This document shows positions 1 through 64,000 of a stretch of DNA of 64,000 nt, one piece after another; positions within the stretch are counted from its first letter, which is position 1; the number at the start of each line of letters is the position of its first letter. The notes under the pieces were generated by a model. The model was not told the origin of the DNA. It made no database searches and saw only the letters and a program-made list of their open reading frames with translations. The position numbers and the translations under genes were made by a program. This DNA comes from Croceivirga sp. (GTDB lineage Bacteria; Bacteroidota; Bacteroidia; Flavobacteriales; Flavobacteriaceae), in NCBI GenBank assembly GCA_028284665.1, contig JANQRG010000033.1, positions 186,001-250,000 on the forward strand. Reading direction: 5' to 3'.

Positions 1-384
1 GATTGTGTTATCTGGTATTCGTATTCCCACGGTCTTCTTTTTTTTGAAATCTCTGGGAAGGTTAGTACTCCCTGGTAAAATAAATGTATACGGCCCGGGA
101 AATGCTCTTTTTAGAATTTTAAAAGTAGCCGTATCGATCTGCTTTACATAGTCGGATAAGTTGCTCAAATCTGCACAAATAAAAGACCAGTTGGCCTTGG
201 CCAGCTTCACTCCTTTTATTCTTGCAATTTTTTCCAACGCCCTGGAGTTGGTAATATCACATCCTAAACCATACACCGTATCCGTAGGATAAATGATCAA
301 TCCTCCTTGCTGCAATACACGAACAACCTCCTGGATTCTTCTCTCATCCGGGTTCTGTTCATAGATTTTAATAAACTTGGCCAT
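1..384 (-). CDS. tsaC: L-threonylcarbamoyladenylate synthase (Sua5/YrdC/TsaC family), 3' part cut by window edge
   Basis: Only the first ~128 codons are in the window; the gene continues beyond base 1. The family makes threonylcarbamoyl-AMP from threonine, bicarbonate and ATP for t6A37 modification of ANN-decoding tRNAs. Visible signatures are an N-terminal stretch rich in charged residues, then IIYPTDTVYGLGCD and a KGVKLAKANWSFIC segment, where the usual KxR...P-type motif of the family lies (here altered), followed by FPGPYTFIL. The start is the ATG at 382-384. It is divergent from the histidine kinase, with 86 bases between the two starts. Family assignment is strong; the exact paralogue type (short YrdC or long Sua5) cannot be decided because the C-terminus is missing. 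Confidence 0.88.
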   Translation of the reverse strand, partial: MAKFIKIYEQNPDERRIQEVVRVLQQGGLIIYPTDTVYGLGCDITNSRALEKIARIKGVKLAKANWSFICADLSNLSDYVKQIDTATFKILKRAFPGPYTFILPGSTNLPRDFKKKKTVGIRIPDNTI

Positions 385-470
385 AGTCTCTTCTGTATGT
401 AGGCTTTTTACTACTGTTGGTGCAATTTAAAGTACTTCTCCCCGTTTTAAAGCTGTCCCATATTACTCAA

Positions 471-2303
471 ATGAAAAGCATTAAAGGGAGAATCCTACTC
501 GCGTTTCTAGCATTTTGTGTACTCATCACACCTTTTGTTTTATTTTCCATTATCGCCGTAAAAAAAATAAATAATGGTAGGATACTTAAAGAACAGGTAG
601 CCGTATTTAATATTAATCGCCTTAAGGCCTACAACCGCTTTTCCGTGCTTGTTGATGCCGATACCAAGTTAGATTCCTTTTATCGTTACGGATCAACAGA
701 AACTCAAAAAGAATATGAAAAACTGGTTGCTTCCGCCGCCTTTGCGTTGCGTACGATAGCCGTTTCTAATAGTCATAAAGATAAAATAATCGAAAGACGA
801 TTACAAAAGATCAACTCACGGCTCTCCCACCTTCAAAAGAAGGTGGATACCGTCTTACAACTGCAAAGGGAAAGAGGCTTTAAGGATTATGGTCTAGAGG
901 GTAAAATGCGCAGTAACATACATCGTCTTGAACAAGAAGCTACTGGAATATCGTTGGCTGAAAATTTAATGCTTAGACGCAGGGAAAAAGACTTTTTCTT
1001 ACGAAATGATCCCTACTACGCCGAACTTCTGAACAAGGAAGCCGATTCCCTTATTAAAAGAATGTCTGCCCAGGAAGCGGCGGATATTGAATCAATAGCA
1101 ATTTTAGAAGAGTATAAAAACAGTTTTAACCGCATAGTAACCCTGGAGCATAAGATCAGGAACCAAAAGTCCGGATTACTACAGGAAATAAAATCCCTGA
1201 ATTACGAATTGGACCATGAGATAAATAAGCTATACGAAACTGTAGATATTAATTTACAATTGCTGATCAATCGTCTGAAGTCTTACGTTGTACTCTTTTT
1301 CTGTATCACCGTGCTATTTGCAGTTTTCTTTATCATTTCCTTCTCCAGCCATCTATCCAACCCTATTAAGCGGTTAATTAATGATATGGATGATGCTGCC
1401 GAAAACAATTTCAAAAGCAACTTCAAGATCAAAACGAGTGTTAATGTCAATGAGATCAATCAACTTGCCAATACCTACAATACTTTAGCACAGAAGATCA
1501 GACATCAAATCTCCGACCTGAATACGAAAAACAAGGAACTGAACCTCCTCAACGAAAAACTACGGGAATCGGAGAACGAACTGCAGGAGGCTTCCGGAAT
1601 TAAGGACAAGTTCTTTTCCATAATTTCGCATGATCTGAGGGGACATACCGGGAATGTAATTTCATTGGCTCAGATACTGAACGAAGACTCCGCATTAAGC
1701 GAAAAGGAGAAATCTGTATTCACCAAATACCTCCTGGATGCCTCACAAAACCTACAACTCCTGTTAGACAATCTACTCAATTGGGCAAAAACTCAAATGA
1801 ACGATCATACGATTTCGAAAAAAGCATTCAATGTAGTAACCCTTATTGAAAACAATATTGATCTGGTAGCCGATACCGCCTTGCGAAAAGGAGTGACAGT
1901 AGAATTCTCAATGGCAGAGGTACCCAATGCGTATGCTGATAAGGACATGGTAGATTTTATCATTAGAAACCTTATTTCAAATGCGTTGAAGTTCACAAGA
2001 AAAGGAGATAGTATCAGGCTTGAAGTAGAAGAAGCTGAAGATTTTCTGGAAATACGGGTAAAAGACACAGGTGTGGGAATGAATCCGAAACAAATTGAGC
2101 AGCTTTTACATTCTGAAAAAGAGAACAACTCAACTAAAGGTACTCAAAATGAAGTAGGTACCGGTTTGGGATTTGCCATTAGCAAAGATTTCGTTCAACG
2201 TAATGGTGGGGTCGTTCAGATTACTTCTAAAAAAGGGAAGGGTAGTATTTTTTCATTTACGTTGCCCACCAAACTTACACGGGACAGTATCTTGTCTTCT
2301 TAA
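471..2303 (+). CDS. Membrane sensor histidine kinase
   Basis: 610-residue two-component sensor. An N-terminal membrane segment (about residues 7-30) and a second one (about 268-290) bracket an extracytoplasmic, mostly helical sensor region of ~235 residues. A HAMP-like linker follows (SNPIKRLINDMDDAAENN), then a short coiled coil, the dimerisation/phosphoacceptor domain with FFSIISHDLRG (His387), and the ATPase domain with N box NLISNALKFT, G1 VKDTGVGM and G2 GTGLGFAI. The start at ATG 471 is preferred over an upstream TTG because it gives a normal membrane-insertion N-terminus. No response regulator lies next to it, so the partner is unknown. It converges on the helicase gene with overlapping stop codons at 2300-2303. 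Confidence 0.9.
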   Translation: MKSIKGRILLAFLAFCVLITPFVLFSIIAVKKINNGRILKEQVAVFNINRLKAYNRFSVLVDADTKLDSFYRYGSTETQKEYEKLVASAAFALRTIAVSNSHKDKIIERRLQKINSRLSHLQKKVDTVLQLQRERGFKDYGLEGKMRSNIHRLEQEATGISLAENLMLRRREKDFFLRNDPYYAELLNKEADSLIKRMSAQEAADIESIAILEEYKNSFNRIVTLEHKIRNQKSGLLQEIKSLNYELDHEINKLYETVDINLQLLINRLKSYVVLFFCITVLFAVFFIISFSSHLSNPIKRLINDMDDAAENNFKSNFKIKTSVNVNEINQLANTYNTLAQKIRHQISDLNTKNKELNLLNEKLRESENELQEASGIKDKFFSIISHDLRGHTGNVISLAQILNEDSALSEKEKSVFTKYLLDASQNLQLLLDNLLNWAKTQMNDHTISKKAFNVVTLIENNIDLVADTALRKGVTVEFSMAEVPNAYADKDMVDFIIRNLISNALKFTRKGDSIRLEVEEAEDFLEIRVKDTGVGMNPKQIEQLLHSEKENNSTKGTQNEVGTGLGFAISKDFVQRNGGVVQITSKKGKGSIFSFTLPTKLTRDSILSS

Positions 2304-4627
2304 TCAGAAAGTATCTCCAACTTAGCAAACCGGAGCAGCAGTTTTTTTACCTCGCCGCGCTCAAACTGTATCTCGGCTTTTTTGTCCTGACCGATTCCCT
2401 CAAGTTTAAGTACCTTTCCTTTTCCAAAACGGGAATGATTTACCAGGGTGCCCTCTTGTAGATCAAGCATCTTGGATAAGTCAGAATGTTTTGGGGAATC
2501 GATATTGGGTTTTAACTTTCTTAGCTTTCGCAATTGATGCTCCGTAGGGGCATTTACCCTGGGCGGTACGCCATTTTTTGGTTTTGCCGCCCGCAATCTG
2601 CTTTTGTCCGGCTCGCCCCATAAATCATTGCCTAACAAAGAGGTATACCGATAGCCATCGTTTACGGGAGTAAGGTTATCCAAATACACCTCGTCGATTT
2701 CCTCTAAAAAACGGCTGGGCTCGGAATCGATCAGTTTCCCCCAGCGATATCTGTTTTGGGTATATGTCAGATAGGCCTGTTTTTCTGCCCGTGTTAGGGC
2801 TACATAGAATAACCTACGCTCTTCCTCGAGTTCACTTCTGGTATTCATACTCATCGCAGAAGGAAATAGGTCTTCCTCCATTCCTACAATGTACACGTAT
2901 GGAAATTCCAAGCCCTTGGCAAGATGAATCGTCATTAAAGCTACCCGATCATCATCTCCTGTATCCTTATCCAGATCTGTAGCTAAGGCTACATCTTCCA
3001 AAAATTCTGTCAGATCTCCTTTGGCATCGGCGAGTTCATTTTGCCCTTCTACAAAGTCTTTTATCCCGTTGAGCAATTCCTCAATATTTTCCATTCGGGC
3101 AACGCCCTCAGGGGTACCGTCTTTCTTGAATTCCAGTAAGATCCCTGTTTTCTTTGCCACGTGTTCCGCTACAACAAAGGCATTCTCACTGGTATTCAGT
3201 ACCTGAAAACTCTTGATCATCGTCACAAAATCACTGAGTTTCCGTTTCGTCCCGGTATTTATATTTAAATCCAGGGCATGCAAGTTCTCAATGATCTCAA
3301 AAATAGATCGTCCATGTTGATTGGCCGCTACCGTTAGTTTTTCCAGGGTGGTTTGGCCAATACCACGCGCCGGGAAATTGATCACCCGCACCAGGGCCTC
3401 CTCGTCGTTTGGATTGATAATTAAACGCAAGTAGGCCAATACATCCTTGATTTCCTTTCTTTGATAAAAAGACAACCCACCATAAATCCGATAGGGGATA
3501 TCCCTTTTACGAAGTGCATCCTCTATAGCTCTGGACTGTGAATTTGTTCGGTACAAAACGGCAAAATCCTTATTCTTCAGCTGGTGCTGCATACGGTTTT
3601 CGAAAACGGATCCCGCTACATACCGTCCCTCTTCCGCATCTGTTATACTGCGATGTACTTTTATTTTGCTGCCCTCCTGATTTGCCGTCCACACCACTTT
3701 CTCCAGTTGGTTTTTGTTTTTTGCAATTACAGAATTGGCGGCATTTACAATGTTTTTGGTGGAACGATAGTTCTGTTCCAGACGGTATACCGCTACATCG
3801 TTATAATCCCTCTGAAAGTTGAGAATATTACTGATGTTAGCGCCTCTGAACGAATAAATGCTCTGGGCATCATCTCCAACTACACAAATGTTCTGATAGC
3901 GATCTGCTAAAGCGCGTACGATCAAATATTGGGAATGGTTGGTGTCCTGATACTCGTCTACCAGAATATATTTGAACCGGTTCTGGTACTTCATGAGCAC
4001 ATCGGGAAATCGATTTAGCAATTCGTTGGTACGTAACAACAGATCGTCAAAATCCATAGCGCCCGACTTAAAACACCGATCCACATAGTTCTGATAGATC
4101 TCCCCGATTCTGGGGCGTTTCGCCATGGCATCCGCTTCCATAAGTTCGGGATTTTGGAAATACGCCTTCACCGTAATTAGACTGTTCTTATAGGAAGAAA
4201 TGCGGTTTTGGATTTGTTTGTATTTGTAAACATCCTTGTCCAGGCCCATTTCTTTGATAATTGAAGATATCAATCGCTGGGAGTCTTGTGTATCGTAGAT
4301 GGTGAAGTTGCTGGGAAAGCCTAATTTATCCCCTTCATACCGTAACAGCCTGGCAAAAATGGAGTGAAACGTTCCCATCCACAGATTTTTGGCCTCTGAC
4401 TGCCCTACTATGGTAGCGATCCGTTTCTTCATCTCCCGTGCGGCTTTGTTGGTAAAGGTCAGTGCCAAAATATTAAAAGGGTCTACCCCCTGCTCCATTA
4501 AATACGCAATCCTATAGGTGAGCACTCTCGTCTTCCCTGAGCCCGCTCCGGCAATAACCATCAACGGACCGTCTTTATGCAAAACCGGTTTTTGCTGTGC
4601 TTCGTTCAACTCATCCAAATACGCCAT
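2300..4627 (-). CDS. uvrD: ATP-dependent DNA helicase, UvrD/PcrA family
   Basis: 775-residue superfamily 1A 3'-5' DNA helicase used in nucleotide excision and mismatch repair and in clearing RecA or stalled forks. Walker A is AGAGSGKT (residues 26-33), motif II is VDEYQDTN, motif III GDDAQSIYSFRGA, motif IV QNYRSTKNI, motif V LMTIHLAKGLEFPYVY and motif VI VALTRAEKQAYL. The C-terminal tail (VNHSRFGKGKVLKLEGIGQDKKAEIQF) is the Tudor-like RNA-polymerase-binding fold found at the end of PcrA/UvrD. Full length for the family. UvrD versus PcrA is a naming choice only. Confidence 0.95.
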   Translation of the reverse strand: MAYLDELNEAQQKPVLHKDGPLMVIAGAGSGKTRVLTYRIAYLMEQGVDPFNILALTFTNKAAREMKKRIATIVGQSEAKNLWMGTFHSIFARLLRYEGDKLGFPSNFTIYDTQDSQRLISSIIKEMGLDKDVYKYKQIQNRISSYKNSLITVKAYFQNPELMEADAMAKRPRIGEIYQNYVDRCFKSGAMDFDDLLLRTNELLNRFPDVLMKYQNRFKYILVDEYQDTNHSQYLIVRALADRYQNICVVGDDAQSIYSFRGANISNILNFQRDYNDVAVYRLEQNYRSTKNIVNAANSVIAKNKNQLEKVVWTANQEGSKIKVHRSITDAEEGRYVAGSVFENRMQHQLKNKDFAVLYRTNSQSRAIEDALRKRDIPYRIYGGLSFYQRKEIKDVLAYLRLIINPNDEEALVRVINFPARGIGQTTLEKLTVAANQHGRSIFEIIENLHALDLNINTGTKRKLSDFVTMIKSFQVLNTSENAFVVAEHVAKKTGILLEFKKDGTPEGVARMENIEELLNGIKDFVEGQNELADAKGDLTEFLEDVALATDLDKDTGDDDRVALMTIHLAKGLEFPYVYIVGMEEDLFPSAMSMNTRSELEEERRLFYVALTRAEKQAYLTYTQNRYRWGKLIDSEPSRFLEEIDEVYLDNLTPVNDGYRYTSLLGNDLWGEPDKSRLRAAKPKNGVPPRVNAPTEHQLRKLRKLKPNIDSPKHSDLSKMLDLQEGTLVNHSRFGKGKVLKLEGIGQDKKAEIQFERGEVKKLLLRFAKLEILSD

Positions 4628-4750
4628 CGTTAATTCCTTGTCCGCTATAGAAAAGTGAAATTAGCTATTATCGCACTTTTGTTAAAGCCTTTACCACATT
4701 AATTGTAAACACTCACCGAGCATACGTTGGTTTTAAATATATTTATTACT

Positions 4751-5287
4751 ATGAAACTTCCAGTATTCGTTCTGATACTCCTGTTCTGGGGTATTGAAAA
4801 CTATGCGCAAAGCAAAAGTACAGGCCCGATAATTGAGACCTTTGGAGCGGTTGCTAAAATAGATGATCCTGATTACGCAACAGATATAACTGCCACCTAC
4901 AAAGTCGTTTTTGATATCATGGACAGCCCGGAAGATATTAGCGCATTAAACACTAAAATAGAAACCGCGGCCCGTTTTTTAAATATGCATGCTCAAAGTG
5001 GGGTGCCCAAAGAAAATATGAAGGTCGCATTAGTGGTTCATGGTAACGCTTCAAAAGATATTATTACTGATACCGCTTATCAGCAACGGTTTGGGTTGGA
5101 TAACCCTAATGCCAAAATGATCGAAGCACTTTTAGATGCTGAAGTTACCATTGTCTTTTGCGGACAGTCTTCCGTATCCCGGGATATTCCAAGGGACGAT
5201 ATACGGCCCGGGGTACAACTAGCACTTTCCGCAATGACCGCTTTGATCCAATTACAAAATGAAGGCTATCGCCTTATTAAATTTTAA
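4751..5287 (+). CDS. Exported DsrE/DsrF-like protein
   Basis: 178 residues with a signal peptide (MKLPVFVLILLFWGIENYAQ), so periplasmic or outside the inner membrane. The mature part has the DsrE-like alpha/beta layout: VVFDIMDSPEDISALNTKIETAARFLNMH, then VALVVHGNASKDII, a segment on the position of a target (NAKMIEALLDAEVTIVFCGQSS) and VQLALSAMTALIQLQNEGYRLIKF. Cytoplasmic DsrE proteins carry sulfur on a cysteine; here the only candidate is the Cys in VFCGQS. Function of exported members is not known. The start is the ATG at 4751, just ahead of the signal peptide, rather than an upstream TTG. It lies 10 bases before the M20 amidohydrolase and is probably co-transcribed with it. Confidence 0.8.
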   Translation: MKLPVFVLILLFWGIENYAQSKSTGPIIETFGAVAKIDDPDYATDITATYKVVFDIMDSPEDISALNTKIETAARFLNMHAQSGVPKENMKVALVVHGNASKDIITDTAYQQRFGLDNPNAKMIEALLDAEVTIVFCGQSSVSRDIPRDDIRPGVQLALSAMTALIQLQNEGYRLIKF

Positions 5288-5297
5288 ATTATCGATT

Positions 5298-6575
5298 ATG
5301 AAAGTATTTAGCACCTTGTTTGTCTTCACCCTGACTTTTACTGCACTTGGACAAGAACCTATTCTGGAAAAGGACTATTCGGAGATTGAACAAAAAGTGA
5401 TTAGCTGGCGTCACGAGATCCATCAACATCCTGAACTCAGCAATCGCGAGTTTAAGACTTCGAAAAAGATAGCAGATCACTTGAATAGCCTGGGTATGGA
5501 AGTACAAACCGGCGTAGCACATACCGGGGTGGTGGGCATATTAAAAGGAGATCATCCGGGAAAAGTAGTGGCGTTACGTGCCGATATTGATGCTTTACCC
5601 GTAACCGAGCGAAATGACTTGCCGTTTAAATCTACGGTCACTTCCGAGTTTTTAGGGGAAAAGGTAGGTGTTATGCATGCCTGCGGACATGATACGCATA
5701 CCGCAATTTTAATGGGGGTAGCTGAAGTCCTCTCCAACAACACAGATAAAATTCACGGTACTGTAAAATTTATTTTTCAACCTGCGGAAGAGGGACCTCC
5801 ACCCGGAGAAGAAGGGGGAGCATTGTTAATGGTGAAAGAAGGGGTACTTAAAAATCCTGATGTTGACGCCATTTTTGGGTTACATATCAACTCCCAAACC
5901 CCGGTAGGGACTATTCGCTTCAAAATGGGGGGTACTTTAGCGGCGGCACAAAGTTTTACCATAAAGGTCAAAGGAAAACAAAGTCATGGCTCACAGCCCT
6001 GGTCGGGGATAGACCCTATTCTTATTAGTGCAAAGATCATTGATGGGCTGCAAACTATTATTAGCCGAGAAGCCAATTTGACCAATGAGGCTGCAGTAAT
6101 AACAGTAGGAAAGATCAAAAGCGGAGTACGTTTCAACATCATTCCGGAATCTGCCGAAATGTTAGGGACTATTCGTACCCTGGACTATGATATGAAAGAC
6201 CATATTAACAGACGGATGAAGGAGATGGTGGCTACCATTGCAAAAGCCTATGGCGGAGAAGCCACTTGTGAAATCAAGGATGCCACGGATATTACCTATA
6301 ATGAACCTGATCTGGTTACCGCCATGTTACCTACTTTACAAAGGGTGGCCGGGATGGAAAATGTAATAGCACAAAAGGCCATAACCGGGGCCGAGGATTT
6401 TTCCTATTTTCAACGCGAAATTCCAGGGTTTTTCTTTTTCCTGGGCGGGATGACCCCTGGAAACACCACCCCTTACCCCCATCATACTCCCGATTTTCTA
6501 ATAGACGATGCCGGGATGCAACTTGGGGTGAAAGCGATGACAGAATTAGCCCTGGATTATCTTAATACGCCCTAA
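5298..6575 (+). CDS. M20D-family amidohydrolase, exported
   Basis: 425-residue zinc-dependent amidohydrolase/carboxypeptidase of the hippurate hydrolase / IAA-amino-acid hydrolase type. A signal peptide (MKVFSTLFVFTLTFTALG) precedes SWRHEIHQHPELSNREF, the metal motif MHACGHDTHTAILMG, the catalytic-glutamate segment FQPAEEGPPPGEEGGA, GLHINSQTPVGTI and the C-terminal metal histidine in YPHHTPDF. A lid domain sits between about residues 200 and 320. Substrate is probably an N-acylated amino acid, but cannot be specified. The start at 5298 avoids an extension overlapping the upstream gene. A strong hairpin follows the stop. Confidence 0.92.
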   Translation: MKVFSTLFVFTLTFTALGQEPILEKDYSEIEQKVISWRHEIHQHPELSNREFKTSKKIADHLNSLGMEVQTGVAHTGVVGILKGDHPGKVVALRADIDALPVTERNDLPFKSTVTSEFLGEKVGVMHACGHDTHTAILMGVAEVLSNNTDKIHGTVKFIFQPAEEGPPPGEEGGALLMVKEGVLKNPDVDAIFGLHINSQTPVGTIRFKMGGTLAAAQSFTIKVKGKQSHGSQPWSGIDPILISAKIIDGLQTIISREANLTNEAAVITVGKIKSGVRFNIIPESAEMLGTIRTLDYDMKDHINRRMKEMVATIAKAYGGEATCEIKDATDITYNEPDLVTAMLPTLQRVAGMENVIAQKAITGAEDFSYFQREIPGFFFFLGGMTPGNTTPYPHHTPDFLIDDAGMQLGVKAMTELALDYLNTP

Positions 6576-6584
6576 CGGGCAAAA

Positions 6585-6609
6585 AAAAGAGGCGCATTGC
6601 GCCTCTTTT
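6585..6609. terminator. Bidirectional intrinsic terminator
   Basis: A perfect 12-bp inverted repeat (AAAAGAGGCGCA / TGCGCCTCTTTT) with a one-base centre lies between two convergent genes. The A run on one side and T run on the other allow termination in both directions. Confidence 0.9.
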
Positions 6610-6630
6610 ACATCTTCTTCTATGGTTGGT

Positions 6631-7161
6631 CTAAAGCAACCAAAAGCCCACGGATATCTGAAAGACCCCGTTCCTTGCCTCAACGTCCTCCGCTATATCC
6701 GAAAACCCAAAATTATACCGGGCTTGCGCAAAGAATTTGCTAATATTTACCTCTATACCGGCTGCACCACTTAAATCGAAGTCGTTCAAATCCTCATCCT
6801 CAAAATCTCCTTCATTCACTTTAAATCCGAACTGGGGTCCTGCCTGAATGCTAAACATTTCCGTGAGTTTAATCTCGGCTAAAATGGGTAGATTCAAATA
6901 ATCAATGTCGAGGTCAAATCCACTTTCATCCGCACCTTGGGCAGAATAGATCAACTCCGGTTGAATCGCAAATTTTTCTGAAAGCCCAAGCTCCGCAACC
7001 AAGCCAATGTGATAGGCGGTCCGGCCATCCAGATCATCAACATCATCGCCGGTGATGCTGGAAAAGTTTGCTCCTACTTTTGCTCCAAAATGAAAGCTCT
7101 GCGCATTAATGGCAATTCCACAACCAAGAAGCAGGATTGCTGTAAAAAGTGTTTTTCTCAT
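6631..7161 (-). CDS. Outer-membrane beta-barrel protein (PorT-like/OMP_b-brl)
   Basis: 176 residues with a signal peptide (MRKTLFTAILLLGCGIAINAQ) and then alternating strands: FHFGAKVGANFSSI, AYHIGLVAELGLSEKFAIQPELIYSAQGA, LNLPILAEIKLTEMFSIQAGPQFGF, FDLSGAAGIEVNISKFFAQARYNFGF and the terminal strand VFQISVGFWLL. This is the short eight-stranded outer-membrane porin-like family common in Bacteroidota. Specific role unknown. A TAnnTTTG promoter element lies 30 bases upstream. Confidence 0.85.
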   Translation of the reverse strand: MRKTLFTAILLLGCGIAINAQSFHFGAKVGANFSSITGDDVDDLDGRTAYHIGLVAELGLSEKFAIQPELIYSAQGADESGFDLDIDYLNLPILAEIKLTEMFSIQAGPQFGFKVNEGDFEDEDLNDFDLSGAAGIEVNISKFFAQARYNFGFSDIAEDVEARNGVFQISVGFWLL

Positions 7162-7190
7162 TTTTTCGTCTTTTAATTAATACCGTTAGA

Positions 7191-7198
7191 CAAAGCTA
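7191..7198 (-). promoter_or_regulatory. Bacteroidota -7 element (TAGCTTTG)
   Basis: Exact match to TAnnTTTG on the minus strand, 30 bases before the ATG of the beta-barrel gene. No clear -33 TTTG is seen at the expected distance. Confidence 0.55.
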
Positions 7199-7288
7199 GG
7201 GACTTTTGTCATCCCTTCCTTACCTTTTTTGTGGTATTCTGAAAATTACTTTTCTAGACAATGGGTACGGAGGAATGCAAGGACTACG

Positions 7289-7296
7289 TATATTTG
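7289..7296 (+). promoter_or_regulatory. Bacteroidota -7 element (TATATTTG)
   Basis: Exact match to TAnnTTTG, 19 bases before the ATG at 7316. It predicts a leader of roughly a dozen bases. Confidence 0.55.
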
Positions 7297-7315
7297 AGGC
7301 GCTAAATCCATCCTT

Positions 7316-8083
7316 ATGCTCAGAACATCTACACTAGTTATACTTTGTTTCGGTTTTCTATTCTCTGCACAAGCCCAGAAAAAAAGGGAATTGTTGGAAA
7401 ATATTGGGGAGTTAGAGACTACGATTACAACCCTTAATGATTCCTTGTCCAAAGTAACACGGCAAGTTAATGCCAGTGAATCCCGGGCGACCTTGTTGGA
7501 ACAGGAAAATCAGGAGTTGCGCGATGCAAATCAGACATTGCTCCAAAATCTGACTAGCTTTTCCAAGGTATCCAAGCAAAGTACCGAAACGGTAAATAAG
7601 GCACTGGCAAGCCTAAAAGAGAAGGAACAGCAGATGCGTATCATTACGGATACGTTCTCAAAGAATGACTCTACTGCCATTGTCATTTTAACCCAGGCCA
7701 AACAAACCTTAGGCCCCGATGCAAAAATTGGAGTGAGCAACGGGGATGTGCTCATCTCCACCAGCCTGGACTTTCTTTTTGGAGGGGATACAGCTACCGA
7801 GATTACGGAGGAGGCTGCGGCTTTTCTAACAAAAGTGGGTGAAATTATCATTGCGAATCCGGACAGGGCTATCCGTGTTGAGGGATTGAATATTACCGGA
7901 GAATTTGATATTACTTACAAACAGGTGATAGCTGTGGCACTAAGTTTAACCGCTGCCGAGGGCCTTTCCGCGGATAAATTACAGCTCCTGGCCAGAGATG
8001 GGAATTTCAAAGAAGGTATTATCATACGTTTCGCCGCAAACAGCGATGCCTTTTACAAAACACTGAAGACAGAATTTAAGTAA
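7316..8083 (+). CDS. Exported coiled-coil protein with OmpA-like C-terminal region
   Basis: 255 residues. A signal peptide (MLRTSTLVILCFGFLFSAQAQ) is followed by a coiled coil (about 22-110: ELETTITTLNDSLSKVTRQVNASESRATLLEQENQEL is split by heptads) and a C-terminal domain of about 125 residues. That domain has the order of an OmpA/MotB-like peptidoglycan-binding fold: strand DVLISTSLDFLFGGDTATEIT, helix AAAFLTKVGEIIIANPDRAIRVEG, a helix with VIAVALSLTAAEGLS, and the last strand IIIRFAANSDAFY. The usual NxxLSxxRAxxV signature is replaced by TYKQVIAVALSLTAAEG, so peptidoglycan binding is not assured. Probably a periplasmic envelope protein. Confidence 0.75.
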   Translation: MLRTSTLVILCFGFLFSAQAQKKRELLENIGELETTITTLNDSLSKVTRQVNASESRATLLEQENQELRDANQTLLQNLTSFSKVSKQSTETVNKALASLKEKEQQMRIITDTFSKNDSTAIVILTQAKQTLGPDAKIGVSNGDVLISTSLDFLFGGDTATEITEEAAAFLTKVGEIIIANPDRAIRVEGLNITGEFDITYKQVIAVALSLTAAEGLSADKLQLLARDGNFKEGIIIRFAANSDAFYKTLKTEFK

Positions 8084-8145
8084 GACCTCGTTCATACTTT
8101 TACTTCCAAAAAACCGTTCTTAATGCATCAAAATCAAACTAAACC

Positions 8146-8664
8146 ATGAACGGAGATAGCATATTGCAATTATTCGCCTACCTACTCCCGGCTGTTGTCA
8201 CAGGAGTTATTGCTTTTTACTTTTTTAGACTACATACCAAAAACGAAGAAGGGCGAAGACGATTCTTGCTCCACAAAGATTCACAAAAAGAAACCTTACC
8301 GGTACGACTTCAGGCCTACGAGCGCATGGCGCTTTTTTTAGAACGCATTGCTATTAATAACCTGGTGGTACGTGTAGGCCCAAAAGGTCAGGATAAGTCC
8401 AACTATGAAAACCTGCTCATTAAACAAATAGAAAAAGAATTTGAACATAACCTGTCACAGCAAATTTATATGAGTGACGAATGTTGGAACATCATCAAAG
8501 CTGCTAAAAGCGCTACCATTCAAATCATCCGTTCAGCCGGAATGAGCGAATCCGAAACTGCGGATAAGTTGCGGGAGGATATTCTTAACCAAACTATGGA
8601 CAAACAATCCCCTTCAACAACTGCTTTAGCGTTTGTGAAAAAGGAGATCAGCCAGCTCTGGTAA
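8146..8664 (+). CDS. Small membrane-anchored protein of unknown function (DUF7935-like)
   Basis: 172 residues. One N-terminal membrane helix (about residues 9-27, LFAYLLPAVVTGVIAFYFF) is followed by a basic cytoplasmic segment with HTKNEEGRRRFLLHKDSQKE, then a helical soluble domain with the conserved-looking LPVRLQAYERMALFLERIAINNLVVRV. I recognise it as a family widespread in flavobacteria without an assigned function. It stands alone between the coiled-coil gene and the convergent patatin gene. Confidence 0.7.
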   Translation: MNGDSILQLFAYLLPAVVTGVIAFYFFRLHTKNEEGRRRFLLHKDSQKETLPVRLQAYERMALFLERIAINNLVVRVGPKGQDKSNYENLLIKQIEKEFEHNLSQQIYMSDECWNIIKAAKSATIQIIRSAGMSESETADKLREDILNQTMDKQSPSTTALAFVKKEISQLW

Positions 8665-8753
8665 GCCCCTATTCTATTTCAACAACCGGAACACCCGAAA
8701 CGTTTTATCAACTACCTTGATTTCTTAGCTGTATTGTATGGACTGCATCAAGG

Positions 8754-9668
8754 CTATTCCTGTAAGTCGGGTTCAATGGGCATACTCTCAATGTTTTTGT
8801 TCTTGGCATAGAGATATCCCTTTTTCCACCAAAGGGTCATTTTTTCCTTATTGAATATCAAAGAGTTGGTGGTTAGGACCGCTGGAGTGTAGTACAAATT
8901 AATAATAGCATCATGTTGCCCTGCAACCATCTTTCCAATGCGAATGTTTTGGTTTTCAATACGGTCCAGCACAAAGGAAAACATACTGGTTAACAGCTCA
9001 AAAGGATTTCTGGAAGGCATGCGGTTATAATAACTTACTTCGGTTCTAAGGACGATAACATCCACTTCCGTGGCACCTCTTTTTATAGCTTCTTCAATGG
9101 GCACAAGAGTCCCCAGGCCCCCATCTGCATATTCGCAGCCATTTTTTCGTACCAGACTCATAAACGGAGTGTAATTGGACGATATCCAGATCCAATCACA
9201 GAATTCATCGTAATCAAATTCATTGATAGATTTATATTCCACCTGGTTCAATGAGAGGTTAGAAACCGTAACGACGATATCTTTTGGGCCGTTTTTCAAC
9301 ATTGCAAACTCTTCATGTGTGATACTGTTGCGAATCAATTCCCTAAGATTCTCGCTCTCCCCAAAGGTCTTCTTGCCCTGAATAAAATTCTTAATGATAT
9401 TCCAGTGGTTAATTGCGATGAAATCGGAACCATGTTTATGTTTTATTACAAAAGGGCAGCTGTTGAAAATGCTTTCTTGATTCACCGAAGAATAGATCTC
9501 CTTGATCTTGTCGATCTTTTTTAACGCCAAATGTGAAATCAATAAGCTTCCTGTTGAGGTGCCCACGAAAATATCATATTCCTTTTTTGCCTCTTCGATC
9601 AGAAAATGGGCTACACCTCCCGCAAAAGCGCCTTTGCTGCCACCCCCTGAAATTACCATTGCTCTCAC
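8754..9668 (-). CDS. Patatin-like phospholipase
   Basis: 304-residue Ser-Asp dyad lipid acyl hydrolase. The oxyanion loop is ISGGGSKGAFAGG (residues 6-18), the nucleophile elbow is GTSTG (Ser in FVGTSTGSLL), and the catalytic aspartate is in YADGGLG. No signal peptide, so cytoplasmic or membrane-associated on the inner face. The start is a GTG at 9666-9668 that overlaps the TGA of the aminopeptidase gene as GTGA, which implies translational coupling. An ATG three codons later (9659) is the alternative. The natural lipid substrate is not known. Confidence 0.88.
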   Translation of the reverse strand: MRAMVISGGGSKGAFAGGVAHFLIEEAKKEYDIFVGTSTGSLLISHLALKKIDKIKEIYSSVNQESIFNSCPFVIKHKHGSDFIAINHWNIIKNFIQGKKTFGESENLRELIRNSITHEEFAMLKNGPKDIVVTVSNLSLNQVEYKSINEFDYDEFCDWIWISSNYTPFMSLVRKNGCEYADGGLGTLVPIEEAIKRGATEVDVIVLRTEVSYYNRMPSRNPFELLTSMFSFVLDRIENQNIRIGKMVAGQHDAIINLYYTPAVLTTNSLIFNKEKMTLWWKKGYLYAKNKNIESMPIEPDLQE

Positions 9669-11743
9669 TTGGCTAAAACTTTATTAAGTATTCCTAATTG
9701 ATGGGTCGTTAGCTGTTGTCTTAGATTACGCAGTTGTTCCTTTCCTTCTTCGGTTGTATTTATTGTCTTCAGTAGTTTTCTTGAGGCCTTTTTAAATTGC
9801 CAAACCGGTGATTCACTGGCTTGTATTAGGTTTTCCAAAGCGGTGTTACTCAGGGCTCGTATAAGAAATAAGTATTTAAATGCCTGTAATCGAATTTCAA
9901 AATTATAGCGAGGTGCGGTATAATCATTTAACGCATCATAAAACTCCTTTTTGTTATCCGGCTGATATTCAGGGGTAATCAGGGAAAGTGTCAACCACAG
10001 TAACCGAATATTCTTGTTCGGCAAGCCTGTTGTCCCCTCCAAGCGATCCAAATACGTCATCCTGTTTTCCGGAAATACTTCCCATAACTTGTAGAGTACG
10101 GTTTCCTGGGTTACATAGCTTTGATCCTCAAGCATAGCCTCGAACTCATCCTGCAAGTCTTTGGTTACTTTGGGAATAGTTAAGGCAACCGCCTGGCGTA
10201 CCTCAAGCTCTCCGGTTGTAATAATATCTGCAAGGGAGGCTTCGGGTATCTTTTGATGAAACTCCAAAATAAACTGCCGTTTCAAAGGGACTGGGGTTTC
10301 CGAATTAAAAAGTTGTAATGCTTCCGGAGTGGTCTCAGGAGCATTACCTACCACTTCTTTAAGTTCAAAAAACTGTTTTAACGAGGGTTCTTTTTTCTCA
10401 AAATAGGATTTTACCTGTTCCCAGGGGAATTTCTCGCTTTCCAACCATTCTTTTCTATAATCAGATAGGTCTTCATCAGCCGCGATTGCCATTTCCCGAA
10501 TGAAGTCAGCGATCATAGCATTTTTGAACGCATAGTTTTTCAAATAACTCTTGATACCATTTCTGAATGCGGTATCCCCTACTCTTTCCCTTAGCATTAC
10601 AAGGGCCAAAGCCCCTTTTTCATAAAAGGTAAGACTATTGGCATTTGGGTCGGTCAAGGCTTCCCCATCGCCATTTTCGGATAAGTTGGCTAAGGTTTTT
10701 GCCGTTTGGTAAAGTCTCCAGTAAAAATGCGTATCGCCAAAAAGTTCTTTTTCTGCCAAATAGGCATAGTAGGTGGCAAAACCCTCATGTAGCCAATGGT
10801 GATCCCCACTGAATTCCGTAACCAGGTTACCAAACCATTGATGTGCCAGCTCGTGGGCATTGATGTTTACGTAGTTTTTATCGATAAAAGCTGTAGAATC
10901 AATAACATATTGATTAGAAAAAACAGTACAACTGGTATTTTCCATTCCGGCGTACAAAAAGTCCTGTACTGGTACTTGTTTGTAAATCTGCCAGGGATAG
11001 GGTACCCCAATTTCCGCCTCAAAAAAATCAAAGATGGCCTTGGTATACCTGTAGGTGGGTTCCACTTTTGTACTATCACCAGGCGTATAGTAGAGTTCAA
11101 TAGGTACTCCGGAAGAGGAATGGATCACTTTTTTTTCAAAATGGCCCACTACAAATGCGGCGAGGTAACTGCTCATTGGACGATCCATATCAAACTCCCA
11201 GGTCGTAAGCTCATCTGTTGTATTTTGACGCTTCAATACTCCATTGGCAACTACCTGGTATTCAGGGGGAACCTGAACGGACAGATCAAATTCAAATTTC
11301 TCGGTCATAGTATCGAAACTGGGCAACCAATGGCTGGTATATTTCCCCTGGCCCTGTGTCCATATCTGTTCATTATCTTTAACCTTATCCCCCCATCCCA
11401 TAAAATAAACAGTTTGTTTGGGTTTTGCGTAGAAGTCAAATTGTATTTGATGATTTCCTTCCGCCAAATCCACTGCTAACTGAAGCACTTTGCCATCATA
11501 ATTGATACCCTTCTCTAACTTCGTATTTCCCAAGTAAAAATTAGAGAACTCCATATCTACTGCATCAAAAGCAATGGATGTCGCCTTTCCTTTAACTAGA
11601 AAACTATAGTGTACTGTTCCGGACACGGAACGATCCGAATCTGGTTTGATCGTTGCCGCAAGATGGGTGAAATCCAAAGGGCTTTCTCCTTGAGAATAGC
11701 TCTTAAAAGTTAACACGACCAGAAACACTAGTACTAATCTCAT
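9665..11743 (-). CDS. M1-family aminopeptidase, exported
   Basis: 692-residue gluzincin metallopeptidase that removes N-terminal residues. A signal peptide (MRLVLVFLVVLTFKSYSQG) is followed by an N-terminal beta-sandwich, the exopeptidase motif GMENTS (family GAMEN), the zinc motif HELAH (residues 297-301) and the third ligand in WLHEGFATYYAYL, then a helical C-terminal domain. Length and order fit the M1 family. It is translationally coupled to the patatin gene. It is divergent from recG, with 46 bases between starts, so the two promoters overlap. Confidence 0.93.
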   Translation of the reverse strand: MRLVLVFLVVLTFKSYSQGESPLDFTHLAATIKPDSDRSVSGTVHYSFLVKGKATSIAFDAVDMEFSNFYLGNTKLEKGINYDGKVLQLAVDLAEGNHQIQFDFYAKPKQTVYFMGWGDKVKDNEQIWTQGQGKYTSHWLPSFDTMTEKFEFDLSVQVPPEYQVVANGVLKRQNTTDELTTWEFDMDRPMSSYLAAFVVGHFEKKVIHSSSGVPIELYYTPGDSTKVEPTYRYTKAIFDFFEAEIGVPYPWQIYKQVPVQDFLYAGMENTSCTVFSNQYVIDSTAFIDKNYVNINAHELAHQWFGNLVTEFSGDHHWLHEGFATYYAYLAEKELFGDTHFYWRLYQTAKTLANLSENGDGEALTDPNANSLTFYEKGALALVMLRERVGDTAFRNGIKSYLKNYAFKNAMIADFIREMAIAADEDLSDYRKEWLESEKFPWEQVKSYFEKKEPSLKQFFELKEVVGNAPETTPEALQLFNSETPVPLKRQFILEFHQKIPEASLADIITTGELEVRQAVALTIPKVTKDLQDEFEAMLEDQSYVTQETVLYKLWEVFPENRMTYLDRLEGTTGLPNKNIRLLWLTLSLITPEYQPDNKKEFYDALNDYTAPRYNFEIRLQAFKYLFLIRALSNTALENLIQASESPVWQFKKASRKLLKTINTTEEGKEQLRNLRQQLTTHQLGILNKVLAK

Positions 11744-11777
11744 ACCGCAGTAGGAACAAAAGTCACGCCAATTTAGC

Positions 11778-11785
11778 TATTTTCG
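11778..11785 (+). promoter_or_regulatory. Possible -7 element for recG (TATTTTCG)
   Basis: Seven of eight positions match TAnnTTTG. It lies only four bases before the recG ATG at 11790, so if used the message would be leaderless or nearly so. Confidence 0.3.
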
Positions 11786-11789
11786 TCAG

Positions 11790-13895
11790 ATGCAAGCGAA
11801 TGTTTTGCAAACGCCACTGGTCTATTTGAAAGGGGTTGGCCCTAACCGGGCAGAAATCCTAAAATCCGAATTGGGTCTTGACACTTTTGGGGATTTACTT
11901 CAACTCTATCCCAACAGATATTTGGACAAAACACAGTATTACAAGATCAACCAATTGCAGGATAGCGGGGCCGATGTGCAAGTTATAGGGAAGATCATTC
12001 ATCTAAAAACCGTTGATCAAAAGCGAGGAAAACGACTAGAGGCCACTTTTGTAGACGAAACCGGGGAAATGAAGCTGGTCTGGTTCAGGAGTCATAAATG
12101 GATACGTGACCATCTGAAAATTAATGTGCCCTATGTGGTTTTTGGAAGGATAAACCGTTACGGTGGGCTATTTTCCATGCCCCATCCTGAAATGGAATTG
12201 CTCGCAGCACATCAAGCGGGATTAAAGATCAGTATGCAACCCATTTATCCTTCTACAGAAAAATTGAGTAGCAAAGGCATTACAAACCGCGTCATCAGTA
12301 AAATGATGCAGCAGTTGTTCCTGGAAACTAAAGCCAATTTTTATGAGACAATTTCCGAGGAGTTAAGGGATACACTGCGGTTGATTTCCAAATCAGACGC
12401 CCTGTTGAACATCCATTTCCCGAAAGATCAGGAAGTATTGGCAAAAGCGCAATTTCGGCTGAAATTTGAGGAGCTTTTCTTTGTCCAACTTCAATTACTC
12501 TCCAAAAAAGCTGCTCGTAAGCAAAAGATAAAGGGCCTTCCCTTCACATCCGTAGGGAGCAACTTTAATACGTTCTTCAAGGAACATCTCCCCTTTGAAC
12601 TCACAACGGCACAAAAGCGGGTAATTAAGGAAATTAGAAAAGATATGGGTGGAAGCGCTCAGATGAATCGATTATTGCAAGGCGATGTTGGCTCCGGTAA
12701 AACCATTGTAGCACTCTTGTGCATGCTGCTGGCAATAGATAACCATTTCCAGGCGTGCCTTATGGCTCCTACGGAGATCTTAGCACAACAGCACTATAAC
12801 GGGCTCAAAACACTACTTGGTGAAATGCCTGTTAAAATCGCACTACTTACCGGTTCCACCAAGAAGGCGGAACGCACTTTGCTGCACAACCAGTTACAAA
12901 ATGGGAATCTCAATATCCTGGTGGGCACCCATGCCGTTCTTGAAGATAAGGTACAGTTTAAGGATCTGGGACTGGCGATCATTGACGAACAACACCGCTT
13001 TGGCGTAGCGCAGCGTTCCAAGCTCTGGAGGAAAAATGAGATCCCCCCACACATTCTGGTAATGACCGCTACGCCAATACCAAGGACGTTGGCTATGAGT
13101 CTTTACGGTGATCTGGATATTTCTGTGATCGATGAACTCCCCCCGGGGCGAAAACCGGTAAAAACCACCCATCGCTATGATTCCAACCGATTAAACGTCT
13201 TCCGTTTTGTTAAGGATGAGATCAAAAAAGGACGGCAGGTCTATGTGGTCTATCCCCTTATTCAGGAGAGCGAGGCGTTGGATTACAAAGACCTGATGGA
13301 TGGTTACGAAAGCATTGTACGAGAGTTTCCTTTACCGGAATATCAGATATCCATTGTGCATGGCAAAATGAAACCAAAGGACAAGGATTATGAAATGGAG
13401 CGCTTTGTAAAGGGCGAAACTCAGATCATGGTGGCCACTACTGTTATCGAGGTCGGGGTCAATATCCCCAACGCCTCTGTGATGATCATTGAAAGTGCCG
13501 AGCGCTTTGGCTTATCGCAATTACACCAACTTCGCGGTCGTGTGGGCCGTGGTGCTGATCAGAGTTATTGTATTTTGATGACAGGACATAAACTCAGCGA
13601 GGACGCCCGTACACGCCTGGAAACGATGTGCCGTACTAATGATGGTTTTGAAATTGCCGAGGTAGACCTTAACCTCAGGGGCCCCGGAGATCTAATGGGT
13701 ACGCAACAAAGCGGGTTGCTGCATTTGAAGATCGCGGATATTGTAAAAGACAATCCCATTTTGAAACTCGCACGATATCACGCGATCCAAACCCTTAAGA
13801 ACGATCCCAAATTAGCAAAACCGGAAAACCATCCGATCCGGACAGGTTATCTCCAATTGGTTAAGGGCAAAGCGATTTGGGGATACATTAGTTAA
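11790..13895 (+). CDS. recG: ATP-dependent DNA helicase RecG
   Basis: 701-residue branch-migration helicase acting on Holliday junctions and stalled forks. The N-terminal wedge/OB domain includes the family hallmark TPLVYLKGVGPNRAEILKSELG and the OB core ADVQVIGKIIHLK. Superfamily 2 motifs follow: LLQGDVGSGKTIVA (Walker A), the DEQH box LAIIDEQHRFGVAQR, MTATPIPRTLAMSLYGDLDIS, TTVIEVGVNIPNASVMIIE and HQLRGRVGRGADQSYC. The C-terminal TRG region is present (DGFEIAEVDLNLRGPGDLMGTQQSG). Full length for the family. Confidence 0.97.
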   Translation: MQANVLQTPLVYLKGVGPNRAEILKSELGLDTFGDLLQLYPNRYLDKTQYYKINQLQDSGADVQVIGKIIHLKTVDQKRGKRLEATFVDETGEMKLVWFRSHKWIRDHLKINVPYVVFGRINRYGGLFSMPHPEMELLAAHQAGLKISMQPIYPSTEKLSSKGITNRVISKMMQQLFLETKANFYETISEELRDTLRLISKSDALLNIHFPKDQEVLAKAQFRLKFEELFFVQLQLLSKKAARKQKIKGLPFTSVGSNFNTFFKEHLPFELTTAQKRVIKEIRKDMGGSAQMNRLLQGDVGSGKTIVALLCMLLAIDNHFQACLMAPTEILAQQHYNGLKTLLGEMPVKIALLTGSTKKAERTLLHNQLQNGNLNILVGTHAVLEDKVQFKDLGLAIIDEQHRFGVAQRSKLWRKNEIPPHILVMTATPIPRTLAMSLYGDLDISVIDELPPGRKPVKTTHRYDSNRLNVFRFVKDEIKKGRQVYVVYPLIQESEALDYKDLMDGYESIVREFPLPEYQISIVHGKMKPKDKDYEMERFVKGETQIMVATTVIEVGVNIPNASVMIIESAERFGLSQLHQLRGRVGRGADQSYCILMTGHKLSEDARTRLETMCRTNDGFEIAEVDLNLRGPGDLMGTQQSGLLHLKIADIVKDNPILKLARYHAIQTLKNDPKLAKPENHPIRTGYLQLVKGKAIWGYIS

Positions 13896-13897
13896 AA

Positions 13898-13925
13898 AAC
13901 GCCCAACAATACAATGCTGGGCGTT
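13898..13925. terminator. Bidirectional intrinsic terminator
   Basis: Inverted repeat AACGCCCA / TGGGCGTT around a 12-base loop lies directly after the recG stop and before the convergent DUF2911 gene. It has an A run on the left; the T run on the right is short. Confidence 0.75.
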
Positions 13926-13947
13926 CTTCAACGATAGATAGGATGAT

Positions 13948-15057
13948 TTAGTTGATGTCTGTTCCTGCTTCTAGTTTTTCCAAATTAGCAGCTATAGCAT
14001 TTTGGTTTTGGGTATCCGGAGCTCTCCCCTCTGCAACTTTCAAGTGTTTTAAGGCGGTCTTGTAATTGCCCACAGCAGAATACCCCCGGGCCAGACCATA
14101 ATCTACAGGCCATTGCCCTTTATGGCTTTTTGCATTCCACTTAAAAATCTCCAGAGCCTTGTCCGTCTGTCCTGCGGCAATCAACTGCCTGCCATAGCCG
14201 TGCACCTGGAATACCGTCCCCATGGGTAAGGCTTCCTGCATTACTGCATCAGCATCTGCGGTTTTCCCCTGTTTGGCCAGTATTTGTGCTTTGATGGCCA
14301 GGTTGTTGAAGGTCTTTTGACTAAAAAATTGTCCTTCAATAGCTGCATCTACCCACCCCAAAGCTTCGTCCAAGTCACCGTCGTTATTCAGGGCAAAATT
14401 AGCCGCTTGCTCCCAGGTCTGCCGGTTAAATCCTGCTTGATTTTGCATTTTGGACCGGATATCGGTCAATACAATATCCGTTACAGGAACTTCAATAGTA
14501 AATGGGATCTGTTTCTTCCCCCAGTTTAGTGAAGCCACTGCAGAAGTAGCATTTACCTCATTAAATTCAAAACGGAGTTGTTCTACATGGGGAATTTCTT
14601 TTGTAGTGACATCCACCTGAAGTACGTCCTCTGAAGGGTCATAGAAATAGCTTCCCCATGCCCCATGGTTTTTAGAAAAGATCACCTTTGCGGTATTGTC
14701 CTCGTTGATGACCATATGCAAGCCATATTTACCTGCCGGTAAGGTCTTTCCACCAACAGTAACATCGTGGGAGGTCTTAAAGATGGTGTTCTCGTTGGCC
14801 CCTGCCCGCCAGGGTGACTCTGTTGCAGTTCCGAATCCCAAATTGTTCATACCATAGGGAACCAAACTTCCCCAGATCTCCCTCCCATTTACACTGGGAC
14901 GGGAATACACAACAGTAAGATCTGTGATACCAACGCGTTGAGAGACTTTAGCCATTTGACTACCTCTGGGTAAATCCAACTGCGCAAAAGAAAATGTAGT
15001 GAAGGTTAAAGACAGCATTAGCGCAAACGCTACTGCCTTTGGATAGTGTTGTTTCAT
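13948..15057 (-). CDS. DUF2911 protein with C-terminal TPR-like repeats
   Basis: 369 residues, exported (signal MKQHYPKAVAFALMLSLTFTTFSFA). The N-terminal half is a DUF2911 domain: RGSQMAKVSQRVGITDLTVVYSRPSVNGREIWG, VPYGMNNLGFGTATESPWRAGANENT, then the beta-rich segment VGGKTLPAGKYGLHMVIN. The C-terminal ~150 residues are helical pairs resembling TPR units (DLDEALGWVDAAI, TDKALEIFKWNAK, YKTALKHLKVAEGRAPD). Periplasmic location is expected. No biochemical function is established for the domain. Confidence 0.88.
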   Translation of the reverse strand: MKQHYPKAVAFALMLSLTFTTFSFAQLDLPRGSQMAKVSQRVGITDLTVVYSRPSVNGREIWGSLVPYGMNNLGFGTATESPWRAGANENTIFKTSHDVTVGGKTLPAGKYGLHMVINEDNTAKVIFSKNHGAWGSYFYDPSEDVLQVDVTTKEIPHVEQLRFEFNEVNATSAVASLNWGKKQIPFTIEVPVTDIVLTDIRSKMQNQAGFNRQTWEQAANFALNNDGDLDEALGWVDAAIEGQFFSQKTFNNLAIKAQILAKQGKTADADAVMQEALPMGTVFQVHGYGRQLIAAGQTDKALEIFKWNAKSHKGQWPVDYGLARGYSAVGNYKTALKHLKVAEGRAPDTQNQNAIAANLEKLEAGTDIN

Positions 15058-15231
15058 GAAGTCGTTTTTATTGATTAGCGAATAAACTTAGGTTGCCAAA
15101 GCAAATTATTCATCATTCGCTACGGCCCGCGTTAGGTATCTGTTAAACTATGTAAACAAGTTGTTAAAGAAAGTCCTTATACATCGGACATTCCAAACGC
15201 ATCCTATCTCAAAATACCAAAAAATAGAAGA

Positions 15232-16821
15232 CTAAAGGATATAGTCGGTACTTAGAAAATTACTGACCTTGGCCTCCAAAAGCTCCTCAATAGCTTTATT
15301 GTTCAATTCGTTGTCTTTAAACGCGACAAAAGTCCGTATACTAAAAGATCTTAGCGCATCATGCACACTTAAAGTAGACTGGGCCGAGTCCTTTCTACCG
15401 GTAAACGGATATACGTCAGGGCCCCGTTGGCAAGAACTGTTTAGATTCACCCGGCAGACCAGATTGGCAAGGGTATCAATGAGTGGTGATAAAGAGTAGA
15501 CATCCTTTCCAAAGAGACTCACCTGTTGTCCGTAGTTGCTCTCCGCCATATCATCCAGTGGTTGTGCAATATCGGTAAAGGAAATCACAGGAATCACGGG
15601 GCCAAATTGCTCTTCTTCATATACCCTCATATTCTTAGTAACCGGATAAATGATAGCAGGCCAAATAAAGTTTTGAGTTTGTTCGCCTCCCTTTTTATTG
15701 ACGATCGCTCCGCCTCTCTCACAGGCATCATCAATTAGTTCTTTAATATATCCCGGTTTTCCCGGTTCCGGAAGAGGTGTTAATTGTACTCCTTCATCCC
15801 AGGGGTTACCGTATTTTAGAGCGTCAACTGCCTCCGCGAACTTGCGTAAGAATTGTTCCTTAACCTCTTCGTGAACGTAGATTATTTTTAAAGCCGTACA
15901 ACGCTGCCCCCCATAGGATAAGGTTCCCGAAATACATTCTTTCACCGTTAAATCCAGATCGGCATCAGGAAGTATTATGGCCGGATTCTTCGCTTCTAAT
16001 CCAAGGACCTGCCTTAGCCTGTTGCTCTTGGGATGCTGATTTACCAAAGCATTTGCAGAAGAACTATGTCCTATTAACGCCAAGACATCTACTTTTCCTG
16101 TTTTCATGATAGGACCTGCAATCGCTCTTCCACGACCAAATAAGATATTGACCACTCCTTTGGGAAAACTGCTTTGAAATGCCTCCAGAAGCGGTGTTAT
16201 TAACAATACACCGTGTTTTGCCGGTTTAAAAACAGTGGTGTTGCCCATGATCAATGCCGGGATCAACAAAGTGAAGGTTTCGTTCAATGGATAATTATAG
16301 GGACCCAGGCAAAGTACTACTCCCAGGGGGCCTCTTCTAATGTGTGCGTAAACACCATCGTGCTTATGAAATTTAGCGGCATCCCGATCTAATTGTTTGT
16401 AATCCTCAATGGTATCGTAGATGTAGGTCACCGTCCTGTCAAATTCCTTGTAAGAATCCGGTTTGGATTTACCGATCTCCCACATTAAAAGCTTAACCAC
16501 CTCTTCCCTTTTGGTTTCCATTTGTTTTACAAAGGCTTCCATACAGCTTATCCGATCCTTCACCTTCATTGTGGGCCAAACGCCCTGACCCTGATCCCAG
16601 GCTCCTAAGGCGGCATCTAAGGCTTCCATTGCTTCGGCCTCCCCATTGGTTGGAATACTTCCCAATATAGTCTGTTGATATGCTGATGAAGAAGAAATTG
16701 TTGAAATCACCTCACTTGTTGGGCCGTCCCAATCTCTTAATTCGCCGTTTACCAAATAGTGACGTTGGTGAATTTGGTGCTCAATTTGAAACTCTTGCGG
16801 AATTGGATTTACTTCTGACAT
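15232..16821 (-). CDS. gapN: NADP-dependent non-phosphorylating glyceraldehyde-3-phosphate dehydrogenase (ALDH family)
   Basis: 529-residue aldehyde dehydrogenase. The fold markers are [32 protein letters not shown], the general-base glutamate in [19 protein letters not shown], the catalytic cysteine in [11 protein letters not shown], and [13 protein letters not shown]. GapN-type features are the GQRCTA context and the substrate-loop segment [22 protein letters not shown] near the C-terminus. The reaction would oxidise glyceraldehyde 3-phosphate to 3-phosphoglycerate with NADP, yielding NADPH. It is a single gene; 96 bases separate it from ilvA upstream, with an AT-rich spacer. A generic ALDH is the alternative. 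Confidence 0.85.
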
Positions 16822-16917
16822 AGCACGGGTTTAAACATTCAGTTAAATTTTGTTTAATTATTTATAAAAATACTTAAACAAATTGATTTAATTTCAACTA
16901 TTATCAATTTCGTACGA

Positions 16918-18183
16918 TCAAATAAGATACTGAAACAGATCAGGTTTGTCATTCAAATAATCTCCAAAAAAGTTATTGGCTCTCATGCGTTCCATAAGTG
17001 GGGCCAGATCATCCGGAGATTTTAACTCAATGCCAACAACTGCCGGGGCATTTTCTTTACTCGATTTTTTTGAATATTCAAAATGCGTGATATCATCATC
17101 AGGGCCAAGAATCTCCGCTACAAATTGCTTGAGGGCACCCGGACGTTGTGGAAAACGAACAATGAAGTAGTGTTTTAGCCTGCCGTAGAGCAAAGCGCGT
17201 TCCTTGATCTCGGCAGTACGGGTAATATCGTTATTACTTCCGCTTACGATACAGACCACTTTCTTTCCTTTGATCTTTTCCTTGTAACTGCTTAGCGCTG
17301 CGATGGTCAAAGCACCAGCGGGTTCCACTACTATGGCATCTCTGTTATAGAGGTCTAAAATGGTCTGGCATACTTTTCCTTCCGGAACGGTAAGCATTTC
17401 ATGAAGATGGTCCTTGCAAATGTTAAAGGTGTATTGCCCTACTTTCTGGACGGCAGCGCCATCTATGAATTTATCGATTTTCTTTAGTTCTACTGGTTCA
17501 CCTTCGGCAATAGCTGTTTTCATGGAAGGTGCACCCAGCGGTTCCACCCCGATAATTTTTGTGTTGGGACTCAAGGCATGAAAAGCACCAATAAGCCCCG
17601 AAGCCAATCCGCCGCCGCCTACTGCGACAAAAACGTAGTCAATTGGGGCATCTGACTGTTCCAGAAGTTCTAATCCAACCGTTGCCTGCCCCTCTATGGT
17701 CTTGGGATCATCAAAAGGATGTACAAAGGTTTTTTTTCCTTGTTGGCAGGCAATCTTAGCCGCTTTGTACGAATCGTCAAAAGTGTCGCCTTCCAAAACA
17801 ACTTCTACCCATTCTCCACCAAACATTTTTGTCTGGTCAATCTTTTGCCTTGAAGTAACTACAGGCATATAAATTGTTCCTTTGACCTTGAGATGATTAC
17901 AGGCAAAGGCGACTCCCTGGGCATGATTTCCCGCACTGGCGCACACCACACCTTTTTCAAGTTCTTCCTTGCTCAGTGCGTTAATTTTATTGAAGGCACC
18001 ACGAATTTTGTAACTCCGCACTCTATGCAGGTCTTCCCTTTTTAGTAACACGTTGGCACTAAATTCAAGAGAATAGCGAATGCTTTGTTGCAAGGGTGTC
18101 TCCCGGGCCACCTTCCGTATGGTCCTGGCAGCCCGATAGATATCCGCTATTTGAGGAAAATATGTGATTGCGGTTTCTTCCAT
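16918..18183 (-). CDS. ilvA: Threonine ammonia-lyase (threonine deaminase)
   Basis: 421-residue PLP enzyme converting threonine to 2-oxobutanoate, the first step specific to isoleucine. PLP lysine is in VRSYKIRGAFNK, the phosphate-binding glycine loop in VAVGGGGLASGLIGA, and SGSNND closes the catalytic domain. A single regulatory ACT-like region follows (RLKHYFIVRFPQRPGALKQFVAEIL), as in the shorter form of the enzyme; the E. coli enzyme has two. Last gene of the ilv operon, 33 bases after ilvC. Confidence 0.94.
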   Translation of the reverse strand: MEETAITYFPQIADIYRAARTIRKVARETPLQQSIRYSLEFSANVLLKREDLHRVRSYKIRGAFNKINALSKEELEKGVVCASAGNHAQGVAFACNHLKVKGTIYMPVVTSRQKIDQTKMFGGEWVEVVLEGDTFDDSYKAAKIACQQGKKTFVHPFDDPKTIEGQATVGLELLEQSDAPIDYVFVAVGGGGLASGLIGAFHALSPNTKIIGVEPLGAPSMKTAIAEGEPVELKKIDKFIDGAAVQKVGQYTFNICKDHLHEMLTVPEGKVCQTILDLYNRDAIVVEPAGALTIAALSSYKEKIKGKKVVCIVSGSNNDITRTAEIKERALLYGRLKHYFIVRFPQRPGALKQFVAEILGPDDDITHFEYSKKSSKENAPAVVGIELKSPDDLAPLMERMRANNFFGDYLNDKPDLFQYLI

Positions 18184-18216
18184 ACTTCTTTGCCCGTCAT
18201 CGATAGTCCTTCTAGT

Positions 18217-19692
18217 TTAACCAATAGGTTTCATGGCCGTCATTGATGCCCGTAACCTTGCTCCTACGATCTCTACAGGATGTTCCCGAATACTTTTGTT
18301 GACCGCTATTAAACGACGATTGTCTACACCATTGTCTGCATCTTTTGCGTATTCATTACCGATAACATCCGTATCTATCTGAGTCATGAAATCAGACAAT
18401 AAAGGTTTACAGGCATGATCAAAGAGATAACAACCATACTCTGCGGTATCTGAAATCACCCGATTCATTTCGAATAATTTTTTTCGGGCAATGGTATTGG
18501 CAATCAACGGCGTTTCGTGAAGCGATTCATAATAGGCAGATTCTGCGATGATCCCGGATTCTGTCATGGTTTCAAAGGCCAATTCCACCCCAGCTTTTAC
18601 AAAAGCTACTAACAATACGCCATGGTCATAGTATTGCTGTTCTGAGATCTCTTCATTTGCGGCAGGTGTTTTTTCAAAAGCCGTTTCCCCTGTTGCAGCC
18701 CTCCAATTCAATAAGTTTTTGTCGTTATTGGCCCAATCCTCCATCATAGTCTTTGAAAAATGTCCGCTCATAATATCGTCCATATGTTTTTCAAATAAGG
18801 GACGCATGATCTGCTTCATTTCCTCCGCCAGATCAAAGGCCTTTATTTTTGCCGGATTGGATAGCCGATCCATCATGTTGGTTATGCCCCCTTGTTTTAA
18901 ACCTTCTGTAACGGTTTCCCAGCCGTATTGTACCAGGCGCGATGCATATTCCGGGGCAACCCCTTTTTCAACCATCTTATCAAAGCTCAAAATAGAGCCC
19001 GTTTGCAACAACCCGCACAGAATAGTCTGTTCCCCCATTAGGTCGGATTTCACTTCGGCTACAAAAGACGATTCCAATACTCCTGCTTTATGGCCCCCGG
19101 TAGCTGCCGCATACGCCTTGGCTTGCGCTAATCCTTTTCCCTCCGGATCGTTTTCGGGATGTACGGCAATTAAGGTGGGGACACCAAACCCTCTTTTGTA
19201 CTCCTCGCGCACTTCAGATCCCGGACTTTTTGGGGCTACCATGATCACGGTAATATCTTTACGGATCTGCATACCCTCTTCAACAATATTAAAGCCGTGA
19301 GAATAGGACAAGGTCGCTCCGTTTTTCATTAAGGGCATTACCGCGCCCACTACATTGGTATGTTGCTTATCCGGAGTAAGGTTAATCACCAGATCGGCAG
19401 TCGGTATTACGTCTTCATAGGTCCCTGCAGTAAAGTTATTCTCGGTGGCGTTCTTATAGGATTGCCGTTTTTCCTTGATCGCGGCGGCTCTTAGGGCGTA
19501 GGAAACGTCTAATCCGGAATCTCGCATATTCAATCCCTGGTTAAGCCCCTGAGCACCACAACCTACAATCACGATTTTCTTTCCCTTTAAGGCCGTAACA
19601 CCATCCGAAAACTCATGGGAGTCCATAAACCTGCATTTGCCCAATTGCTTTAACTGGTCCCGAAGTGATAGTGTATTGAAGTAGTTTGCCAT
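18217..19692 (-). CDS. ilvC: Ketol-acid reductoisomerase, long class II form
   Basis: 491 residues, which is the long form (the short class I form is about 330). It rearranges and reduces acetolactate or acetohydroxybutyrate with NADPH and Mg. The dinucleotide loop is [22 protein letters not shown], followed by the basic residues [13 protein letters not shown] that bind the NADPH phosphate. The catalytic helical region includes [30 protein letters not shown] and the duplicated C-terminal domain with [15 protein letters not shown]. Lies 22 bases after ilvN in the operon. Confidence 0.96.
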
Positions 19693-19714
19693 TTTTAATA
19701 TCTTAATTTTGGTT

Positions 19715-20248
19715 TTAGTTATTGTTTAATTTGAATTCTTCTAACATCCCGGTAATCGGCATCTCTGCTTTAGTCACTGCAATCCTGCCGGAACGCACGA
19801 ATTGCATGATACCGAAAGGTTCCAGTCTATCATGCATTTCATCAATTTCGTGACGCCTCCCGGTTTTAGCCAATACAAAGAACTCCCTGTGAACGGTCAC
19901 AATTTTTGAATTGCTTTCCTTAATGGCATTTTGAATTTGCGGTTCATCAAAAAGGAGGGCTGATTTAATTTTAAACAGTGCGGATTCCTGGTAGACGGTT
20001 TCATCATCCCGGTGATAAAACGCCTTGATCACTTCTACCTGTTTCTCTATCTGTTGTACTATTTTTCGCGTCCAATCCTCAGTAGTAAAGACAACTACGG
20101 TGAATTTGGATACGTGTTCAATTTCGGATTTTGAAACGTTCAGGCTTTCAATGTTTATATGCCTCTTCAAAAATATTCCGGATATCCGGTTCAACAACCC
20201 TATATTGTTTTCCGCATATGCCGAAATCGTAAACCATTGTTTTTCCAT
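19715..20248 (-). CDS. ilvN: Acetolactate synthase small (regulatory) subunit
   Basis: 177 residues. N-terminal ACT domain with [37 protein letters not shown], which binds branched-chain amino acids for feedback control, then the C-terminal ALS-small domain ([38 protein letters not shown]). It activates IlvB and makes it valine-sensitive. It starts 4 bases after the methyltransferase gene, not after ilvB as is usual. Confidence 0.93.
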
Positions 20249-20252
20249 GCCC

Positions 20253-20834
20253 TTAGTTTTTTACAGCTAGTACTACTCCTGTAGCCCAATCTAATTTTAC
20301 TATTTTCAGGTCTTGCCGATCCTCCAGAACTTTTATTAGGTTTTTTGCTTTTTCTTCATGCCCTTCCGGCCAATTGGGCTGCTTTCGCATATCATCTACA
20401 ACATAGAACCCTCCTGATTTTATCTGCTCTAGTAGGGTCTGCAACTGCGTGTACTTCCCTACCCAGGTATCTGCGAAAACCAGATCAAATTGTTCTCCCT
20501 TGTAATTCGCCATCCACTCCTCCGCATCTTCGCAGCAGATATTGATCCTGGGATCTTCCCCGAAGTAACGTTGCGCTACCGCAATCAGCTCAGGGTTATT
20601 GTCTACCGTTGTTAGGGTCGCTTCACTGTTCATGCCATCGACCATCCAGGTCAAAGCCAGCCCGGTTCCGGTGCCCATTTCCAAAAAGTTGCCAGAGGGT
20701 TTGGAGGCTACTAATACTCTTAACAATGACCCAACGGCCATATCGGAAGACATCCCAAATCCAATTTCTTTTGACTTCTCCAGGATGGCATCATACCCCA
20801 AGGGCTTCCTCAAAGTTTCGTATGCTTCAATCAT
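20253..20834 (-). CDS. O-methyltransferase-like class I SAM methyltransferase inside the ilv operon
   Basis: 193 residues with the SAM-binding Rossmann core: motif I FLEMGTGTGLALTWMVDG, an acidic residue after strand 2 (LTTVDNNPELIAVAQRYFG), a strand-4 segment FDLVFADTWVGKYTQ and GGFYVVDDMRKQPNW. This arrangement is closest to small O-methyltransferases of the catechol/caffeoyl type, but the substrate is not evident. Spacing is 2 bases after ilvB and 4 bases before ilvN, so it is translated as part of the operon between the two acetolactate synthase subunits. A role in branched-chain amino acid synthesis is an inference from position only. Confidence 0.8.
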   Translation of the reverse strand: MIEAYETLRKPLGYDAILEKSKEIGFGMSSDMAVGSLLRVLVASKPSGNFLEMGTGTGLALTWMVDGMNSEATLTTVDNNPELIAVAQRYFGEDPRINICCEDAEEWMANYKGEQFDLVFADTWVGKYTQLQTLLEQIKSGGFYVVDDMRKQPNWPEGHEEKAKNLIKVLEDRQDLKIVKLDWATGVVLAVKN

Positions 20835-20836
20835 AA

Positions 20837-22570
20837 TTACTTCAAGCGAATATCAGATACTGAAGCTCCGGAAGGGATCATGGGAAATACGTTGTCCTCT
20901 TTCTCTACAACTACCTCCAGGAAATACGGCCCGTCAAATTCCATCATTTCCACTACCGCAGCTTTTAATCCTTTGCGTTCCGTTACGCGATTGGCTTTAA
21001 TATGATAGCCTTCAGCTATTTTCACAAAGTCAGGATTGGTCATTACGGTGGAAGCATACCTACTATCAAAGAAGAGTTCCTGCCATTGGCGTACCATTCC
21101 TAAATGGTCGTTGTTCAAGACCACTATTTTTACCCCAAGATTATGCTGAAATATTACGCCCAACTCCTGGATGGTCATTTGATATCCTCCATCTCCTATG
21201 ATAGCGACCACTTCTCGCTCGGGTGCCCCCATTTTTGCGCCTATGGCCGCTGGTAGGGCAAACCCCATAGTTCCCAGACCTCCAGAAGTGATATTACTTT
21301 TGGTTTGCTTGAACTTGGCATAACGACAAGCAATCATTTGATGTTGGCCCACATCCGTTACCACAACCGCTTTATGTTCAGAAGCCAAATTGATCTCCTC
21401 AATGACTTCTCCCATGGTCAAGCCCGGTTTTTCCGGTTTTAGATCCCGGTGAATGACCGCTGCATATTCTTCTTCGTATTTTTTGTCAAATTCTGCACGC
21501 CATTCCTGATGACTGTTTTCGTTTAGAAGCGGTAATAGCAACGCCATGGTTTCTTTGCAATTCCCCATAAGCGTAACATCCGGTTTTACATTCTTTCCTA
21601 CCTCAGCAGGGTCAATTTCAAAGTGAATTACCTTGGCTTGCCTGGCATAGGTATCCAATTTCCCGGTAACCCGATCATCAAAGCGCATCCCGATGGCTAG
21701 CAGCACATCACACTCATTCGTTAATACATTTGGACCATAATTTCCATGCATCCCCACCATACCTACGTTTAAAGGATGATCCGTGTCCATAGCGGAAAGT
21801 CCCATTATCGTCCAGGCAGCAGGTATCCCGGTTTTCTCAACCAGTGCTTTAAGTTCTGCTTCGGCCTGGCCCAAAATAACACCCTGTCCGTATACAATAT
21901 AAGGTCGCTTTGCCTGATTGATTACCGTTGCGGCCTGTTGTAAAGCCTCCGGATCCGGTTTTGGAACAGGTTTGTAACTGCGTACCCCTGTGCATTTTTT
22001 ATACACAAAATCCAATTCATCGAACTGGGCATTTTTTGTAATATCAATCAGCACCGGGCCAGGCCTCCCCGATTTCGCAATGTAAAAAGCCTTAGCCATG
22101 ATCTCAGGAATTTCAGCCGCTTTGGTAATTTGATAATTCCATTTTGTAACTGGTGTGGAAATACCTACAATGTCGGTTTCCTGGAACGCATCAGAACCCA
22201 GGAGATGTCGTGGCACCTGACCGGTAACGCAGACGATGGGGGTTGAATCTATTTGCGCATCGGCAAGACCGGTGACCAAATTGGTAGCTCCAGGACCGGA
22301 AGTAGCCATGGCCACCCCCACTCTGCCGCTCACTCTGGCATACCCTTGTGCAGCATGGGTAGCCCCTTGTTCATGACGGGTAAGAACATGGGTTAACTTG
22401 TCCTGGAACTTGTATAGTTCGTCATATACAGGCATAATTGCTCCACCGGGGTAGCCATAGATCAGATCTACTCCTTCTGCCAGCAAACAGTGAATAATTG
22501 CTTCCGCACCGGACATCCGAATTGCTTTTTTAGCCTTTTCTGCCTGCTGTACTGCTTTTACTGTTTCCAT
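20837..22570 (-). CDS. ilvB: Acetolactate synthase large (catalytic) subunit
   Basis: 577-residue thiamine-diphosphate enzyme that condenses pyruvate with pyruvate or 2-oxobutanoate. N-terminal TPP pyrimidine domain: IYGYPGGAIMPVYDELY, THVLTRHEQGATHAAQGYAR (catalytic Glu) and GVAMATSGPGATNLVTGLADA. Central FAD-like domain, then the TPP pyrophosphate motif IIGDGGYQMTIQELGVI...NND. The ATG at 22568-22570 is chosen because longer readings run into ilvD; it leaves a 10-base gap to that gene. Confidence 0.96.
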   Translation of the reverse strand: METVKAVQQAEKAKKAIRMSGAEAIIHCLLAEGVDLIYGYPGGAIMPVYDELYKFQDKLTHVLTRHEQGATHAAQGYARVSGRVGVAMATSGPGATNLVTGLADAQIDSTPIVCVTGQVPRHLLGSDAFQETDIVGISTPVTKWNYQITKAAEIPEIMAKAFYIAKSGRPGPVLIDITKNAQFDELDFVYKKCTGVRSYKPVPKPDPEALQQAATVINQAKRPYIVYGQGVILGQAEAELKALVEKTGIPAAWTIMGLSAMDTDHPLNVGMVGMHGNYGPNVLTNECDVLLAIGMRFDDRVTGKLDTYARQAKVIHFEIDPAEVGKNVKPDVTLMGNCKETMALLLPLLNENSHQEWRAEFDKKYEEEYAAVIHRDLKPEKPGLTMGEVIEEINLASEHKAVVVTDVGQHQMIACRYAKFKQTKSNITSGGLGTMGFALPAAIGAKMGAPEREVVAIIGDGGYQMTIQELGVIFQHNLGVKIVVLNNDHLGMVRQWQELFFDSRYASTVMTNPDFVKIAEGYHIKANRVTERKGLKAAVVEMMEFDGPYFLEVVVEKEDNVFPMIPSGASVSDIRLK

Positions 22571-22580
22571 ACGCCTATTT

Positions 22581-24257
22581 TTACAATTGATCCGTGACAC
22601 AGCCCTCTGAAGCTGATGCCACCGTTTTTGCATATTTATATAAACTTCCCTTGTTGACCTTTAAGGCGGGCTGTTGCCATTTTGACTTTCGTTCCTGCAA
22701 CACTTCCTGCGATAGGGCCACCGAAATGGTATTTTCTTTTGCATCAATGGTGATCACATCGCCGTCCTCAACCAAGGCGATAGTTCCTCCTTCTTGTGCC
22801 TCCGGGGTAATATGACCGACTACAAAACCATGTGTACCCCCTGAAAAACGTCCATCGGTAATCAAGGCTACCTCTTTACCAAGCCCGGCTCCCATAATTG
22901 CGGCAGTAGGTTTTAACATCTCCGGCATTCCGGGTCCCCCTTTAGGTCCTTCATAGCGGATCACGACTACATCTCCTTTCTGTACCAGTCCCTTTTTTAT
23001 CCCATCGTTCGCAGCAAACTCTCCGTCAAATACTTTAGCAGGTCCCGAAAAATACAATCCTTCTTTCCCAGTGATTTTTGCCACGGCCCCTTCTGAGGCT
23101 AAGTTGCCAAAAAGGATGCGAATATGTCCCGTTGCTTTTATTGGATCGTCAAGGGGATGTACCACCCGCTGCCCTTCAGTAAGACCGGGAACATCAGCAA
23201 GATTTTCCGCCATCGTTTTACCGGTAACCGTTAGGCAATCTCCGTGAAGCATTCCGTTTTCCAACATGAACTTCAGTACTGCAGGAATACCACCTACCCG
23301 ATGCACATCTTCCATCAGGAACTTTCCACTGGGCTTTAGATCGGCCAAAAAGGGTGTAGTATCACTGATGCGTTGAAAATCTTCTAATGTCAGGTCAATC
23401 CCAGCTGCCTTTCCAATGGCCAAAAAGTGTAAAACTGCGTTCGTGGAACCTCCTAATACCGTAATCAATCGCAATGCGTTTTCAAGCGATTTTTTAGTAA
23501 TGATATCTAAGGGTTTAATATCCTTTTCCAGGAGATATCGCAATGCTTTCCCTGAAGCGATGCAGTCTTCTTTTTTTTCGGTTCCGGTTGCAGGATTTGA
23601 AGAATTATACGGCATGGCCATGCCCAGAGCTTCAATAGCAGAAGCCATGGTATTGGCGGTATACATTCCCCCGCAAGCACCTGCTCCCGGACAAGCGTTC
23701 TGAATCACCGCTTTGTACTCCTCTTCATTGATGGTACCGGCTACTTTTTCTCCCCATGCTTCAAAGGCACTTACCACATCCAGTTTTTTATCATTGAGAC
23801 AACCGGAAGCAATAGTACCGCCATATACCAATACCGAGGGCCTGTTCAATCGGATCATCGCCATTAACGCTCCCGGCATATTTTTATCACATCCCACCAC
23901 CGTGACCAAGCCATCGTAATTCATGGCCTGCACCACCGTTTCCATGGAATCCGCAATGATATCCCGGGATGGAAGCGAGTAGCGCATCCCATAGGTACCC
24001 ATTGAGATACCATCGCTAACACCGATCGTATTGAAAATAAGCCCCACCAAATCCTTGGACCGAATGCCTTCTTTGACGTAGTCCGATAGTTCATTCAGGT
24101 GCATATTACAAGGATTTCCTTCATAACCTGTGCTCCCTATTCCTATTAGTGGTTTTTTTAGATCTTCTTCACTTAACCCAATAGCGTGCAACATGGCCTG
24201 AGCGGCTGGTTGTGTAGGATCCTGGGTCACATTTTTACTGTATTTATTCAATTCCAT
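22581..24257 (-). CDS. ilvD: Dihydroxy-acid dehydratase
   Basis: 558-residue iron-sulfur dehydratase, third step of the shared isoleucine/valine pathway. Cluster cysteines are in [25 protein letters not shown] and [17 protein letters not shown]. The C-terminal barrel carries [25 protein letters not shown]. First gene of the operon ilvD-ilvB-methyltransferase-ilvN-ilvC-ilvA. A TAnnTTTG element lies 50 bases before its start. I see no leader peptide or attenuator in the short leader. Confidence 0.97.
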
Positions 24258-24306
24258 TGAAAAAAATTCCCTTAGCGAGGTGGTATGTTCGATTTTCTTT
24301 AGCTTT

Positions 24307-24314
24307 CAAAGATA
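24307..24314 (-). promoter_or_regulatory. Bacteroidota -7 element for the ilv operon (TATCTTTG)
   Basis: Exact TAnnTTTG match on the minus strand, giving a predicted leader of about 45 bases before ilvD. No clear TTTG at -33. Confidence 0.55.
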
Positions 24315-24464
24315 AATCATTCCAATACCATAGGTTTTTAACACTTTATCCCTGTTTAAATCCATTGTGGCAAAAAAATAAGTAACCTCCTGTTTGTAAA
24401 ACAGTTATCTCTGTTTTTTATCCAATACCCAATTAAATTCGCAGGAATAGAAAGCTGTAACTAC

Positions 24465-24472
24465 TATCTTTG
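24465..24472 (+). promoter_or_regulatory. Bacteroidota -7 element for the nitroreductase gene (TATCTTTG)
   Basis: Exact TAnnTTTG match ending six bases before the ATG at 24479. Transcription would start at or next to the start codon, so the message may be leaderless. Confidence 0.5.
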
Positions 24473-24478
24473 CCGGCT

Positions 24479-25204
24479 ATGGAAAAAACTGTTTCCCAAG
24501 CGATCGCCTATAGAAGATCGGTGCGGGTTTTTAAGGAGGAACCTTTGGTTACCGAAAAAGTTGAGGAATGCATCCGGAATGCTACCCTGGCAGCAACGAG
24601 CAGCAATCTCCAGCTATGGGAATTCTACCATATTACCGATAAAACTGTTTTAGATGGGATGGTTACCGCATGTCTGGGGCAAAATGCGGCCAAATACGCG
24701 CAACAAATGGTGGTTGTGGTGACCCGAAGGGATCTATGGCGAGAACGCGCTCAATCGAATCTTTCCTTTTTGAAGGAAAGCTTTAAAAACAAAACGCCTC
24801 AGGACTACAACAAACGTGAAAAGATGGTCCTCAACTACTATCAGAAACTTATCCCTACCGTGTATTTTGATGTCCTTGGCGTATTCGGATGGATCAAATA
24901 TCTTTTGTTTCAGGTATTGGGCATATTCCGGCCTGTTTATCGCCAGGTCCGACATTCCGATCTGAGAGTAGTAGCCCACAAAAGTGCAGGATTAGCAGCA
25001 CAGAACTTTATGATCAGTATGGCCGCTATAGGATATGATACCTGCCCTATGGAAGGCAGTGACACGCTAAGGGTGAAAAAACTGCTGAAATTGCCCAGAG
25101 GTGCTGAAATCAATATGGTGATTGCCTGTGGTATACGGGAGGAGAAAGGAGTTTACGGCCCAAGGTTCCGTATCCCTTTTGAAGCTGTATATCATAAGGT
25201 TTAG
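24479..25204 (+). CDS. Nitroreductase-family flavoprotein
   Basis: 241 residues. The N-terminal FMN-binding signature is AIAYRRSVRVFKEEP, followed by ATLAATSSNLQLWEFYHIT; the C-terminal half has AHKSAGLAAQNFMISMAAIGYDTCPMEGSD and a final INMVIACGIREEKGVYGPRFR. Members reduce quinones, nitro compounds or similar acceptors with NAD(P)H. There is an insert of about 60 residues in the middle (FGWIKYLLFQVLGIFRPVYRQ), longer than in minimal nitroreductases. ATG 24479 is preferred to an upstream TTG. Its stop codon overlaps that of the convergent pxpC. Confidence 0.87.
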   Translation: MEKTVSQAIAYRRSVRVFKEEPLVTEKVEECIRNATLAATSSNLQLWEFYHITDKTVLDGMVTACLGQNAAKYAQQMVVVVTRRDLWRERAQSNLSFLKESFKNKTPQDYNKREKMVLNYYQKLIPTVYFDVLGVFGWIKYLLFQVLGIFRPVYRQVRHSDLRVVAHKSAGLAAQNFMISMAAIGYDTCPMEGSDTLRVKKLLKLPRGAEINMVIACGIREEKGVYGPRFRIPFEAVYHKV

Positions 25205-26040
25205 GACTGCTTAAATCTAATCGTATCCCCCGATTTTTTCTGTGCTAAAATGGCGATAGCTAGGTCCGATAGTTGTAATAGTCTGGGATATCCTCCTGTA
25301 GTTTGCCCATCCTTCATCAAAACTATTAGCTGTCCGTCCGGGGTCATTTGCACCGTTCCCGGTAAAACTGCCGAAGTTAGCATACTGTGGGAGTGCTCCC
25401 CTATTTTTTCTTCTAACTGGTAGGCCATGCGGTTATTTTCTTTGGCTACCGTGAACTTCAATTCAAATAACTTCTCCTTTTGTGACGGGCTTAGAATATC
25501 GATCTCCGGGCCAAAGGTCACTTCAATATCCTTGCTTTCCAGATAGTGTTCGGTCTTTATTTGGGAGATCCTGGGTTCAAATTGTTTCACCGGATGATAC
25601 AAAAGTTCTTCCCCTTCAGCGATCTTTTTTTGTTTGGTCAACGGAACATATTGCGAAACACTGTTTAACACCATTTCGGACTGGAAACCCCCTTTAATCC
25701 CCAAATAGGACCGAAACCCTTTGGTCAATCTTCCAAAAGATAAGGTATCCCCTTCTACCACTTTATACACCTGGTAGTTTTGAATGGGCGTTTCGTTTAA
25801 ACTTGGCGAAAGGTCTGCCCCGGCAAGGCAGATATAGCTTTCGGCTTCAAATACTACTTGAGGTCCCGTCATCGTAATTTCCAAAACGGCAGCGCCAGGT
25901 GCATTCTCCAATAAGGCATTCACATGATGCCTTGCCAAATCGTCCATAGTCCCCGAAACCGGAACGCCTTTATGTCGCCAGTGCATTCTTCCTAAATCCT
26001 GAATGGTAGTATAAAATCCGGGGGAAATCACCTTAAGCAT
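25201..26040 (-). CDS. pxpC: 5-oxoprolinase subunit C (biotin-dependent carboxyltransferase-like)
   Basis: 279 residues of the KipA/PxpC family: MLKVISPGFYTTIQDLGRMHWRHKGVPVSG is split over the start, then GAAVLEITMTGP, ICLAGADLSPSLN, FRSYLGIKGGF, and near the C-terminus PDGQLIVLMKDGQTTGGYPRLLQLS. With PxpA and PxpB it hydrolyses 5-oxoproline to glutamate using ATP. It overlaps pxpB by 8 bases, consistent with a fixed complex. Confidence 0.93.
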   Translation of the reverse strand: MLKVISPGFYTTIQDLGRMHWRHKGVPVSGTMDDLARHHVNALLENAPGAAVLEITMTGPQVVFEAESYICLAGADLSPSLNETPIQNYQVYKVVEGDTLSFGRLTKGFRSYLGIKGGFQSEMVLNSVSQYVPLTKQKKIAEGEELLYHPVKQFEPRISQIKTEHYLESKDIEVTFGPEIDILSPSQKEKLFELKFTVAKENNRMAYQLEEKIGEHSHSMLTSAVLPGTVQMTPDGQLIVLMKDGQTTGGYPRLLQLSDLAIAILAQKKSGDTIRFKQS

Positions 26041-26764
26041 GGAAATCTTGTTTTTGAGGGGTGTAAATGCCTACCTCGGCTTCAATTTTACGAAGCTCAT
26101 ATTCAGCCTTTTCGATAGCAACAAATTGCACCTTATCCCCCACATTTACAAAACAAGGGTTTTCGCTGTTAGCATTGAACATAGGAACGGGGCATCTCCC
26201 AATGATATTCCAGCCCCCCGGGGAATCCTGCGGATAGATCCCGGTCTGTTTTGCTGCCAGGCCCACAGAGCCCTTGGGAACATGGAGCCTTGGCGTTTTC
26301 CGCCTTGGTGCTTCTAGTGTTTTTGGCAGTCCCCCGAGATACATGAAACCCGGCAAAAAACCGATCCCGTAAACGGTATAGGCGTATGAGGTATGCTGTT
26401 CAATTAGCGCCTCCGCGGATAGTCCTAAGGTTTCCGCTAGCGCATTTAAGTCCATTGCAAATTCCGCAACATAACATACCGGAATTTTCCAGAGGTAGTG
26501 TTGCAACCTAATCGCTTCTCTCGCCTCCCCATACCACTGCAAAAGTTGTTTTACCAACTTGTCCTGGTCAAAATGGGTATGTATTTGAATTAAGGTAAGG
26601 GAATTATAGGCCGGTACCATCTCCCAGGAGTCTTTCAACTGGGTTTGTAGAAAACGTTGATAGGCTAAAATGTCAAGTAATATGGCTTCATCTACCCTTT
26701 GCGGCCATTCTAGTAGTATCGCATTCTTTCCAAAAGGTTTAAGCGTTATGGGGAACTGGCTCAC
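26033..26764 (-). CDS. pxpB: 5-oxoprolinase subunit B
   Basis: 243 residues of the KipI/PxpB family: IPVCYVAEFAMDLNALAETLGLSAEALIEQH, then YTVYGIGFLPGFMYLGGLP and PRRKTPRLHVPKGSVGLAAKQTGIYPQDSPGGWNIIGRCPV are the family landmarks. It works with PxpC as the cyclophilin-like pair of the 5-oxoprolinase. The start is GTG (26762-26764) overlapping the TGA of pxpA as GTGA, a coupling junction. Confidence 0.93.
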   Translation of the reverse strand: MSQFPITLKPFGKNAILLEWPQRVDEAILLDILAYQRFLQTQLKDSWEMVPAYNSLTLIQIHTHFDQDKLVKQLLQWYGEAREAIRLQHYLWKIPVCYVAEFAMDLNALAETLGLSAEALIEQHTSYAYTVYGIGFLPGFMYLGGLPKTLEAPRRKTPRLHVPKGSVGLAAKQTGIYPQDSPGGWNIIGRCPVPMFNANSENPCFVNVGDKVQFVAIEKAEYELRKIEAEVGIYTPQKQDFHA

Positions 26765-27501
26765 TTTAAAGGTTGAATGTTATATTTTGGTAATTCCTCA
26801 TGAAGATACATTAATATTTCTAATGCAGTAGCAGTATCTCCATGAACGCAAAAAGTATCGGCTTGAATGGGCTGCACTTCTCCGGAAATCGTTTTTACTT
26901 TTTCTTCTAAAACCATCCTGCGTAAATGCTGCAAAACTGCTTTGGGGGATGTAATTACTGCATTTTCGAACTTTCGGGACACCAGGCTTAGATCCTTATT
27001 GTAGTTGCGGTCCGCAAAGGCCTCAAAGTGAATTTTACATCCGGAATTGATCGCAATTTGGGCAATACGGGAGCCGGGAGGGGCATACATATACCTACCC
27101 GATGTATACGCCGTAACCGCTTCCAGAAATACGGTGGCCAATACATCATCTTTTGCCACTACATTGTACAACGCGCCATGCGGCTTGATGTGGTGCCAGT
27201 GGGCTTCTTCTTCTTCGATAATCCTGGCAAAAGTCTCAAGCTGTTCTTCAAGGCTTTGCTGTAACTCAGGGGCAGCTATCGACACTACTTTTCTGCCAAA
27301 ATTTTCCTTATCGGGGTAGCTGGGATGCGCTCCGATCTTCACCTTGTGTTTTTTGGCTAACCGGATGGTGGCCCGTATAGAGGCTTCATCACCGGTATGC
27401 CCCCCGCAGGCGATATTACAGGAAGTGACCAAAGGAAGCAGTTCCGCGTCATTTCCTACTCCTTCCCCAACATCACAGTTTATGTCGATTATTTTGACCA
27501 T
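26761..27501 (-). CDS. pxpA: 5-oxoprolinase subunit A (LamB/YcsF family)
   Basis: 246 residues. Family landmarks: IDINCDVGEGVGND, SCNIACGGHTGDEASIRATIRLAKKHKVKIGAHPSYPD, HIKPHGALYN and FCVHGDTATALEI, all typical of YcsF/PxpA with its polysaccharide-deacetylase-like fold. It carries out the first activation step on 5-oxoproline. Starts 3 bases after the Nramp-family gene ends. Confidence 0.94.
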   Translation of the reverse strand: MVKIIDINCDVGEGVGNDAELLPLVTSCNIACGGHTGDEASIRATIRLAKKHKVKIGAHPSYPDKENFGRKVVSIAAPELQQSLEEQLETFARIIEEEEAHWHHIKPHGALYNVVAKDDVLATVFLEAVTAYTSGRYMYAPPGSRIAQIAINSGCKIHFEAFADRNYNKDLSLVSRKFENAVITSPKAVLQHLRRMVLEEKVKTISGEVQPIQADTFCVHGDTATALEILMYLHEELPKYNIQPLK

Positions 27502-27504
27502 CGT

Positions 27505-28698
27505 TTATGCTACGCCTACTACTTTTAAGATGCTTTTTATGCCCAACAGTAGTGAAAGCAATATTATCAACACCCCAATTCCATTCTGGACCACGGTGTT
27601 TTTATACCCTTTCATTATTCGGTTATTATTGGTTATCCCTACCAGCAATACTGCCATTACCGGAAGTAAAACGCCATTGGCGATCTGCGCAAACCTAATG
27701 ATCTCAATGGGCGTAAAATCCAGCGAAAGTGAACCCACGCCAAGCAGTAGTACCACTATCCAAACTGCTCGAAACCGTAGGTCCTTCCGTTTGGCCTTCC
27801 AATTAAAACTGCTATTCGCCACATAGGCTGCTGCCAGGGGTGCAGTGATCGATGAGGTAATTCCCGCAGCAAAAAGACCAATCCCAAGGAAAATTTTGGA
27901 TGCCTGTCCCAATAAGGGTTCTAATCCCATGGCAAGATCTAGCACCCCACTTACTTCCTGGGTGGGTATTGCTTTAGCCGCAATAATGATGCACATCGAA
28001 ATACCTCCACCTAATCCCACTGCTAACAGGGTATCTATCCTGGCCTTTCTGAGGTCTTTCGCAGCCTTCCATTTTTCCTGAACCAGGGAGGCATGCAGGA
28101 ACAGGTTGTAGGGTACAATAGTGGTTCCTACCAATGCCAACACGGTTAACCATCCTTGTTCCGGGAGCCTTGGAATAAAAAGGCCTTTCGCAACTTCCAA
28201 AAGATTGGGTCGCGTTAATACCGCGGTAAGGATAAAGGATAAGCTCATCAAAAAAATAAGCCCTAGAAACACCTTTTCCAGGGTTTTGTAACTCCCTAGC
28301 CACAGGATAGCAAAGGCAATTGCCCCAATGCCCCAGGGGAACCAGGTAACATAGGTGGCACCAAATACGGCTTCAAGCCCTAGTACCGCTCCCCCAATAT
28401 TTCCGCCTTCATAAGCGGCATTTCCAATCAATATGGCGAAGAGTACAGTGGCGATGATGCTGTTTCGAAGCCAGGCGGACGATACTACCCCTTTAATGGC
28501 TTCGGGCAATCCTTTCCGAGTGACCAGACCCACCCGGGCTGCCATTTCCTGTAGAAAAATAGTAGCTACTACAGACAATAGCATCGCCCATAATAACGCA
28601 TACCCAAACCCTACCCCGGCAATGGTACAGGCTGTGATAGTACCCGGGCCAATAAATGCCGCAGCCACCAATATTCCGGGACCTGAGTTTTTAAACAT
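27505..28698 (-). CDS. Nramp-superfamily transporter lacking the usual metal-binding motifs
   Basis: 397 residues with about eleven membrane helices of the Nramp/LeuT fold. In metal transporters helix 1 has DPGN and helix 6 has MPHN; here the matching places read AAFIGPGTITACT (GPGT) and TTIVPYNLFLHAS (VPYN), so all four main metal ligands are changed. The remaining helix-6 context (NLFLHASLVQEKW) is well kept, which supports the alignment. It is the first gene of an operon with pxpABC; B. subtilis has a comparable neighbour (ycsG next to ycsF). I infer a non-metal substrate, possibly 5-oxoproline, but that is unproven. Confidence 0.82.
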   Translation of the reverse strand: MFKNSGPGILVAAAFIGPGTITACTIAGVGFGYALLWAMLLSVVATIFLQEMAARVGLVTRKGLPEAIKGVVSSAWLRNSIIATVLFAILIGNAAYEGGNIGGAVLGLEAVFGATYVTWFPWGIGAIAFAILWLGSYKTLEKVFLGLIFLMSLSFILTAVLTRPNLLEVAKGLFIPRLPEQGWLTVLALVGTTIVPYNLFLHASLVQEKWKAAKDLRKARIDTLLAVGLGGGISMCIIIAAKAIPTQEVSGVLDLAMGLEPLLGQASKIFLGIGLFAAGITSSITAPLAAAYVANSSFNWKAKRKDLRFRAVWIVVLLLGVGSLSLDFTPIEIIRFAQIANGVLLPVMAVLLVGITNNNRIMKGYKNTVVQNGIGVLIILLSLLLGIKSILKVVGVA

Positions 28699-28875
28699 GA
28701 CAACTACCTTTCACCGGAAAAATACACTTTCTGGATCGGCCGGGCGTGTATTTCGTCTAAAAAAATGCATTTCGTCTAAAAGTGGGGTGTCATACATCGA
28801 AGGGTCATACGAATCCGGAATTGTTAAAGTTATAATAGTCCCAAATCTTAACATTGACATAACTGACCTACATTG

Positions 28876-29319
28876 ATGACATGCAACGATTGTAATACAC
28901 CCATTGACCCGGAACTAGGCTATCATACCGCTAAAACTCTTGGCGTTGCTTTATGTGAGCGACACCGGCGCCTAGTAGAAAAGGTAATGGCGGAAAATAA
29001 CACTCCTAAAGAAGCTGTTCAGCTCTTCTACGCGCTTAAGGATGCCGGGGCCCACCCGATGCTGGAATGGTGGGATGGCCAGAGATCCGTAGACATCGCC
29101 ATTTCCAGGGTAAAATTGAATATTGACGTTGAAACGGAGTACCGCAACATTACCCACGAACAGGCCATTAACGATTTAGAGGAGGCGATGCATTCCTTTA
29201 AAAACGGGTTCACCAATATCCGGATACCCCACGTAGCCATTACCCATTATTTGGACGATACCGTGAAATATATTTTGGGGATCATCCAGGGACTCAAAGC
29301 AAATTTGAAAGTGATCTAA
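28876..29319 (+). CDS. Small zinc-site and PD-(D/E)XK nuclease-like protein
   Basis: 147 residues. An N-terminal CNDC pair (Cys3, Cys6) with Cys27 and His30 could bind zinc. The middle (ALKDAGAHPMLEWWDG, then SVDIAISRVKLNIDVETEY) has the order Glu64-Asp73-x-Asp84/Glu86 expected of a PD-(D/E)XK or VSR-like nuclease core, with the exact catalytic lysine not evident. The C-terminus is helical and ends in a hydrophobic stretch. The ATG at 28876 is preferred over the TTG just before it. It converges on the SRPBCC gene with overlapping stops. Function is not established. Confidence 0.6.
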   Translation: MTCNDCNTPIDPELGYHTAKTLGVALCERHRRLVEKVMAENNTPKEAVQLFYALKDAGAHPMLEWWDGQRSVDIAISRVKLNIDVETEYRNITHEQAINDLEEAMHSFKNGFTNIRIPHVAITHYLDDTVKYILGIIQGLKANLKVI

Positions 29320-29807
29320 CGCCCTTCTTTTGTCGTATCACTTTCAACAAATGCCTTAAACCGTTGCAATCGTGTTTTTAAGGTATCTGCATAAGAAGCC
29401 CCTTTGTATTTTTCAAAAGTGTTTTTGGAGAGTCCTTTATACCAGACCGTTTCCGTAAGTTCCAAAGGTGCATTCGCGCTTAATCTACGCTCTATGAATA
29501 CATTGCCCGAGGAGAGCTTGTATCGGACGGTATAGGATTCATTTTCATCGTATTCTACAATTGCTACCTCAAGGATCTCTCCTGCGCCCACGATGGCCTG
29601 GCAGTTTTGATTCTTTTTAAGTTCGGGGCAGCGTACATCCACCACATAGTTATCCCATATGTTAAATGTGGAAAAATCCGTCATTGCCTTCCAAACCTTT
29701 TCTTTGGTTTCGGATAGTTGAATGGAATTCTCGAATTTTTTGGCGGTCCCCTGTCCCAGAACGAATATTGGCAGGATCAGTGCCAGAAGTTGTACTATTT
29801 TTTTCAT
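29316..29807 (-). CDS. Exported SRPBCC (START-like) protein
   Basis: 163 residues. A signal peptide (MKKIVQLLALILPIFVLGQG) is followed by a START/Bet v1-like layout: FENSIQLSETKEKVWKAMTDFSTFNIWDNYVVDV, a beta-sheet with EILEVAIVEYDENESYTVRYKLSSGNVFIERRL, LTETVWYKGLSKNTFEKYKGA and the long C-terminal helix TLKTRLQRFKAFVES. Such folds bind hydrophobic ligands; the ligand here is unknown. Confidence 0.75.
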   Translation of the reverse strand: MKKIVQLLALILPIFVLGQGTAKKFENSIQLSETKEKVWKAMTDFSTFNIWDNYVVDVRCPELKKNQNCQAIVGAGEILEVAIVEYDENESYTVRYKLSSGNVFIERRLSANAPLELTETVWYKGLSKNTFEKYKGASYADTLKTRLQRFKAFVESDTTKEGR

Positions 29808-29904
29808 GACTTACAATTTTTGAAAGTTATCTGTTCTACGTATAGATAAAGTTCAAAACTGATCTCGAAAAAAAGAGTGTCAATTGACACATTCTCAGGA
29901 AACC

Positions 29905-30480
29905 TCAGGCAACGGCAAGTCGCCTTCTGATCCTGTGCAGGGTTTCTCTGGAGGTTCCTAACAAAGACGCTATAATGGCCACAGGCACTTGCTGTACCAG
30001 GGCCGGGTTGTTTTGTAGTAACTGCAAATAGCGTTCTTCAACAGTCATTTTTGATCGGTTATTGGCTTCAATGACTTTTGCCGAGAGGATTTGTTCGGTA
30101 ATCGTATGGATAAGCTCGCTTACTTCATGATTTTCCGATTTGATACGCATATAATCGGATCGCTCTAATTTATAGTACTTTACAGGGGTGAGCGCTACAC
30201 ATTCCCCGGTAGTGGGTAGCTGGTTATAAAAGCTCTCCAGATCCGTCCAACAGGTATTGGGCCCGACCACATTTAAGGTGACTTTGTCGCCAAATTCGGA
30301 GTACGAATAATAATGTAGAAAGCCTTCCTCCACACAATAGATGCTGTCTACCTTTTGATGGGCTGCAATCAATTTTTCGCCTTTGGACAGTGCCCCTTCA
30401 CTGATCAAGGACAGCAAAAACTCCATATTGGCCTTTGAAAGGTTTCCAAACCGGCTAAAATAGTGATACATAAAATGCAT
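29905..30480 (-). CDS. Crp/Fnr-family transcription regulator
   Basis: 191 residues. An N-terminal cyclic-nucleotide-binding-like barrel (KGEKLIAAHQKVDSIYCVEEGFLHYYSYSEFGDKVTLNVVGPNTCW) and a dimerisation helix lead to a C-terminal winged helix with VPVAIIASLLGTSRETLHRIRRRLA, the recognition helix. The typical cAMP phosphate-binding arginine-serine pair is not seen, and there are no clustered cysteines for an Fe-S centre, so the signal is unknown. The ATG pair at 30478-30480 and 30469-30471 are both possible starts. Targets cannot be read from the sequence. Confidence 0.85.
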   Translation of the reverse strand: MHFMYHYFSRFGNLSKANMEFLLSLISEGALSKGEKLIAAHQKVDSIYCVEEGFLHYYSYSEFGDKVTLNVVGPNTCWTDLESFYNQLPTTGECVALTPVKYYKLERSDYMRIKSENHEVSELIHTITEQILSAKVIEANNRSKMTVEERYLQLLQNNPALVQQVPVAIIASLLGTSRETLHRIRRRLAVA

Positions 30481-30582
30481 ACCCTAAAGTTACGTTTTTT
30501 TGATGGGGTTATGGTTTTGGTTTGAAGCTTTATTTGGTTGTTTTTAAGGGCTGAGTTGCATTATAGAATTCTTGCCCAAAAC

Positions 30583-30891
30583 ATGCAGGTAAAACTTCGG
30601 ACTTTCTCACGCTTTTCTTTTACTCCGAAGGCACATTTATCCGTATTTGGTGGGGCCATCGCAAAGTTGGAATTGAACCAACTACGGTATTGGCATCCCA
30701 AGAGATTCCCAGAGCAAAAGGCACTTATAAAGGTCGTGCAAGGGGTTCTAACGAATAGCCTGAAACCGCATTGGACAAATCCCCAAAGTGGTGAAACGCT
30801 TAAAGCAAGGGCAATCATTGAGGAATACAGCCAAATTATCGATGTTTCTTTGGGTATGGTACGAAAAGCAAAAAAGTTAATTAGCGAATAA
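30583..30891 (+). pseudogene. Decayed C-terminal remnant of a serine recombinase (resolvase/invertase type)
   Basis: Two frames carry consecutive parts of one protein. In one frame, 30714-30755 encodes AKGTYKGRARGSNE and stops at 30756-30758; this resembles the linker after the catalytic domain of Hin/resolvase recombinases (AKxKGxYKGR). In the other frame, 30805-30888 encodes a helix-turn-helix-like end (IIEEYSQIIDVSLGMVRKAKKLI), where the recombinase DNA-binding domain should be. The catalytic domain is absent. This reading needs a frameshift and is an inference; the alternative is an uncharacterised 102-residue protein from the ATG at 30583. Confidence 0.45.
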
Positions 30892-30951
30892 GAAAGTCAT
30901 GACTACACCCGTTAATGCCCCGATAATAGCAGTTACAATATTACAATTTAA

Positions 30952-31800
30952 TCAGGTAATAATTTTTTCTAAATACTTTGGCAGACTTTCTTCTAATATT
31001 TGGAAGCCATCTGCATTGTCTTCATAAACGATATGTCTATACTGCTTAAAATCAAAAGGAATATCGTCAGTTGACTGAGTTAGAAGGATAACATTTTTAC
31101 CTAGGGTATGGGCAATACCGATTTCGTACATAACATTAGCATTCTTTGATGTTATATCTGCAATTATAATTGAAGCTTCGTTTATTGCAATCCATATATC
31201 TTCCAAGATGTTATGACCATATAAATCATCTGCTCTTTTAACCTTATAATTGTATTCATTCATTATTTCCTTCAATTTTTTTAATACACGATTGGACCAT
31301 TTTTTACCAAAAGGCATTAGTATAAAACAATAATTTGTTTTAGGGTCAAAACTTCTCGCTCTGAATACAGGATTGACGGTAATTGGAATATACTCTTCCT
31401 CATAGCTAGGTAGTTTTAACCCACGAACTCTTTTTTTCCTCAATTCTGTTCTTACATACGTTACCAACAACCTAGGTCTTATGGGCTTATTTATGTACAT
31501 ATCTCCACCAGCATCCAATGCCGCTATCTTGCTGTATTCCTCATGCCTACCACTTAAAAATATTATCCTTACGTCATCGAATTTTTTTTGACTTCTTATT
31601 ATTCTGCAAGCTTCAACTCCATCGATAAAAGGCATCGATATGTCAAGAAGTGCTAAATCTGGGTGGAAAGACTCCATCTTATTGAGAAATTCCTCACCAT
31701 CTTTAGCTGTCTCAGTAATAAAGCCCGCTTGGTTAAGATTGTAGGTTATTATTTCCAATACATCAGGTTCATCATCCGCGACTAAAATTTTTTGCTTCAT
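30952..31800 (-). CDS. Response-regulator receiver fused to a nucleoside 2-deoxyribosyltransferase/TIR-like domain
   Basis: 282 residues in two domains. Residues 4-118 are a CheY-like receiver with the acidic pair Asp9-Asp10, phosphoacceptor Asp53 (LALLDISMPF), Ser83 and Lys105 (INKPIRP). After a linker, residues 157-282 form a domain with YCFILMPFGKKWSN, VKRADDLYGHNILEDIW, IIIADITSKNANVMYEIGIAHTLGKNVILLTQ and DIPFDFKQYRHIVY. This is the nucleotide-binding fold shared by deoxyribosyltransferases and TIR-like NAD-consuming enzymes; Glu226 is the likely catalytic residue. The usual DNA-binding output is missing. No kinase is adjacent. Start at ATG 31800; a longer reading adds only unlike residues. 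Function is unknown. Confidence 0.75.
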   Translation of the reverse strand: MKQKILVADDEPDVLEIITYNLNQAGFITETAKDGEEFLNKMESFHPDLALLDISMPFIDGVEACRIIRSQKKFDDVRIIFLSGRHEEYSKIAALDAGGDMYINKPIRPRLLVTYVRTELRKKRVRGLKLPSYEEEYIPITVNPVFRARSFDPKTNYCFILMPFGKKWSNRVLKKLKEIMNEYNYKVKRADDLYGHNILEDIWIAINEASIIIADITSKNANVMYEIGIAHTLGKNVILLTQSTDDIPFDFKQYRHIVYEDNADGFQILEESLPKYLEKIIT

Positions 31801-32302
31801 AATTGTTTTACATTCTATATTATTTGAAAAGTATAACTGCACTTTCAAAAATGTACATCGAACGAGTAAAATAACCGTGTGATACCTCTTTTACTTATTT
31901 ACCATTTTCGGCTTGCTCTGTCGGGGGAGACTAAATATAGATTCTCCTTTCAAGAATACCAAGTTTTTGTAAAACGAGCTGTTATTCAACCAACAAAAAG
32001 AAAGATGTATAGAATTGGGCAGTATTCAATAGTAAGTGTCACACGTTTATCACGTATGTACTTTACCTCCAATTTTCCACGATCTAGGAAATACCTAATA
32101 ACAAGTTTATTTACAATTATATTCTTAAGGAGAGGGGGCAGTAATTCGTTTCGGGAACCAGCAGGGGTGTAAAATTAGATCAAAATGACCTAAAAGGCAA
32201 CCCCTGCTACCGCCAGTTTCTACCATAGGTTTATTAGCCTTTGGCGTGGCCTTCGCAGAACGGTACAAGGTTAAACGAATTTTTTTAAAGAAAATCCTTT
32301 TT
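31801..32302. other. 500-base gap without a supported gene
   Basis: AT-rich left part with no clear coding signal, then a hairpin-capable inverted repeat (AGCAGGGGT at 32160-32168, ACCCCTGCT at 32200-32208) and a 28-base block at 32202-32229 that recurs at 34903-34930. Short open frames on both strands have no recognisable content. Confidence 0.5.
32202..32229. repeat. 28-base dispersed repeat, copy 1
   Basis: Differs from 34903-34930 by one base. Core TACCGCCAGTTTCT. Copy 2 abuts the left end of repeat block B, whereas copy 1 stands alone about 860 bases left of repeat block A. Confidence 0.8.
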
Positions 32303-32815
32303 TTACTCCATTTTCTCCACGGTTTTATTGGATTTGAACATTTCTCTGGGCGCATTACTGCTCATATCAACCAACCATCTCCATTTCCCATTCCTTTTTA
32401 CAAATACATTTACCATTTTACTAACGTCAGCTTGTTCCTCAGCTCCCTTTCTCTCAAAAAGAAAATACCCCACGTCTGTCGCCATGGTTTTGTCATCGGA
32501 GAAAAACCTTTTCTCAATTTGAAACCTGATGTCCAGAGCATCTCCCTTTTTTTTGATTTCATCCAAAAAGGACCTGGTGCTAGGAACAAAGTTTTTCCGC
32601 CCATTACCAATTGCACCATCAAAGATCAAATATTGCGCTTCTTCCAGGTACAAGGAGGCAAACAGGTCCGCATCCTGGTTCTGGAAACTGCTACGGAATT
32701 TTTCATAAAGTTGATCAATTTGGGAATCATCTTCGGTTTGCGCACTTACACCATTGTGAATTGCCAGTAAAAAAAAGCACGTTAATAAAAGGTTTACGAT
32801 TGTTTTTGTTTTCAT
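32303..32815 (-). CDS. Exported SnoaL/NTF2-like (DUF4440-type) protein
   Basis: 170 residues. Signal peptide MKTKTIVNLLLTCFFLLAIHNGVSA, then a cone-shaped NTF2-like layout: IDQLYEKFRSSFQNQDADLFASLYLEEAQYLIFDG, DALDIRFQIEKRFFSDDKTMATDVGYFLFER and MVNVFVKRNGKWRWLVDMSS. The last two strands are the best match to DUF4440/SnoaL-like proteins. Such proteins may be enzymes or ligand binders; nothing here decides. It sits in the accessory region between two gene-poor stretches. Confidence 0.75.
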   Translation of the reverse strand: MKTKTIVNLLLTCFFLLAIHNGVSAQTEDDSQIDQLYEKFRSSFQNQDADLFASLYLEEAQYLIFDGAIGNGRKNFVPSTRSFLDEIKKKGDALDIRFQIEKRFFSDDKTMATDVGYFLFERKGAEEQADVSKMVNVFVKRNGKWRWLVDMSSNAPREMFKSNKTVEKME

Positions 32816-33089
32816 GGGCTGATTTTTTAATCATCTTCTTTTCCAGAAAAAATAGAAATCCTGGTGCAATGCTAAGGCATAAGGGGAGATCGGCAAAACC
32901 AGGAGTATTCGGAATACTGTATTCAGGACAAGTTCGTCCCCTATCCGACGTAAAAGTACCAGAATCCTATATCCATTACCCAAAACCTGTTCCCATCTTC
33001 CGTACGAAGTTGCTGCTCAGCCTATGGATGGCAGACACGTACAACTGGTAGTCTTCTAAATGTTATGCATACTACATCCCAACCAAGGG

Positions 33090-33291
33090 CAATGGAATAG
33101 AAACTCCAAATCTCAAAACTCAAAATCCAGAAATGCAATTCAAGTTCAGGTTTCAACCACTGAGTGATGCGTGTTGATTGTTCGGGTTTCGGGTTTAAAT
33201 TGTTTTATTTTTCCGTAATTCGAACTTCCCATTTCGTATTTCGTACTTCTGGTTTTGTACGTGGAATTTGGATTTTGTCATTTGCCACTCA
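33090..33291. repeat. Repeat block A (non-coding)
   Basis: Matches 34931-35223 at high identity over two segments (33090-33180 with 34931-35032; 33194-33291 with 35123-35223). Copy B has about 90 extra bases between them. The shared core includes AATTCAAGTTCA and TAAATTGTTTTATTTT. Same orientation in both copies. Confidence 0.85.
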
Positions 33292-33370
33292 CCCCAACCA
33301 CCCCTCACGATCTAAACTGCGGTATTGGATGGTTTCGGAGATATAATGCCCTTGAATTGCTTTCCTTTTG
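33292..33370 (-). pseudogene. Truncated copy of the comM 3' end (copy A)
   Basis: About 78 bases align with the last codons of comM (39949-40027) at roughly 80% identity with one indel. On the minus strand it reads [20 protein letters not shown] followed by TGA, against [20 protein letters not shown] in comM. Most differences are at third codon positions, so it descends from a coding allele that diverged under selection before it was cut off. Confidence 0.8.
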
Positions 33371-33398
33371 GGGATAGACAAGCAGGAGCTTATTGGGT

Positions 33399-34715
33399 TC
33401 ACGTACCCGCTGGTCCTGGAGGTTGGGAGCTGACCACCGACTGATCCAGAGCCGTTGCGCTTGTATGGGTCCGAAAGACCTCCTGAATGATATTGTAAAG
33501 GTCAGTGATCACTCGTTGGGCTATCCTGGATGGGTTGTTCAGCAGTACACAAATACCCAGGTCTTCCCCGGGAAAGAGGGCTATTTCATTGCGGAAGTGG
33601 TTAACACTTCCCCCATGGTGCCATAGGGTCCTTTCCACCTCTGAGCTATCTGTGCGGTAGGTGTGGATCCTCCAGCCAAAACCGTAATACGAGGCCGTAT
33701 GCCCGGGCCAGCGTTGATAGTACTTGTGTCGTCCGGGGATCTTAATTAATGGCGTAAAAGCCTCCTGTACCGCTTCGCCAGTCATTATATCGGGACGGTG
33801 ACCGAGCAAAAGCTGCATCCATTTGGCCATATCCTCGGCGTTCGAATTAATGCCCCCGGCAGCAACGGCATTATAGTAGGAGTTGGTGAGCCTTTCGGAT
33901 CTCCATCCACGCCGGGATTTTACATGGGGTTTGGCTTTGTTCTCTGTCTTTCTGAGCGCATCAAAGTCCATGGTGGTGGCGCACATTTCAAGCGGTTTGA
34001 AAAAGCGTTCTTCCAGGGATGTTGTGATCGCCTCCCCGGTAACCCGCTCCATTATCTCCCCGGAAAGTGCAAATAACGCATTCTGATAGCTATACATTTC
34101 CCCGGGCTTGCATATGGGCTCCACGGAAACAAATCGGCTGGCGATCTTGTCCAGGGATAGCCCGGCCTCCACCAGGTTGGTGTAGCTGTGATAGGGTGCT
34201 CCCGAGGTATGTGATAACAAATGGGCCAGGGTGATGTTATCCGTATTCTCCCGATCTCCTAACTCAAACTCAGGAATGCAATCACTGACCCGGTCTTCCC
34301 AGGTCAACTTTCCTTCACACTTTAGATCCGAGGCAAGCACCCCTGTAAATCCCTTTGAAAGTGAGCCCAATCGGAAGACAGTTTGCCCGTCTACCTTTTT
34401 GCCTGTACGGCTATTTCGTATTCCGAATCCATCTGCCAGGAGGACTTGTTCTCCATGTACGATGCTTACACCGGCCCCCACAACTTCCCCGGAGGCTATC
34501 GCGGTATTGAAATACGAATCAATGGCCTGTTGCAGCGCTACCTGCAGTTTTTTATCTACAACTTTAGTGTTAGGTTTTAGCGAGGTATCGCCATTTTCAT
34601 CGAAGGTTGTTATTGAAGAATGCGTGGTTGTAACAGTGTCATTGCCGCTTACCATCAGAACAATTAGGAAAAAAAACAGGATCGCCACATCAGCGAAGAC
34701 TTTAAACAGGTACAT
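33399..34715 (-). CDS. Serine hydrolase of the class C beta-lactamase/DD-peptidase superfamily
   Basis: 438 residues with an N-terminal signal anchor (MYLFKVFADVAILFFFLIVLMVSG). The catalytic SxxK is S118-L-S-K121 (RLGSLSKGFTG), the second motif is YSYQNALFAL (YxN), and the third is WHHGGSVNHFR (HxG in place of KTG). This set is typical of AmpC-like esterases/peptidases and not of a specific resistance enzyme. The ATG at 34715 is chosen; it lies just after a TACTTTTG promoter element. The gene is bracketed by repeat blocks A and B. Confidence 0.87.
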   Translation of the reverse strand: MYLFKVFADVAILFFFLIVLMVSGNDTVTTTHSSITTFDENGDTSLKPNTKVVDKKLQVALQQAIDSYFNTAIASGEVVGAGVSIVHGEQVLLADGFGIRNSRTGKKVDGQTVFRLGSLSKGFTGVLASDLKCEGKLTWEDRVSDCIPEFELGDRENTDNITLAHLLSHTSGAPYHSYTNLVEAGLSLDKIASRFVSVEPICKPGEMYSYQNALFALSGEIMERVTGEAITTSLEERFFKPLEMCATTMDFDALRKTENKAKPHVKSRRGWRSERLTNSYYNAVAAGGINSNAEDMAKWMQLLLGHRPDIMTGEAVQEAFTPLIKIPGRHKYYQRWPGHTASYYGFGWRIHTYRTDSSEVERTLWHHGGSVNHFRNEIALFPGEDLGICVLLNNPSRIAQRVITDLYNIIQEVFRTHTSATALDQSVVSSQPPGPAGT

Positions 34716-34718
34716 GTG

Positions 34719-34726
34719 CAAAAGTA
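34719..34726 (-). promoter_or_regulatory. Bacteroidota -7 element for the serine hydrolase (TACTTTTG)
   Basis: Exact TAnnTTTG match ending three bases before the ATG at 34715 on the minus strand. Predicts a leaderless message. Confidence 0.5.
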
Positions 34727-34902
34727 GCTTTCGTCCAGATCCGGGATGTCATAGGACGTTTGAATAGTAAACCCATTAATCCGGTGATTATTATATATTT
34801 CGGTGTTTTTAACAAGAACCCTTTAAAAATAAAGAAAATCTATTGAAGTAATACAGGTAAGTTTTTCCAACTACAGGCTAAGTGGGTTTATGGGGTAGAG
34901 GG

Positions 34903-34930
34903 CCCTGCTACCGCCAGTTTCTGCCATAGG
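34903..34930. repeat. 28-base dispersed repeat, copy 2
   Basis: One mismatch to 32202-32229; it directly adjoins repeat block B on its left. Confidence 0.8.
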
Positions 34931-35223
34931 GAAATGGAATAGAAATTCCAAATCTCAAAACTCAAAATCCAGAAATGCAATTCAAGTTCAAGTGTCAACT
35001 ACTGAGTGATACCTGTTAGGTGTTGATTGTTCAGTCCTTGGTATTTGGTGCTTCGACCCTGCCGGCAGGCAGGTACGCTCAGCATGATATTTCTGGTGTT
35101 TGATGTTTGGTGTTTGGTGTTTGGGTTTAAATTGTTTTATTTTCCTGTAATTCACACTTCCAATTTCGTATTTCGTACTTCTGGTTTTGTAGGTGGAATT
35201 TAGATTTTGTTATTTGCCACTAC
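34931..35223. repeat. Repeat block B (non-coding)
   Basis: Second copy of the block at 33090-33291, carrying about 90 additional bases (about 35033-35122). The extra part includes a palindromic GCCGGC core and a GTTTGGT-type short tandem repeat. Confidence 0.85.
35051..35087. repeat. Small palindromic intergenic repeat inside block B
   Basis: Contains CTGCCGGCAGGCAGGT framed by CTTCGAC and GCTCAGCATGA. The CTTCGAC...GCTCAGC frame resembles dispersed intergenic repeats seen in many Bacteroidota. It is absent from block A, so it was inserted in B or lost from A. Confidence 0.5.
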
Positions 35224-35257
35224 ACCAACCAGCCTTCCCGATCCAAACTTCGGTATT
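35224..35257 (-). pseudogene. Short copy of the comM 3' end (copy B)
   Basis: About 34 bases align with the last 11-12 codons of comM with about three mismatches. On the minus strand it reads [11 protein letters not shown] and then a stop. Beyond 35257 similarity ends abruptly, which marks a junction. Confidence 0.7.
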
Positions 35258-35490
35258 TCATGGATCTAACCCGCTTCGACATCCCCAATTGTATCACATT
35301 TAGGGCATAGCCTAGAATTGGCACGGATGAATTCAAATCCTCTAAACATTCCAACGGATTTGCACATACTTATTTAATCATCATTTAAGCGGTCAAGTTA
35401 ATAGAACAAAAATGGTTAATGGCTTCATTACGAGGAATTAATGGTTGATAACTCCTGATAACCCAACTAGGAATTAGGAGGTTAAAAAAT

Positions 35491-35498
35491 TAACTTTG
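35491..35498 (+). promoter_or_regulatory. Bacteroidota -7 element (TAACTTTG)
   Basis: Exact TAnnTTTG match 16 bases before the ATG at 35515. Confidence 0.5.
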
Positions 35499-35514
35499 TT
35501 GTTAAAATACATGT

Positions 35515-36270
35515 ATGGTTGACTATTACAAATTGCCACTTGCCTTAAAACAAAATATATCCATCACCTATAAAAAGATTAGGGAGGTTGTTAAAGGAAA
35601 TAATGATATTATAAGAGTTGATGAAGATGCCAACTTGTGTTTAAGTGTAGTTGGCTTGGGAGGTAACTCCAATTTCTTTTTTAAAGTAAGTGACCCAAAC
35701 TTGAATACCAGTAATGGTAATAAAATTACCTATAAAATAGATTATGCTCCAAAAAACCATGTTTCAATAGCACCTATCAGGCAGGAAACTGTTGCGGATT
35801 CTGTATTAAAGATTATGAGTAGTTGGCTTTCGATTTTACAGGGCAACAACAACATAGAAATACACCCTACCGATAGCATAAGTGGCCAGTACGAGGATGA
35901 ATTTGATGATTGGTTTGAAATTGTAGAGGATGATGCCGATAAGAAAGCGTTTGATACCCCTAGACAAATTCTGATTAGCAATGTTATCACCAAATCAATT
36001 TTAGCCTTAAAGGAAGCTGGATTTGAAGATGATGATGAGTTGATAGTTGAAGCCGAAGGATTGAAAGATGATATTTCTAAGCTAACAATGAAACAAGGGT
36101 TTGATAGGATTAAACGACTATATGCCAAACTCAAAATCAAAGGTGGTTGGGACAAGGTCAAGCTGATATATGAGGTCTGTGAAAAAGAAGTAATCAAAAT
36201 GGGCTTTCACTTTGGAACAAAGATGTTAGGGGAAAAACTTGCCAACGTTATTGATACTATTGTTAACTGA
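35515..36270 (+). CDS. Protein of unknown function in the accessory region
   Basis: 251 residues, soluble, no signal peptide. The N-terminal half is beta-rich (LCLSVVGLGGNSNFFFKVSDPN, NKITYKIDYAPKNHVSI), the middle has a very acidic stretch (GQYEDEFDDWFEIVEDDADKK), and the C-terminal half is helical (ILALKEAGFEDDDELIVEAEGLKDDISKL... FDRIKRLYAKLKIKGGWDKVKLIYEVCEKEVIKMG). No family recognised. Codon use is more AT-rich than the flanking core genes, consistent with transfer. It has its own promoter element. Confidence 0.75.
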   Translation: MVDYYKLPLALKQNISITYKKIREVVKGNNDIIRVDEDANLCLSVVGLGGNSNFFFKVSDPNLNTSNGNKITYKIDYAPKNHVSIAPIRQETVADSVLKIMSSWLSILQGNNNIEIHPTDSISGQYEDEFDDWFEIVEDDADKKAFDTPRQILISNVITKSILALKEAGFEDDDELIVEAEGLKDDISKLTMKQGFDRIKRLYAKLKIKGGWDKVKLIYEVCEKEVIKMGFHFGTKMLGEKLANVIDTIVN

Positions 36271-36317
36271 AAAAGGGGAATTAAAGAGTATGCTAAAATA
36301 AAAGATGGGCAAGAATT

Positions 36318-36527
36318 TTAGTCGCCCTGCCTTATTACTTCACAGACCAATCTAATCGCAGAAGCTACATGCTGAACATCCTTGCGATCAAAGGTATCCT
36401 CCTCTAAATAGAACAGCATTTCAATACCCAAATTCAAAACCTCAGCTAACTGTTCCAGTGAGCCATAGGCCTCTTCAATCAATTCATTAAGGTTACTTGG
36501 GTAATCAGAACTACTGGATATTTTCAT
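36318..36527 (-). CDS. Small acidic helical protein, unknown function
   Basis: 69 residues from the ATG at 36525-36527. Mostly helical: NLNELIEEAYGSLEQLAEVLNLGIEMLFYLEED followed by VQHVASAIRLVCEVIRQGD. No family recognised. The pattern has some likeness to small regulators or antitoxin-like proteins but lacks a clear helix-turn-helix. It is opposite in direction to both neighbours. Confidence 0.5.
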   Translation of the reverse strand: MKISSSSDYPSNLNELIEEAYGSLEQLAEVLNLGIEMLFYLEEDTFDRKDVQHVASAIRLVCEVIRQGD

Positions 36528-36646
36528 GGAGAAAGATTTGAGCAAAATAGTTTTTTAGCTCCACTCAAGAAAATTTATTCTGACGTTGCCTAGCAGAATC
36601 TGTAAATACAAAGCACTATTTTTATTGAATGGGTCTTTAAGAATAT

Positions 36647-36838
36647 ATGATGCTGGATCAAGCCGAGCAATGGAATAATCTTTGGCAAAACTGCACCTTT
36701 CTGACCCATCAAATTAAACTGGACAAAAAATTCAGTCTTTATGACCTGTACGATTTCTTTGTTGAGGTTGAATTAGACCCTTGCACGTATAAAATAGTTG
36801 GCAAGGGCTATTTTAAAACAGGTGAGACATATGGATAG
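36647..36838 (+). CDS. Small protein of unknown function
   Basis: 63 residues, start at one of two adjacent ATGs (36647 or 36650). The sequence (LWQNCTFLTHQIKLDKKFSLYDLYDFFVEVELDPCTYKIVGKGYFKTGE) looks folded rather than random, with two aromatic-rich helices, and codon use is coding-like. No family recognised. The pairing with the divergent 69-residue gene is close (119 bases) but I see no basis for calling a toxin-antitoxin pair. Confidence 0.45.
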   Translation: MMLDQAEQWNNLWQNCTFLTHQIKLDKKFSLYDLYDFFVEVELDPCTYKIVGKGYFKTGETYG

Positions 36839-37015
36839 ATTGGAATGAGCTAAACTAACGTTGGTCAATGATATGGAGTATGAAATTGGAAATCTGGATT
36901 CTTAACTTTTATCCAAAAATGGAATAGTCATTTTCATCTCAATTTTCCTGTTTTAGCATTATTCTGATGCTTTATAACTATTTTGAACAAGTAAGCTAGC
37001 GGTAATTACAACAAA

Positions 37016-37873
37016 ATGATTATTCTCATTACAAGAATGACTTACATAGAAAGTATTAGTCTTATTGCTGCGATAATTGCAATCATTAGTATTGTTACGT
37101 GGAATAAACATGAAAAACTTAGAGCTTTTTTATTTCTAATCCTACTTATATGTGCATTTATTTTGGGAAGATATTTCTTTGAGGACAGTAAGTCCAAAGA
37201 ATCTTCTTTGGTCAACGTAATCAACAATAATGGTGATTTTGAATATACGGTTACTCTTGCAGAAGATATTAGTTCTATAGAATACATTAACAAGTACAAG
37301 GCAATTACGGCTGATTTCGATAACTTCTATGAACGAGATCAAGCAATTGAAAAACATCTTCTTGAAAAGTATTCCAGCTTGGCTAAACGTGATAAAATCT
37401 TTTTAGAATTAGAAATTGATTACCAAAATAATAGAGTTTTTAGGGATGGAGACGTAAGCGACTATACAACAGAGGGAGGATCATTTAGTCTGGTCGATTA
37501 TTTTGAAAAAGAGCGTTTCTACTTGGTGAGTCAAGCTTTTTATGAAGGAGGATCGGAATATTTGATAAACAGAGAAAATGGTCAAAAAAAACAAATTTGC
37601 GGAACTCCTTATTTCTCTCCAACCGGAAGGTATGTAATAACGACAAATTATGATTTAAGTGGAGGGTATGGTTGTAATGAACTGTGCATAATGGAAAAAG
37701 TAGGAAATATTTTAGAAGAAAAGCTAGTTGTCCAAGATTCTTATGGGAATGTGAAATGGGAAGACGAAACGACTTTTGTTGTTGAAAAAGTAGATTTATA
37801 TTATGATGATGAAAATGATAACAGCGATTATGTCCACAAGGTCGTAGCACATAGGTTTGAAATTGTAGAATAA
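37016..37873 (+). CDS. Membrane-anchored protein of unknown function
   Basis: 285 residues. Two N-terminal membrane helices (SISLIAAIIAIISIV and LRAFLFLILLICAFILGRYFF) are followed by a soluble domain of about 220 residues. That part contains a beta-propeller-like strand pair (GTPYFSPTGRYVITTNYDLSGGYGCNELCIMEK and VKWEDETTFVVEK), as found in TolB/WD-type readers, but only one or two blades' worth. No enzyme motif. AT-rich codon use marks it as accessory. Confidence 0.7.
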   Translation: MIILITRMTYIESISLIAAIIAIISIVTWNKHEKLRAFLFLILLICAFILGRYFFEDSKSKESSLVNVINNNGDFEYTVTLAEDISSIEYINKYKAITADFDNFYERDQAIEKHLLEKYSSLAKRDKIFLELEIDYQNNRVFRDGDVSDYTTEGGSFSLVDYFEKERFYLVSQAFYEGGSEYLINRENGQKKQICGTPYFSPTGRYVITTNYDLSGGYGCNELCIMEKVGNILEEKLVVQDSYGNVKWEDETTFVVEKVDLYYDDENDNSDYVHKVVAHRFEIVE

Positions 37874-38188
37874 TACCATTTACATTAATATTATTCTTTA
37901 AACTCATCCATAAATGGGTCGTTCTTTTGTCCAAGTGGCATTAGAACATGATACTACATACAATCGAAGCCGTAACGCAACAACCTAAACCACCGTGGTA
38001 AGTTTTTGCTTTTTGTCTTTTTTAGTTTAGCCATATTTGTCTATAATCAAATTTTGTTACTTTATACCTAAGGTCATATTACAATTTGGATTGTAGTGGT
38101 TTTAAGGGGTACTTACAGTTTCATTATAAAGCTAAAAACATTGGAAATGTTCAAAAACAACATTGATGAACTTTCTGATTGCTTTACG
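37874..38188. other. Gap of about 310 bases without a supported gene
   Basis: AT-rich; contains a short inverted repeat ACCACCGTGGT (around 37989) followed by a T-rich stretch, which might be a weak terminator. Nothing else recognised. Confidence 0.4.
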
Positions 38189-38220
38189 TTTGAAATAGTT
38201 ATTTGAACAGGCTATTTTTG
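38189..38220 (+). promoter_or_regulatory. Complete Bacteroidota-type promoter (TTTG, 20 bases, TATTTTTG)
   Basis: TTTG at 38189-38192 and TATTTTTG at 38213-38220 with a 20-base spacer. This is the best full promoter in the window. The -7 element ends seven bases before the ATG at 38228, so a leaderless message is likely. Confidence 0.65.
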
Positions 38221-38227
38221 GCTTTTG

Positions 38228-39868
38228 ATGCTTAATTCAATGGTGTTAATAATTTTATTTTTTCTAATTATTGCTTTTGCAATTTATTCGCTATTTCAAG
38301 CTAAGTCTACATATAAGAAGTTTAATACAGGCGATAAAATTTCCTTATATGTAATCAAACAGGCTTATGAAAAAGGTGGTTATAGAAGTATCCCATTTTT
38401 TATCTCTAACGTCCTTTTAAATGTGTGTCTTTATCCGTTAAACTATGGAATGATTCTCTATCATTTAAAAATCAAAAAGTTAACATCTTTTAATCAGTTA
38501 GTAGCTTTGTCAAGTGTTTATTCGTTTCAAACTTTTCAATTAGGGTTTATCCTAATAGTTACAGCACTTACAATACCCATATTTTTCAACTATGGTTTTG
38601 ATAATTACTACTCTTTATCTATAGGTTATTACTTGGTCGTTGTATCTTTTTTATTCCTTATAAGTGTTTTTTCTAATCCATATCGTGCAATTAGATTCTG
38701 GACGGTAACTGTTTTTAATGAAAAGGCACTGTTTTTAATAATAATGCTGATAATATCTGCTATCACCTTTTTGGGTTATTCACTAGTACTTTCTGAGAAT
38801 TTACTTTTCAAGCAGGCATCTAAACTAACGTTTAGTTATTTTTTTCAATTTAATAGTTTGTTTGATTTTGTAAGAGAAAGTCTATCATCACAAAAATTCA
38901 ATTTTTCAATACAAACTTCAATCTATATTCATGGTGCCTTGTTTTATTCAACTTTAATCACCCAGTTTCTAAAAATCAGACACCTAAAAAAGAAATCTAT
39001 TGATTACTATATTGTTGTAATTAGTCTAATATATAGCCGAAGTTATTCTAAAGCAGATAAATACTTAAACAAGGTTGGGGTTAAGCTAGGTAAATTTCAC
39101 CATAACACTGAAGCAGTTTTAAAACTTTGTTTGGATGACCCTAAAGGCGCTATTTCCTCATTGAAATTATTTTTGAACAAAAATCAAGAAGAAGACACAT
39201 TGGATGTAATATTTATTCAATTACTTCTCTATTGTAAGGTATTCTTTACTAATGACCATACTGATGTAGAGCTTCTTAGATTGGCGTCAGAATCTGAATT
39301 AAAAAGTTATACGTATAGTATTATCAGAAATGATATTGAACAGGAGAAGTACTATGATGAGATTGATTTTGAGGGTTGTCATTCCAAATCAGAAGACAGT
39401 ATTTCATTTGAAAAAATGGCTAAAGAGTTCAAAGAGGTGGAAAAAAATGATAACACATTGGAAAATAAATTCAATACAATTGCTAAAATGAAATGCCATT
39501 CGTTCAATCAAAATTGTATGAAGTTTTACTATTTGATGAATTTTGCTATTGATTATAAAAAAAGTATGGAATCAAAAAAAGATGAAAATTACATTGCTTT
39601 AAGAAAAATTAAATTTGAAATCAGTGATACTCTAAGGTATTTCATCGATTGGTACAGTAGCGAAAACTTATTTCCTTCTAATTTCTTTTTTTATAATTCT
39701 TACGTCAAAACTAAGGAGAAAGAAATTAGTAAGGAATTTCCTTATTTGAATGAGCTTTTTCGTTTCTCTGGAGAACAATGTAGGAAATTATATAATGCCG
39801 AAGATTTAGGGAACTTCTCATTAATAATTAACAGTGAGGAGACTTTTTCTATGCTTAGGCATTCCTGA
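38228..39868 (+). CDS. Large polytopic membrane protein of unknown function
   Basis: 546 residues. The N-terminal 260 residues hold about five or six membrane helices (MVLIILFFLIIAFAIYSLF, GFILIVTALTIPIFF, YYLVVVSFLFLISVF, ALFLIIMLIISAITFLGY and others). The C-terminal 280 residues are soluble and helical, with TPR-like alternation (YSRSYSKADKYLNKVGVKLGKFHHNTEAVLKLCLDDPKGAISSL). No known family recognised and no catalytic motif. Strongly AT-rich. The last gene before comM, converging on it. Confidence 0.75.
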   Translation: MLNSMVLIILFFLIIAFAIYSLFQAKSTYKKFNTGDKISLYVIKQAYEKGGYRSIPFFISNVLLNVCLYPLNYGMILYHLKIKKLTSFNQLVALSSVYSFQTFQLGFILIVTALTIPIFFNYGFDNYYSLSIGYYLVVVSFLFLISVFSNPYRAIRFWTVTVFNEKALFLIIMLIISAITFLGYSLVLSENLLFKQASKLTFSYFFQFNSLFDFVRESLSSQKFNFSIQTSIYIHGALFYSTLITQFLKIRHLKKKSIDYYIVVISLIYSRSYSKADKYLNKVGVKLGKFHHNTEAVLKLCLDDPKGAISSLKLFLNKNQEEDTLDVIFIQLLLYCKVFFTNDHTDVELLRLASESELKSYTYSIIRNDIEQEKYYDEIDFEGCHSKSEDSISFEKMAKEFKEVEKNDNTLENKFNTIAKMKCHSFNQNCMKFYYLMNFAIDYKKSMESKKDENYIALRKIKFEISDTLRYFIDWYSSENLFPSNFFFYNSYVKTKEKEISKEFPYLNELFRFSGEQCRKLYNAEDLGNFSLIINSEETFSMLRHS

Positions 39869-39922
39869 GAATTAATTTGCCATAGCAATATCACTTGCAT
39901 TCTTTGTACCTTTCCCCTTGCT

Positions 39923-39945
39923 GGCGCGAGTTTGTAACTCGTGCC
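39923..39945. repeat. REP-like palindrome at the comM 3' side
   Basis: Near-perfect inverted repeat GGCGCGAGTT / AACTCGTGCC around TGT, two bases after the comM stop. One G-T-type mismatch. It resembles palindromes mobilised by REP-associated tyrosine transposases in Bacteroidota and could also terminate transcription from both sides. Confidence 0.6.
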
Positions 39946-39947
39946 TA

Positions 39948-41483
39948 TTATCCCAACCATCCTTCCCGATCCAAACTGCGGTATTGTATAGCTTCCGAGA
40001 TATGGTGTCCTTGTAGCACTTCCTTTTGTTCCAGATCGGCAATAGTACGGGCGACTTTTAAGATTCGATCATAAGCCCTTGCGGAGAGATGTAAGCGTTC
40101 CATTGCGGTTTTTAGCAATTCTTTAGAACTGTCATCTAACCTGCAATATTTTCGGATCAGTCGGGTGCTCATTTGCGCATTGTAGTGGATCTTCTCTAAA
40201 TGCTCAAATCGATCGGTTTGGACCTCCCGGGCCATAATCACCCGATCCCGGATGGCCTTACTGCCCTCCCCTTTTCGGTCTTCAGATAGCTTTTCAAAGG
40301 GGACAGGGGTTACTTCGATATGAATATCAATGCGATCTAATAAAGGCCCCGAAATCTTCCCCAGATACCGCTGCATCTCGGTGGGGGATGTGGTCACAGG
40401 CGCATCGGGATCGTTAAAGTAGCCCCCCGGGCTGGGATTCATGCTGGCTACAAGCATAAAACTACTAGGATAGGTAACCGTAAATTTAGCACGAGAAATG
40501 GTTACTTCACGGTCCTCCAGAGGCTGCCGCATTACTTCAAGAACACTGCGCTTAAACTCCGGGAGTTCATCCAGGAACAATACCCCGTTATGGGCCAAAG
40601 AGATCTCCCCGGGTTGGGGATAGGTGCCCCCTCCTACCAAAGCCACATCGGAAATGGTGTGATGCGGGCTACGAAACGGACGCTGTGTCATTAAGCCGGA
40701 GTTGTTTACTTTCCCGACTACACTGTGGATCTTTGTGGTTTCCAGCGCTTCGTGTAAGGACATGGGCGGTAAAATGGAGGGCAACCGCTTTGCCAACATG
40801 GTTTTCCCCGCGCCGGGAGGGCCGATCAGGATAATATTATGACCTCCTGCGGCTGCAATTTCCATACACCGTTTGATACTTTCCTGGCCTTTAACATCGG
40901 AAAAATCGAATTCGGGAAAGTTGAGATTATTGTAAAACTCCTTTCGGGTATCTACCACGGTTGGCGCAATGGATTTGCCTTCGTTAAAAAAATCGATAAC
41001 CTCTTTAATAGTGTCTACCCCAAAGACCTTTAGTTTTCCGACCACTGCCGCCTCTTTTACATTTTCCTTAGGCAAAATAAAACCTTCAAAACCGTCTTTT
41101 TGGGCCTGGATGGCAATGGGTAACGCGCCTTTGATGGGTTGTACGGCACCATCCAGGGAGAGTTCGCCCATGATCAGGTAGTTATGGATCTCCGGAGCGG
41201 CTATTTGTTCGGAAGCAGCCAGAATTCCAAGAGCCAGGGTCAAATCATAGGCGGACCCTTCTTTACGCAGGTCGGCCGGTGCCATATTGATCGTAATTTT
41301 CTTTCCCGGAATTTTGTAGCCGTTGTTTTTTAAGGCAGCGGCTATTCTATAGTTGCTTTCCTTGATCGCATTATCCGGCAGCCCAACCAGATGGTAGCCA
41401 ATACCGCGGTCTACATTCACTTCTACCGGGATGGCTTGCGCTTCCACCCCAAAAACCGCACTTCCGAATACCTTAATGAGCAT
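39948..41483 (-). CDS. comM: ComM/YifB-family AAA ATPase (Mg chelatase-like)
   Basis: 511 residues. In naturally competent bacteria ComM is a hexameric helicase that promotes branch migration of incoming DNA. N-terminal lon-like fold ([53 protein letters not shown]), Walker [71 protein letters not shown], and the C-terminal helical domain ending in the usual [15 protein letters not shown]. Full length. Its 3' end is duplicated twice to the left, and a palindrome follows the stop. Confidence 0.93.
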
Positions 41484-41532
41484 ATTCTACTTTTATAGTA
41501 AAAATACGCTTTATTTAGAAAATTTTCGCTTT

Positions 41533-43302
41533 CTATTCCACGGTAATCGACCAGGTCAGGGAAATCGGCTTCCCATAAGAGGTAAATCCATCGAGAAAAA
41601 CATCATAGTCTCCCCGAAGATCTGAAGTGAAAAACGTAAAATCCATCGAATTCCCTTCCACAACTACATGGGGCTCCCAAAACAGCACCGTACGGTAGTC
41701 CGGGATCCTTCCATAGGGATCATCTTCCTGGCCGTAATTTTGCCTGTAGTAGTTCTTTTTTGGTAAAGGTTTTGCAACGGTGGTCTTGATGGTATTGGGT
41801 TGTTGGTATTCGTCGTAATAGTTCCCATCAAAAGTTTCTACCGATAGGATCCCCTGGTATTCTTTACCAGCCAATTGAAACTGATCCTGTATGACCCGTA
41901 TCGCTTCGATTCTTCGGGCGTCAAATTCCTTTACCGTCTCGTGATTGGGTATAAACACCCCGTCAAACAGGACTATAGCCGGAAAATCGTTGTATTCTAT
42001 ATTGGATTTCTCAAAATCCTGAGCTACCCGAATGTAGTCGTTCCCATTGGGATTATTCCGGTACCCTGCATTATTCAGGATCTCTACCAAAGTTTCCTGG
42101 AAGGTGGCAAATCGTGTATACTCGTCCAATACAAAAGTTTCCGGAATACCCCCATCAAAAGGATCTATAGGGTCCCCAAGCAAAAGGGAATCCGGTTTTA
42201 GCGAAAAATATTGATTCTCTATTTGATTGTAAACACTTCGTTTTTGTATTGCGGCTTCCCATTCTTTCTGTAGTAAAAAATTGGTAAAGGTTAGGTCCGA
42301 AACGTCCAGCTTTTTTGGCGATCCCACTTGAATTTCGTACTCCTCCTCCCCTTCTGTTTGGATTACGGCCTGCGATAATTTATAGTCTTTGCGTAAATAC
42401 GTATAAAAATTACCTGCTTGATCTGTAGTCGCAAATTTTAATACAAACTCTTTCCCCGGAAGGGAAACTACGACCGGAAGATTTTGTGCGGGTTGTCCAC
42501 TGGATTTGTCTCGTACAGCACCAAAAAATAGTTCCCCACGCTGCTCTGGCAAAAACAGGCTGTCTCCTACACCAAGGGCAAGCTGTTTATCCACCTCCAA
42601 ATAGGCCTGCGCATATTTCATCGCATTCATGCCAAAACCTGAGCCCGCAATGCCCCGTTTTTTAACCTTTATGGTATATACGCCATTGCCGAGATAGCCT
42701 TTGTAGTTTTTGAGGGAAAAGTTAACCTTTTCCCTGGTGGTGTACGCTTCTTTTTCGAAAGCCAAATTTACCGTACTGGAATCTATGACTTGTTTTGTAT
42801 TGGACCCTTGTTGTGTTTCATTTGTCGCTGCGGTACCCCCCTCCGCCAACAAAGCAGATTGGTCCCCGAGATAAGGGTTAATGACCACAATATCTTCCTG
42901 AAAAACCTGGGTCAACCCGTTATTCTTCATCCACTGGGTGTAGCCCAACAGCTTGTAGTTCCCTGAAGGTAATTCAGTGTTTATAAAAAAGTCGCCCTGA
43001 CCCAAGCCCTGCTCCAACTTTATTTTTTGCTCTAGTATATATTCTTTTTGTTCATTGACGAGGGCCACATAGCCTACCTTGCTAATATTGCTCAATCGGC
43101 TGTTTTGTGCATTAAAGCAATAAAAACTGTAGTACAGATATTCCCCTGAAAAAACCAGGGGTCCGGTATGATTGAGATATACCTTTTCCTGGGGGAGTTG
43201 TTTCAGATTCTCGAGTTCTTCCCCGGTCTTGATGACGTATTGGGCAACTGTTGTGCCATAATGTAACACTGCAACAACTAAAAATATAATATACATTCTC
43301 AT
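41533..43302 (-). CDS. Exported MG2-domain protein with a plug-like segment but no barrel
   Basis: 589 residues. Signal peptide MRMYIIFLVVAVLHYGTTVAQ. An MG2/macroglobulin-type N-terminal domain follows (PQEKVYLNHTGPLVFSGEYLYYSFY, LSNISKVGYVALVNEQK, LPSGNYKLLGYTQWMKN), then a second beta domain, a region like the plug of TonB-dependent receptors (FPAIVLFDGVFIPNHETVKEF and RRIEAIRVIQDQFQ), and a closing Ig-like strand set (FTFFTSDLRGDYDVFLDGFTSYGKPISL). No barrel. It is the last gene of the DUF4249 operon. Start at ATG 43302; a longer reading overlaps the gene before it. Function unknown; surface or periplasmic location inferred. Confidence 0.75.
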   Translation of the reverse strand: MRMYIIFLVVAVLHYGTTVAQYVIKTGEELENLKQLPQEKVYLNHTGPLVFSGEYLYYSFYCFNAQNSRLSNISKVGYVALVNEQKEYILEQKIKLEQGLGQGDFFINTELPSGNYKLLGYTQWMKNNGLTQVFQEDIVVINPYLGDQSALLAEGGTAATNETQQGSNTKQVIDSSTVNLAFEKEAYTTREKVNFSLKNYKGYLGNGVYTIKVKKRGIAGSGFGMNAMKYAQAYLEVDKQLALGVGDSLFLPEQRGELFFGAVRDKSSGQPAQNLPVVVSLPGKEFVLKFATTDQAGNFYTYLRKDYKLSQAVIQTEGEEEYEIQVGSPKKLDVSDLTFTNFLLQKEWEAAIQKRSVYNQIENQYFSLKPDSLLLGDPIDPFDGGIPETFVLDEYTRFATFQETLVEILNNAGYRNNPNGNDYIRVAQDFEKSNIEYNDFPAIVLFDGVFIPNHETVKEFDARRIEAIRVIQDQFQLAGKEYQGILSVETFDGNYYDEYQQPNTIKTTVAKPLPKKNYYRQNYGQEDDPYGRIPDYRTVLFWEPHVVVEGNSMDFTFFTSDLRGDYDVFLDGFTSYGKPISLTWSITVE

Positions 43303-43313
43303 ATTCTTGATCT

Positions 43314-44600
43314 TTAATCTATCCAAAATTCAGGTACCACATTACTCCCCCAAACCCTGCAATCCCCACAAGGTTTAACAACATAAATATCAGGTCCCGG
43401 GCAGAGACCTATGTCAAGGGTATTCGGAGAATAATAGGTGATCATATCCAAGTCCACCTGTTCAATAACCGACTGCGGACAGTCGTCCATGACTTCACCG
43501 GTGAAGCAGAACGAAATATGCGATTCGGGGGAGGATCGCAAACTACAGTCAATAGGATACTCCGGTAGCGGCTCACCCGGAAACACGTCCTCAAAATTGA
43601 AGAAAAACCGTCGCTTTGATTGGGAGGCTACCTCAAAGAACCCTATCACCGTTCCCCCATTCCCCGAAGTGATGTTGCCCTCTAACAGACCCGGTTGTAC
43701 CTGGGAAAAAACACTTTCGTTCTGGCTAAAGTTGCGCAACAGTTCGTAAAAACCAAAAGCCTCCGGGCTTGTTGTAAGCTGTTGTATTTCAATGCTGTAT
43801 CGGTTAGCAATGATATAGTTCTCCTTGCTTATAAACCGTACCATAAAACGTTCCAGGTTATTGTCAGCTCCCAAACCCGTGTCATTCAGTACCACAGTAT
43901 TGGAGGCTTCCGTACGGAAACAGACCCGGGCTTCTTCTTCCCTTGGAATACGTTCGAGAGTGTAGGTGACAACAGGTAGTGCACAAGGATCGTAATCCGT
44001 AAGCAAATATTCATCCGGTACCCAGCGGGGCGCAACGATCTTATAGGTCTCGTCATAGGTAAATCGAATGTTCTGGGTATCCCCGTCCACCCTTTGGTTG
44101 TCAATAAAGATACCAACACCTTCCACCCCGGTACCTGAGACCGTCGGTTCGGCATAAATATTTTCCAGGGTAGCACTGCCTTCAATACGCATTTCATCCG
44201 AGCTAAACGCATCATTGTCGGTACTAATACGAAGGCGATATCCTATTCCGGGCTGGGCTGCAAATTGATTTACAGAAAGGTACCTGCCCGCTTCTGCCTC
44301 AACAAAATCGTAGGTAGTACCATTAGAATCCTCAATGGTCACCACTGCGTTTTCCTCATAGGGCACCAGATCCCGCTCAATATCTCTAGTGGGTAGAAAG
44401 GGATTGAAAATGGAATCTACTTCCAGATCCAAAACGGTGTCCAAACGACTAAGGGTAATCTCATGAAACTTCAGCTCATCGGTAAGCATAGCCTCAACCA
44501 CCAGAACATCCTGCGCTTCCGCATCGCTGGCGATCAACACCTCCACTTCCTCAACACAAGAAAGTAATGGCAAACCGAGTATTGCTATAATTCTATTCAT
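43314..44600 (-). CDS. DUF4249 lipoprotein, seventh in transcription order
   Basis: 428 residues. Lipoprotein signal MNRIIAILGLPLLSC, with acidic CVEEVEV after the lipidation cysteine, the kind of sequence that directs surface exposure in Bacteroidota. The DUF4249 body has VEAMLTDELKFHEITLSRLDT, RDLVPYEENAVVTIEDSNGTTYDF, RYLSVNQFAAQPGIGYRLRI, FTYDETYKI and a C-terminal Cys motif (PCGDCRVWGSNVVPEFW). Group III with copies 4-6. Start overlaps the end of copy 6 by 8 bases. Ligand unknown. Confidence 0.85.
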   Translation of the reverse strand: MNRIIAILGLPLLSCVEEVEVLIASDAEAQDVLVVEAMLTDELKFHEITLSRLDTVLDLEVDSIFNPFLPTRDIERDLVPYEENAVVTIEDSNGTTYDFVEAEAGRYLSVNQFAAQPGIGYRLRISTDNDAFSSDEMRIEGSATLENIYAEPTVSGTGVEGVGIFIDNQRVDGDTQNIRFTYDETYKIVAPRWVPDEYLLTDYDPCALPVVTYTLERIPREEEARVCFRTEASNTVVLNDTGLGADNNLERFMVRFISKENYIIANRYSIEIQQLTTSPEAFGFYELLRNFSQNESVFSQVQPGLLEGNITSGNGGTVIGFFEVASQSKRRFFFNFEDVFPGEPLPEYPIDCSLRSSPESHISFCFTGEVMDDCPQSVIEQVDLDMITYYSPNTLDIGLCPGPDIYVVKPCGDCRVWGSNVVPEFWID

Positions 44601-45891
44601 TTCCTTCCTCTATCCAAAATTCGGGTACAACATTGCTGCCCCATACTCTGCAATCGCCACATGGTTTCGAGACATATACATCTGGTCCCGGACAAACCCC
44701 GATTACGTTATCATTGCGGCCAACATAGGTAATCAAATCCAGGTCCACCTGTTCTATTACGGATTGGGGACAAACATTTCCAACCGTGGTGGGTAAACAG
44801 AACGAGACATGCGATTCCGGGGAAGATCGCAAACTACAATCAATAGGATAGTCCGGTAGCGGCTCCCCTGGAAATATGTCTTCAAAATTGAAGAAAAAAC
44901 GTTGCTTTGATTGGGAGGTTACCTCAAAAAACCCTATCACCGTACTTCCATTCCCCGAAGTGATATTACCTTCTAACAAACCGGGTTGTACCTGAGAAAA
45001 AACACTTTCGTTCTGGCTAAAGTTGCGCAATTGTTCGTAGAAACCAAAAGCTTCGGGGCTTGTTGTCAACTGCTGTATTTCTATGCTGTAACGGTTAGCA
45101 ATGATATAGTTCTCTTTACTTATAAACCGTACCATAAAACGTTCCAGATTATCGTTAGCTCCCAAACCTGTATCATTTAGTATTACTGTATTGGAGGCTT
45201 CCGTACGGAAACAGACCCTGGCTTCTTCTTCCCTTGGATTACGTTCCAGGTTGTAAATGACCTCCGGCAGTGCACACGGATCGTATTCGGTAAGTAAGTA
45301 TTCCCGTTCCACCCATCGGGGTGCAATGATCTTGTAGGTCTCATCATAGGTGAATCGAATGTTCCGGGTATCCCCATCAACCCTTTGGTTGTCGATAAAG
45401 ATCCCAACGCCTTCCTCCCCGGTACCGGAGACCGTCCGCTCAGCATAAACATTTTCCAGGGTGGCACTGCCTTCAATACGCATTTCATAAGAGGTAAAAG
45501 CATCTCCGTTGGCACTAATGTGAAGGCGATAGCCCGTTCCCGGCTGGGCCGCAAATTGATTTGCAGAAAGGTACCTACCTGCCTCCGCCTCCACAAAATC
45601 GTAGGTAGTACCATTAGAATCCTCAATGGTCACTACTGCGTTTTCCTCATAAGGCACCAGATCCCGCTCAATATCCCGAACGGGCACAAAGGGATTAAAA
45701 ATAGAATCCACTCCCAAATCCATTATAGTGTCTAAACGACTAAGGGTAATCTCATGAAACTTCAGCTCATCCGTCAACATGGCCTCTACAATCAAAACCT
45801 CCTGCATTTCCGCATCACTGGCGATCAATACATCCACCTCCTCTACGCACGAAAGGATGGGGAATACAAGAAATAGTATACTTCTCTTCAT
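44593..45891 (-). CDS. DUF4249 lipoprotein, sixth in transcription order
   Basis: 432 residues. Lipobox in MKRSILFLVFPILSC, then CVEEVDV. The body is very close to copy 5, but the stretch before the C-terminal motif (ITYVGRNDNVIGVCPGPDVYVSKPCGDC) resembles copy 4 instead of copies 5 and 7 (ITYYSLNTLDIG...), so it is a mosaic. Starts one base after the stop of copy 5. Group III. Confidence 0.85.
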   Translation of the reverse strand: MKRSILFLVFPILSCVEEVDVLIASDAEMQEVLIVEAMLTDELKFHEITLSRLDTIMDLGVDSIFNPFVPVRDIERDLVPYEENAVVTIEDSNGTTYDFVEAEAGRYLSANQFAAQPGTGYRLHISANGDAFTSYEMRIEGSATLENVYAERTVSGTGEEGVGIFIDNQRVDGDTRNIRFTYDETYKIIAPRWVEREYLLTEYDPCALPEVIYNLERNPREEEARVCFRTEASNTVILNDTGLGANDNLERFMVRFISKENYIIANRYSIEIQQLTTSPEAFGFYEQLRNFSQNESVFSQVQPGLLEGNITSGNGSTVIGFFEVTSQSKQRFFFNFEDIFPGEPLPDYPIDCSLRSSPESHVSFCLPTTVGNVCPQSVIEQVDLDLITYVGRNDNVIGVCPGPDVYVSKPCGDCRVWGSNVVPEFWIEEGNE

Positions 45892-45892
45892 T

Positions 45893-47182
45893 TTACTCTT
45901 CAATCCAAAATTCAGGTACTACATTACTCCCCCAAACCCTACAATCACCGCAAGGTTTGGTAACGTAAATATCCGGTCCCGGACAGACACCAATGTCAAG
46001 GGTATTCAGCGAATAATAGGTGATCAAATCCAGGTCTACCTGTTCAATAACCGACTGCGGACAAGTGCCACCAACCGTGCCAGTAAAACAGAACGAGACA
46101 TGCGATTCCGGGGAAGATCGCAAACTACAATCAATAGGGTAGTCCGGTAGCGGCTCACCGGGAAAGACATCTTCAAAATTGAAGAAAAACCGTCGCTTTG
46201 AGTGGGAGGCTACCTCAAAAAACCCTATCACAGTTCCTCCATTCCCTGAAATGATATTGCCCTCTAGCAAGCCCGGTTGCACCTGGGAAAAAACACTTTC
46301 ATTCTGGCTAAAGTTGCGCAGCTGCTCATAGAAACCAAAAGCCTCAGGACTTGTTGTCAGTTGTTGTATTTCAATGCTGTACCGGTTGGCAATGATATAG
46401 TTCTCTTTACTTATGAACCGTACCATAAAACGTTCCAGGTTATCATTAGCTCCCAAACCTGTATCATTCAGTATTACAGTATTAGAGGCTTCCGTACGGA
46501 AACAGACCCGGGCTTCTTCTTCTCTTGGAATACGCTCCAGGTTATAGGTAACCACCGGTAGCGCACAAGGGTCATAGTCCGTAAGTAAATATTCATCTTC
46601 TACCCACCGGGGTGCAATGATCTTATAGGTCTCATCATAGGTGAATCGGATATTCCGGGTATCTCCATCAACCCTTTGGTTGTCGATAAAGATACCAACA
46701 CCTTCCCTCCCGGAACTCGAGACCGTCCGCTCAAAATAAACATTTTCCAGGGTGGCACTGCCTTCAATACGCATTTCATCAGAACTAAACGCATCATTGT
46801 TGGTGCTAATGCGAAGGCGATAGCCCGTTCCGGGTTGCGCCGCAAATTGATTTACAGAAAGATACCGACCTGCCTCCGCCTCCACAAAATCGTAGGTAGT
46901 ACCATTGGAATCCTCAATGGTCACTACCGCGTTTTCTTCATAAGGCACCAGATCCCGCTCAATATCCCGAACGGGCACAAAGGGATTAAAAATAGAATCC
47001 ACTCCCAAATCCATTATGGTGTCTAAACGACTAAGTGTAATCTCATGAAATTTCAACTCATCCGTCAGTGTGGCCTCTACGACCAGAACCTCCTGCATTT
47101 CCGCATCGCTGCCGATCAAAACATCTACTTCCTCTACACAGGAAAGCAAAAGAAATACAAAAAAAACTACAATTCGCTTCAT
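45893..47182 (-). CDS. DUF4249 lipoprotein, fifth in transcription order
   Basis: 429 residues from ATG 47182 (lipobox MKRIVVFFVFLLLSC, CVEEVDV). A longer reading to 47263 would overlap copy 4 by 80 bases and is rejected. The body and C-terminal motif match the other group III members; the tail is of the type ITYYSLNTLDIGVCPGPDIYVTKPCGDC shared with copy 7. Starts two bases from the stop of copy 4. Confidence 0.85.
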   Translation of the reverse strand: MKRIVVFFVFLLLSCVEEVDVLIGSDAEMQEVLVVEATLTDELKFHEITLSRLDTIMDLGVDSIFNPFVPVRDIERDLVPYEENAVVTIEDSNGTTYDFVEAEAGRYLSVNQFAAQPGTGYRLRISTNNDAFSSDEMRIEGSATLENVYFERTVSSSGREGVGIFIDNQRVDGDTRNIRFTYDETYKIIAPRWVEDEYLLTDYDPCALPVVTYNLERIPREEEARVCFRTEASNTVILNDTGLGANDNLERFMVRFISKENYIIANRYSIEIQQLTTSPEAFGFYEQLRNFSQNESVFSQVQPGLLEGNIISGNGGTVIGFFEVASHSKRRFFFNFEDVFPGEPLPDYPIDCSLRSSPESHVSFCFTGTVGGTCPQSVIEQVDLDLITYYSLNTLDIGVCPGPDIYVTKPCGDCRVWGSNVVPEFWIEE

Positions 47183-47183
47183 A

Positions 47184-48473
47184 TTACTCTTCAATCCAAA
47201 ATTCAGGGACCACATTAGTGCCCCATACACGGCAATCCCCACAAGGTTTCGAAACATATACATCCGGTCCCGGACAGCTGCCTATCTCATTGTCATTACG
47301 GCCCACATAGGCTATTAAATCCAGGTCCAATTGTTCAATTACAGATAGCGGACAGCTGCCACCGCCCAAGCCGGGAAAACAGAACGAGACATGCGATTCC
47401 GGGGAAGACTGCAGATTACAGTTGATGGGATATTCCGGTAAAGGTTCACCTGGAAACACTTCCTCAAAATTGAAGAAAAAACGTTCCCTGGAAATTGAGG
47501 CAACCTCAAAAAATCCAATTGTACTACCGCCGCTCAATGCGGTTATATTCCCTTCTAAAAATCCGGGCTGTACCGCAGAAAAGACACTTTCATTCTGACT
47601 AAAGTTTCGTAATTGTTCGTAAAAGCCAAATGCTTCCGGGCTGGTAACAAGTTGCTGTACTTCGATGCTATACCGGTTGGCTATGGTGTAGTCTTCCTTG
47701 CTAATAAAACGGACCCTAAAGCGTTCCAAATCGTTATCTCCCAAACCTGTGTCATTTAGGATTACCGTATTGGAGGATTCCGTGCGAAAACAGACTCGTG
47801 CTTCTTCTTCACGCGGCACACGTTCCAGATTATAGGTAACCACCGGTAGCGCACAAGGATCATAATCGGTAAGTACGTATTCCAGTTGTACCCATCGAGG
47901 CGCGATGATCTTATAGGTCTCATCGTAAGTAAATCGTAGGTTCCCGGTGTCTCCCTGTATACTTTGATTGTCAATAAATATACCCACTCCTTCAACCCCA
48001 GTGTCCGAAATTGTGCGTTCCGCAGTTATATTGTCTATTGTAGCTTCACCTTCTATCTGCATTTCTTCAGAAACAAATTCAGCACCATCGCTGGTCCTTA
48101 CACGTAAGCGGTATCCTATTCCGGGCTGGGCTGCAAATTGGTTTACAGACAGGTACCTGCCCGCCTCTGCCTCAACAAAATCGTAAGTAGCATTATTGGA
48201 ATCCTCGATGGTCACAACCGCATTTTCTTCCCAGGATACCAGGTCACGATTAATGATCCTGTTAGGAACAAAAGGATTAAATACGGAATCGATTTCCAAA
48301 TCCGTTATGGTATCTAATCGACTAAGAAGTACTTCATGAAAATCAGGTTCATCCGTGAGCATTGCCTGCACCACCAAGACATCTTGTGTTTCTGTACTAC
48401 CACTAATAAATAGCTCTACTTCCTCTACACAGGAAAGCAAAAGAAATACCAGAAATACTGCAATTCGTTTCAT
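47184..48473 (-). CDS. DUF4249 lipoprotein, fourth in transcription order
   Basis: 429 residues, lipobox MKRIAVFLVFLLLSC, then CVEEVELFISG. The most divergent of group III: it has VLLSRLDTITDLEIDSVFNPFVPNRIINRDLVSWEENAVVTI, and several substitutions elsewhere, for example QLEYVLTDYDPCALP. C-terminal motif PCGDCRVWGTNVVPEFW. Start one base after the stop of copy 3. Likely the oldest member or founder of group III, an inference from divergence alone. Confidence 0.85.
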   Translation of the reverse strand: MKRIAVFLVFLLLSCVEEVELFISGSTETQDVLVVQAMLTDEPDFHEVLLSRLDTITDLEIDSVFNPFVPNRIINRDLVSWEENAVVTIEDSNNATYDFVEAEAGRYLSVNQFAAQPGIGYRLRVRTSDGAEFVSEEMQIEGEATIDNITAERTISDTGVEGVGIFIDNQSIQGDTGNLRFTYDETYKIIAPRWVQLEYVLTDYDPCALPVVTYNLERVPREEEARVCFRTESSNTVILNDTGLGDNDLERFRVRFISKEDYTIANRYSIEVQQLVTSPEAFGFYEQLRNFSQNESVFSAVQPGFLEGNITALSGGSTIGFFEVASISRERFFFNFEEVFPGEPLPEYPINCNLQSSPESHVSFCFPGLGGGSCPLSVIEQLDLDLIAYVGRNDNEIGSCPGPDVYVSKPCGDCRVWGTNVVPEFWIEE

Positions 48474-48474
48474 A

Positions 48475-49728
48475 TCACTCCTCTGTCCAAAATTCAGGTA
48501 CTACGTTACTTCCTAGTTCCGTGCAATCCCCGCAGGCTCTGGCCCATGTAAAATACGGCCGGTTACCATTTCCAGCATTGGTATCGGCATAGGCGATAAC
48601 GCCTGCCAAAATTGCTTCTATCAAAGGGGATTCGCAATCCCCGTCACAAACACCAAAGCTCGCACAATGGTAGCCTCTGGAATACAAGGGTGGATTACCT
48701 GGGGTTTCACAAGTAATAGGATATGGCGGTAGAGGTTCATCAGGAAAGAGATCTGCATAATTAAAGTACAGACGTTGTTCCGTAACTGCGGCTACCTCAA
48801 AATAACCCAATACCCCTTCTTCTTCACTTTCGGCAGAAATATTACCCTCCAACAAGCCGGGTTGTACTTGCGAAAAGAGACTTTCTGAAGAAGCAAAGTC
48901 ATTCAAACGTTCATAAAACGAATGGGCGTCAACCGTTTGAGAGAACTGTTTGACGTTAATACTGTACCTATGCGACATGATATAGTTTTCTCGTGAGATA
49001 AACCGAATTTCTTTATTCCGTATCTCGTTATTCATGAGATCTTCAGTAGAGGCCTGGATGATTTGCGTGGAAGCAGCAGACGAAAAGCAGACCCGTCGTT
49101 CCTCTTGTCTTGCCACGATAGCAACTTCATAAAGCCTGTCCGTGCATGGTTCATAGTACACCACCTCAAAATCAAATGGATCCCAACGTGGGGCAATAAT
49201 CTTATAGGTTTCCTCATATTCAAACCGAAAAAAGGTCGGTTCTGCGGTAACAGAAGCATTATCCAAATAAATGCCTACCCCTTCCTGACCCTGATCACTG
49301 GTTACCCGAGTAGCACGCATCGCTGTTATAGGTACAGGTTGTGGAAGTGGTGTCGATTCAGAGCTGTAGTTCTTGCCCCCGGCTGTAGTAATTTGGAGCG
49401 TATAGGCCCGCCCAGGCTGGGCGGTGAACTCCGAATCCGAGAAGTATAGGCCCGGTTCCGTCTCGGTAAAGGCATACACTACCCCTTGATCATCCCTAAT
49501 GCCTACAGTAGCACCCGATTCCGAGATGGGATCTTCATCTTCAAAGCGAGATGTTCTATTCAATACTACCTGATGTCGTTTTAGTTCATCGGTAAGTCGG
49601 GCATCCACCACCAAAATGCTTTCAAACTCCCGGGTTTCTGCTTCAAATTGTTCAACGCAGGCATACAAGAGCAAGCCCGGCAGAACTCCTGTTATCCAAT
49701 ACTTCTTTTTCATTTTTCGCTTTCTCAT
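48475..49728 (-). CDS. DUF4249 lipoprotein, third in transcription order
   Basis: 417 residues from ATG 49728 (alternative ATG 49713). Signal ends LLYAC, then CVEQFEAETREFESILVVDARLTDELKRHQ. Group II with copy 2: shares HAFSFYERLNDFASSESLFSQVQPGLLEGN-type segments and ALFADEPLPPYPITC-type ends only within the pair. The C-terminal motif is RACGDCTELGSNVVPEFW. An upstream GGTAGGAG is a plausible ribosome binding site. Confidence 0.85.
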   Translation of the reverse strand: MRKRKMKKKYWITGVLPGLLLYACVEQFEAETREFESILVVDARLTDELKRHQVVLNRTSRFEDEDPISESGATVGIRDDQGVVYAFTETEPGLYFSDSEFTAQPGRAYTLQITTAGGKNYSSESTPLPQPVPITAMRATRVTSDQGQEGVGIYLDNASVTAEPTFFRFEYEETYKIIAPRWDPFDFEVVYYEPCTDRLYEVAIVARQEERRVCFSSAASTQIIQASTEDLMNNEIRNKEIRFISRENYIMSHRYSINVKQFSQTVDAHSFYERLNDFASSESLFSQVQPGLLEGNISAESEEEGVLGYFEVAAVTEQRLYFNYADLFPDEPLPPYPITCETPGNPPLYSRGYHCASFGVCDGDCESPLIEAILAGVIAYADTNAGNGNRPYFTWARACGDCTELGSNVVPEFWTEE

Positions 49729-49736
49729 ACTCCTAC

Positions 49737-50993
49737 CTATTCTTCCCAAAATTCAGGGACCACATTACTGCCTAATTCCCTACAATCGCCACAAGCCCTG
49801 GCCCAGGTAAAAAAGGGTTGATTAAAACTACCTTCGTTCGTTGCCGCATATGAGATCAGACCTGCCAAAATCTGCTCTATTAATGGAGATTCACAGTCCG
49901 CATCACAATCAAGATACGCCCCACATTGATAGCCCTCCGAATACAAGCGTGGATTGCCCGGAGTGTCACAACTAGCAGGATACGGTGGTAAGGGTTCATC
50001 CGGGAACAAATCCGCATAATTAAAATAAAGACGCTGTTCCGTAACTGCAGCTACTTCAAAGTACCCTAATACCGCTTCCCCTTCTCTTTCGGAGGTGATA
50101 TTCCCTTCCAATAAGCCAGGCTGTACCTGGGAAAACAGGCTCTCAGAAGAGGCAAAGTCATTCAAACGCTCATAGAAGGAATGGGCATCCACCGTTTGGG
50201 AATACTGCTTTACATTAATACTGTATCGATGGGACATAATATAGTTTTCCCGTGATATAAACCGAATTTCTTTATTCCGGATCTCGTTATTTACCTGGTC
50301 TGCGGTAGAGGCCTGGATGATTTGTTTAGAAACCGCGGACGAAAAACAAACCTGCTGCTCTTCCTGCTTTGCCCTTATGGCAACTTCATATGGGATGGTA
50401 TCACAGGCAACGTAATGCACCACTTCAAAATCAAAAGGATCCCATCGCGGGGCAATGATCTTGTAGGTTTCCTCATATTCAAACCGGAAAAAGGTGGGTT
50501 CTGGCGTTGGCGAAGTATTATCCAAATAGATCCCTACCCCTTCCTGACCTCGATCACCGGTCACCCGTGTGGCACGCATAGCGGTAATGGGTATGTTTAG
50601 AGGAAGAGCAGTGGCCTCGGATTGATAGTTAGCGCCGCCGGAAGTGGTAATGCCCAAGGTATAGGTTCTTCCCGTCTGGGCTGCAAATTCCAAATTGGAG
50701 GAATATATTCCAGGTCCGGTTTCAGTAAAACCGTAGGTTGTTCCCTGATCATCTATAATGTTCACTTCCGCACTCGACTCGGGAATTGGATCGACATCCT
50801 CAAAACCAAATGTTCGATTTAACAGCATCTGATGTCGCTTCAGTTCATCGGTAAGTCGGGCATCCACTACCAAAATACTTTCAAACTCCTGGGTTTCCGC
50901 TTCAAATTGTTCTACACAGGAATACAAGAGCAATCCCAGCAGACCTGCCGCTACCCCATGAATTGTTTGTATTCTTTTCCTTTTCATACCCAT
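49737..50993 (-). CDS. DUF4249 lipoprotein, second in transcription order
   Basis: 418 residues from ATG 50993 (alternative ATG 50987). Signal ends LLYSC, then CVEQFEAETQEFESILVVDARLTDELKRHQ. Very close to copy 3 over the body (RFISRENYIMSHRYSINVKQ, ESLFSQVQPGLLEGN), with a different loop near the end (YLDCDADCESPLIEQILAGLISYAATNEG). C-terminal motif RACGDCRELGSNVVPEFW. Three bases from copy 1. Confidence 0.85.
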   Translation of the reverse strand: MGMKRKRIQTIHGVAAGLLGLLLYSCVEQFEAETQEFESILVVDARLTDELKRHQMLLNRTFGFEDVDPIPESSAEVNIIDDQGTTYGFTETGPGIYSSNLEFAAQTGRTYTLGITTSGGANYQSEATALPLNIPITAMRATRVTGDRGQEGVGIYLDNTSPTPEPTFFRFEYEETYKIIAPRWDPFDFEVVHYVACDTIPYEVAIRAKQEEQQVCFSSAVSKQIIQASTADQVNNEIRNKEIRFISRENYIMSHRYSINVKQYSQTVDAHSFYERLNDFASSESLFSQVQPGLLEGNITSEREGEAVLGYFEVAAVTEQRLYFNYADLFPDEPLPPYPASCDTPGNPRLYSEGYQCGAYLDCDADCESPLIEQILAGLISYAATNEGSFNQPFFTWARACGDCRELGSNVVPEFWEE

Positions 50994-50995
50994 AG

Positions 50996-52288
50996 CTATT
51001 CCTCCCAAAAATCCGGTGGCACAATACTACCAAACCGCCTACAGTCCCCACAACCTGAGGGTAGCACTAAATAAGGTGCCGCTCCTCCAAGACCTTCGGT
51101 TTGCAACCATTCTTCGTAATCCGGGTTTTCCGCATGATAATCATACAATCCTGCCAGGATACCTTCGATCAGGGGCGAATTCCCGTTACCATCAATCACA
51201 AAACTACCATCCCCTGCGGGTGTAAAATGAAAGCCTTCCGGGTATAATGGTGGCGCACCAACTCTACAGCTTATGATATATGGCGGCAAGGGCTCTCCAG
51301 GGAAATGATCCTCATAATTAAAGTAAAATCGCTTTTCTGTATACGTACTCAATTCAAAGTAACCCAATAGTAAGTCCTCTTCCCGATTCGAGCGGATGTT
51401 ACTTTCTAATAGGCCCGGTTGTACATTACTAAAAACGTTGTCAAAACTGCTAAAGTCCTCTAGCGCGGTGAAGAAAGAATTCGCATTTACCGAGTGATGG
51501 TATTGCTTTACAAGAATACTATATCTGTGCGCGATGAAGTAGTTGTCCTTACTCAAAAAGCGCAGTTCAAAATCCTTAATTCCGGAAAAAGAAGACCCCT
51601 CGCTGGAGGCCAGTAGTATTTCGTCGGAAAGATTGGACGCAAAGCATACTCTTGCTTGTTCATCCCTGGCCTTTAGGGTTACTTCCCACCCATCCCCGTC
51701 GTTGATATCGTAATCGATTTCGTCCCACTCAAAAGGATTATATTCCGGTGCAATAATCTTATAGGTTTCTTCGTATTCGTAACGAAAGAATTCAGGTTGC
51801 CCGGATGAAGCTTCAGTATTCAAAACAATGGCCACCCCATCCAGTCCTGTATTGTTTGTTCTTCGTATTGCCTTAATTTCCGCTATCCCCAACTGCTCCG
51901 GTAATCTTTCAAAATCGGAAGTGTATGTAGTACCATTGGTTGTGATAATTTGAAGTTGATAGCGCTCCTGATGCGAAAGCTGCAAAGGGGAGGCACTGGT
52001 GTACGCGCCTGGTTCACCTTCCTCAAATCTAACAGCCGAACCGGCTTCATTGACAATCCTAACTTCGGCATTTTGTTCCGGATTGGGTATTTCGCTTTCA
52101 AACTCGAAAGTCCTGGATAAATAAATGGTTTGCTCCTTTATTTCATCGGTTAACCGGGCATCCACCACTAAAACACTTTGAAAATCCAGGGTTTCTGCTC
52201 CAAACTCTTCAACACACGAAATCAGCATAGAGAAGGAACATAGCACCGCCAGTCCTGCAAACCGTGGTTTTAGTTTTCTCTTTTTCAT
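50996..52288 (-). CDS. DUF4249 lipoprotein, first in transcription order
   Basis: 430 residues. Signal MKKRKLKPRFAGLAVLCSFSMLISC, then CVEEFGAETLDFQSVLVVDARLTDEIKEQ. Alone in group I, it stands between groups II and III in sequence character. C-terminal motif SGCGDCRRFGSIVPPDFW. It begins 17 bases after the TonB-dependent receptor ends and is the copy nearest to it. In other Bacteroidota such lipoproteins commonly lie next to a TonB-dependent receptor, and a partner role is inferred from that. Confidence 0.87.
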   Translation of the reverse strand: MKKRKLKPRFAGLAVLCSFSMLISCVEEFGAETLDFQSVLVVDARLTDEIKEQTIYLSRTFEFESEIPNPEQNAEVRIVNEAGSAVRFEEGEPGAYTSASPLQLSHQERYQLQIITTNGTTYTSDFERLPEQLGIAEIKAIRRTNNTGLDGVAIVLNTEASSGQPEFFRYEYEETYKIIAPEYNPFEWDEIDYDINDGDGWEVTLKARDEQARVCFASNLSDEILLASSEGSSFSGIKDFELRFLSKDNYFIAHRYSILVKQYHHSVNANSFFTALEDFSSFDNVFSNVQPGLLESNIRSNREEDLLLGYFELSTYTEKRFYFNYEDHFPGEPLPPYIISCRVGAPPLYPEGFHFTPAGDGSFVIDGNGNSPLIEGILAGLYDYHAENPDYEEWLQTEGLGGAAPYLVLPSGCGDCRRFGSIVPPDFWEE

Positions 52289-52305
52289 AGCTACTACTTC
52301 GGTCC

Positions 52306-55116
52306 TTAAAACTTAAAATTGTACGTAATGGAAGGAACAGGGATGGCAAAAATGGAACTCTGCAATGCCCGGACCTCCCCTCCTTCGGTCACAAAAAACA
52401 CGGAAAAGGGATTGTTACGCCCTAACACGTTATATACTGATATGGTCCAAAAACTATGGGCCAATTTGTTCTTTCTATGGTTTCCTTCAATGTTTATTCC
52501 GAGGTCCAGCCGGTAGAAATCCGGAATCCGGAATGCATTTCTATCACTAAAGGCTACAAAATCCGCATTGTTAAATCGGAAGGTTCCTATAGGATAGGTA
52601 ACCGGTCTTCCGGTTTGATACACAAAATTGGCAGAAAAACTATAGCGCTTGGTAAGCCTATAGTTGGCAATTAGACTGATGTCGTGCGGCTTATCAAAAT
52701 TGGAGGGAAAGAACTCTCCATTATTGATCCGCTCCTCGCTAAACTCACTATCAAAGCGATACAGTGATCGGGCATAGGTGTACCCCAACCATCCGTTGAG
52801 TTTCCCGCGATTCTTTTTTATCAAAAACTCAACCCCATAGGCCTTTCCATCCCCTTGCAACACCTCGGTTTCTACATTTTCATTTAACAGCAGGTCGGCA
52901 CCGGTCTTGAAATCCAACACATTGTCCATCCTTTTGTAATATCCTTCCAGGCTTACCTCAAACATGTCATCATTAAAATTTTTATAGAACCCTAAAGCCG
53001 CCTGATACCCTGTTTGGGGTTCGATATTTAAATCGGATAGCTTCCAGGTATCTATTGGAGAAACCGTGGTATTGTTCGTTAAGGTATGCACAAATTGATA
53101 CGCGTTATTAAAACTTGCTTTCACCGAGAAATCCGGGGCTAGAAGATATCGAGCTGCTACCCGCACCTCCGGTCCTCCATAGGTCTCAATGACTTCTCCA
53201 CTGTTGTAACTGATAGTATCTTGAACAGTAGCTTCGTTTCTGGGTTGTCCATCAAAATAGGTGCGTTGTGTGCCACTTCCCAGGGCTGCAAAAAAGGCGT
53301 ATCGCAAACCCAAATCCACCTTAAGCCTATCCGTAACTGTTATTTCATCTCCTATGAATATGGCGCCTTCTACAGCCTGTTCCTCATCAATAAATATGGG
53401 CGCCACATCCGAATCGCCACCCATAGGTTCAATACTTCCCGGATTTACAGAATAGAGCTTAGAGGTAATTCCATAATCGAGGCTGTGCTTCTCATTAAGT
53501 ACTGTACTAAGCTTGTATTTTATTTCAGTTTCATTAATGCTATAGTTGAGGTCAAAGTCCGTATTGGCCTGACCATCAAAATCAATACCAAATCGATAAT
53601 CGCTATTGGCTAACAGTAAGGCACCGCTGGTTTTCTCGTTAAATCGGTGGTTCCAACGGATAGAAGCCAATCTGTTGGTGTAGTTGTACAAAGAGTCTGA
53701 GGTAATACTGAAATCGTCACGGCTAAAATAGGCGGTTGCTTTGAGCTCGTTATTTTCATTAAAGCGGTGGTGGTACTTCACAATCCCGTCAAAAAACGAG
53801 GCCTCACTGTTGCTAAGGTCTTCATCATCAAGGGAACGCAGTATCCAATCGGCATAAGCACCACGACCTCCAATGACCAGAGAAGAGGTATCTTTTTTTA
53901 TGGGGATCTCTAAAGCCAGATTTCCTGTGACCGGCCCAATAGAACCTTCGCCGGAAAACTCCTTTTCGTTCCCGTTTTTGGTACGGATGTCAAAAACGGA
54001 TGAGAGTCGCCCACCGAACTCCACGGGAACACTTCCTTTGTAGATATCGGCCCCTTCCGTGGTAAACGGGTTTAAGGCCTGAAAAATCCCAAAAAAGTGG
54101 GTGGGGTTGTAGATGACCGCATCATCCAGCAGGACCAAATTCTGGTCGGTTTTCCCTCCCCTAACGTTAATGCCGGTAGCCCCTTCACCAGCGGACGAAA
54201 TTCCAGGGAGTGCCTTCGCCACCTGAAGCAGATCACGCTCTCCTAACACCAAGGGAATGTTTTTACTTTCTTCCAAATCGATGGTTTCCGTGCCTGTGCC
54301 AACATCTTCCACCTTATCCACTGCGTCACCTTCCAGCACCACTTCTTCCAGTTGTTCCAAACCTTCTTCCAATGTAAAATCCAGTTCCCCGTCGTTATAC
54401 ATGATCACTTCCCGGTCAGAATCTGCAATGCCCAAGGCACGGGTCGATAATCTGTGATAACCGGGAGTCAATTGCATCGTGAATTCCCCATTTTCATCAG
54501 TAATTACCAAAGTATTGGTGCGTTGGATCCGAATGGCAAGATCCGGAATAGGCTCACCCGTCCTGCTATTGATCGCTTTTCCCGATAGTCGATAAGAGGA
54601 TCTTGAGGAATTCGGATCCGTTTTGCCTATTCTTACCAGGGGATATTTCCTGGGGGTAGCCGCTACATTTTCAGATAAAAACACGGGAGGAGGCCTGGTT
54701 CCAATGACGCTAGTGGGTTGTTGCGTTAGTACCGAATCGTTCCGGCCAAAAAAACCTTCGGGTAATGCGTCATAGACTACGGTATTCCGCAAAACAATGA
54801 CCCGGTTTTCTTCTTCCAGAACATAATAATTGAATTCCGTATTGCTAAAAAGCTGATCCAAGGCTTCAGAGAGGGTAGCACCCGTAATATCAACACTTAC
54901 CACTTTGTCGGCCAACCAGTCCGATTCAAAGAAAAACTGGTACCCGACGGATTCTTCAATGGCCAAAAGCGCATCTTCCAGGGGAATATCGTTCAGTTGT
55001 AATTCAACAGTTTTCTCTTGACCCCAGGAAGGGATTACGGTTAATAACAATAACAGGGATGACACTATGCGAATGGATACGCATAGCGGGACACTTACAA
55101 ATCGTTTGATTGGCAT
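52306..55116 (-). CDS. TonB-dependent receptor with STN and carboxypeptidase-regulatory-like domains
   Basis: 936 residues. Signal peptide to about 32 (LLTVIPSWGQ), an STN domain (about 35-90, VELQLNDIPLEDALLAIEESVGYQFFFESDWL... ), a linker, a carboxypeptidase regulatory-like domain (about 175-250, LSGKAINSRTGEPIPDLAIRI), a plug (about 280-400, IPLVLGERDLLQVAKALPGISSAGEGATGINVRGG), and a 22-strand barrel ending in VPSITYNFKF. It imports or exports a large ligand through the outer membrane using the proton motive force; the STN domain points to a signalling or anchoring role at the N-terminus. No sigma/anti-sigma pair is next to it. First gene of the nine-gene operon. Confidence 0.93.
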   Translation of the reverse strand: MPIKRFVSVPLCVSIRIVSSLLLLLTVIPSWGQEKTVELQLNDIPLEDALLAIEESVGYQFFFESDWLADKVVSVDITGATLSEALDQLFSNTEFNYYVLEEENRVIVLRNTVVYDALPEGFFGRNDSVLTQQPTSVIGTRPPPVFLSENVAATPRKYPLVRIGKTDPNSSRSSYRLSGKAINSRTGEPIPDLAIRIQRTNTLVITDENGEFTMQLTPGYHRLSTRALGIADSDREVIMYNDGELDFTLEEGLEQLEEVVLEGDAVDKVEDVGTGTETIDLEESKNIPLVLGERDLLQVAKALPGISSAGEGATGINVRGGKTDQNLVLLDDAVIYNPTHFFGIFQALNPFTTEGADIYKGSVPVEFGGRLSSVFDIRTKNGNEKEFSGEGSIGPVTGNLALEIPIKKDTSSLVIGGRGAYADWILRSLDDEDLSNSEASFFDGIVKYHHRFNENNELKATAYFSRDDFSITSDSLYNYTNRLASIRWNHRFNEKTSGALLLANSDYRFGIDFDGQANTDFDLNYSINETEIKYKLSTVLNEKHSLDYGITSKLYSVNPGSIEPMGGDSDVAPIFIDEEQAVEGAIFIGDEITVTDRLKVDLGLRYAFFAALGSGTQRTYFDGQPRNEATVQDTISYNSGEVIETYGGPEVRVAARYLLAPDFSVKASFNNAYQFVHTLTNNTTVSPIDTWKLSDLNIEPQTGYQAALGFYKNFNDDMFEVSLEGYYKRMDNVLDFKTGADLLLNENVETEVLQGDGKAYGVEFLIKKNRGKLNGWLGYTYARSLYRFDSEFSEERINNGEFFPSNFDKPHDISLIANYRLTKRYSFSANFVYQTGRPVTYPIGTFRFNNADFVAFSDRNAFRIPDFYRLDLGINIEGNHRKNKLAHSFWTISVYNVLGRNNPFSVFFVTEGGEVRALQSSIFAIPVPSITYNFKF

Positions 55117-55222
55117 ATTTTAAGATCGAATTAGCTAGCTAGGAAGAAGATACAAAAAATCGTTAAAGGCTGCCTAACATCCTTCACAATGCTGCTAAAT
55201 TCCCTACGTTTCTTGGTATTTT

Positions 55223-57619
55223 TTAATTTTTGGGTATAAAAATTAAAAGATTCTCAGAAGTATTGCGGATTTCGGAGGGGTTCATCATCATTTTTCTGTA
55301 TTCTCCCTTGACGTACATTTCAGCCTGATCCCTGTAATGTTTGCTCAAGGGATTTCCCGATTGTCCCGTGGGTAAAATACTGATACTATTCTCTATGTCC
55401 GAAAAGTCGATGATCCTTCGGGTTGAAGGGATACTTCTTACTTTATAGCGCCCATTGTCTTGTCTACTAAATTCCTGGTTGTTCAACGTACCTCCGGTGC
55501 CCGGGCTTGGAAAGGGGCCCACATTAAAAAAGCTTCTCAAGGAGGCTACTCTACCAATGGGGTGGTCATGTTCCAGGAAATGCACTTTATCCCAGGTCCA
55601 GGTTAAAAAATCGTTCCCGAACTGTTCGGTCAGGTCTTGCCAGGTAGCATTGAAAGCCTGCCGTATGATTTCAGTTTTGCTTTCTTTTACATCGGGGGTA
55701 GTGACATTGTCCCACCAGACGGAAGCAGGATTGTCGAATACCTTATTCATCTTAAGAGGCACCCCATACGACCGGTACTCTTCCGGAGAGGAAAACTCAT
55801 CTGCAAAAATATGTTGATGCAGCTTTGCCTCCATGCTTTCAAAAAATACCCCGCCAACGCTGTTAAGGTGATATTCTCCATCCCAATCTCTCAGTAAAGC
55901 GACAAATTCCTGTTGATTTTCCGAGAGGGACCCTTGATCCAAATTATCCAACCAACCGTTTAACTGCTTGGTTGCGGTCCGAAGATATACGTCATTGGCC
56001 ATTGTGGTCATATCTTCCTTTGTCCATCCATCCTTCTTTTTTTCCAGGAGGTCTACGATCCTACCCGCGCGATACGTTGAATTTGCAAAATAGCCCGGAA
56101 CATAATGTCCGGCAATGGAGTCCGGTTGATTATTGGCGGAGTACACATAATTCCAGGACGGATTTACGCAATGCGGATTGTTTTCAAAATCCAGATAGGC
56201 TATGGGATCTTCTTTACCGGAAGCCCCATCCAAAATGGTTTTGGTCCCTATACCTTCCGGCATTTGATACAACTTTGCCGTACCCCACCAGCCAATATTC
56301 CCCTCAGCATCACCGTACATAACATTTAGCCCGGGAGCATGAATTTTAGGCAGCGCCTTTTTAAATTCCTCAATGTTATCCGCATGGTTGATTTCGAAAA
56401 GCCCCTGTAACAAGGTATTGTCAAATTGTGTGAAGAGCCAATGCATACTTACCAATCGCTCCCCCTCTACTCTGGTACGCTTTGCATAATTTGCATTCAC
56501 TATGGGTCCTCTATGTGTTTTTCTAAATTGAAAATCTACAGTTGTCCCACCTTTCACACCAATATCCTTTTTCACGTATTCGAATTTTCGCCATTCCGTT
56601 CCATAACGGTATAATGTAGTGTCCGTAGGATGTGTTTCTTCGTAGTAAAAGTTAGTGTCATCATTGGCTAACATGGTAAAACCATGTGCCATTTTTCTAT
56701 CGTGAGAAAGCAGCGGAAAGGGCACTCCGGCCAGGTAATACCCATATTTTTCATATTCCGGGGTCACCAGATGGGCTTCATACCAGACGCTGGGCTGGGC
56801 CTGGGCTATATGAGGATCGTTTTCTAACAATACTTGTCCACTCTTGGTTTTGGCAGGCGCCAAAACCCAGCTGTTACTACCATAAAAAACCGGTACTGGT
56901 AATTCCTCCATGATCTGCGAGATTTTTTTCTCCAAATCCAAGGTTTCATCATATCCGACGCGGTTGTTTGTGGGGATGGTAATCTCTTTTGAGGGTCTCT
57001 CGGTAAATAGCTCTTTGGTATATGTGGAGTCTAGCCTGTGCAATAAATTGGTATTTACAATGTCCCGAGCCCCCTTATTAAAAGTAAAGCCCATATAGGC
57101 GACCGCATTGAATACATCTTTTAGTTCAAAAGGTTGTTTTTCCAGGCCGGTTAGATAAAACTCAACCGGGGTAGGCCCTTCTGCTATAAACTGATTAATC
57201 CCATCCAGATAGGCCTGTGTTAAAACTATTTCGGGATTTGAGGCGGTTGCCCTCGATACCGCCTTTTCATTATGATCATCTATTCCCAAGGAAAGGAAAA
57301 ACTTATCCGTCTCCAGGGCAATTTCACCAAATACTTCGGAAAGTCGTCCTGCTCCAGCCCTTCGCAAAAGTTCCATTTGCCATAATCTGTCTTGTGCATG
57401 GACGTATCCCAGGGTTCGAATTGCATCGGTTTCGTTCGCAGAATAAATATGTGGGATACCATAGGGGTCAAAATAGACCTCTACTTCATCGGAGAGTGAA
57501 CGTAATTCTTTTTCCCCTTCATAGGTTGGGGTAAGGGTATTCAAAAAAATAAGAGCGGCTACCAGTACTAGTGCTACTATTCCCAGCAGGATAAGTAACA
57601 CCTTTTTTAGTTTTCTCAT
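55223..57619 (-). CDS. Penicillin acylase-family N-terminal nucleophile hydrolase
   Basis: 798 residues. An N-terminal membrane/signal segment (VLLILLGIVALVLVAALIFL) leads into VEVYFDPYGIPHIYSANETDAIRTLGYVHAQDRLWQME, the conserved start of the family. The precursor is cleaved before Ser248 (FYGSNSWVLAPAKTKSGQVLLENDPHIA), which becomes the nucleophile of the beta chain. Other landmarks: HDRKMAHGFTMLANDDTNFYYEE and THRGPIVN. Members hydrolyse amides such as N-acyl homoserine lactones or beta-lactam side chains; the substrate here cannot be assigned. Single gene, upstream of the TonB receptor in the same direction. Confidence 0.93.
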   Translation of the reverse strand: MRKLKKVLLILLGIVALVLVAALIFLNTLTPTYEGEKELRSLSDEVEVYFDPYGIPHIYSANETDAIRTLGYVHAQDRLWQMELLRRAGAGRLSEVFGEIALETDKFFLSLGIDDHNEKAVSRATASNPEIVLTQAYLDGINQFIAEGPTPVEFYLTGLEKQPFELKDVFNAVAYMGFTFNKGARDIVNTNLLHRLDSTYTKELFTERPSKEITIPTNNRVGYDETLDLEKKISQIMEELPVPVFYGSNSWVLAPAKTKSGQVLLENDPHIAQAQPSVWYEAHLVTPEYEKYGYYLAGVPFPLLSHDRKMAHGFTMLANDDTNFYYEETHPTDTTLYRYGTEWRKFEYVKKDIGVKGGTTVDFQFRKTHRGPIVNANYAKRTRVEGERLVSMHWLFTQFDNTLLQGLFEINHADNIEEFKKALPKIHAPGLNVMYGDAEGNIGWWGTAKLYQMPEGIGTKTILDGASGKEDPIAYLDFENNPHCVNPSWNYVYSANNQPDSIAGHYVPGYFANSTYRAGRIVDLLEKKKDGWTKEDMTTMANDVYLRTATKQLNGWLDNLDQGSLSENQQEFVALLRDWDGEYHLNSVGGVFFESMEAKLHQHIFADEFSSPEEYRSYGVPLKMNKVFDNPASVWWDNVTTPDVKESKTEIIRQAFNATWQDLTEQFGNDFLTWTWDKVHFLEHDHPIGRVASLRSFFNVGPFPSPGTGGTLNNQEFSRQDNGRYKVRSIPSTRRIIDFSDIENSISILPTGQSGNPLSKHYRDQAEMYVKGEYRKMMMNPSEIRNTSENLLIFIPKN

Positions 57620-57649
57620 GTAAGCAATTTAGTTTCCCAACTAAATTAC

Positions 57650-59638
57650 TTATTTCATACTTAATTGATGCTGATCCAAACCCGAAGTAAGCCATTGTTG
57701 GTAGGTTTCTACATCCACATATTGCACCGCCTCATTCAGCACTTCTAAATCCGGAGAAAGCAAAACGTAATAGGGCTGGGAAGCAGCATTGAAGTTAATT
57801 GTCTGAAACGTACCCCACTTCTGCCCTACCGTTGTAATCGTCTTCACGCGACCCGATTCGTATTGAAAATCGAACTGCTCCTCTTCCGGTAATTCTTTTC
57901 GGTCATCAACGTAGAGGGAGATCAAGACATATTCGTCCCGAAGCATTGCATAAATGCCAGGGTCGCTCCAGACATTTTCTTCCATCTTTCTGCAGTTGAC
58001 ACAGGCCCAACCCGTGAAATCCAATAAAATAGGTTTGCTTTTCTGTTGCGCTACAGCGACTCCGGTATCAAAATCTTTGTAACATTCTAATCCTAAAGGG
58101 CAATCTGTTTCTTTTTGCTGTACAGAGTAGAAGTCAGGTGGTGGGAAACCGCTTAGTAACTTTAGATGAGTTACCTGAAAAAGCCCCAGGATAAGGTACA
58201 AAGAGAATCCAAAACTCAATAGGCCAAACAGCCTTCTGCCACGTGAGATCTTTTGTTTTAGCGTATCATGGGGAAACCGTAGCACGCCAAAAAGGTAAGC
58301 GCTCATGGCAATGAATAACACTATCCATATCCCGAGAAAAATTTCCCGTTTAAATACCCCCCAGTTGCCAACCAGGTCTGCATTGGATAAGAACTTAAAC
58401 GCCAACGCCAACTCCAGGAAGCCCAGGACTACCTTTACCGTTGTCATCCACCCTCCGGATTTCGGTAGGGATTGCAACCAGGTAGGAAAAAGTGCAAACA
58501 ACGCAAAGGGAAGGGCTAGCGCCAACCCAAAGCCCGTCATCCCAATAGAAAGATTGGTGGCTACATTTCCCTGAGCAAGGGTAGTACTTCCTAATAAACC
58601 TCCTAAAATAGGACCCGTACAGGAAAAGGAAACAATGGCCAGGGTTAAGGCCATGAAAAATATCCCAATACCTCCCCCTACTTTAGCGGAAGCACTATCC
58701 AATTTGTTGGCCCAGGAACTTGGCAGGGTTAATTCGTAATACCCAAAAAAGGAAAAAGCAAAAAAGACAAAGACCACAAAGAAGAAAAGATTCAGCCAAA
58801 TGTTAGTGGCAATGGTATTCAGGATCTGCGAGTCTACCGAATCGAAAAGATGGAACGGAAGACTTAGTAAAAAATAGATCAGCACAATAAAAAAGCCATA
58901 AAGCAAGGCATTTTTTACCCCTTTGGAACGTTTTCCACTGTGCTTTGTAAAAAAGGAAACCGTTAAGGGGATCAGCGGGAAGACACATGGGGTGAGTATT
59001 GCAATTAATCCTCCAATGAAGCCTAAACCAAAAAGCATCCATATGTTCGATTTTCCACCTTGGGGGCTTAGTAATGTCTGCTGCAGACGACCTTTATTCT
59101 TCAAATCCAATTTTAGGCTATTGGTCATTGCCAGACTTTTGTCGTCCACCACCGGATTTGCGGTTTCGGCAACGGTAGTCCCATCCAAAGAAAAAACAAA
59201 CACTTCTTCCTTAAGCACGCATACTTCCTTACATATCTGATAGTATAGTATGGCTGTGATCTGATTGACGTCCCGGTTTAATAACCGTATGCGCTGTTTA
59301 AAGAGGGCTTTTTCTTTAAAAAACGTCTCCTCCACATCAAAAACTTCGGTGTATTTTTTATACGTCTTACCTTCCACGGTCTCACCGACTAGCTCGTAGT
59401 CGATACCGGCTTGCTGAAAATCAAATTCACTGGGCATGGACCCTCCTTCAGCGGTATAAAGGGAATAGATAAACCAATCTTTGTAGATATTGGCGGTAAA
59501 GACTAATTCGTATTCTTTTTCTCCCACTTTTCGGAATTCATGACTCCAGGTAGCAGGGTTTTCATCAGATTGTGCTGTGCAAAAGCCGGATAAAACCAGC
59601 GTTACGAGTAGAATGATCGTATGGAGGTGTTTTTTCAA
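57650..59638 (-). CDS. dsbD: Thiol:disulfide interchange protein DsbD
   Basis: 662 residues with a signal peptide, an N-terminal periplasmic DsbD-alpha domain (including a CKEVC pair, ICKEVCVLKEEVF), a transmembrane beta domain of about eight helices with the functional cysteines in LTPCVFPLIPLTV and SFSCTGPILGGLL, and a C-terminal thioredoxin-like gamma domain with GWACVNCRKMEENV. It passes electrons from cytoplasmic thioredoxin to periplasmic thiols. The start is TTG (59636-59638) overlapping the tilS stop as TTGA; no ATG upstream fits a signal peptide. Confidence 0.93.
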   Translation of the reverse strand: MKKHLHTIILLVTLVLSGFCTAQSDENPATWSHEFRKVGEKEYELVFTANIYKDWFIYSLYTAEGGSMPSEFDFQQAGIDYELVGETVEGKTYKKYTEVFDVEETFFKEKALFKQRIRLLNRDVNQITAILYYQICKEVCVLKEEVFVFSLDGTTVAETANPVVDDKSLAMTNSLKLDLKNKGRLQQTLLSPQGGKSNIWMLFGLGFIGGLIAILTPCVFPLIPLTVSFFTKHSGKRSKGVKNALLYGFFIVLIYFLLSLPFHLFDSVDSQILNTIATNIWLNLFFFVVFVFFAFSFFGYYELTLPSSWANKLDSASAKVGGGIGIFFMALTLAIVSFSCTGPILGGLLGSTTLAQGNVATNLSIGMTGFGLALALPFALFALFPTWLQSLPKSGGWMTTVKVVLGFLELALAFKFLSNADLVGNWGVFKREIFLGIWIVLFIAMSAYLFGVLRFPHDTLKQKISRGRRLFGLLSFGFSLYLILGLFQVTHLKLLSGFPPPDFYSVQQKETDCPLGLECYKDFDTGVAVAQQKSKPILLDFTGWACVNCRKMEENVWSDPGIYAMLRDEYVLISLYVDDRKELPEEEQFDFQYESGRVKTITTVGQKWGTFQTINFNAASQPYYVLLSPDLEVLNEAVQYVDVETYQQWLTSGLDQHQLSMK

Positions 59639-60927
59639 AGTGTTGTAATCTTTAAAATTTCCTGAGTATCCTTTGTTACCTTAAACCGTTCGTCCGGTCG
59701 TTTTCCAATGACCCAGACCACTTCATTTCCCGAACAGAGCAGCCATTGTTCTTCCTTGGCAATGGCATCGAACTTCTCATCCTTAAAAAACTTGGATAGT
59801 TTCTTTCTCCCTTCCATTCCCAACGGGTAAAAATAGTCGCCAATTTCCCATTTCCTTAGTTTTAACGGATAGTTTAACTTTTCCTTATCAACATAGAGGA
59901 TGTTTTTTGAAAAAGTTCCTACGGTCGAAACCTCCTCCAGCCACAGTTGAATCGGGTCGTCCAGGCGATCTTGTCCTTCTTCCAGGAAAAAACACTGTCG
60001 CTCTTCCGGTTTTAGCGCTACCAGGATTAAGGTGGTCCTGTCTTTTATGAGGCGATGGGTATCTGAACGCAGTGCTTTCCCACTGGTGGATCCCAACAGT
60101 TTTTCTATCTCTTCCGAATTCATAAAACCATATTCCTGGAAAAGCAAAAAGAAATATCCTGCTTTTGGGTGCAAAGCAGTCAGTTTTTCCAGGGAAATAT
60201 GAATAGCGTCGTCAGCTGGTTCAAACAACTGTTGTTGTAGTAGTTCCTTGTAATCCTTAAGCAATTGTTCGCTGTGCTGTAGGTATTGCTGTGTTTTTAA
60301 AAAATTGGCCAGAAAGGTAGGATGCAAGGCTTCCAATTCCGGTACAATGTTGTGGCGTACTTTGTTTCTTAAATACTTCGTATCCAGATTACTCGTGTCT
60401 TCCCGCCACTTTATCTCACGCTGTTTGGCATATTCCAGGATTTGCGATCTGGTAAAGGGTAATAGCGGGCGAATGACATTATTTTGGATTTCCGGTATCC
60501 CGATAAGGCCGTCCAGTCCTGTGCCCCTGGAAAGGTTAATAAGAAAAGTCTCTACACTGTCATTTAGGTGATGGGCGGTGAGTATCCAATCATATTGGTA
60601 GTGTTCCCTAAGTTCAAAAAACCATTTATACCTGAGCTCTCTGGCTTTAAGCTGTACTGAGCCCGTCGCCTTACTCAAGTCGAACGTGCGGGTATGTACT
60701 TTTTGCCCGTGATCTTCTCCCCAGGCTTTGACAAACGCCTCATCCTTATCAGATGCAGGCCCGCGCAACTTGAAATTGCAGTGCGCCAGATCGAAATCCA
60801 TTTCGTATTCCAATAGTATGTGTGCTAAAACCATGCTATCCAGCCCACCACTGCAGGCCAGTAACAGCCTGGACTTCGACAAAAAGGGAAAAATGCTGTT
60901 GCAATGTACCTTGAATTTTTCCAACAT
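59635..60927 (-). CDS. tilS: tRNA(Ile) lysidine synthetase
   Basis: 430 residues. N-terminal PP-loop ATPase domain with LLLACSGGLDSMVLAHILLEY, FDLAHCNFKLRGPASDKDEAFV, ILTAHHLNDSVETFLINLSRGTGLDGLIG and RPLLPFTRSQILEYAKQREIKWREDTSNLDTKYLRNKVRHNIVPEL. The C-terminal part includes the substrate-binding helical and beta domains, ending with KVSKFFKDEKFDA-type KLSKFFKDEKF. It makes lysidine at C34 of tRNA-Ile(CAU), which is essential. It is translationally coupled to dsbD. Confidence 0.95.
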   Translation of the reverse strand: MLEKFKVHCNSIFPFLSKSRLLLACSGGLDSMVLAHILLEYEMDFDLAHCNFKLRGPASDKDEAFVKAWGEDHGQKVHTRTFDLSKATGSVQLKARELRYKWFFELREHYQYDWILTAHHLNDSVETFLINLSRGTGLDGLIGIPEIQNNVIRPLLPFTRSQILEYAKQREIKWREDTSNLDTKYLRNKVRHNIVPELEALHPTFLANFLKTQQYLQHSEQLLKDYKELLQQQLFEPADDAIHISLEKLTALHPKAGYFFLLFQEYGFMNSEEIEKLLGSTSGKALRSDTHRLIKDRTTLILVALKPEERQCFFLEEGQDRLDDPIQLWLEEVSTVGTFSKNILYVDKEKLNYPLKLRKWEIGDYFYPLGMEGRKKLSKFFKDEKFDAIAKEEQWLLCSGNEVVWVIGKRPDERFKVTKDTQEILKITTL

Positions 60928-60944
60928 CTTTCCGACGATATTAA

Positions 60945-61478
60945 TTAGAACTGCTCCAAAAAGGCAGTTACCGCCCGGGCGTGTTCTTCCTTCATACTGT
61001 TGTCAACAATACCTTTCCCTTCGGCAAAATTGTCTTTGAAGACGGGAAGAGAAAACGTCGCTACTACTTCCGCCCCAAAACCAGGAAGCAGGTTCTTAGT
61101 AATTTCCAAAGCCCGGCTACCTCCACCCTTACTGTTAGAGGTGGCCATCAATAACACCTTTTTATTACTCAAAAACTTCCGGTCTAAACGGGAAAGCCAA
61201 TCTATGAGGTTTTTAAAGTAAGCCGACGGGTTACGGTTATGTTCATTTACCGAAAGTACTATGCCATCCACTTTCCGGATATCCTCACGTAATTCCATTA
61301 ATGAATTGGAATAGCCCTGGAGGCGTTCCAGGTCTTCACTGAACATCGGAAAAGGATAATTGCTCATATTCAATAACCGTGTTTCCTGAGTGCCCAGTAA
61401 GGAGAGAGTGTACTTTACCAGTTGAAAGTTAATGGATTGTGAAGAATTGCTTCCTGCGAATGCCAGTATTTTAGCCAT
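60945..61478 (-). CDS. NADPH-dependent FMN reductase
   Basis: 177 residues of the flavodoxin-like fold: MAKILAFAGSNSSQSINFQLVKYTLSLLG (FMN phosphate loop GSNSSQS), SNYPFPMFSEDLE, GIVLSVNEHNRNPSAYFKNLIDWLSRLD and VLLMATSNSKGGGSRALE. It reduces FMN, azo compounds or chromate/quinone-like acceptors; the physiological acceptor is unknown. Start ATG at 61478 rather than the upstream ATG, since it begins directly with the first strand. It is divergent from the acyltransferase, 128 bases apart. Confidence 0.88.
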   Translation of the reverse strand: MAKILAFAGSNSSQSINFQLVKYTLSLLGTQETRLLNMSNYPFPMFSEDLERLQGYSNSLMELREDIRKVDGIVLSVNEHNRNPSAYFKNLIDWLSRLDRKFLSNKKVLLMATSNSKGGGSRALEITKNLLPGFGAEVVATFSLPVFKDNFAEGKGIVDNSMKEEHARAVTAFLEQF

Positions 61479-61542
61479 AGATACACATTGTTGATTTATC
61501 TGCAAAATAATCCAAAAACCAGGGAATTGCCCCTTTTTTAGC

Positions 61543-61550
61543 TAATTTTG
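61543..61550 (+). promoter_or_regulatory. Bacteroidota -7 element (TAATTTTG)
   Basis: Exact TAnnTTTG match 56 bases before the GTG start at 61607. A leader of about 50 bases results. Confidence 0.5.
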
Positions 61551-61606
61551 CACCCTGAAACATCCAAATTTCCGTTAATTACGAATATTAAGGAAAACCA
61601 ATCACG

Positions 61607-62803
61607 GTGAACGTCAAATCTAACAGATTGTTTTTCATTGATGCTATGCGGGCCTGGGCTATTTTGATGATGCTTCAAGGCCACTTTATCGATGGGCTGT
61701 TGGATCCCCTTTTCAGGGATCCCGAAAGCATTGCCTATACTACCTGGCGTTATTTCAGAGGAATTACCGCCCCTGTTTTCTTTACCGTTTCCGGATTCAT
61801 TTTCACCTATCTACTCATGCGGGCGCCACAAGTGGGCTTTGAAAATCCGCGAATAAAAAAAGGAATTCGACGAGGGCTCCAGCTATTACTGATAGGGTAC
61901 CTTTTACGCCTTAATATTTTTGGGTTGTTCAAAGGAGAGCTCTACGGCAGTTTTTATTTGGTGGATGTACTGCATTGTATCGGGCTTTCCATTCTTGTTA
62001 TAGTAGGGTTTTACCTGTTTTCATCGCATAAAAAGTCCTTTGTTTTCCCCTCTCTATTGATCGGGACCACATTGCTGTTGTTCCTTTTTGAACCTGTCTA
62101 CAAAGAATGGTCTTTCGGATTTTTACCTGCCGGACTTGCTAATTATTTTTCCAAGGCCAATGGCTCAGTGTTTACGATACTTCCCTGGTTGGGGTATACC
62201 ACAGTAGGAGCATTCCTTTCACTTTTGTTTACCAGGTTCAAAAATCATAGCAGGCTTTACCCCATAGCGATAAGCGCTGCCCTTGTAATTGGCACTGTAC
62301 TGGTTTTCTATTCTTCCCCGGCGTTTACGAAGCTGTATGAAATAACAGGCATATCGCTTTTTCAACTGATCCAAAGCAATAACTACCTCTTTATCCGTCT
62401 TGGGGACGTCTTCCTGGTATTTGCGGTTTTTATGCTGATACGAAAACTATTGACCCATCCGACTATCCTGACTGTAGGGGCAAGCACCCTATCCATATAT
62501 GTTATCCATTTTATCATTTTATATGGGAGTTTTACCGGATTGGGGCTCTACAAATTCTTACATCACGAACTCAGTCCATGGTGGGCCATTTCAGGCGCGG
62601 TAGGTTTTATGATCCTTTGTACGGTGCTGGCCCTTCAATATGGAAAACACGAAACAGCGATCAAATTGCAGTTGGGGGTGGTTACACGAACCGTCCGACT
62701 TGAACTCTACTCTTTACAAAAAACGGCACAACTGCTTGCGAAAAGCGGTGTATTCCGTTTGCGCGTTTTCTTAAACAAGCTATTTGCCCCAGGTAGGAAT
62801 TAG
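61607..62803 (+). CDS. HGSNAT/DUF1624-type membrane acyltransferase
   Basis: 398 residues with about ten membrane helices. The N-terminal FFIDAMRAWAILMMLQGHFIDGLLDP carries the catalytic-type histidine at the end of the first helix, and the rest (ITAPVFFTVSGFIFTYLL, GIRRGLQLLLIGYLLRLN) matches the heparan-alpha-glucosaminide N-acetyltransferase-like family. It would acetylate a glycan or lipid-linked substrate across the membrane. The start is GTG 61607 with a plausible AAGGAAAA ribosome binding site. Alternative families in the same clan (OpgC-like acyltransferases) are less likely. Confidence 0.8.
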   Translation: MNVKSNRLFFIDAMRAWAILMMLQGHFIDGLLDPLFRDPESIAYTTWRYFRGITAPVFFTVSGFIFTYLLMRAPQVGFENPRIKKGIRRGLQLLLIGYLLRLNIFGLFKGELYGSFYLVDVLHCIGLSILVIVGFYLFSSHKKSFVFPSLLIGTTLLLFLFEPVYKEWSFGFLPAGLANYFSKANGSVFTILPWLGYTTVGAFLSLLFTRFKNHSRLYPIAISAALVIGTVLVFYSSPAFTKLYEITGISLFQLIQSNNYLFIRLGDVFLVFAVFMLIRKLLTHPTILTVGASTLSIYVIHFIILYGSFTGLGLYKFLHHELSPWWAISGAVGFMILCTVLALQYGKHETAIKLQLGVVTRTVRLELYSLQKTAQLLAKSGVFRLRVFLNKLFAPGRN

Positions 62804-62858
62804 AAAGATTGCCCTACTCCTCCAACAGATTCTGAAATTTTAGTTAAAGTAGCAAAGG

Positions 62859-64000
62859 ATGGCGAATGGTTACGACCTATTCTCCAAACGGTTCCTTATG
62901 TTGCTTTATCCTAAAATAAAAAGTCTGCTGTTATTTGGCTTTTATCTCAGTCTAATAATTGCCTATCATCATTATGATATTTCCGGATTCCCGGATAAGG
63001 AACAAAAAACGATCGCTACTGTTCCCACGGATCATTTTCTAGCGGTCCTGGACAACCCGGACTCCAGGAAAGCAAAGGATGCTATCGATTATATTGCTTC
63101 ACATTGGGAACGATCGTACGAGATAATGCTCCTGGAAACCGCTTATTATTCACAAAATCATAGCAATTCCCAAAGGCTGATGGCACTTCTGGAGGAAAAG
63201 ACAAATCAACCCTACGGTGATGATTTCGAGCAATGGTTTCAATGGGTTTGGAATCAGGAAAGGCATTATACCCCGGAATACTACACCTTTAAAGCGGCAT
63301 TGCACAAACGCATTGACCCAAGGTTCGAAAAGTATTTTTTCGACCGGGCGGAACAGTCTACTATTCGGCTGGATGAAGTACGCTGGGGAGGTGTACTGCA
63401 AGATGGCATCCCGCCATTGCGTCATCCAAAAATGATCGCTGCTGCCGAAGCTAAATACCTACGGGACAGCGCTACCATATTCGGTGTTGCTGTAAATGGG
63501 GATGTCAGGGCGTATCCCAAACAGGTGCTGGCCTGGCATGAACTCTTTACCGATGAAATTGGCGGAATCCCATTGGCAGGGGTCTATTGTACGTTATGTG
63601 GCACAGTGATTCTCTATAAAACAGAGGATCAGGGGATGCATCACCAATTGGGAACCAGTGGGTTTTTATACCGATCGAATAAATTAATGTACGACAAAGC
63701 TACCCAATCGCTTTGGAGTACTTTAGAAGGAAAGCCGGTGATAGGACCTCTGGTAGGTAAGGGAATAACATTAGAGTACTTGAGTGTGGTCACTACCACT
63801 TGGGGCGAGTGGAAGAAAAGACATCCAAACACTCAGGTACTTTCTTTGGATACCGGATATAAAAGGGATTACCGTGAAGGAGTAGCTTATAAGGACTACT
63901 TTGCCACCGACAAGTTGATGTTCTCCGTTCCTAAATTGGATGCCCGACTACAAAATAAAGAGGAGATCCTGGCGATTCGAAGCGCGGATTTTCCGGATGA
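62859..64000 (+). CDS. DUF3179 protein, C-terminus cut by window edge
   Basis: At least 380 residues in the window. An N-terminal membrane/signal segment (LLLFGFYLSLIIAYHHY) is followed by a helical region and then the DUF3179 core: GGVLQDGIPPLRHPKMIAAAEAKYL, ATIFGVAVNGDVRAYPKQVLAWHELFTDEIGGIPLAGVYCTLCGTVILYKTED, LGTSGFLYRSNKLMYDKATQSLWSTLEGKPVIGPL. The CTLCGT pair may bind a metal. Two starts are possible: ATG 62859 and ATG 62898; the second gives a more typical signal anchor. Function of the domain is unknown. Confidence 0.82.
   Translation, partial: MANGYDLFSKRFLMLLYPKIKSLLLFGFYLSLIIAYHHYDISGFPDKEQKTIATVPTDHFLAVLDNPDSRKAKDAIDYIASHWERSYEIMLLETAYYSQNHSNSQRLMALLEEKTNQPYGDDFEQWFQWVWNQERHYTPEYYTFKAALHKRIDPRFEKYFFDRAEQSTIRLDEVRWGGVLQDGIPPLRHPKMIAAAEAKYLRDSATIFGVAVNGDVRAYPKQVLAWHELFTDEIGGIPLAGVYCTLCGTVILYKTEDQGMHHQLGTSGFLYRSNKLMYDKATQSLWSTLEGKPVIGPLVGKGITLEYLSVVTTTWGEWKKRHPNTQVLSLDTGYKRDYREGVAYKDYFATDKLMFSVPKLDARLQNKEEILAIRSADFPD

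Follow-up and report, generated by a model that had tools for sequence, protein, structure and literature searches.

A TonB-dependent receptor gene followed by an array of seven intact DUF4249 lipoprotein genes was found in a 64,000-nucleotide stretch of a Croceivirga genome, hereafter the window. The array is genuine; its genes are intact and maintained, and its size is labile over evolution. Arrays of such size recur in related genera, so the one described here is a large example of a recurring pattern and not a singular case. On the minus strand, the receptor gene is followed by the DUF4249 block (43314-52288) and then by the gene of a 597-aa end protein, and the ORF listing agreed with the coordinates and gene order given in the first-pass annotation. 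The features of the locus are, in the direction of reading:

55223..57619, minus strand, penicillin-amidase family gene, marker of the chromosomal slot (PF01804, E 1.7e-199)
52306..55116, minus strand, TonB-dependent receptor, 936 aa (Pfam)
50996..52288, minus strand, DUF4249 lipoprotein D1 (PF14054, E 3.8e-31)
49737..51008, minus strand, DUF4249 lipoprotein D2 (PF14054, E 3.8e-39)
48475..49749, minus strand, DUF4249 lipoprotein D3 (PF14054, E 1.7e-41)
47184..48473, minus strand, DUF4249 lipoprotein D4 (PF14054, E 7.2e-33)
45893..47263, minus strand, DUF4249 lipoprotein D5 (PF14054, E 1e-29)
44593..45903, minus strand, DUF4249 lipoprotein D6 (PF14054, E 7.3e-30; mosaic sites in D4-D7)
43314..44600, minus strand, DUF4249 lipoprotein D7 (PF14054, E 1.2e-30)
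41533..43326, minus strand, macroglobulin-domain-like (MG) protein, end of the cassette (MG2 at E≤1 in 29 of 49 aligned members; Foldseek)
39948..41483, minus strand, Mg-chelatase-like gene, which we take to be comM/yifB, downstream border of the slot (PF01078, E 4.4e-94)

Counted between ORFs taken from their first start, the gaps from the receptor to the end gene are 17, -13, -13, 1, -80, -11, -8 and -13 bases. With the ATG closest to the preceding stop codon, picked by eye (an internal ATG for D5), the six gaps between the DUF4249 genes become 2, 8, 1, 1, 1 and -8, and the spacing of -8 to +8 bases initially reported holds between these genes. D5 likely starts at this internal ATG, 81 bases into the ORF, as judged from its alignment with the start of D4. 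Three ORFs (251, 285 and 547 aa) lie on the plus strand of the window at 35515-39868, with no Pfam match at E≤0.001.

All seven genes, as first proposed, belong to the DUF4249 family: PF14054 matched every copy at E 1.7e-41 to 1e-29 (104-143 bits, versus a curated cut-off of 28.5 bits). It was the sole family reported, and none of the seven matched the SusD Pfam models at E≤0.001. Protein identity is 85-90% among D5-D7, 76-78% between D4 and D5-D7, and 76% for D2-D3, versus 38-47% between the three groups D1, D2-D3 and D4-D7, which are the groups of one, two and four members recognised at the outset. Misassembly of identical reads is unlikely, because the copies are ~75-86% identical in DNA within groups and dS among D4-D7 is 0.6-1.7. 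The genome has 14 PF14054 matches in total, seven of them in the array. A lone DUF4249 gene of the array subfamily is present elsewhere in this genome (L034:4559-5806) and another in a genome of the same genus (L037:6856-8091); no receptor or MG gene was recognised in either fetched stretch.

Each of the printed N termini of D1-D7 has a lipobox cysteine with at least two acidic residues in the next six, a criterion for surface lipoproteins which follows a figure legend of PMC12578637, a source available in part, and all seven thus probably carry a surface-export signal. Among 201 copies from the window and related loci, 196 have a lipobox-like cysteine, the remaining 5 being unscored. At least two acidic residues follow in 158 of the 196 scored copies, and 38 fail the criterion. 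A C-terminal CxxC...P...W motif is kept in 194 of the 196; in the window it takes the form of a nearly invariant CGDC...P.FW tail, common to all seven copies, which may form a disulphide, bind metal or touch the receptor. Invariant residues in 81 aligned copies include C15, C228, C352, C411, D413, C414, G418, P423 and W426. D4 was predicted to be mostly beta, in a model with mean pLDDT 88.4. Residues 32-339 of this model align with Ig/FN3-like chains, and a further C-terminal module lies beyond.

The receptor, 53-78% identical to seven relatives, matched Plug (PF07715) at 34.8 bits versus a cut-off of 23.9. CarbopepD_reg_2 and CarboxypepD_reg were also over their cut-offs, and STN was below. 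Its long C-terminal region is presumed to be the barrel; no barrel family of Pfam matched there at E≤0.001. Membership of the SusC/RagA subfamily (TIGR04056) was rejected, with 34.5 bits over residues 182-350 versus an NCBIfam cut-off of 368.25. The end protein begins with a signal-peptide-like segment, without a lipobox as read by eye. By itself it gave no Pfam match; among 49 aligned members, MG2 was matched at E≤1 in 29 (best 1.6e-4) and Plug, weakly, in 3. Its predicted model (mean pLDDT 86.0) retrieved complement and alpha-2-macroglobulin chains with Foldseek at E 5.7e-13, but with a low TM-score of 0.23.

A receptor-alignment scan of genome contigs yielded 499 relatives, of which the best 80 were fetched; this sample is made of the loci nearest to the window's receptor and is not random. 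In 80/80 of these best loci the receptor has at least one same-strand DUF4249 gene as a neighbour, and the MG gene is within the cassette in 73 of the 80, in one locus (L099) between the receptor and the DUF4249 gene. The 73 loci distribute as follows: one copy in 27, two in 16, three in 12, four in 9, five in 2, six in 3, seven in 2 and eight in 2. The earlier statement that one or two copies are usual is therefore roughly right, as it applies to 43/73 loci in this sample, and the size of the window's array is indeed uncommon but not unique, two other loci having seven copies and two having eight. One five-copy locus made mostly of fragments, L079 of Maribacter halichondriae (DUF4249 frames of 176, 232, 439, 222 and 159 aa downstream of position 12757, from decay or sequencing error), was dropped from later counts. 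The 72 complete loci left, free of broken copies, have 1 to 8 DUF4249 copies, with numbers differing between close relatives.

Whole-genome Pfam searches confirmed these sizes, with eight consecutive matches each for L101 and L117 and seven each for L118 and L098. The L101 genome has three more DUF4249 genes (G546:C2:973631-978881), ~6-11 kb past its array of eight. In 149 genomes of the family Flavobacteriaceae, to which the relatives belong, representing 149 genera, the longest run outside the window was three among the matches listed; in one of these three-copy runs a fourth copy occurs ~2 kb further on, again among the matches listed. Within the genus, for which 11 Croceivirga genomes were compared, the same block has one copy in L035, two in L026 and three in L024. 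L024 (1464-15744) has two complete receptor-DUF4249-MG cassettes, one after the other, at the window's slot; the second has one copy, and the window's receptor groups with the receptor of this second cassette. In a fourth genome of the genus, contig ends interrupt the block: L025/L039 carry the receptor with one full and one partial copy, and L032 has three copies, one of them partial, together with the MG gene; the gene order suggests an array of at least four copies if these contigs adjoin.

The position of the array on the chromosome is also recurrent. A penicillin-amidase gene stands at most two genes upstream of the array in 29 loci, with dsbD or tilS upstream in 28 of them and comM after the MG gene in 21. 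Five of the eight loci without comM (L098, L100, L101, L117 and L118) are large arrays whose fetched sequences end at most one gene past the MG gene. The window has the same arrangement. All eight loci with at least five intact copies occupy this penicillin-amidase/dsbD/tilS slot, as do five one-copy loci. It is possible, although we regard it as doubtful, that the slot tilS-dsbD-penicillin amidase-[array]-comM is a diversification site of the Flavobacteriaceae, where the array would repeatedly expand, from a single copy up to eight, while recombination homogenised the receptor-facing scaffold and a C-terminal module diverged to change specificity.

Trees were built by quick searches under a simple model, with midpoint rooting. 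In the tree of 201 copies, the nearest relative belonged to the same locus for 32 of the 170 copies from multi-copy loci, and to another genome for 138. Because own-locus nearest relatives are so few, much of the copy diversity predates the species. Where nearest neighbours did come from the same array, they were adjacent genes in 26/29 cases, versus 12.8 expected (counting arrays with at least three copies, and leaving out L024, L025 and L032). D2-D3 and D4-D7 form fully supported, window-specific sets of two and four rows. The nearest rows of D1 are first copies of other genomes, the closest being L025_D1, and of the 27 rows in the clade holding D1-D3, 17 are first copies, 7 are middle copies, 2 are single and 1 is a last copy. 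In the 86-row receptor tree, at least six state changes are needed to account for arrays of six or more copies, and close relatives differ in copy number (one supported group has 7, 3 and 4; another example is 8 and 7); the window, with 7 copies, is near loci with 1 and 3. The window-specific sets, the adjacency and the range of 1 to 8 copies in relatives support the stepwise local duplication proposed earlier.

The window's copies are under purifying selection: dN/dS is 0.09-0.13 among D4-D7, where dS reaches 0.6-1.7, and 0.10 for D2/D3. These low values give no sign of strong positive selection. The parsimony-informative sites of D4-D7, sorted by the three possible pairings, are clustered, with 50 adjacent sites supporting the same pairing versus 29.7 expected, a value reached in 0/10,000 shuffles. 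This clustering is also seen with the 47 synonymous sites alone (23 versus 15.0, p 0.011), and points to D4-D7 being mosaics, produced by exchange of segments between copies.

The regions in which copies differ were compared between 35 same-locus pairs (24 loci) and 399 cross-genome pairs in a matched identity range. Differences of same-locus pairs were shifted to residues 196-225 and 346-420 (D4 numbering). In a split-sample analysis of phylogenetically related units, the held-out excess was 4.6 percentage points, and 1.7% of 300 permutations of the labels gave as much. The fraction of differences falling in 346-405 had a median of 0.19 in other arrays (range 0.12-0.43), versus 0.16 across genomes. 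The excess is small and uneven, and the regional signal is tentative because the hotspots of the window itself (residues 16-30, 121-150, 361-375 and 391-405) showed no enrichment in 23 other arrays (p 0.69).

The reading we favour, and which we consider rather probable, is that of one transporter with seven surface lipoproteins capturing and passing on a ligand, assisted by the MG protein, the copies duplicating and recombining to broaden capture. We infer that the array is transcribed as an operon, that its lipoproteins are at the surface and in physical partnership with the receptor, and that they capture ligands and are diversified for this. In this view the operon would have the genes of a single TonB-dependent transporter, of seven lipoproteins that are paralogous and exposed at the surface, and of one MG-domain accessory protein, and the lipoproteins would capture the ligand and hand it over to the one transporter. 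What the lipoproteins share, a conserved scaffold and the CGDC...P.FW tail at the C terminus, presumably provides a common contact, e.g. for receptor docking. The remaining parts differ, so that several binding proteins, alternative or co-resident, might serve one receptor. Copy number would rise and fall through tandem duplication, with recombination swapping segments between copies. Diversified ligand capture, already put forward in the first-pass annotation, is compatible with purifying retention and with the modest excess in two segments; the window's hotspots, not reproduced in the 23 other arrays, speak against it.

An effect of dosage, all copies doing the same job and supplying more lipoprotein per receptor, would agree with the strong purifying selection, and the mosaic pattern of D4-D7 is what exchange keeping copies alike would leave. 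Against it, three classes of 38-47% identity are retained side by side, and distinct types persist, as the closest relative of most copies lies in another genome; we consider this explanation unlikely. The copies could instead be different subunits of a large surface assembly on the receptor, comparable to multi-lipoprotein utilisomes. That class follows position, 17 of the 27 rows of the D1-D3 clade being first copies, and that genes are packed almost without intergenic space would fit such a hetero-oligomer, but a machine of fixed stoichiometry is hardly expected to vary among close relatives as the group with 7, 3 and 4 copies does, and we find it somewhat improbable as well.

Variation of the surface to escape phage, predator or immune recognition is much less likely. 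It would profit from mosaic copies and a labile copy number, but dN/dS is ~0.1 and every copy is intact and on one strand, and phage escape, evoked earlier, is unsupported by anything found. We give least credit to a neutral tandem duplication in transit: copy number is labile and one locus, L079, holds broken-up copies, but all seven copies of the window are full-length, with D4-D7 at dS 0.6-1.7 and dN/dS ~0.1.

The proposed capture by several lipoproteins for one transporter can be set against known systems. The SusCD-type systems differ in that the window's partners are tandem paralogs of one family, PF14054 and not SusD. RagB is SusD-like. It is described as a 4-TPR lid in the available part of PMC11817032, whereas the D4 model is mostly beta. 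SusCD, the utilisomes and BtuB-BtuG, as described in the accessible portions of PMC7782687, PMC7618045 and PMC10404256, combine a TonB barrel with surface lipoproteins, as the window's array would. In Bacteroides thetaiotaomicron, many surface lipoproteins are complexed with TonB transporters (available part of PMC12578637). In the same species, as far as the accessible text of PMC11003636 goes, the receptor BT2172 and the DUF4249 protein BT2173 are encoded in a conserved operon, disruption of either has similar consequences, and a DUF4249 gene almost always adjoins receptors of the BT2172 subfamily. A DUF4249 gene is directly beside the receptor there as here, but that text describes one DUF4249 partner, whereas the window has seven copies and an MG-domain gene. 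Cassettes of Flagellimonas/Allomuricauda, Maribacter, Aquimarina, Robiginitalea and others share the receptor, the DUF4249 genes (1-8) and the MG gene, and differ in copy number and class content; Flagellimonas hymeniacidonis, a cultured relative, has eight copies. The pairing of DUF4249 with a TonB receptor is thus already published. The multi-copy pattern was not found described in the literature searched, of which parts were available and most subscription journals lay outside, so that an earlier account may exist.

DUF4249 is still a domain of unknown function in Pfam. With 1 to 8 natural paralogs per receptor, these loci offer a direct route to the ligand and to the docking part of DUF4249, and the series of arrays could show whether interchangeable binding proteins serve one TonB transporter.
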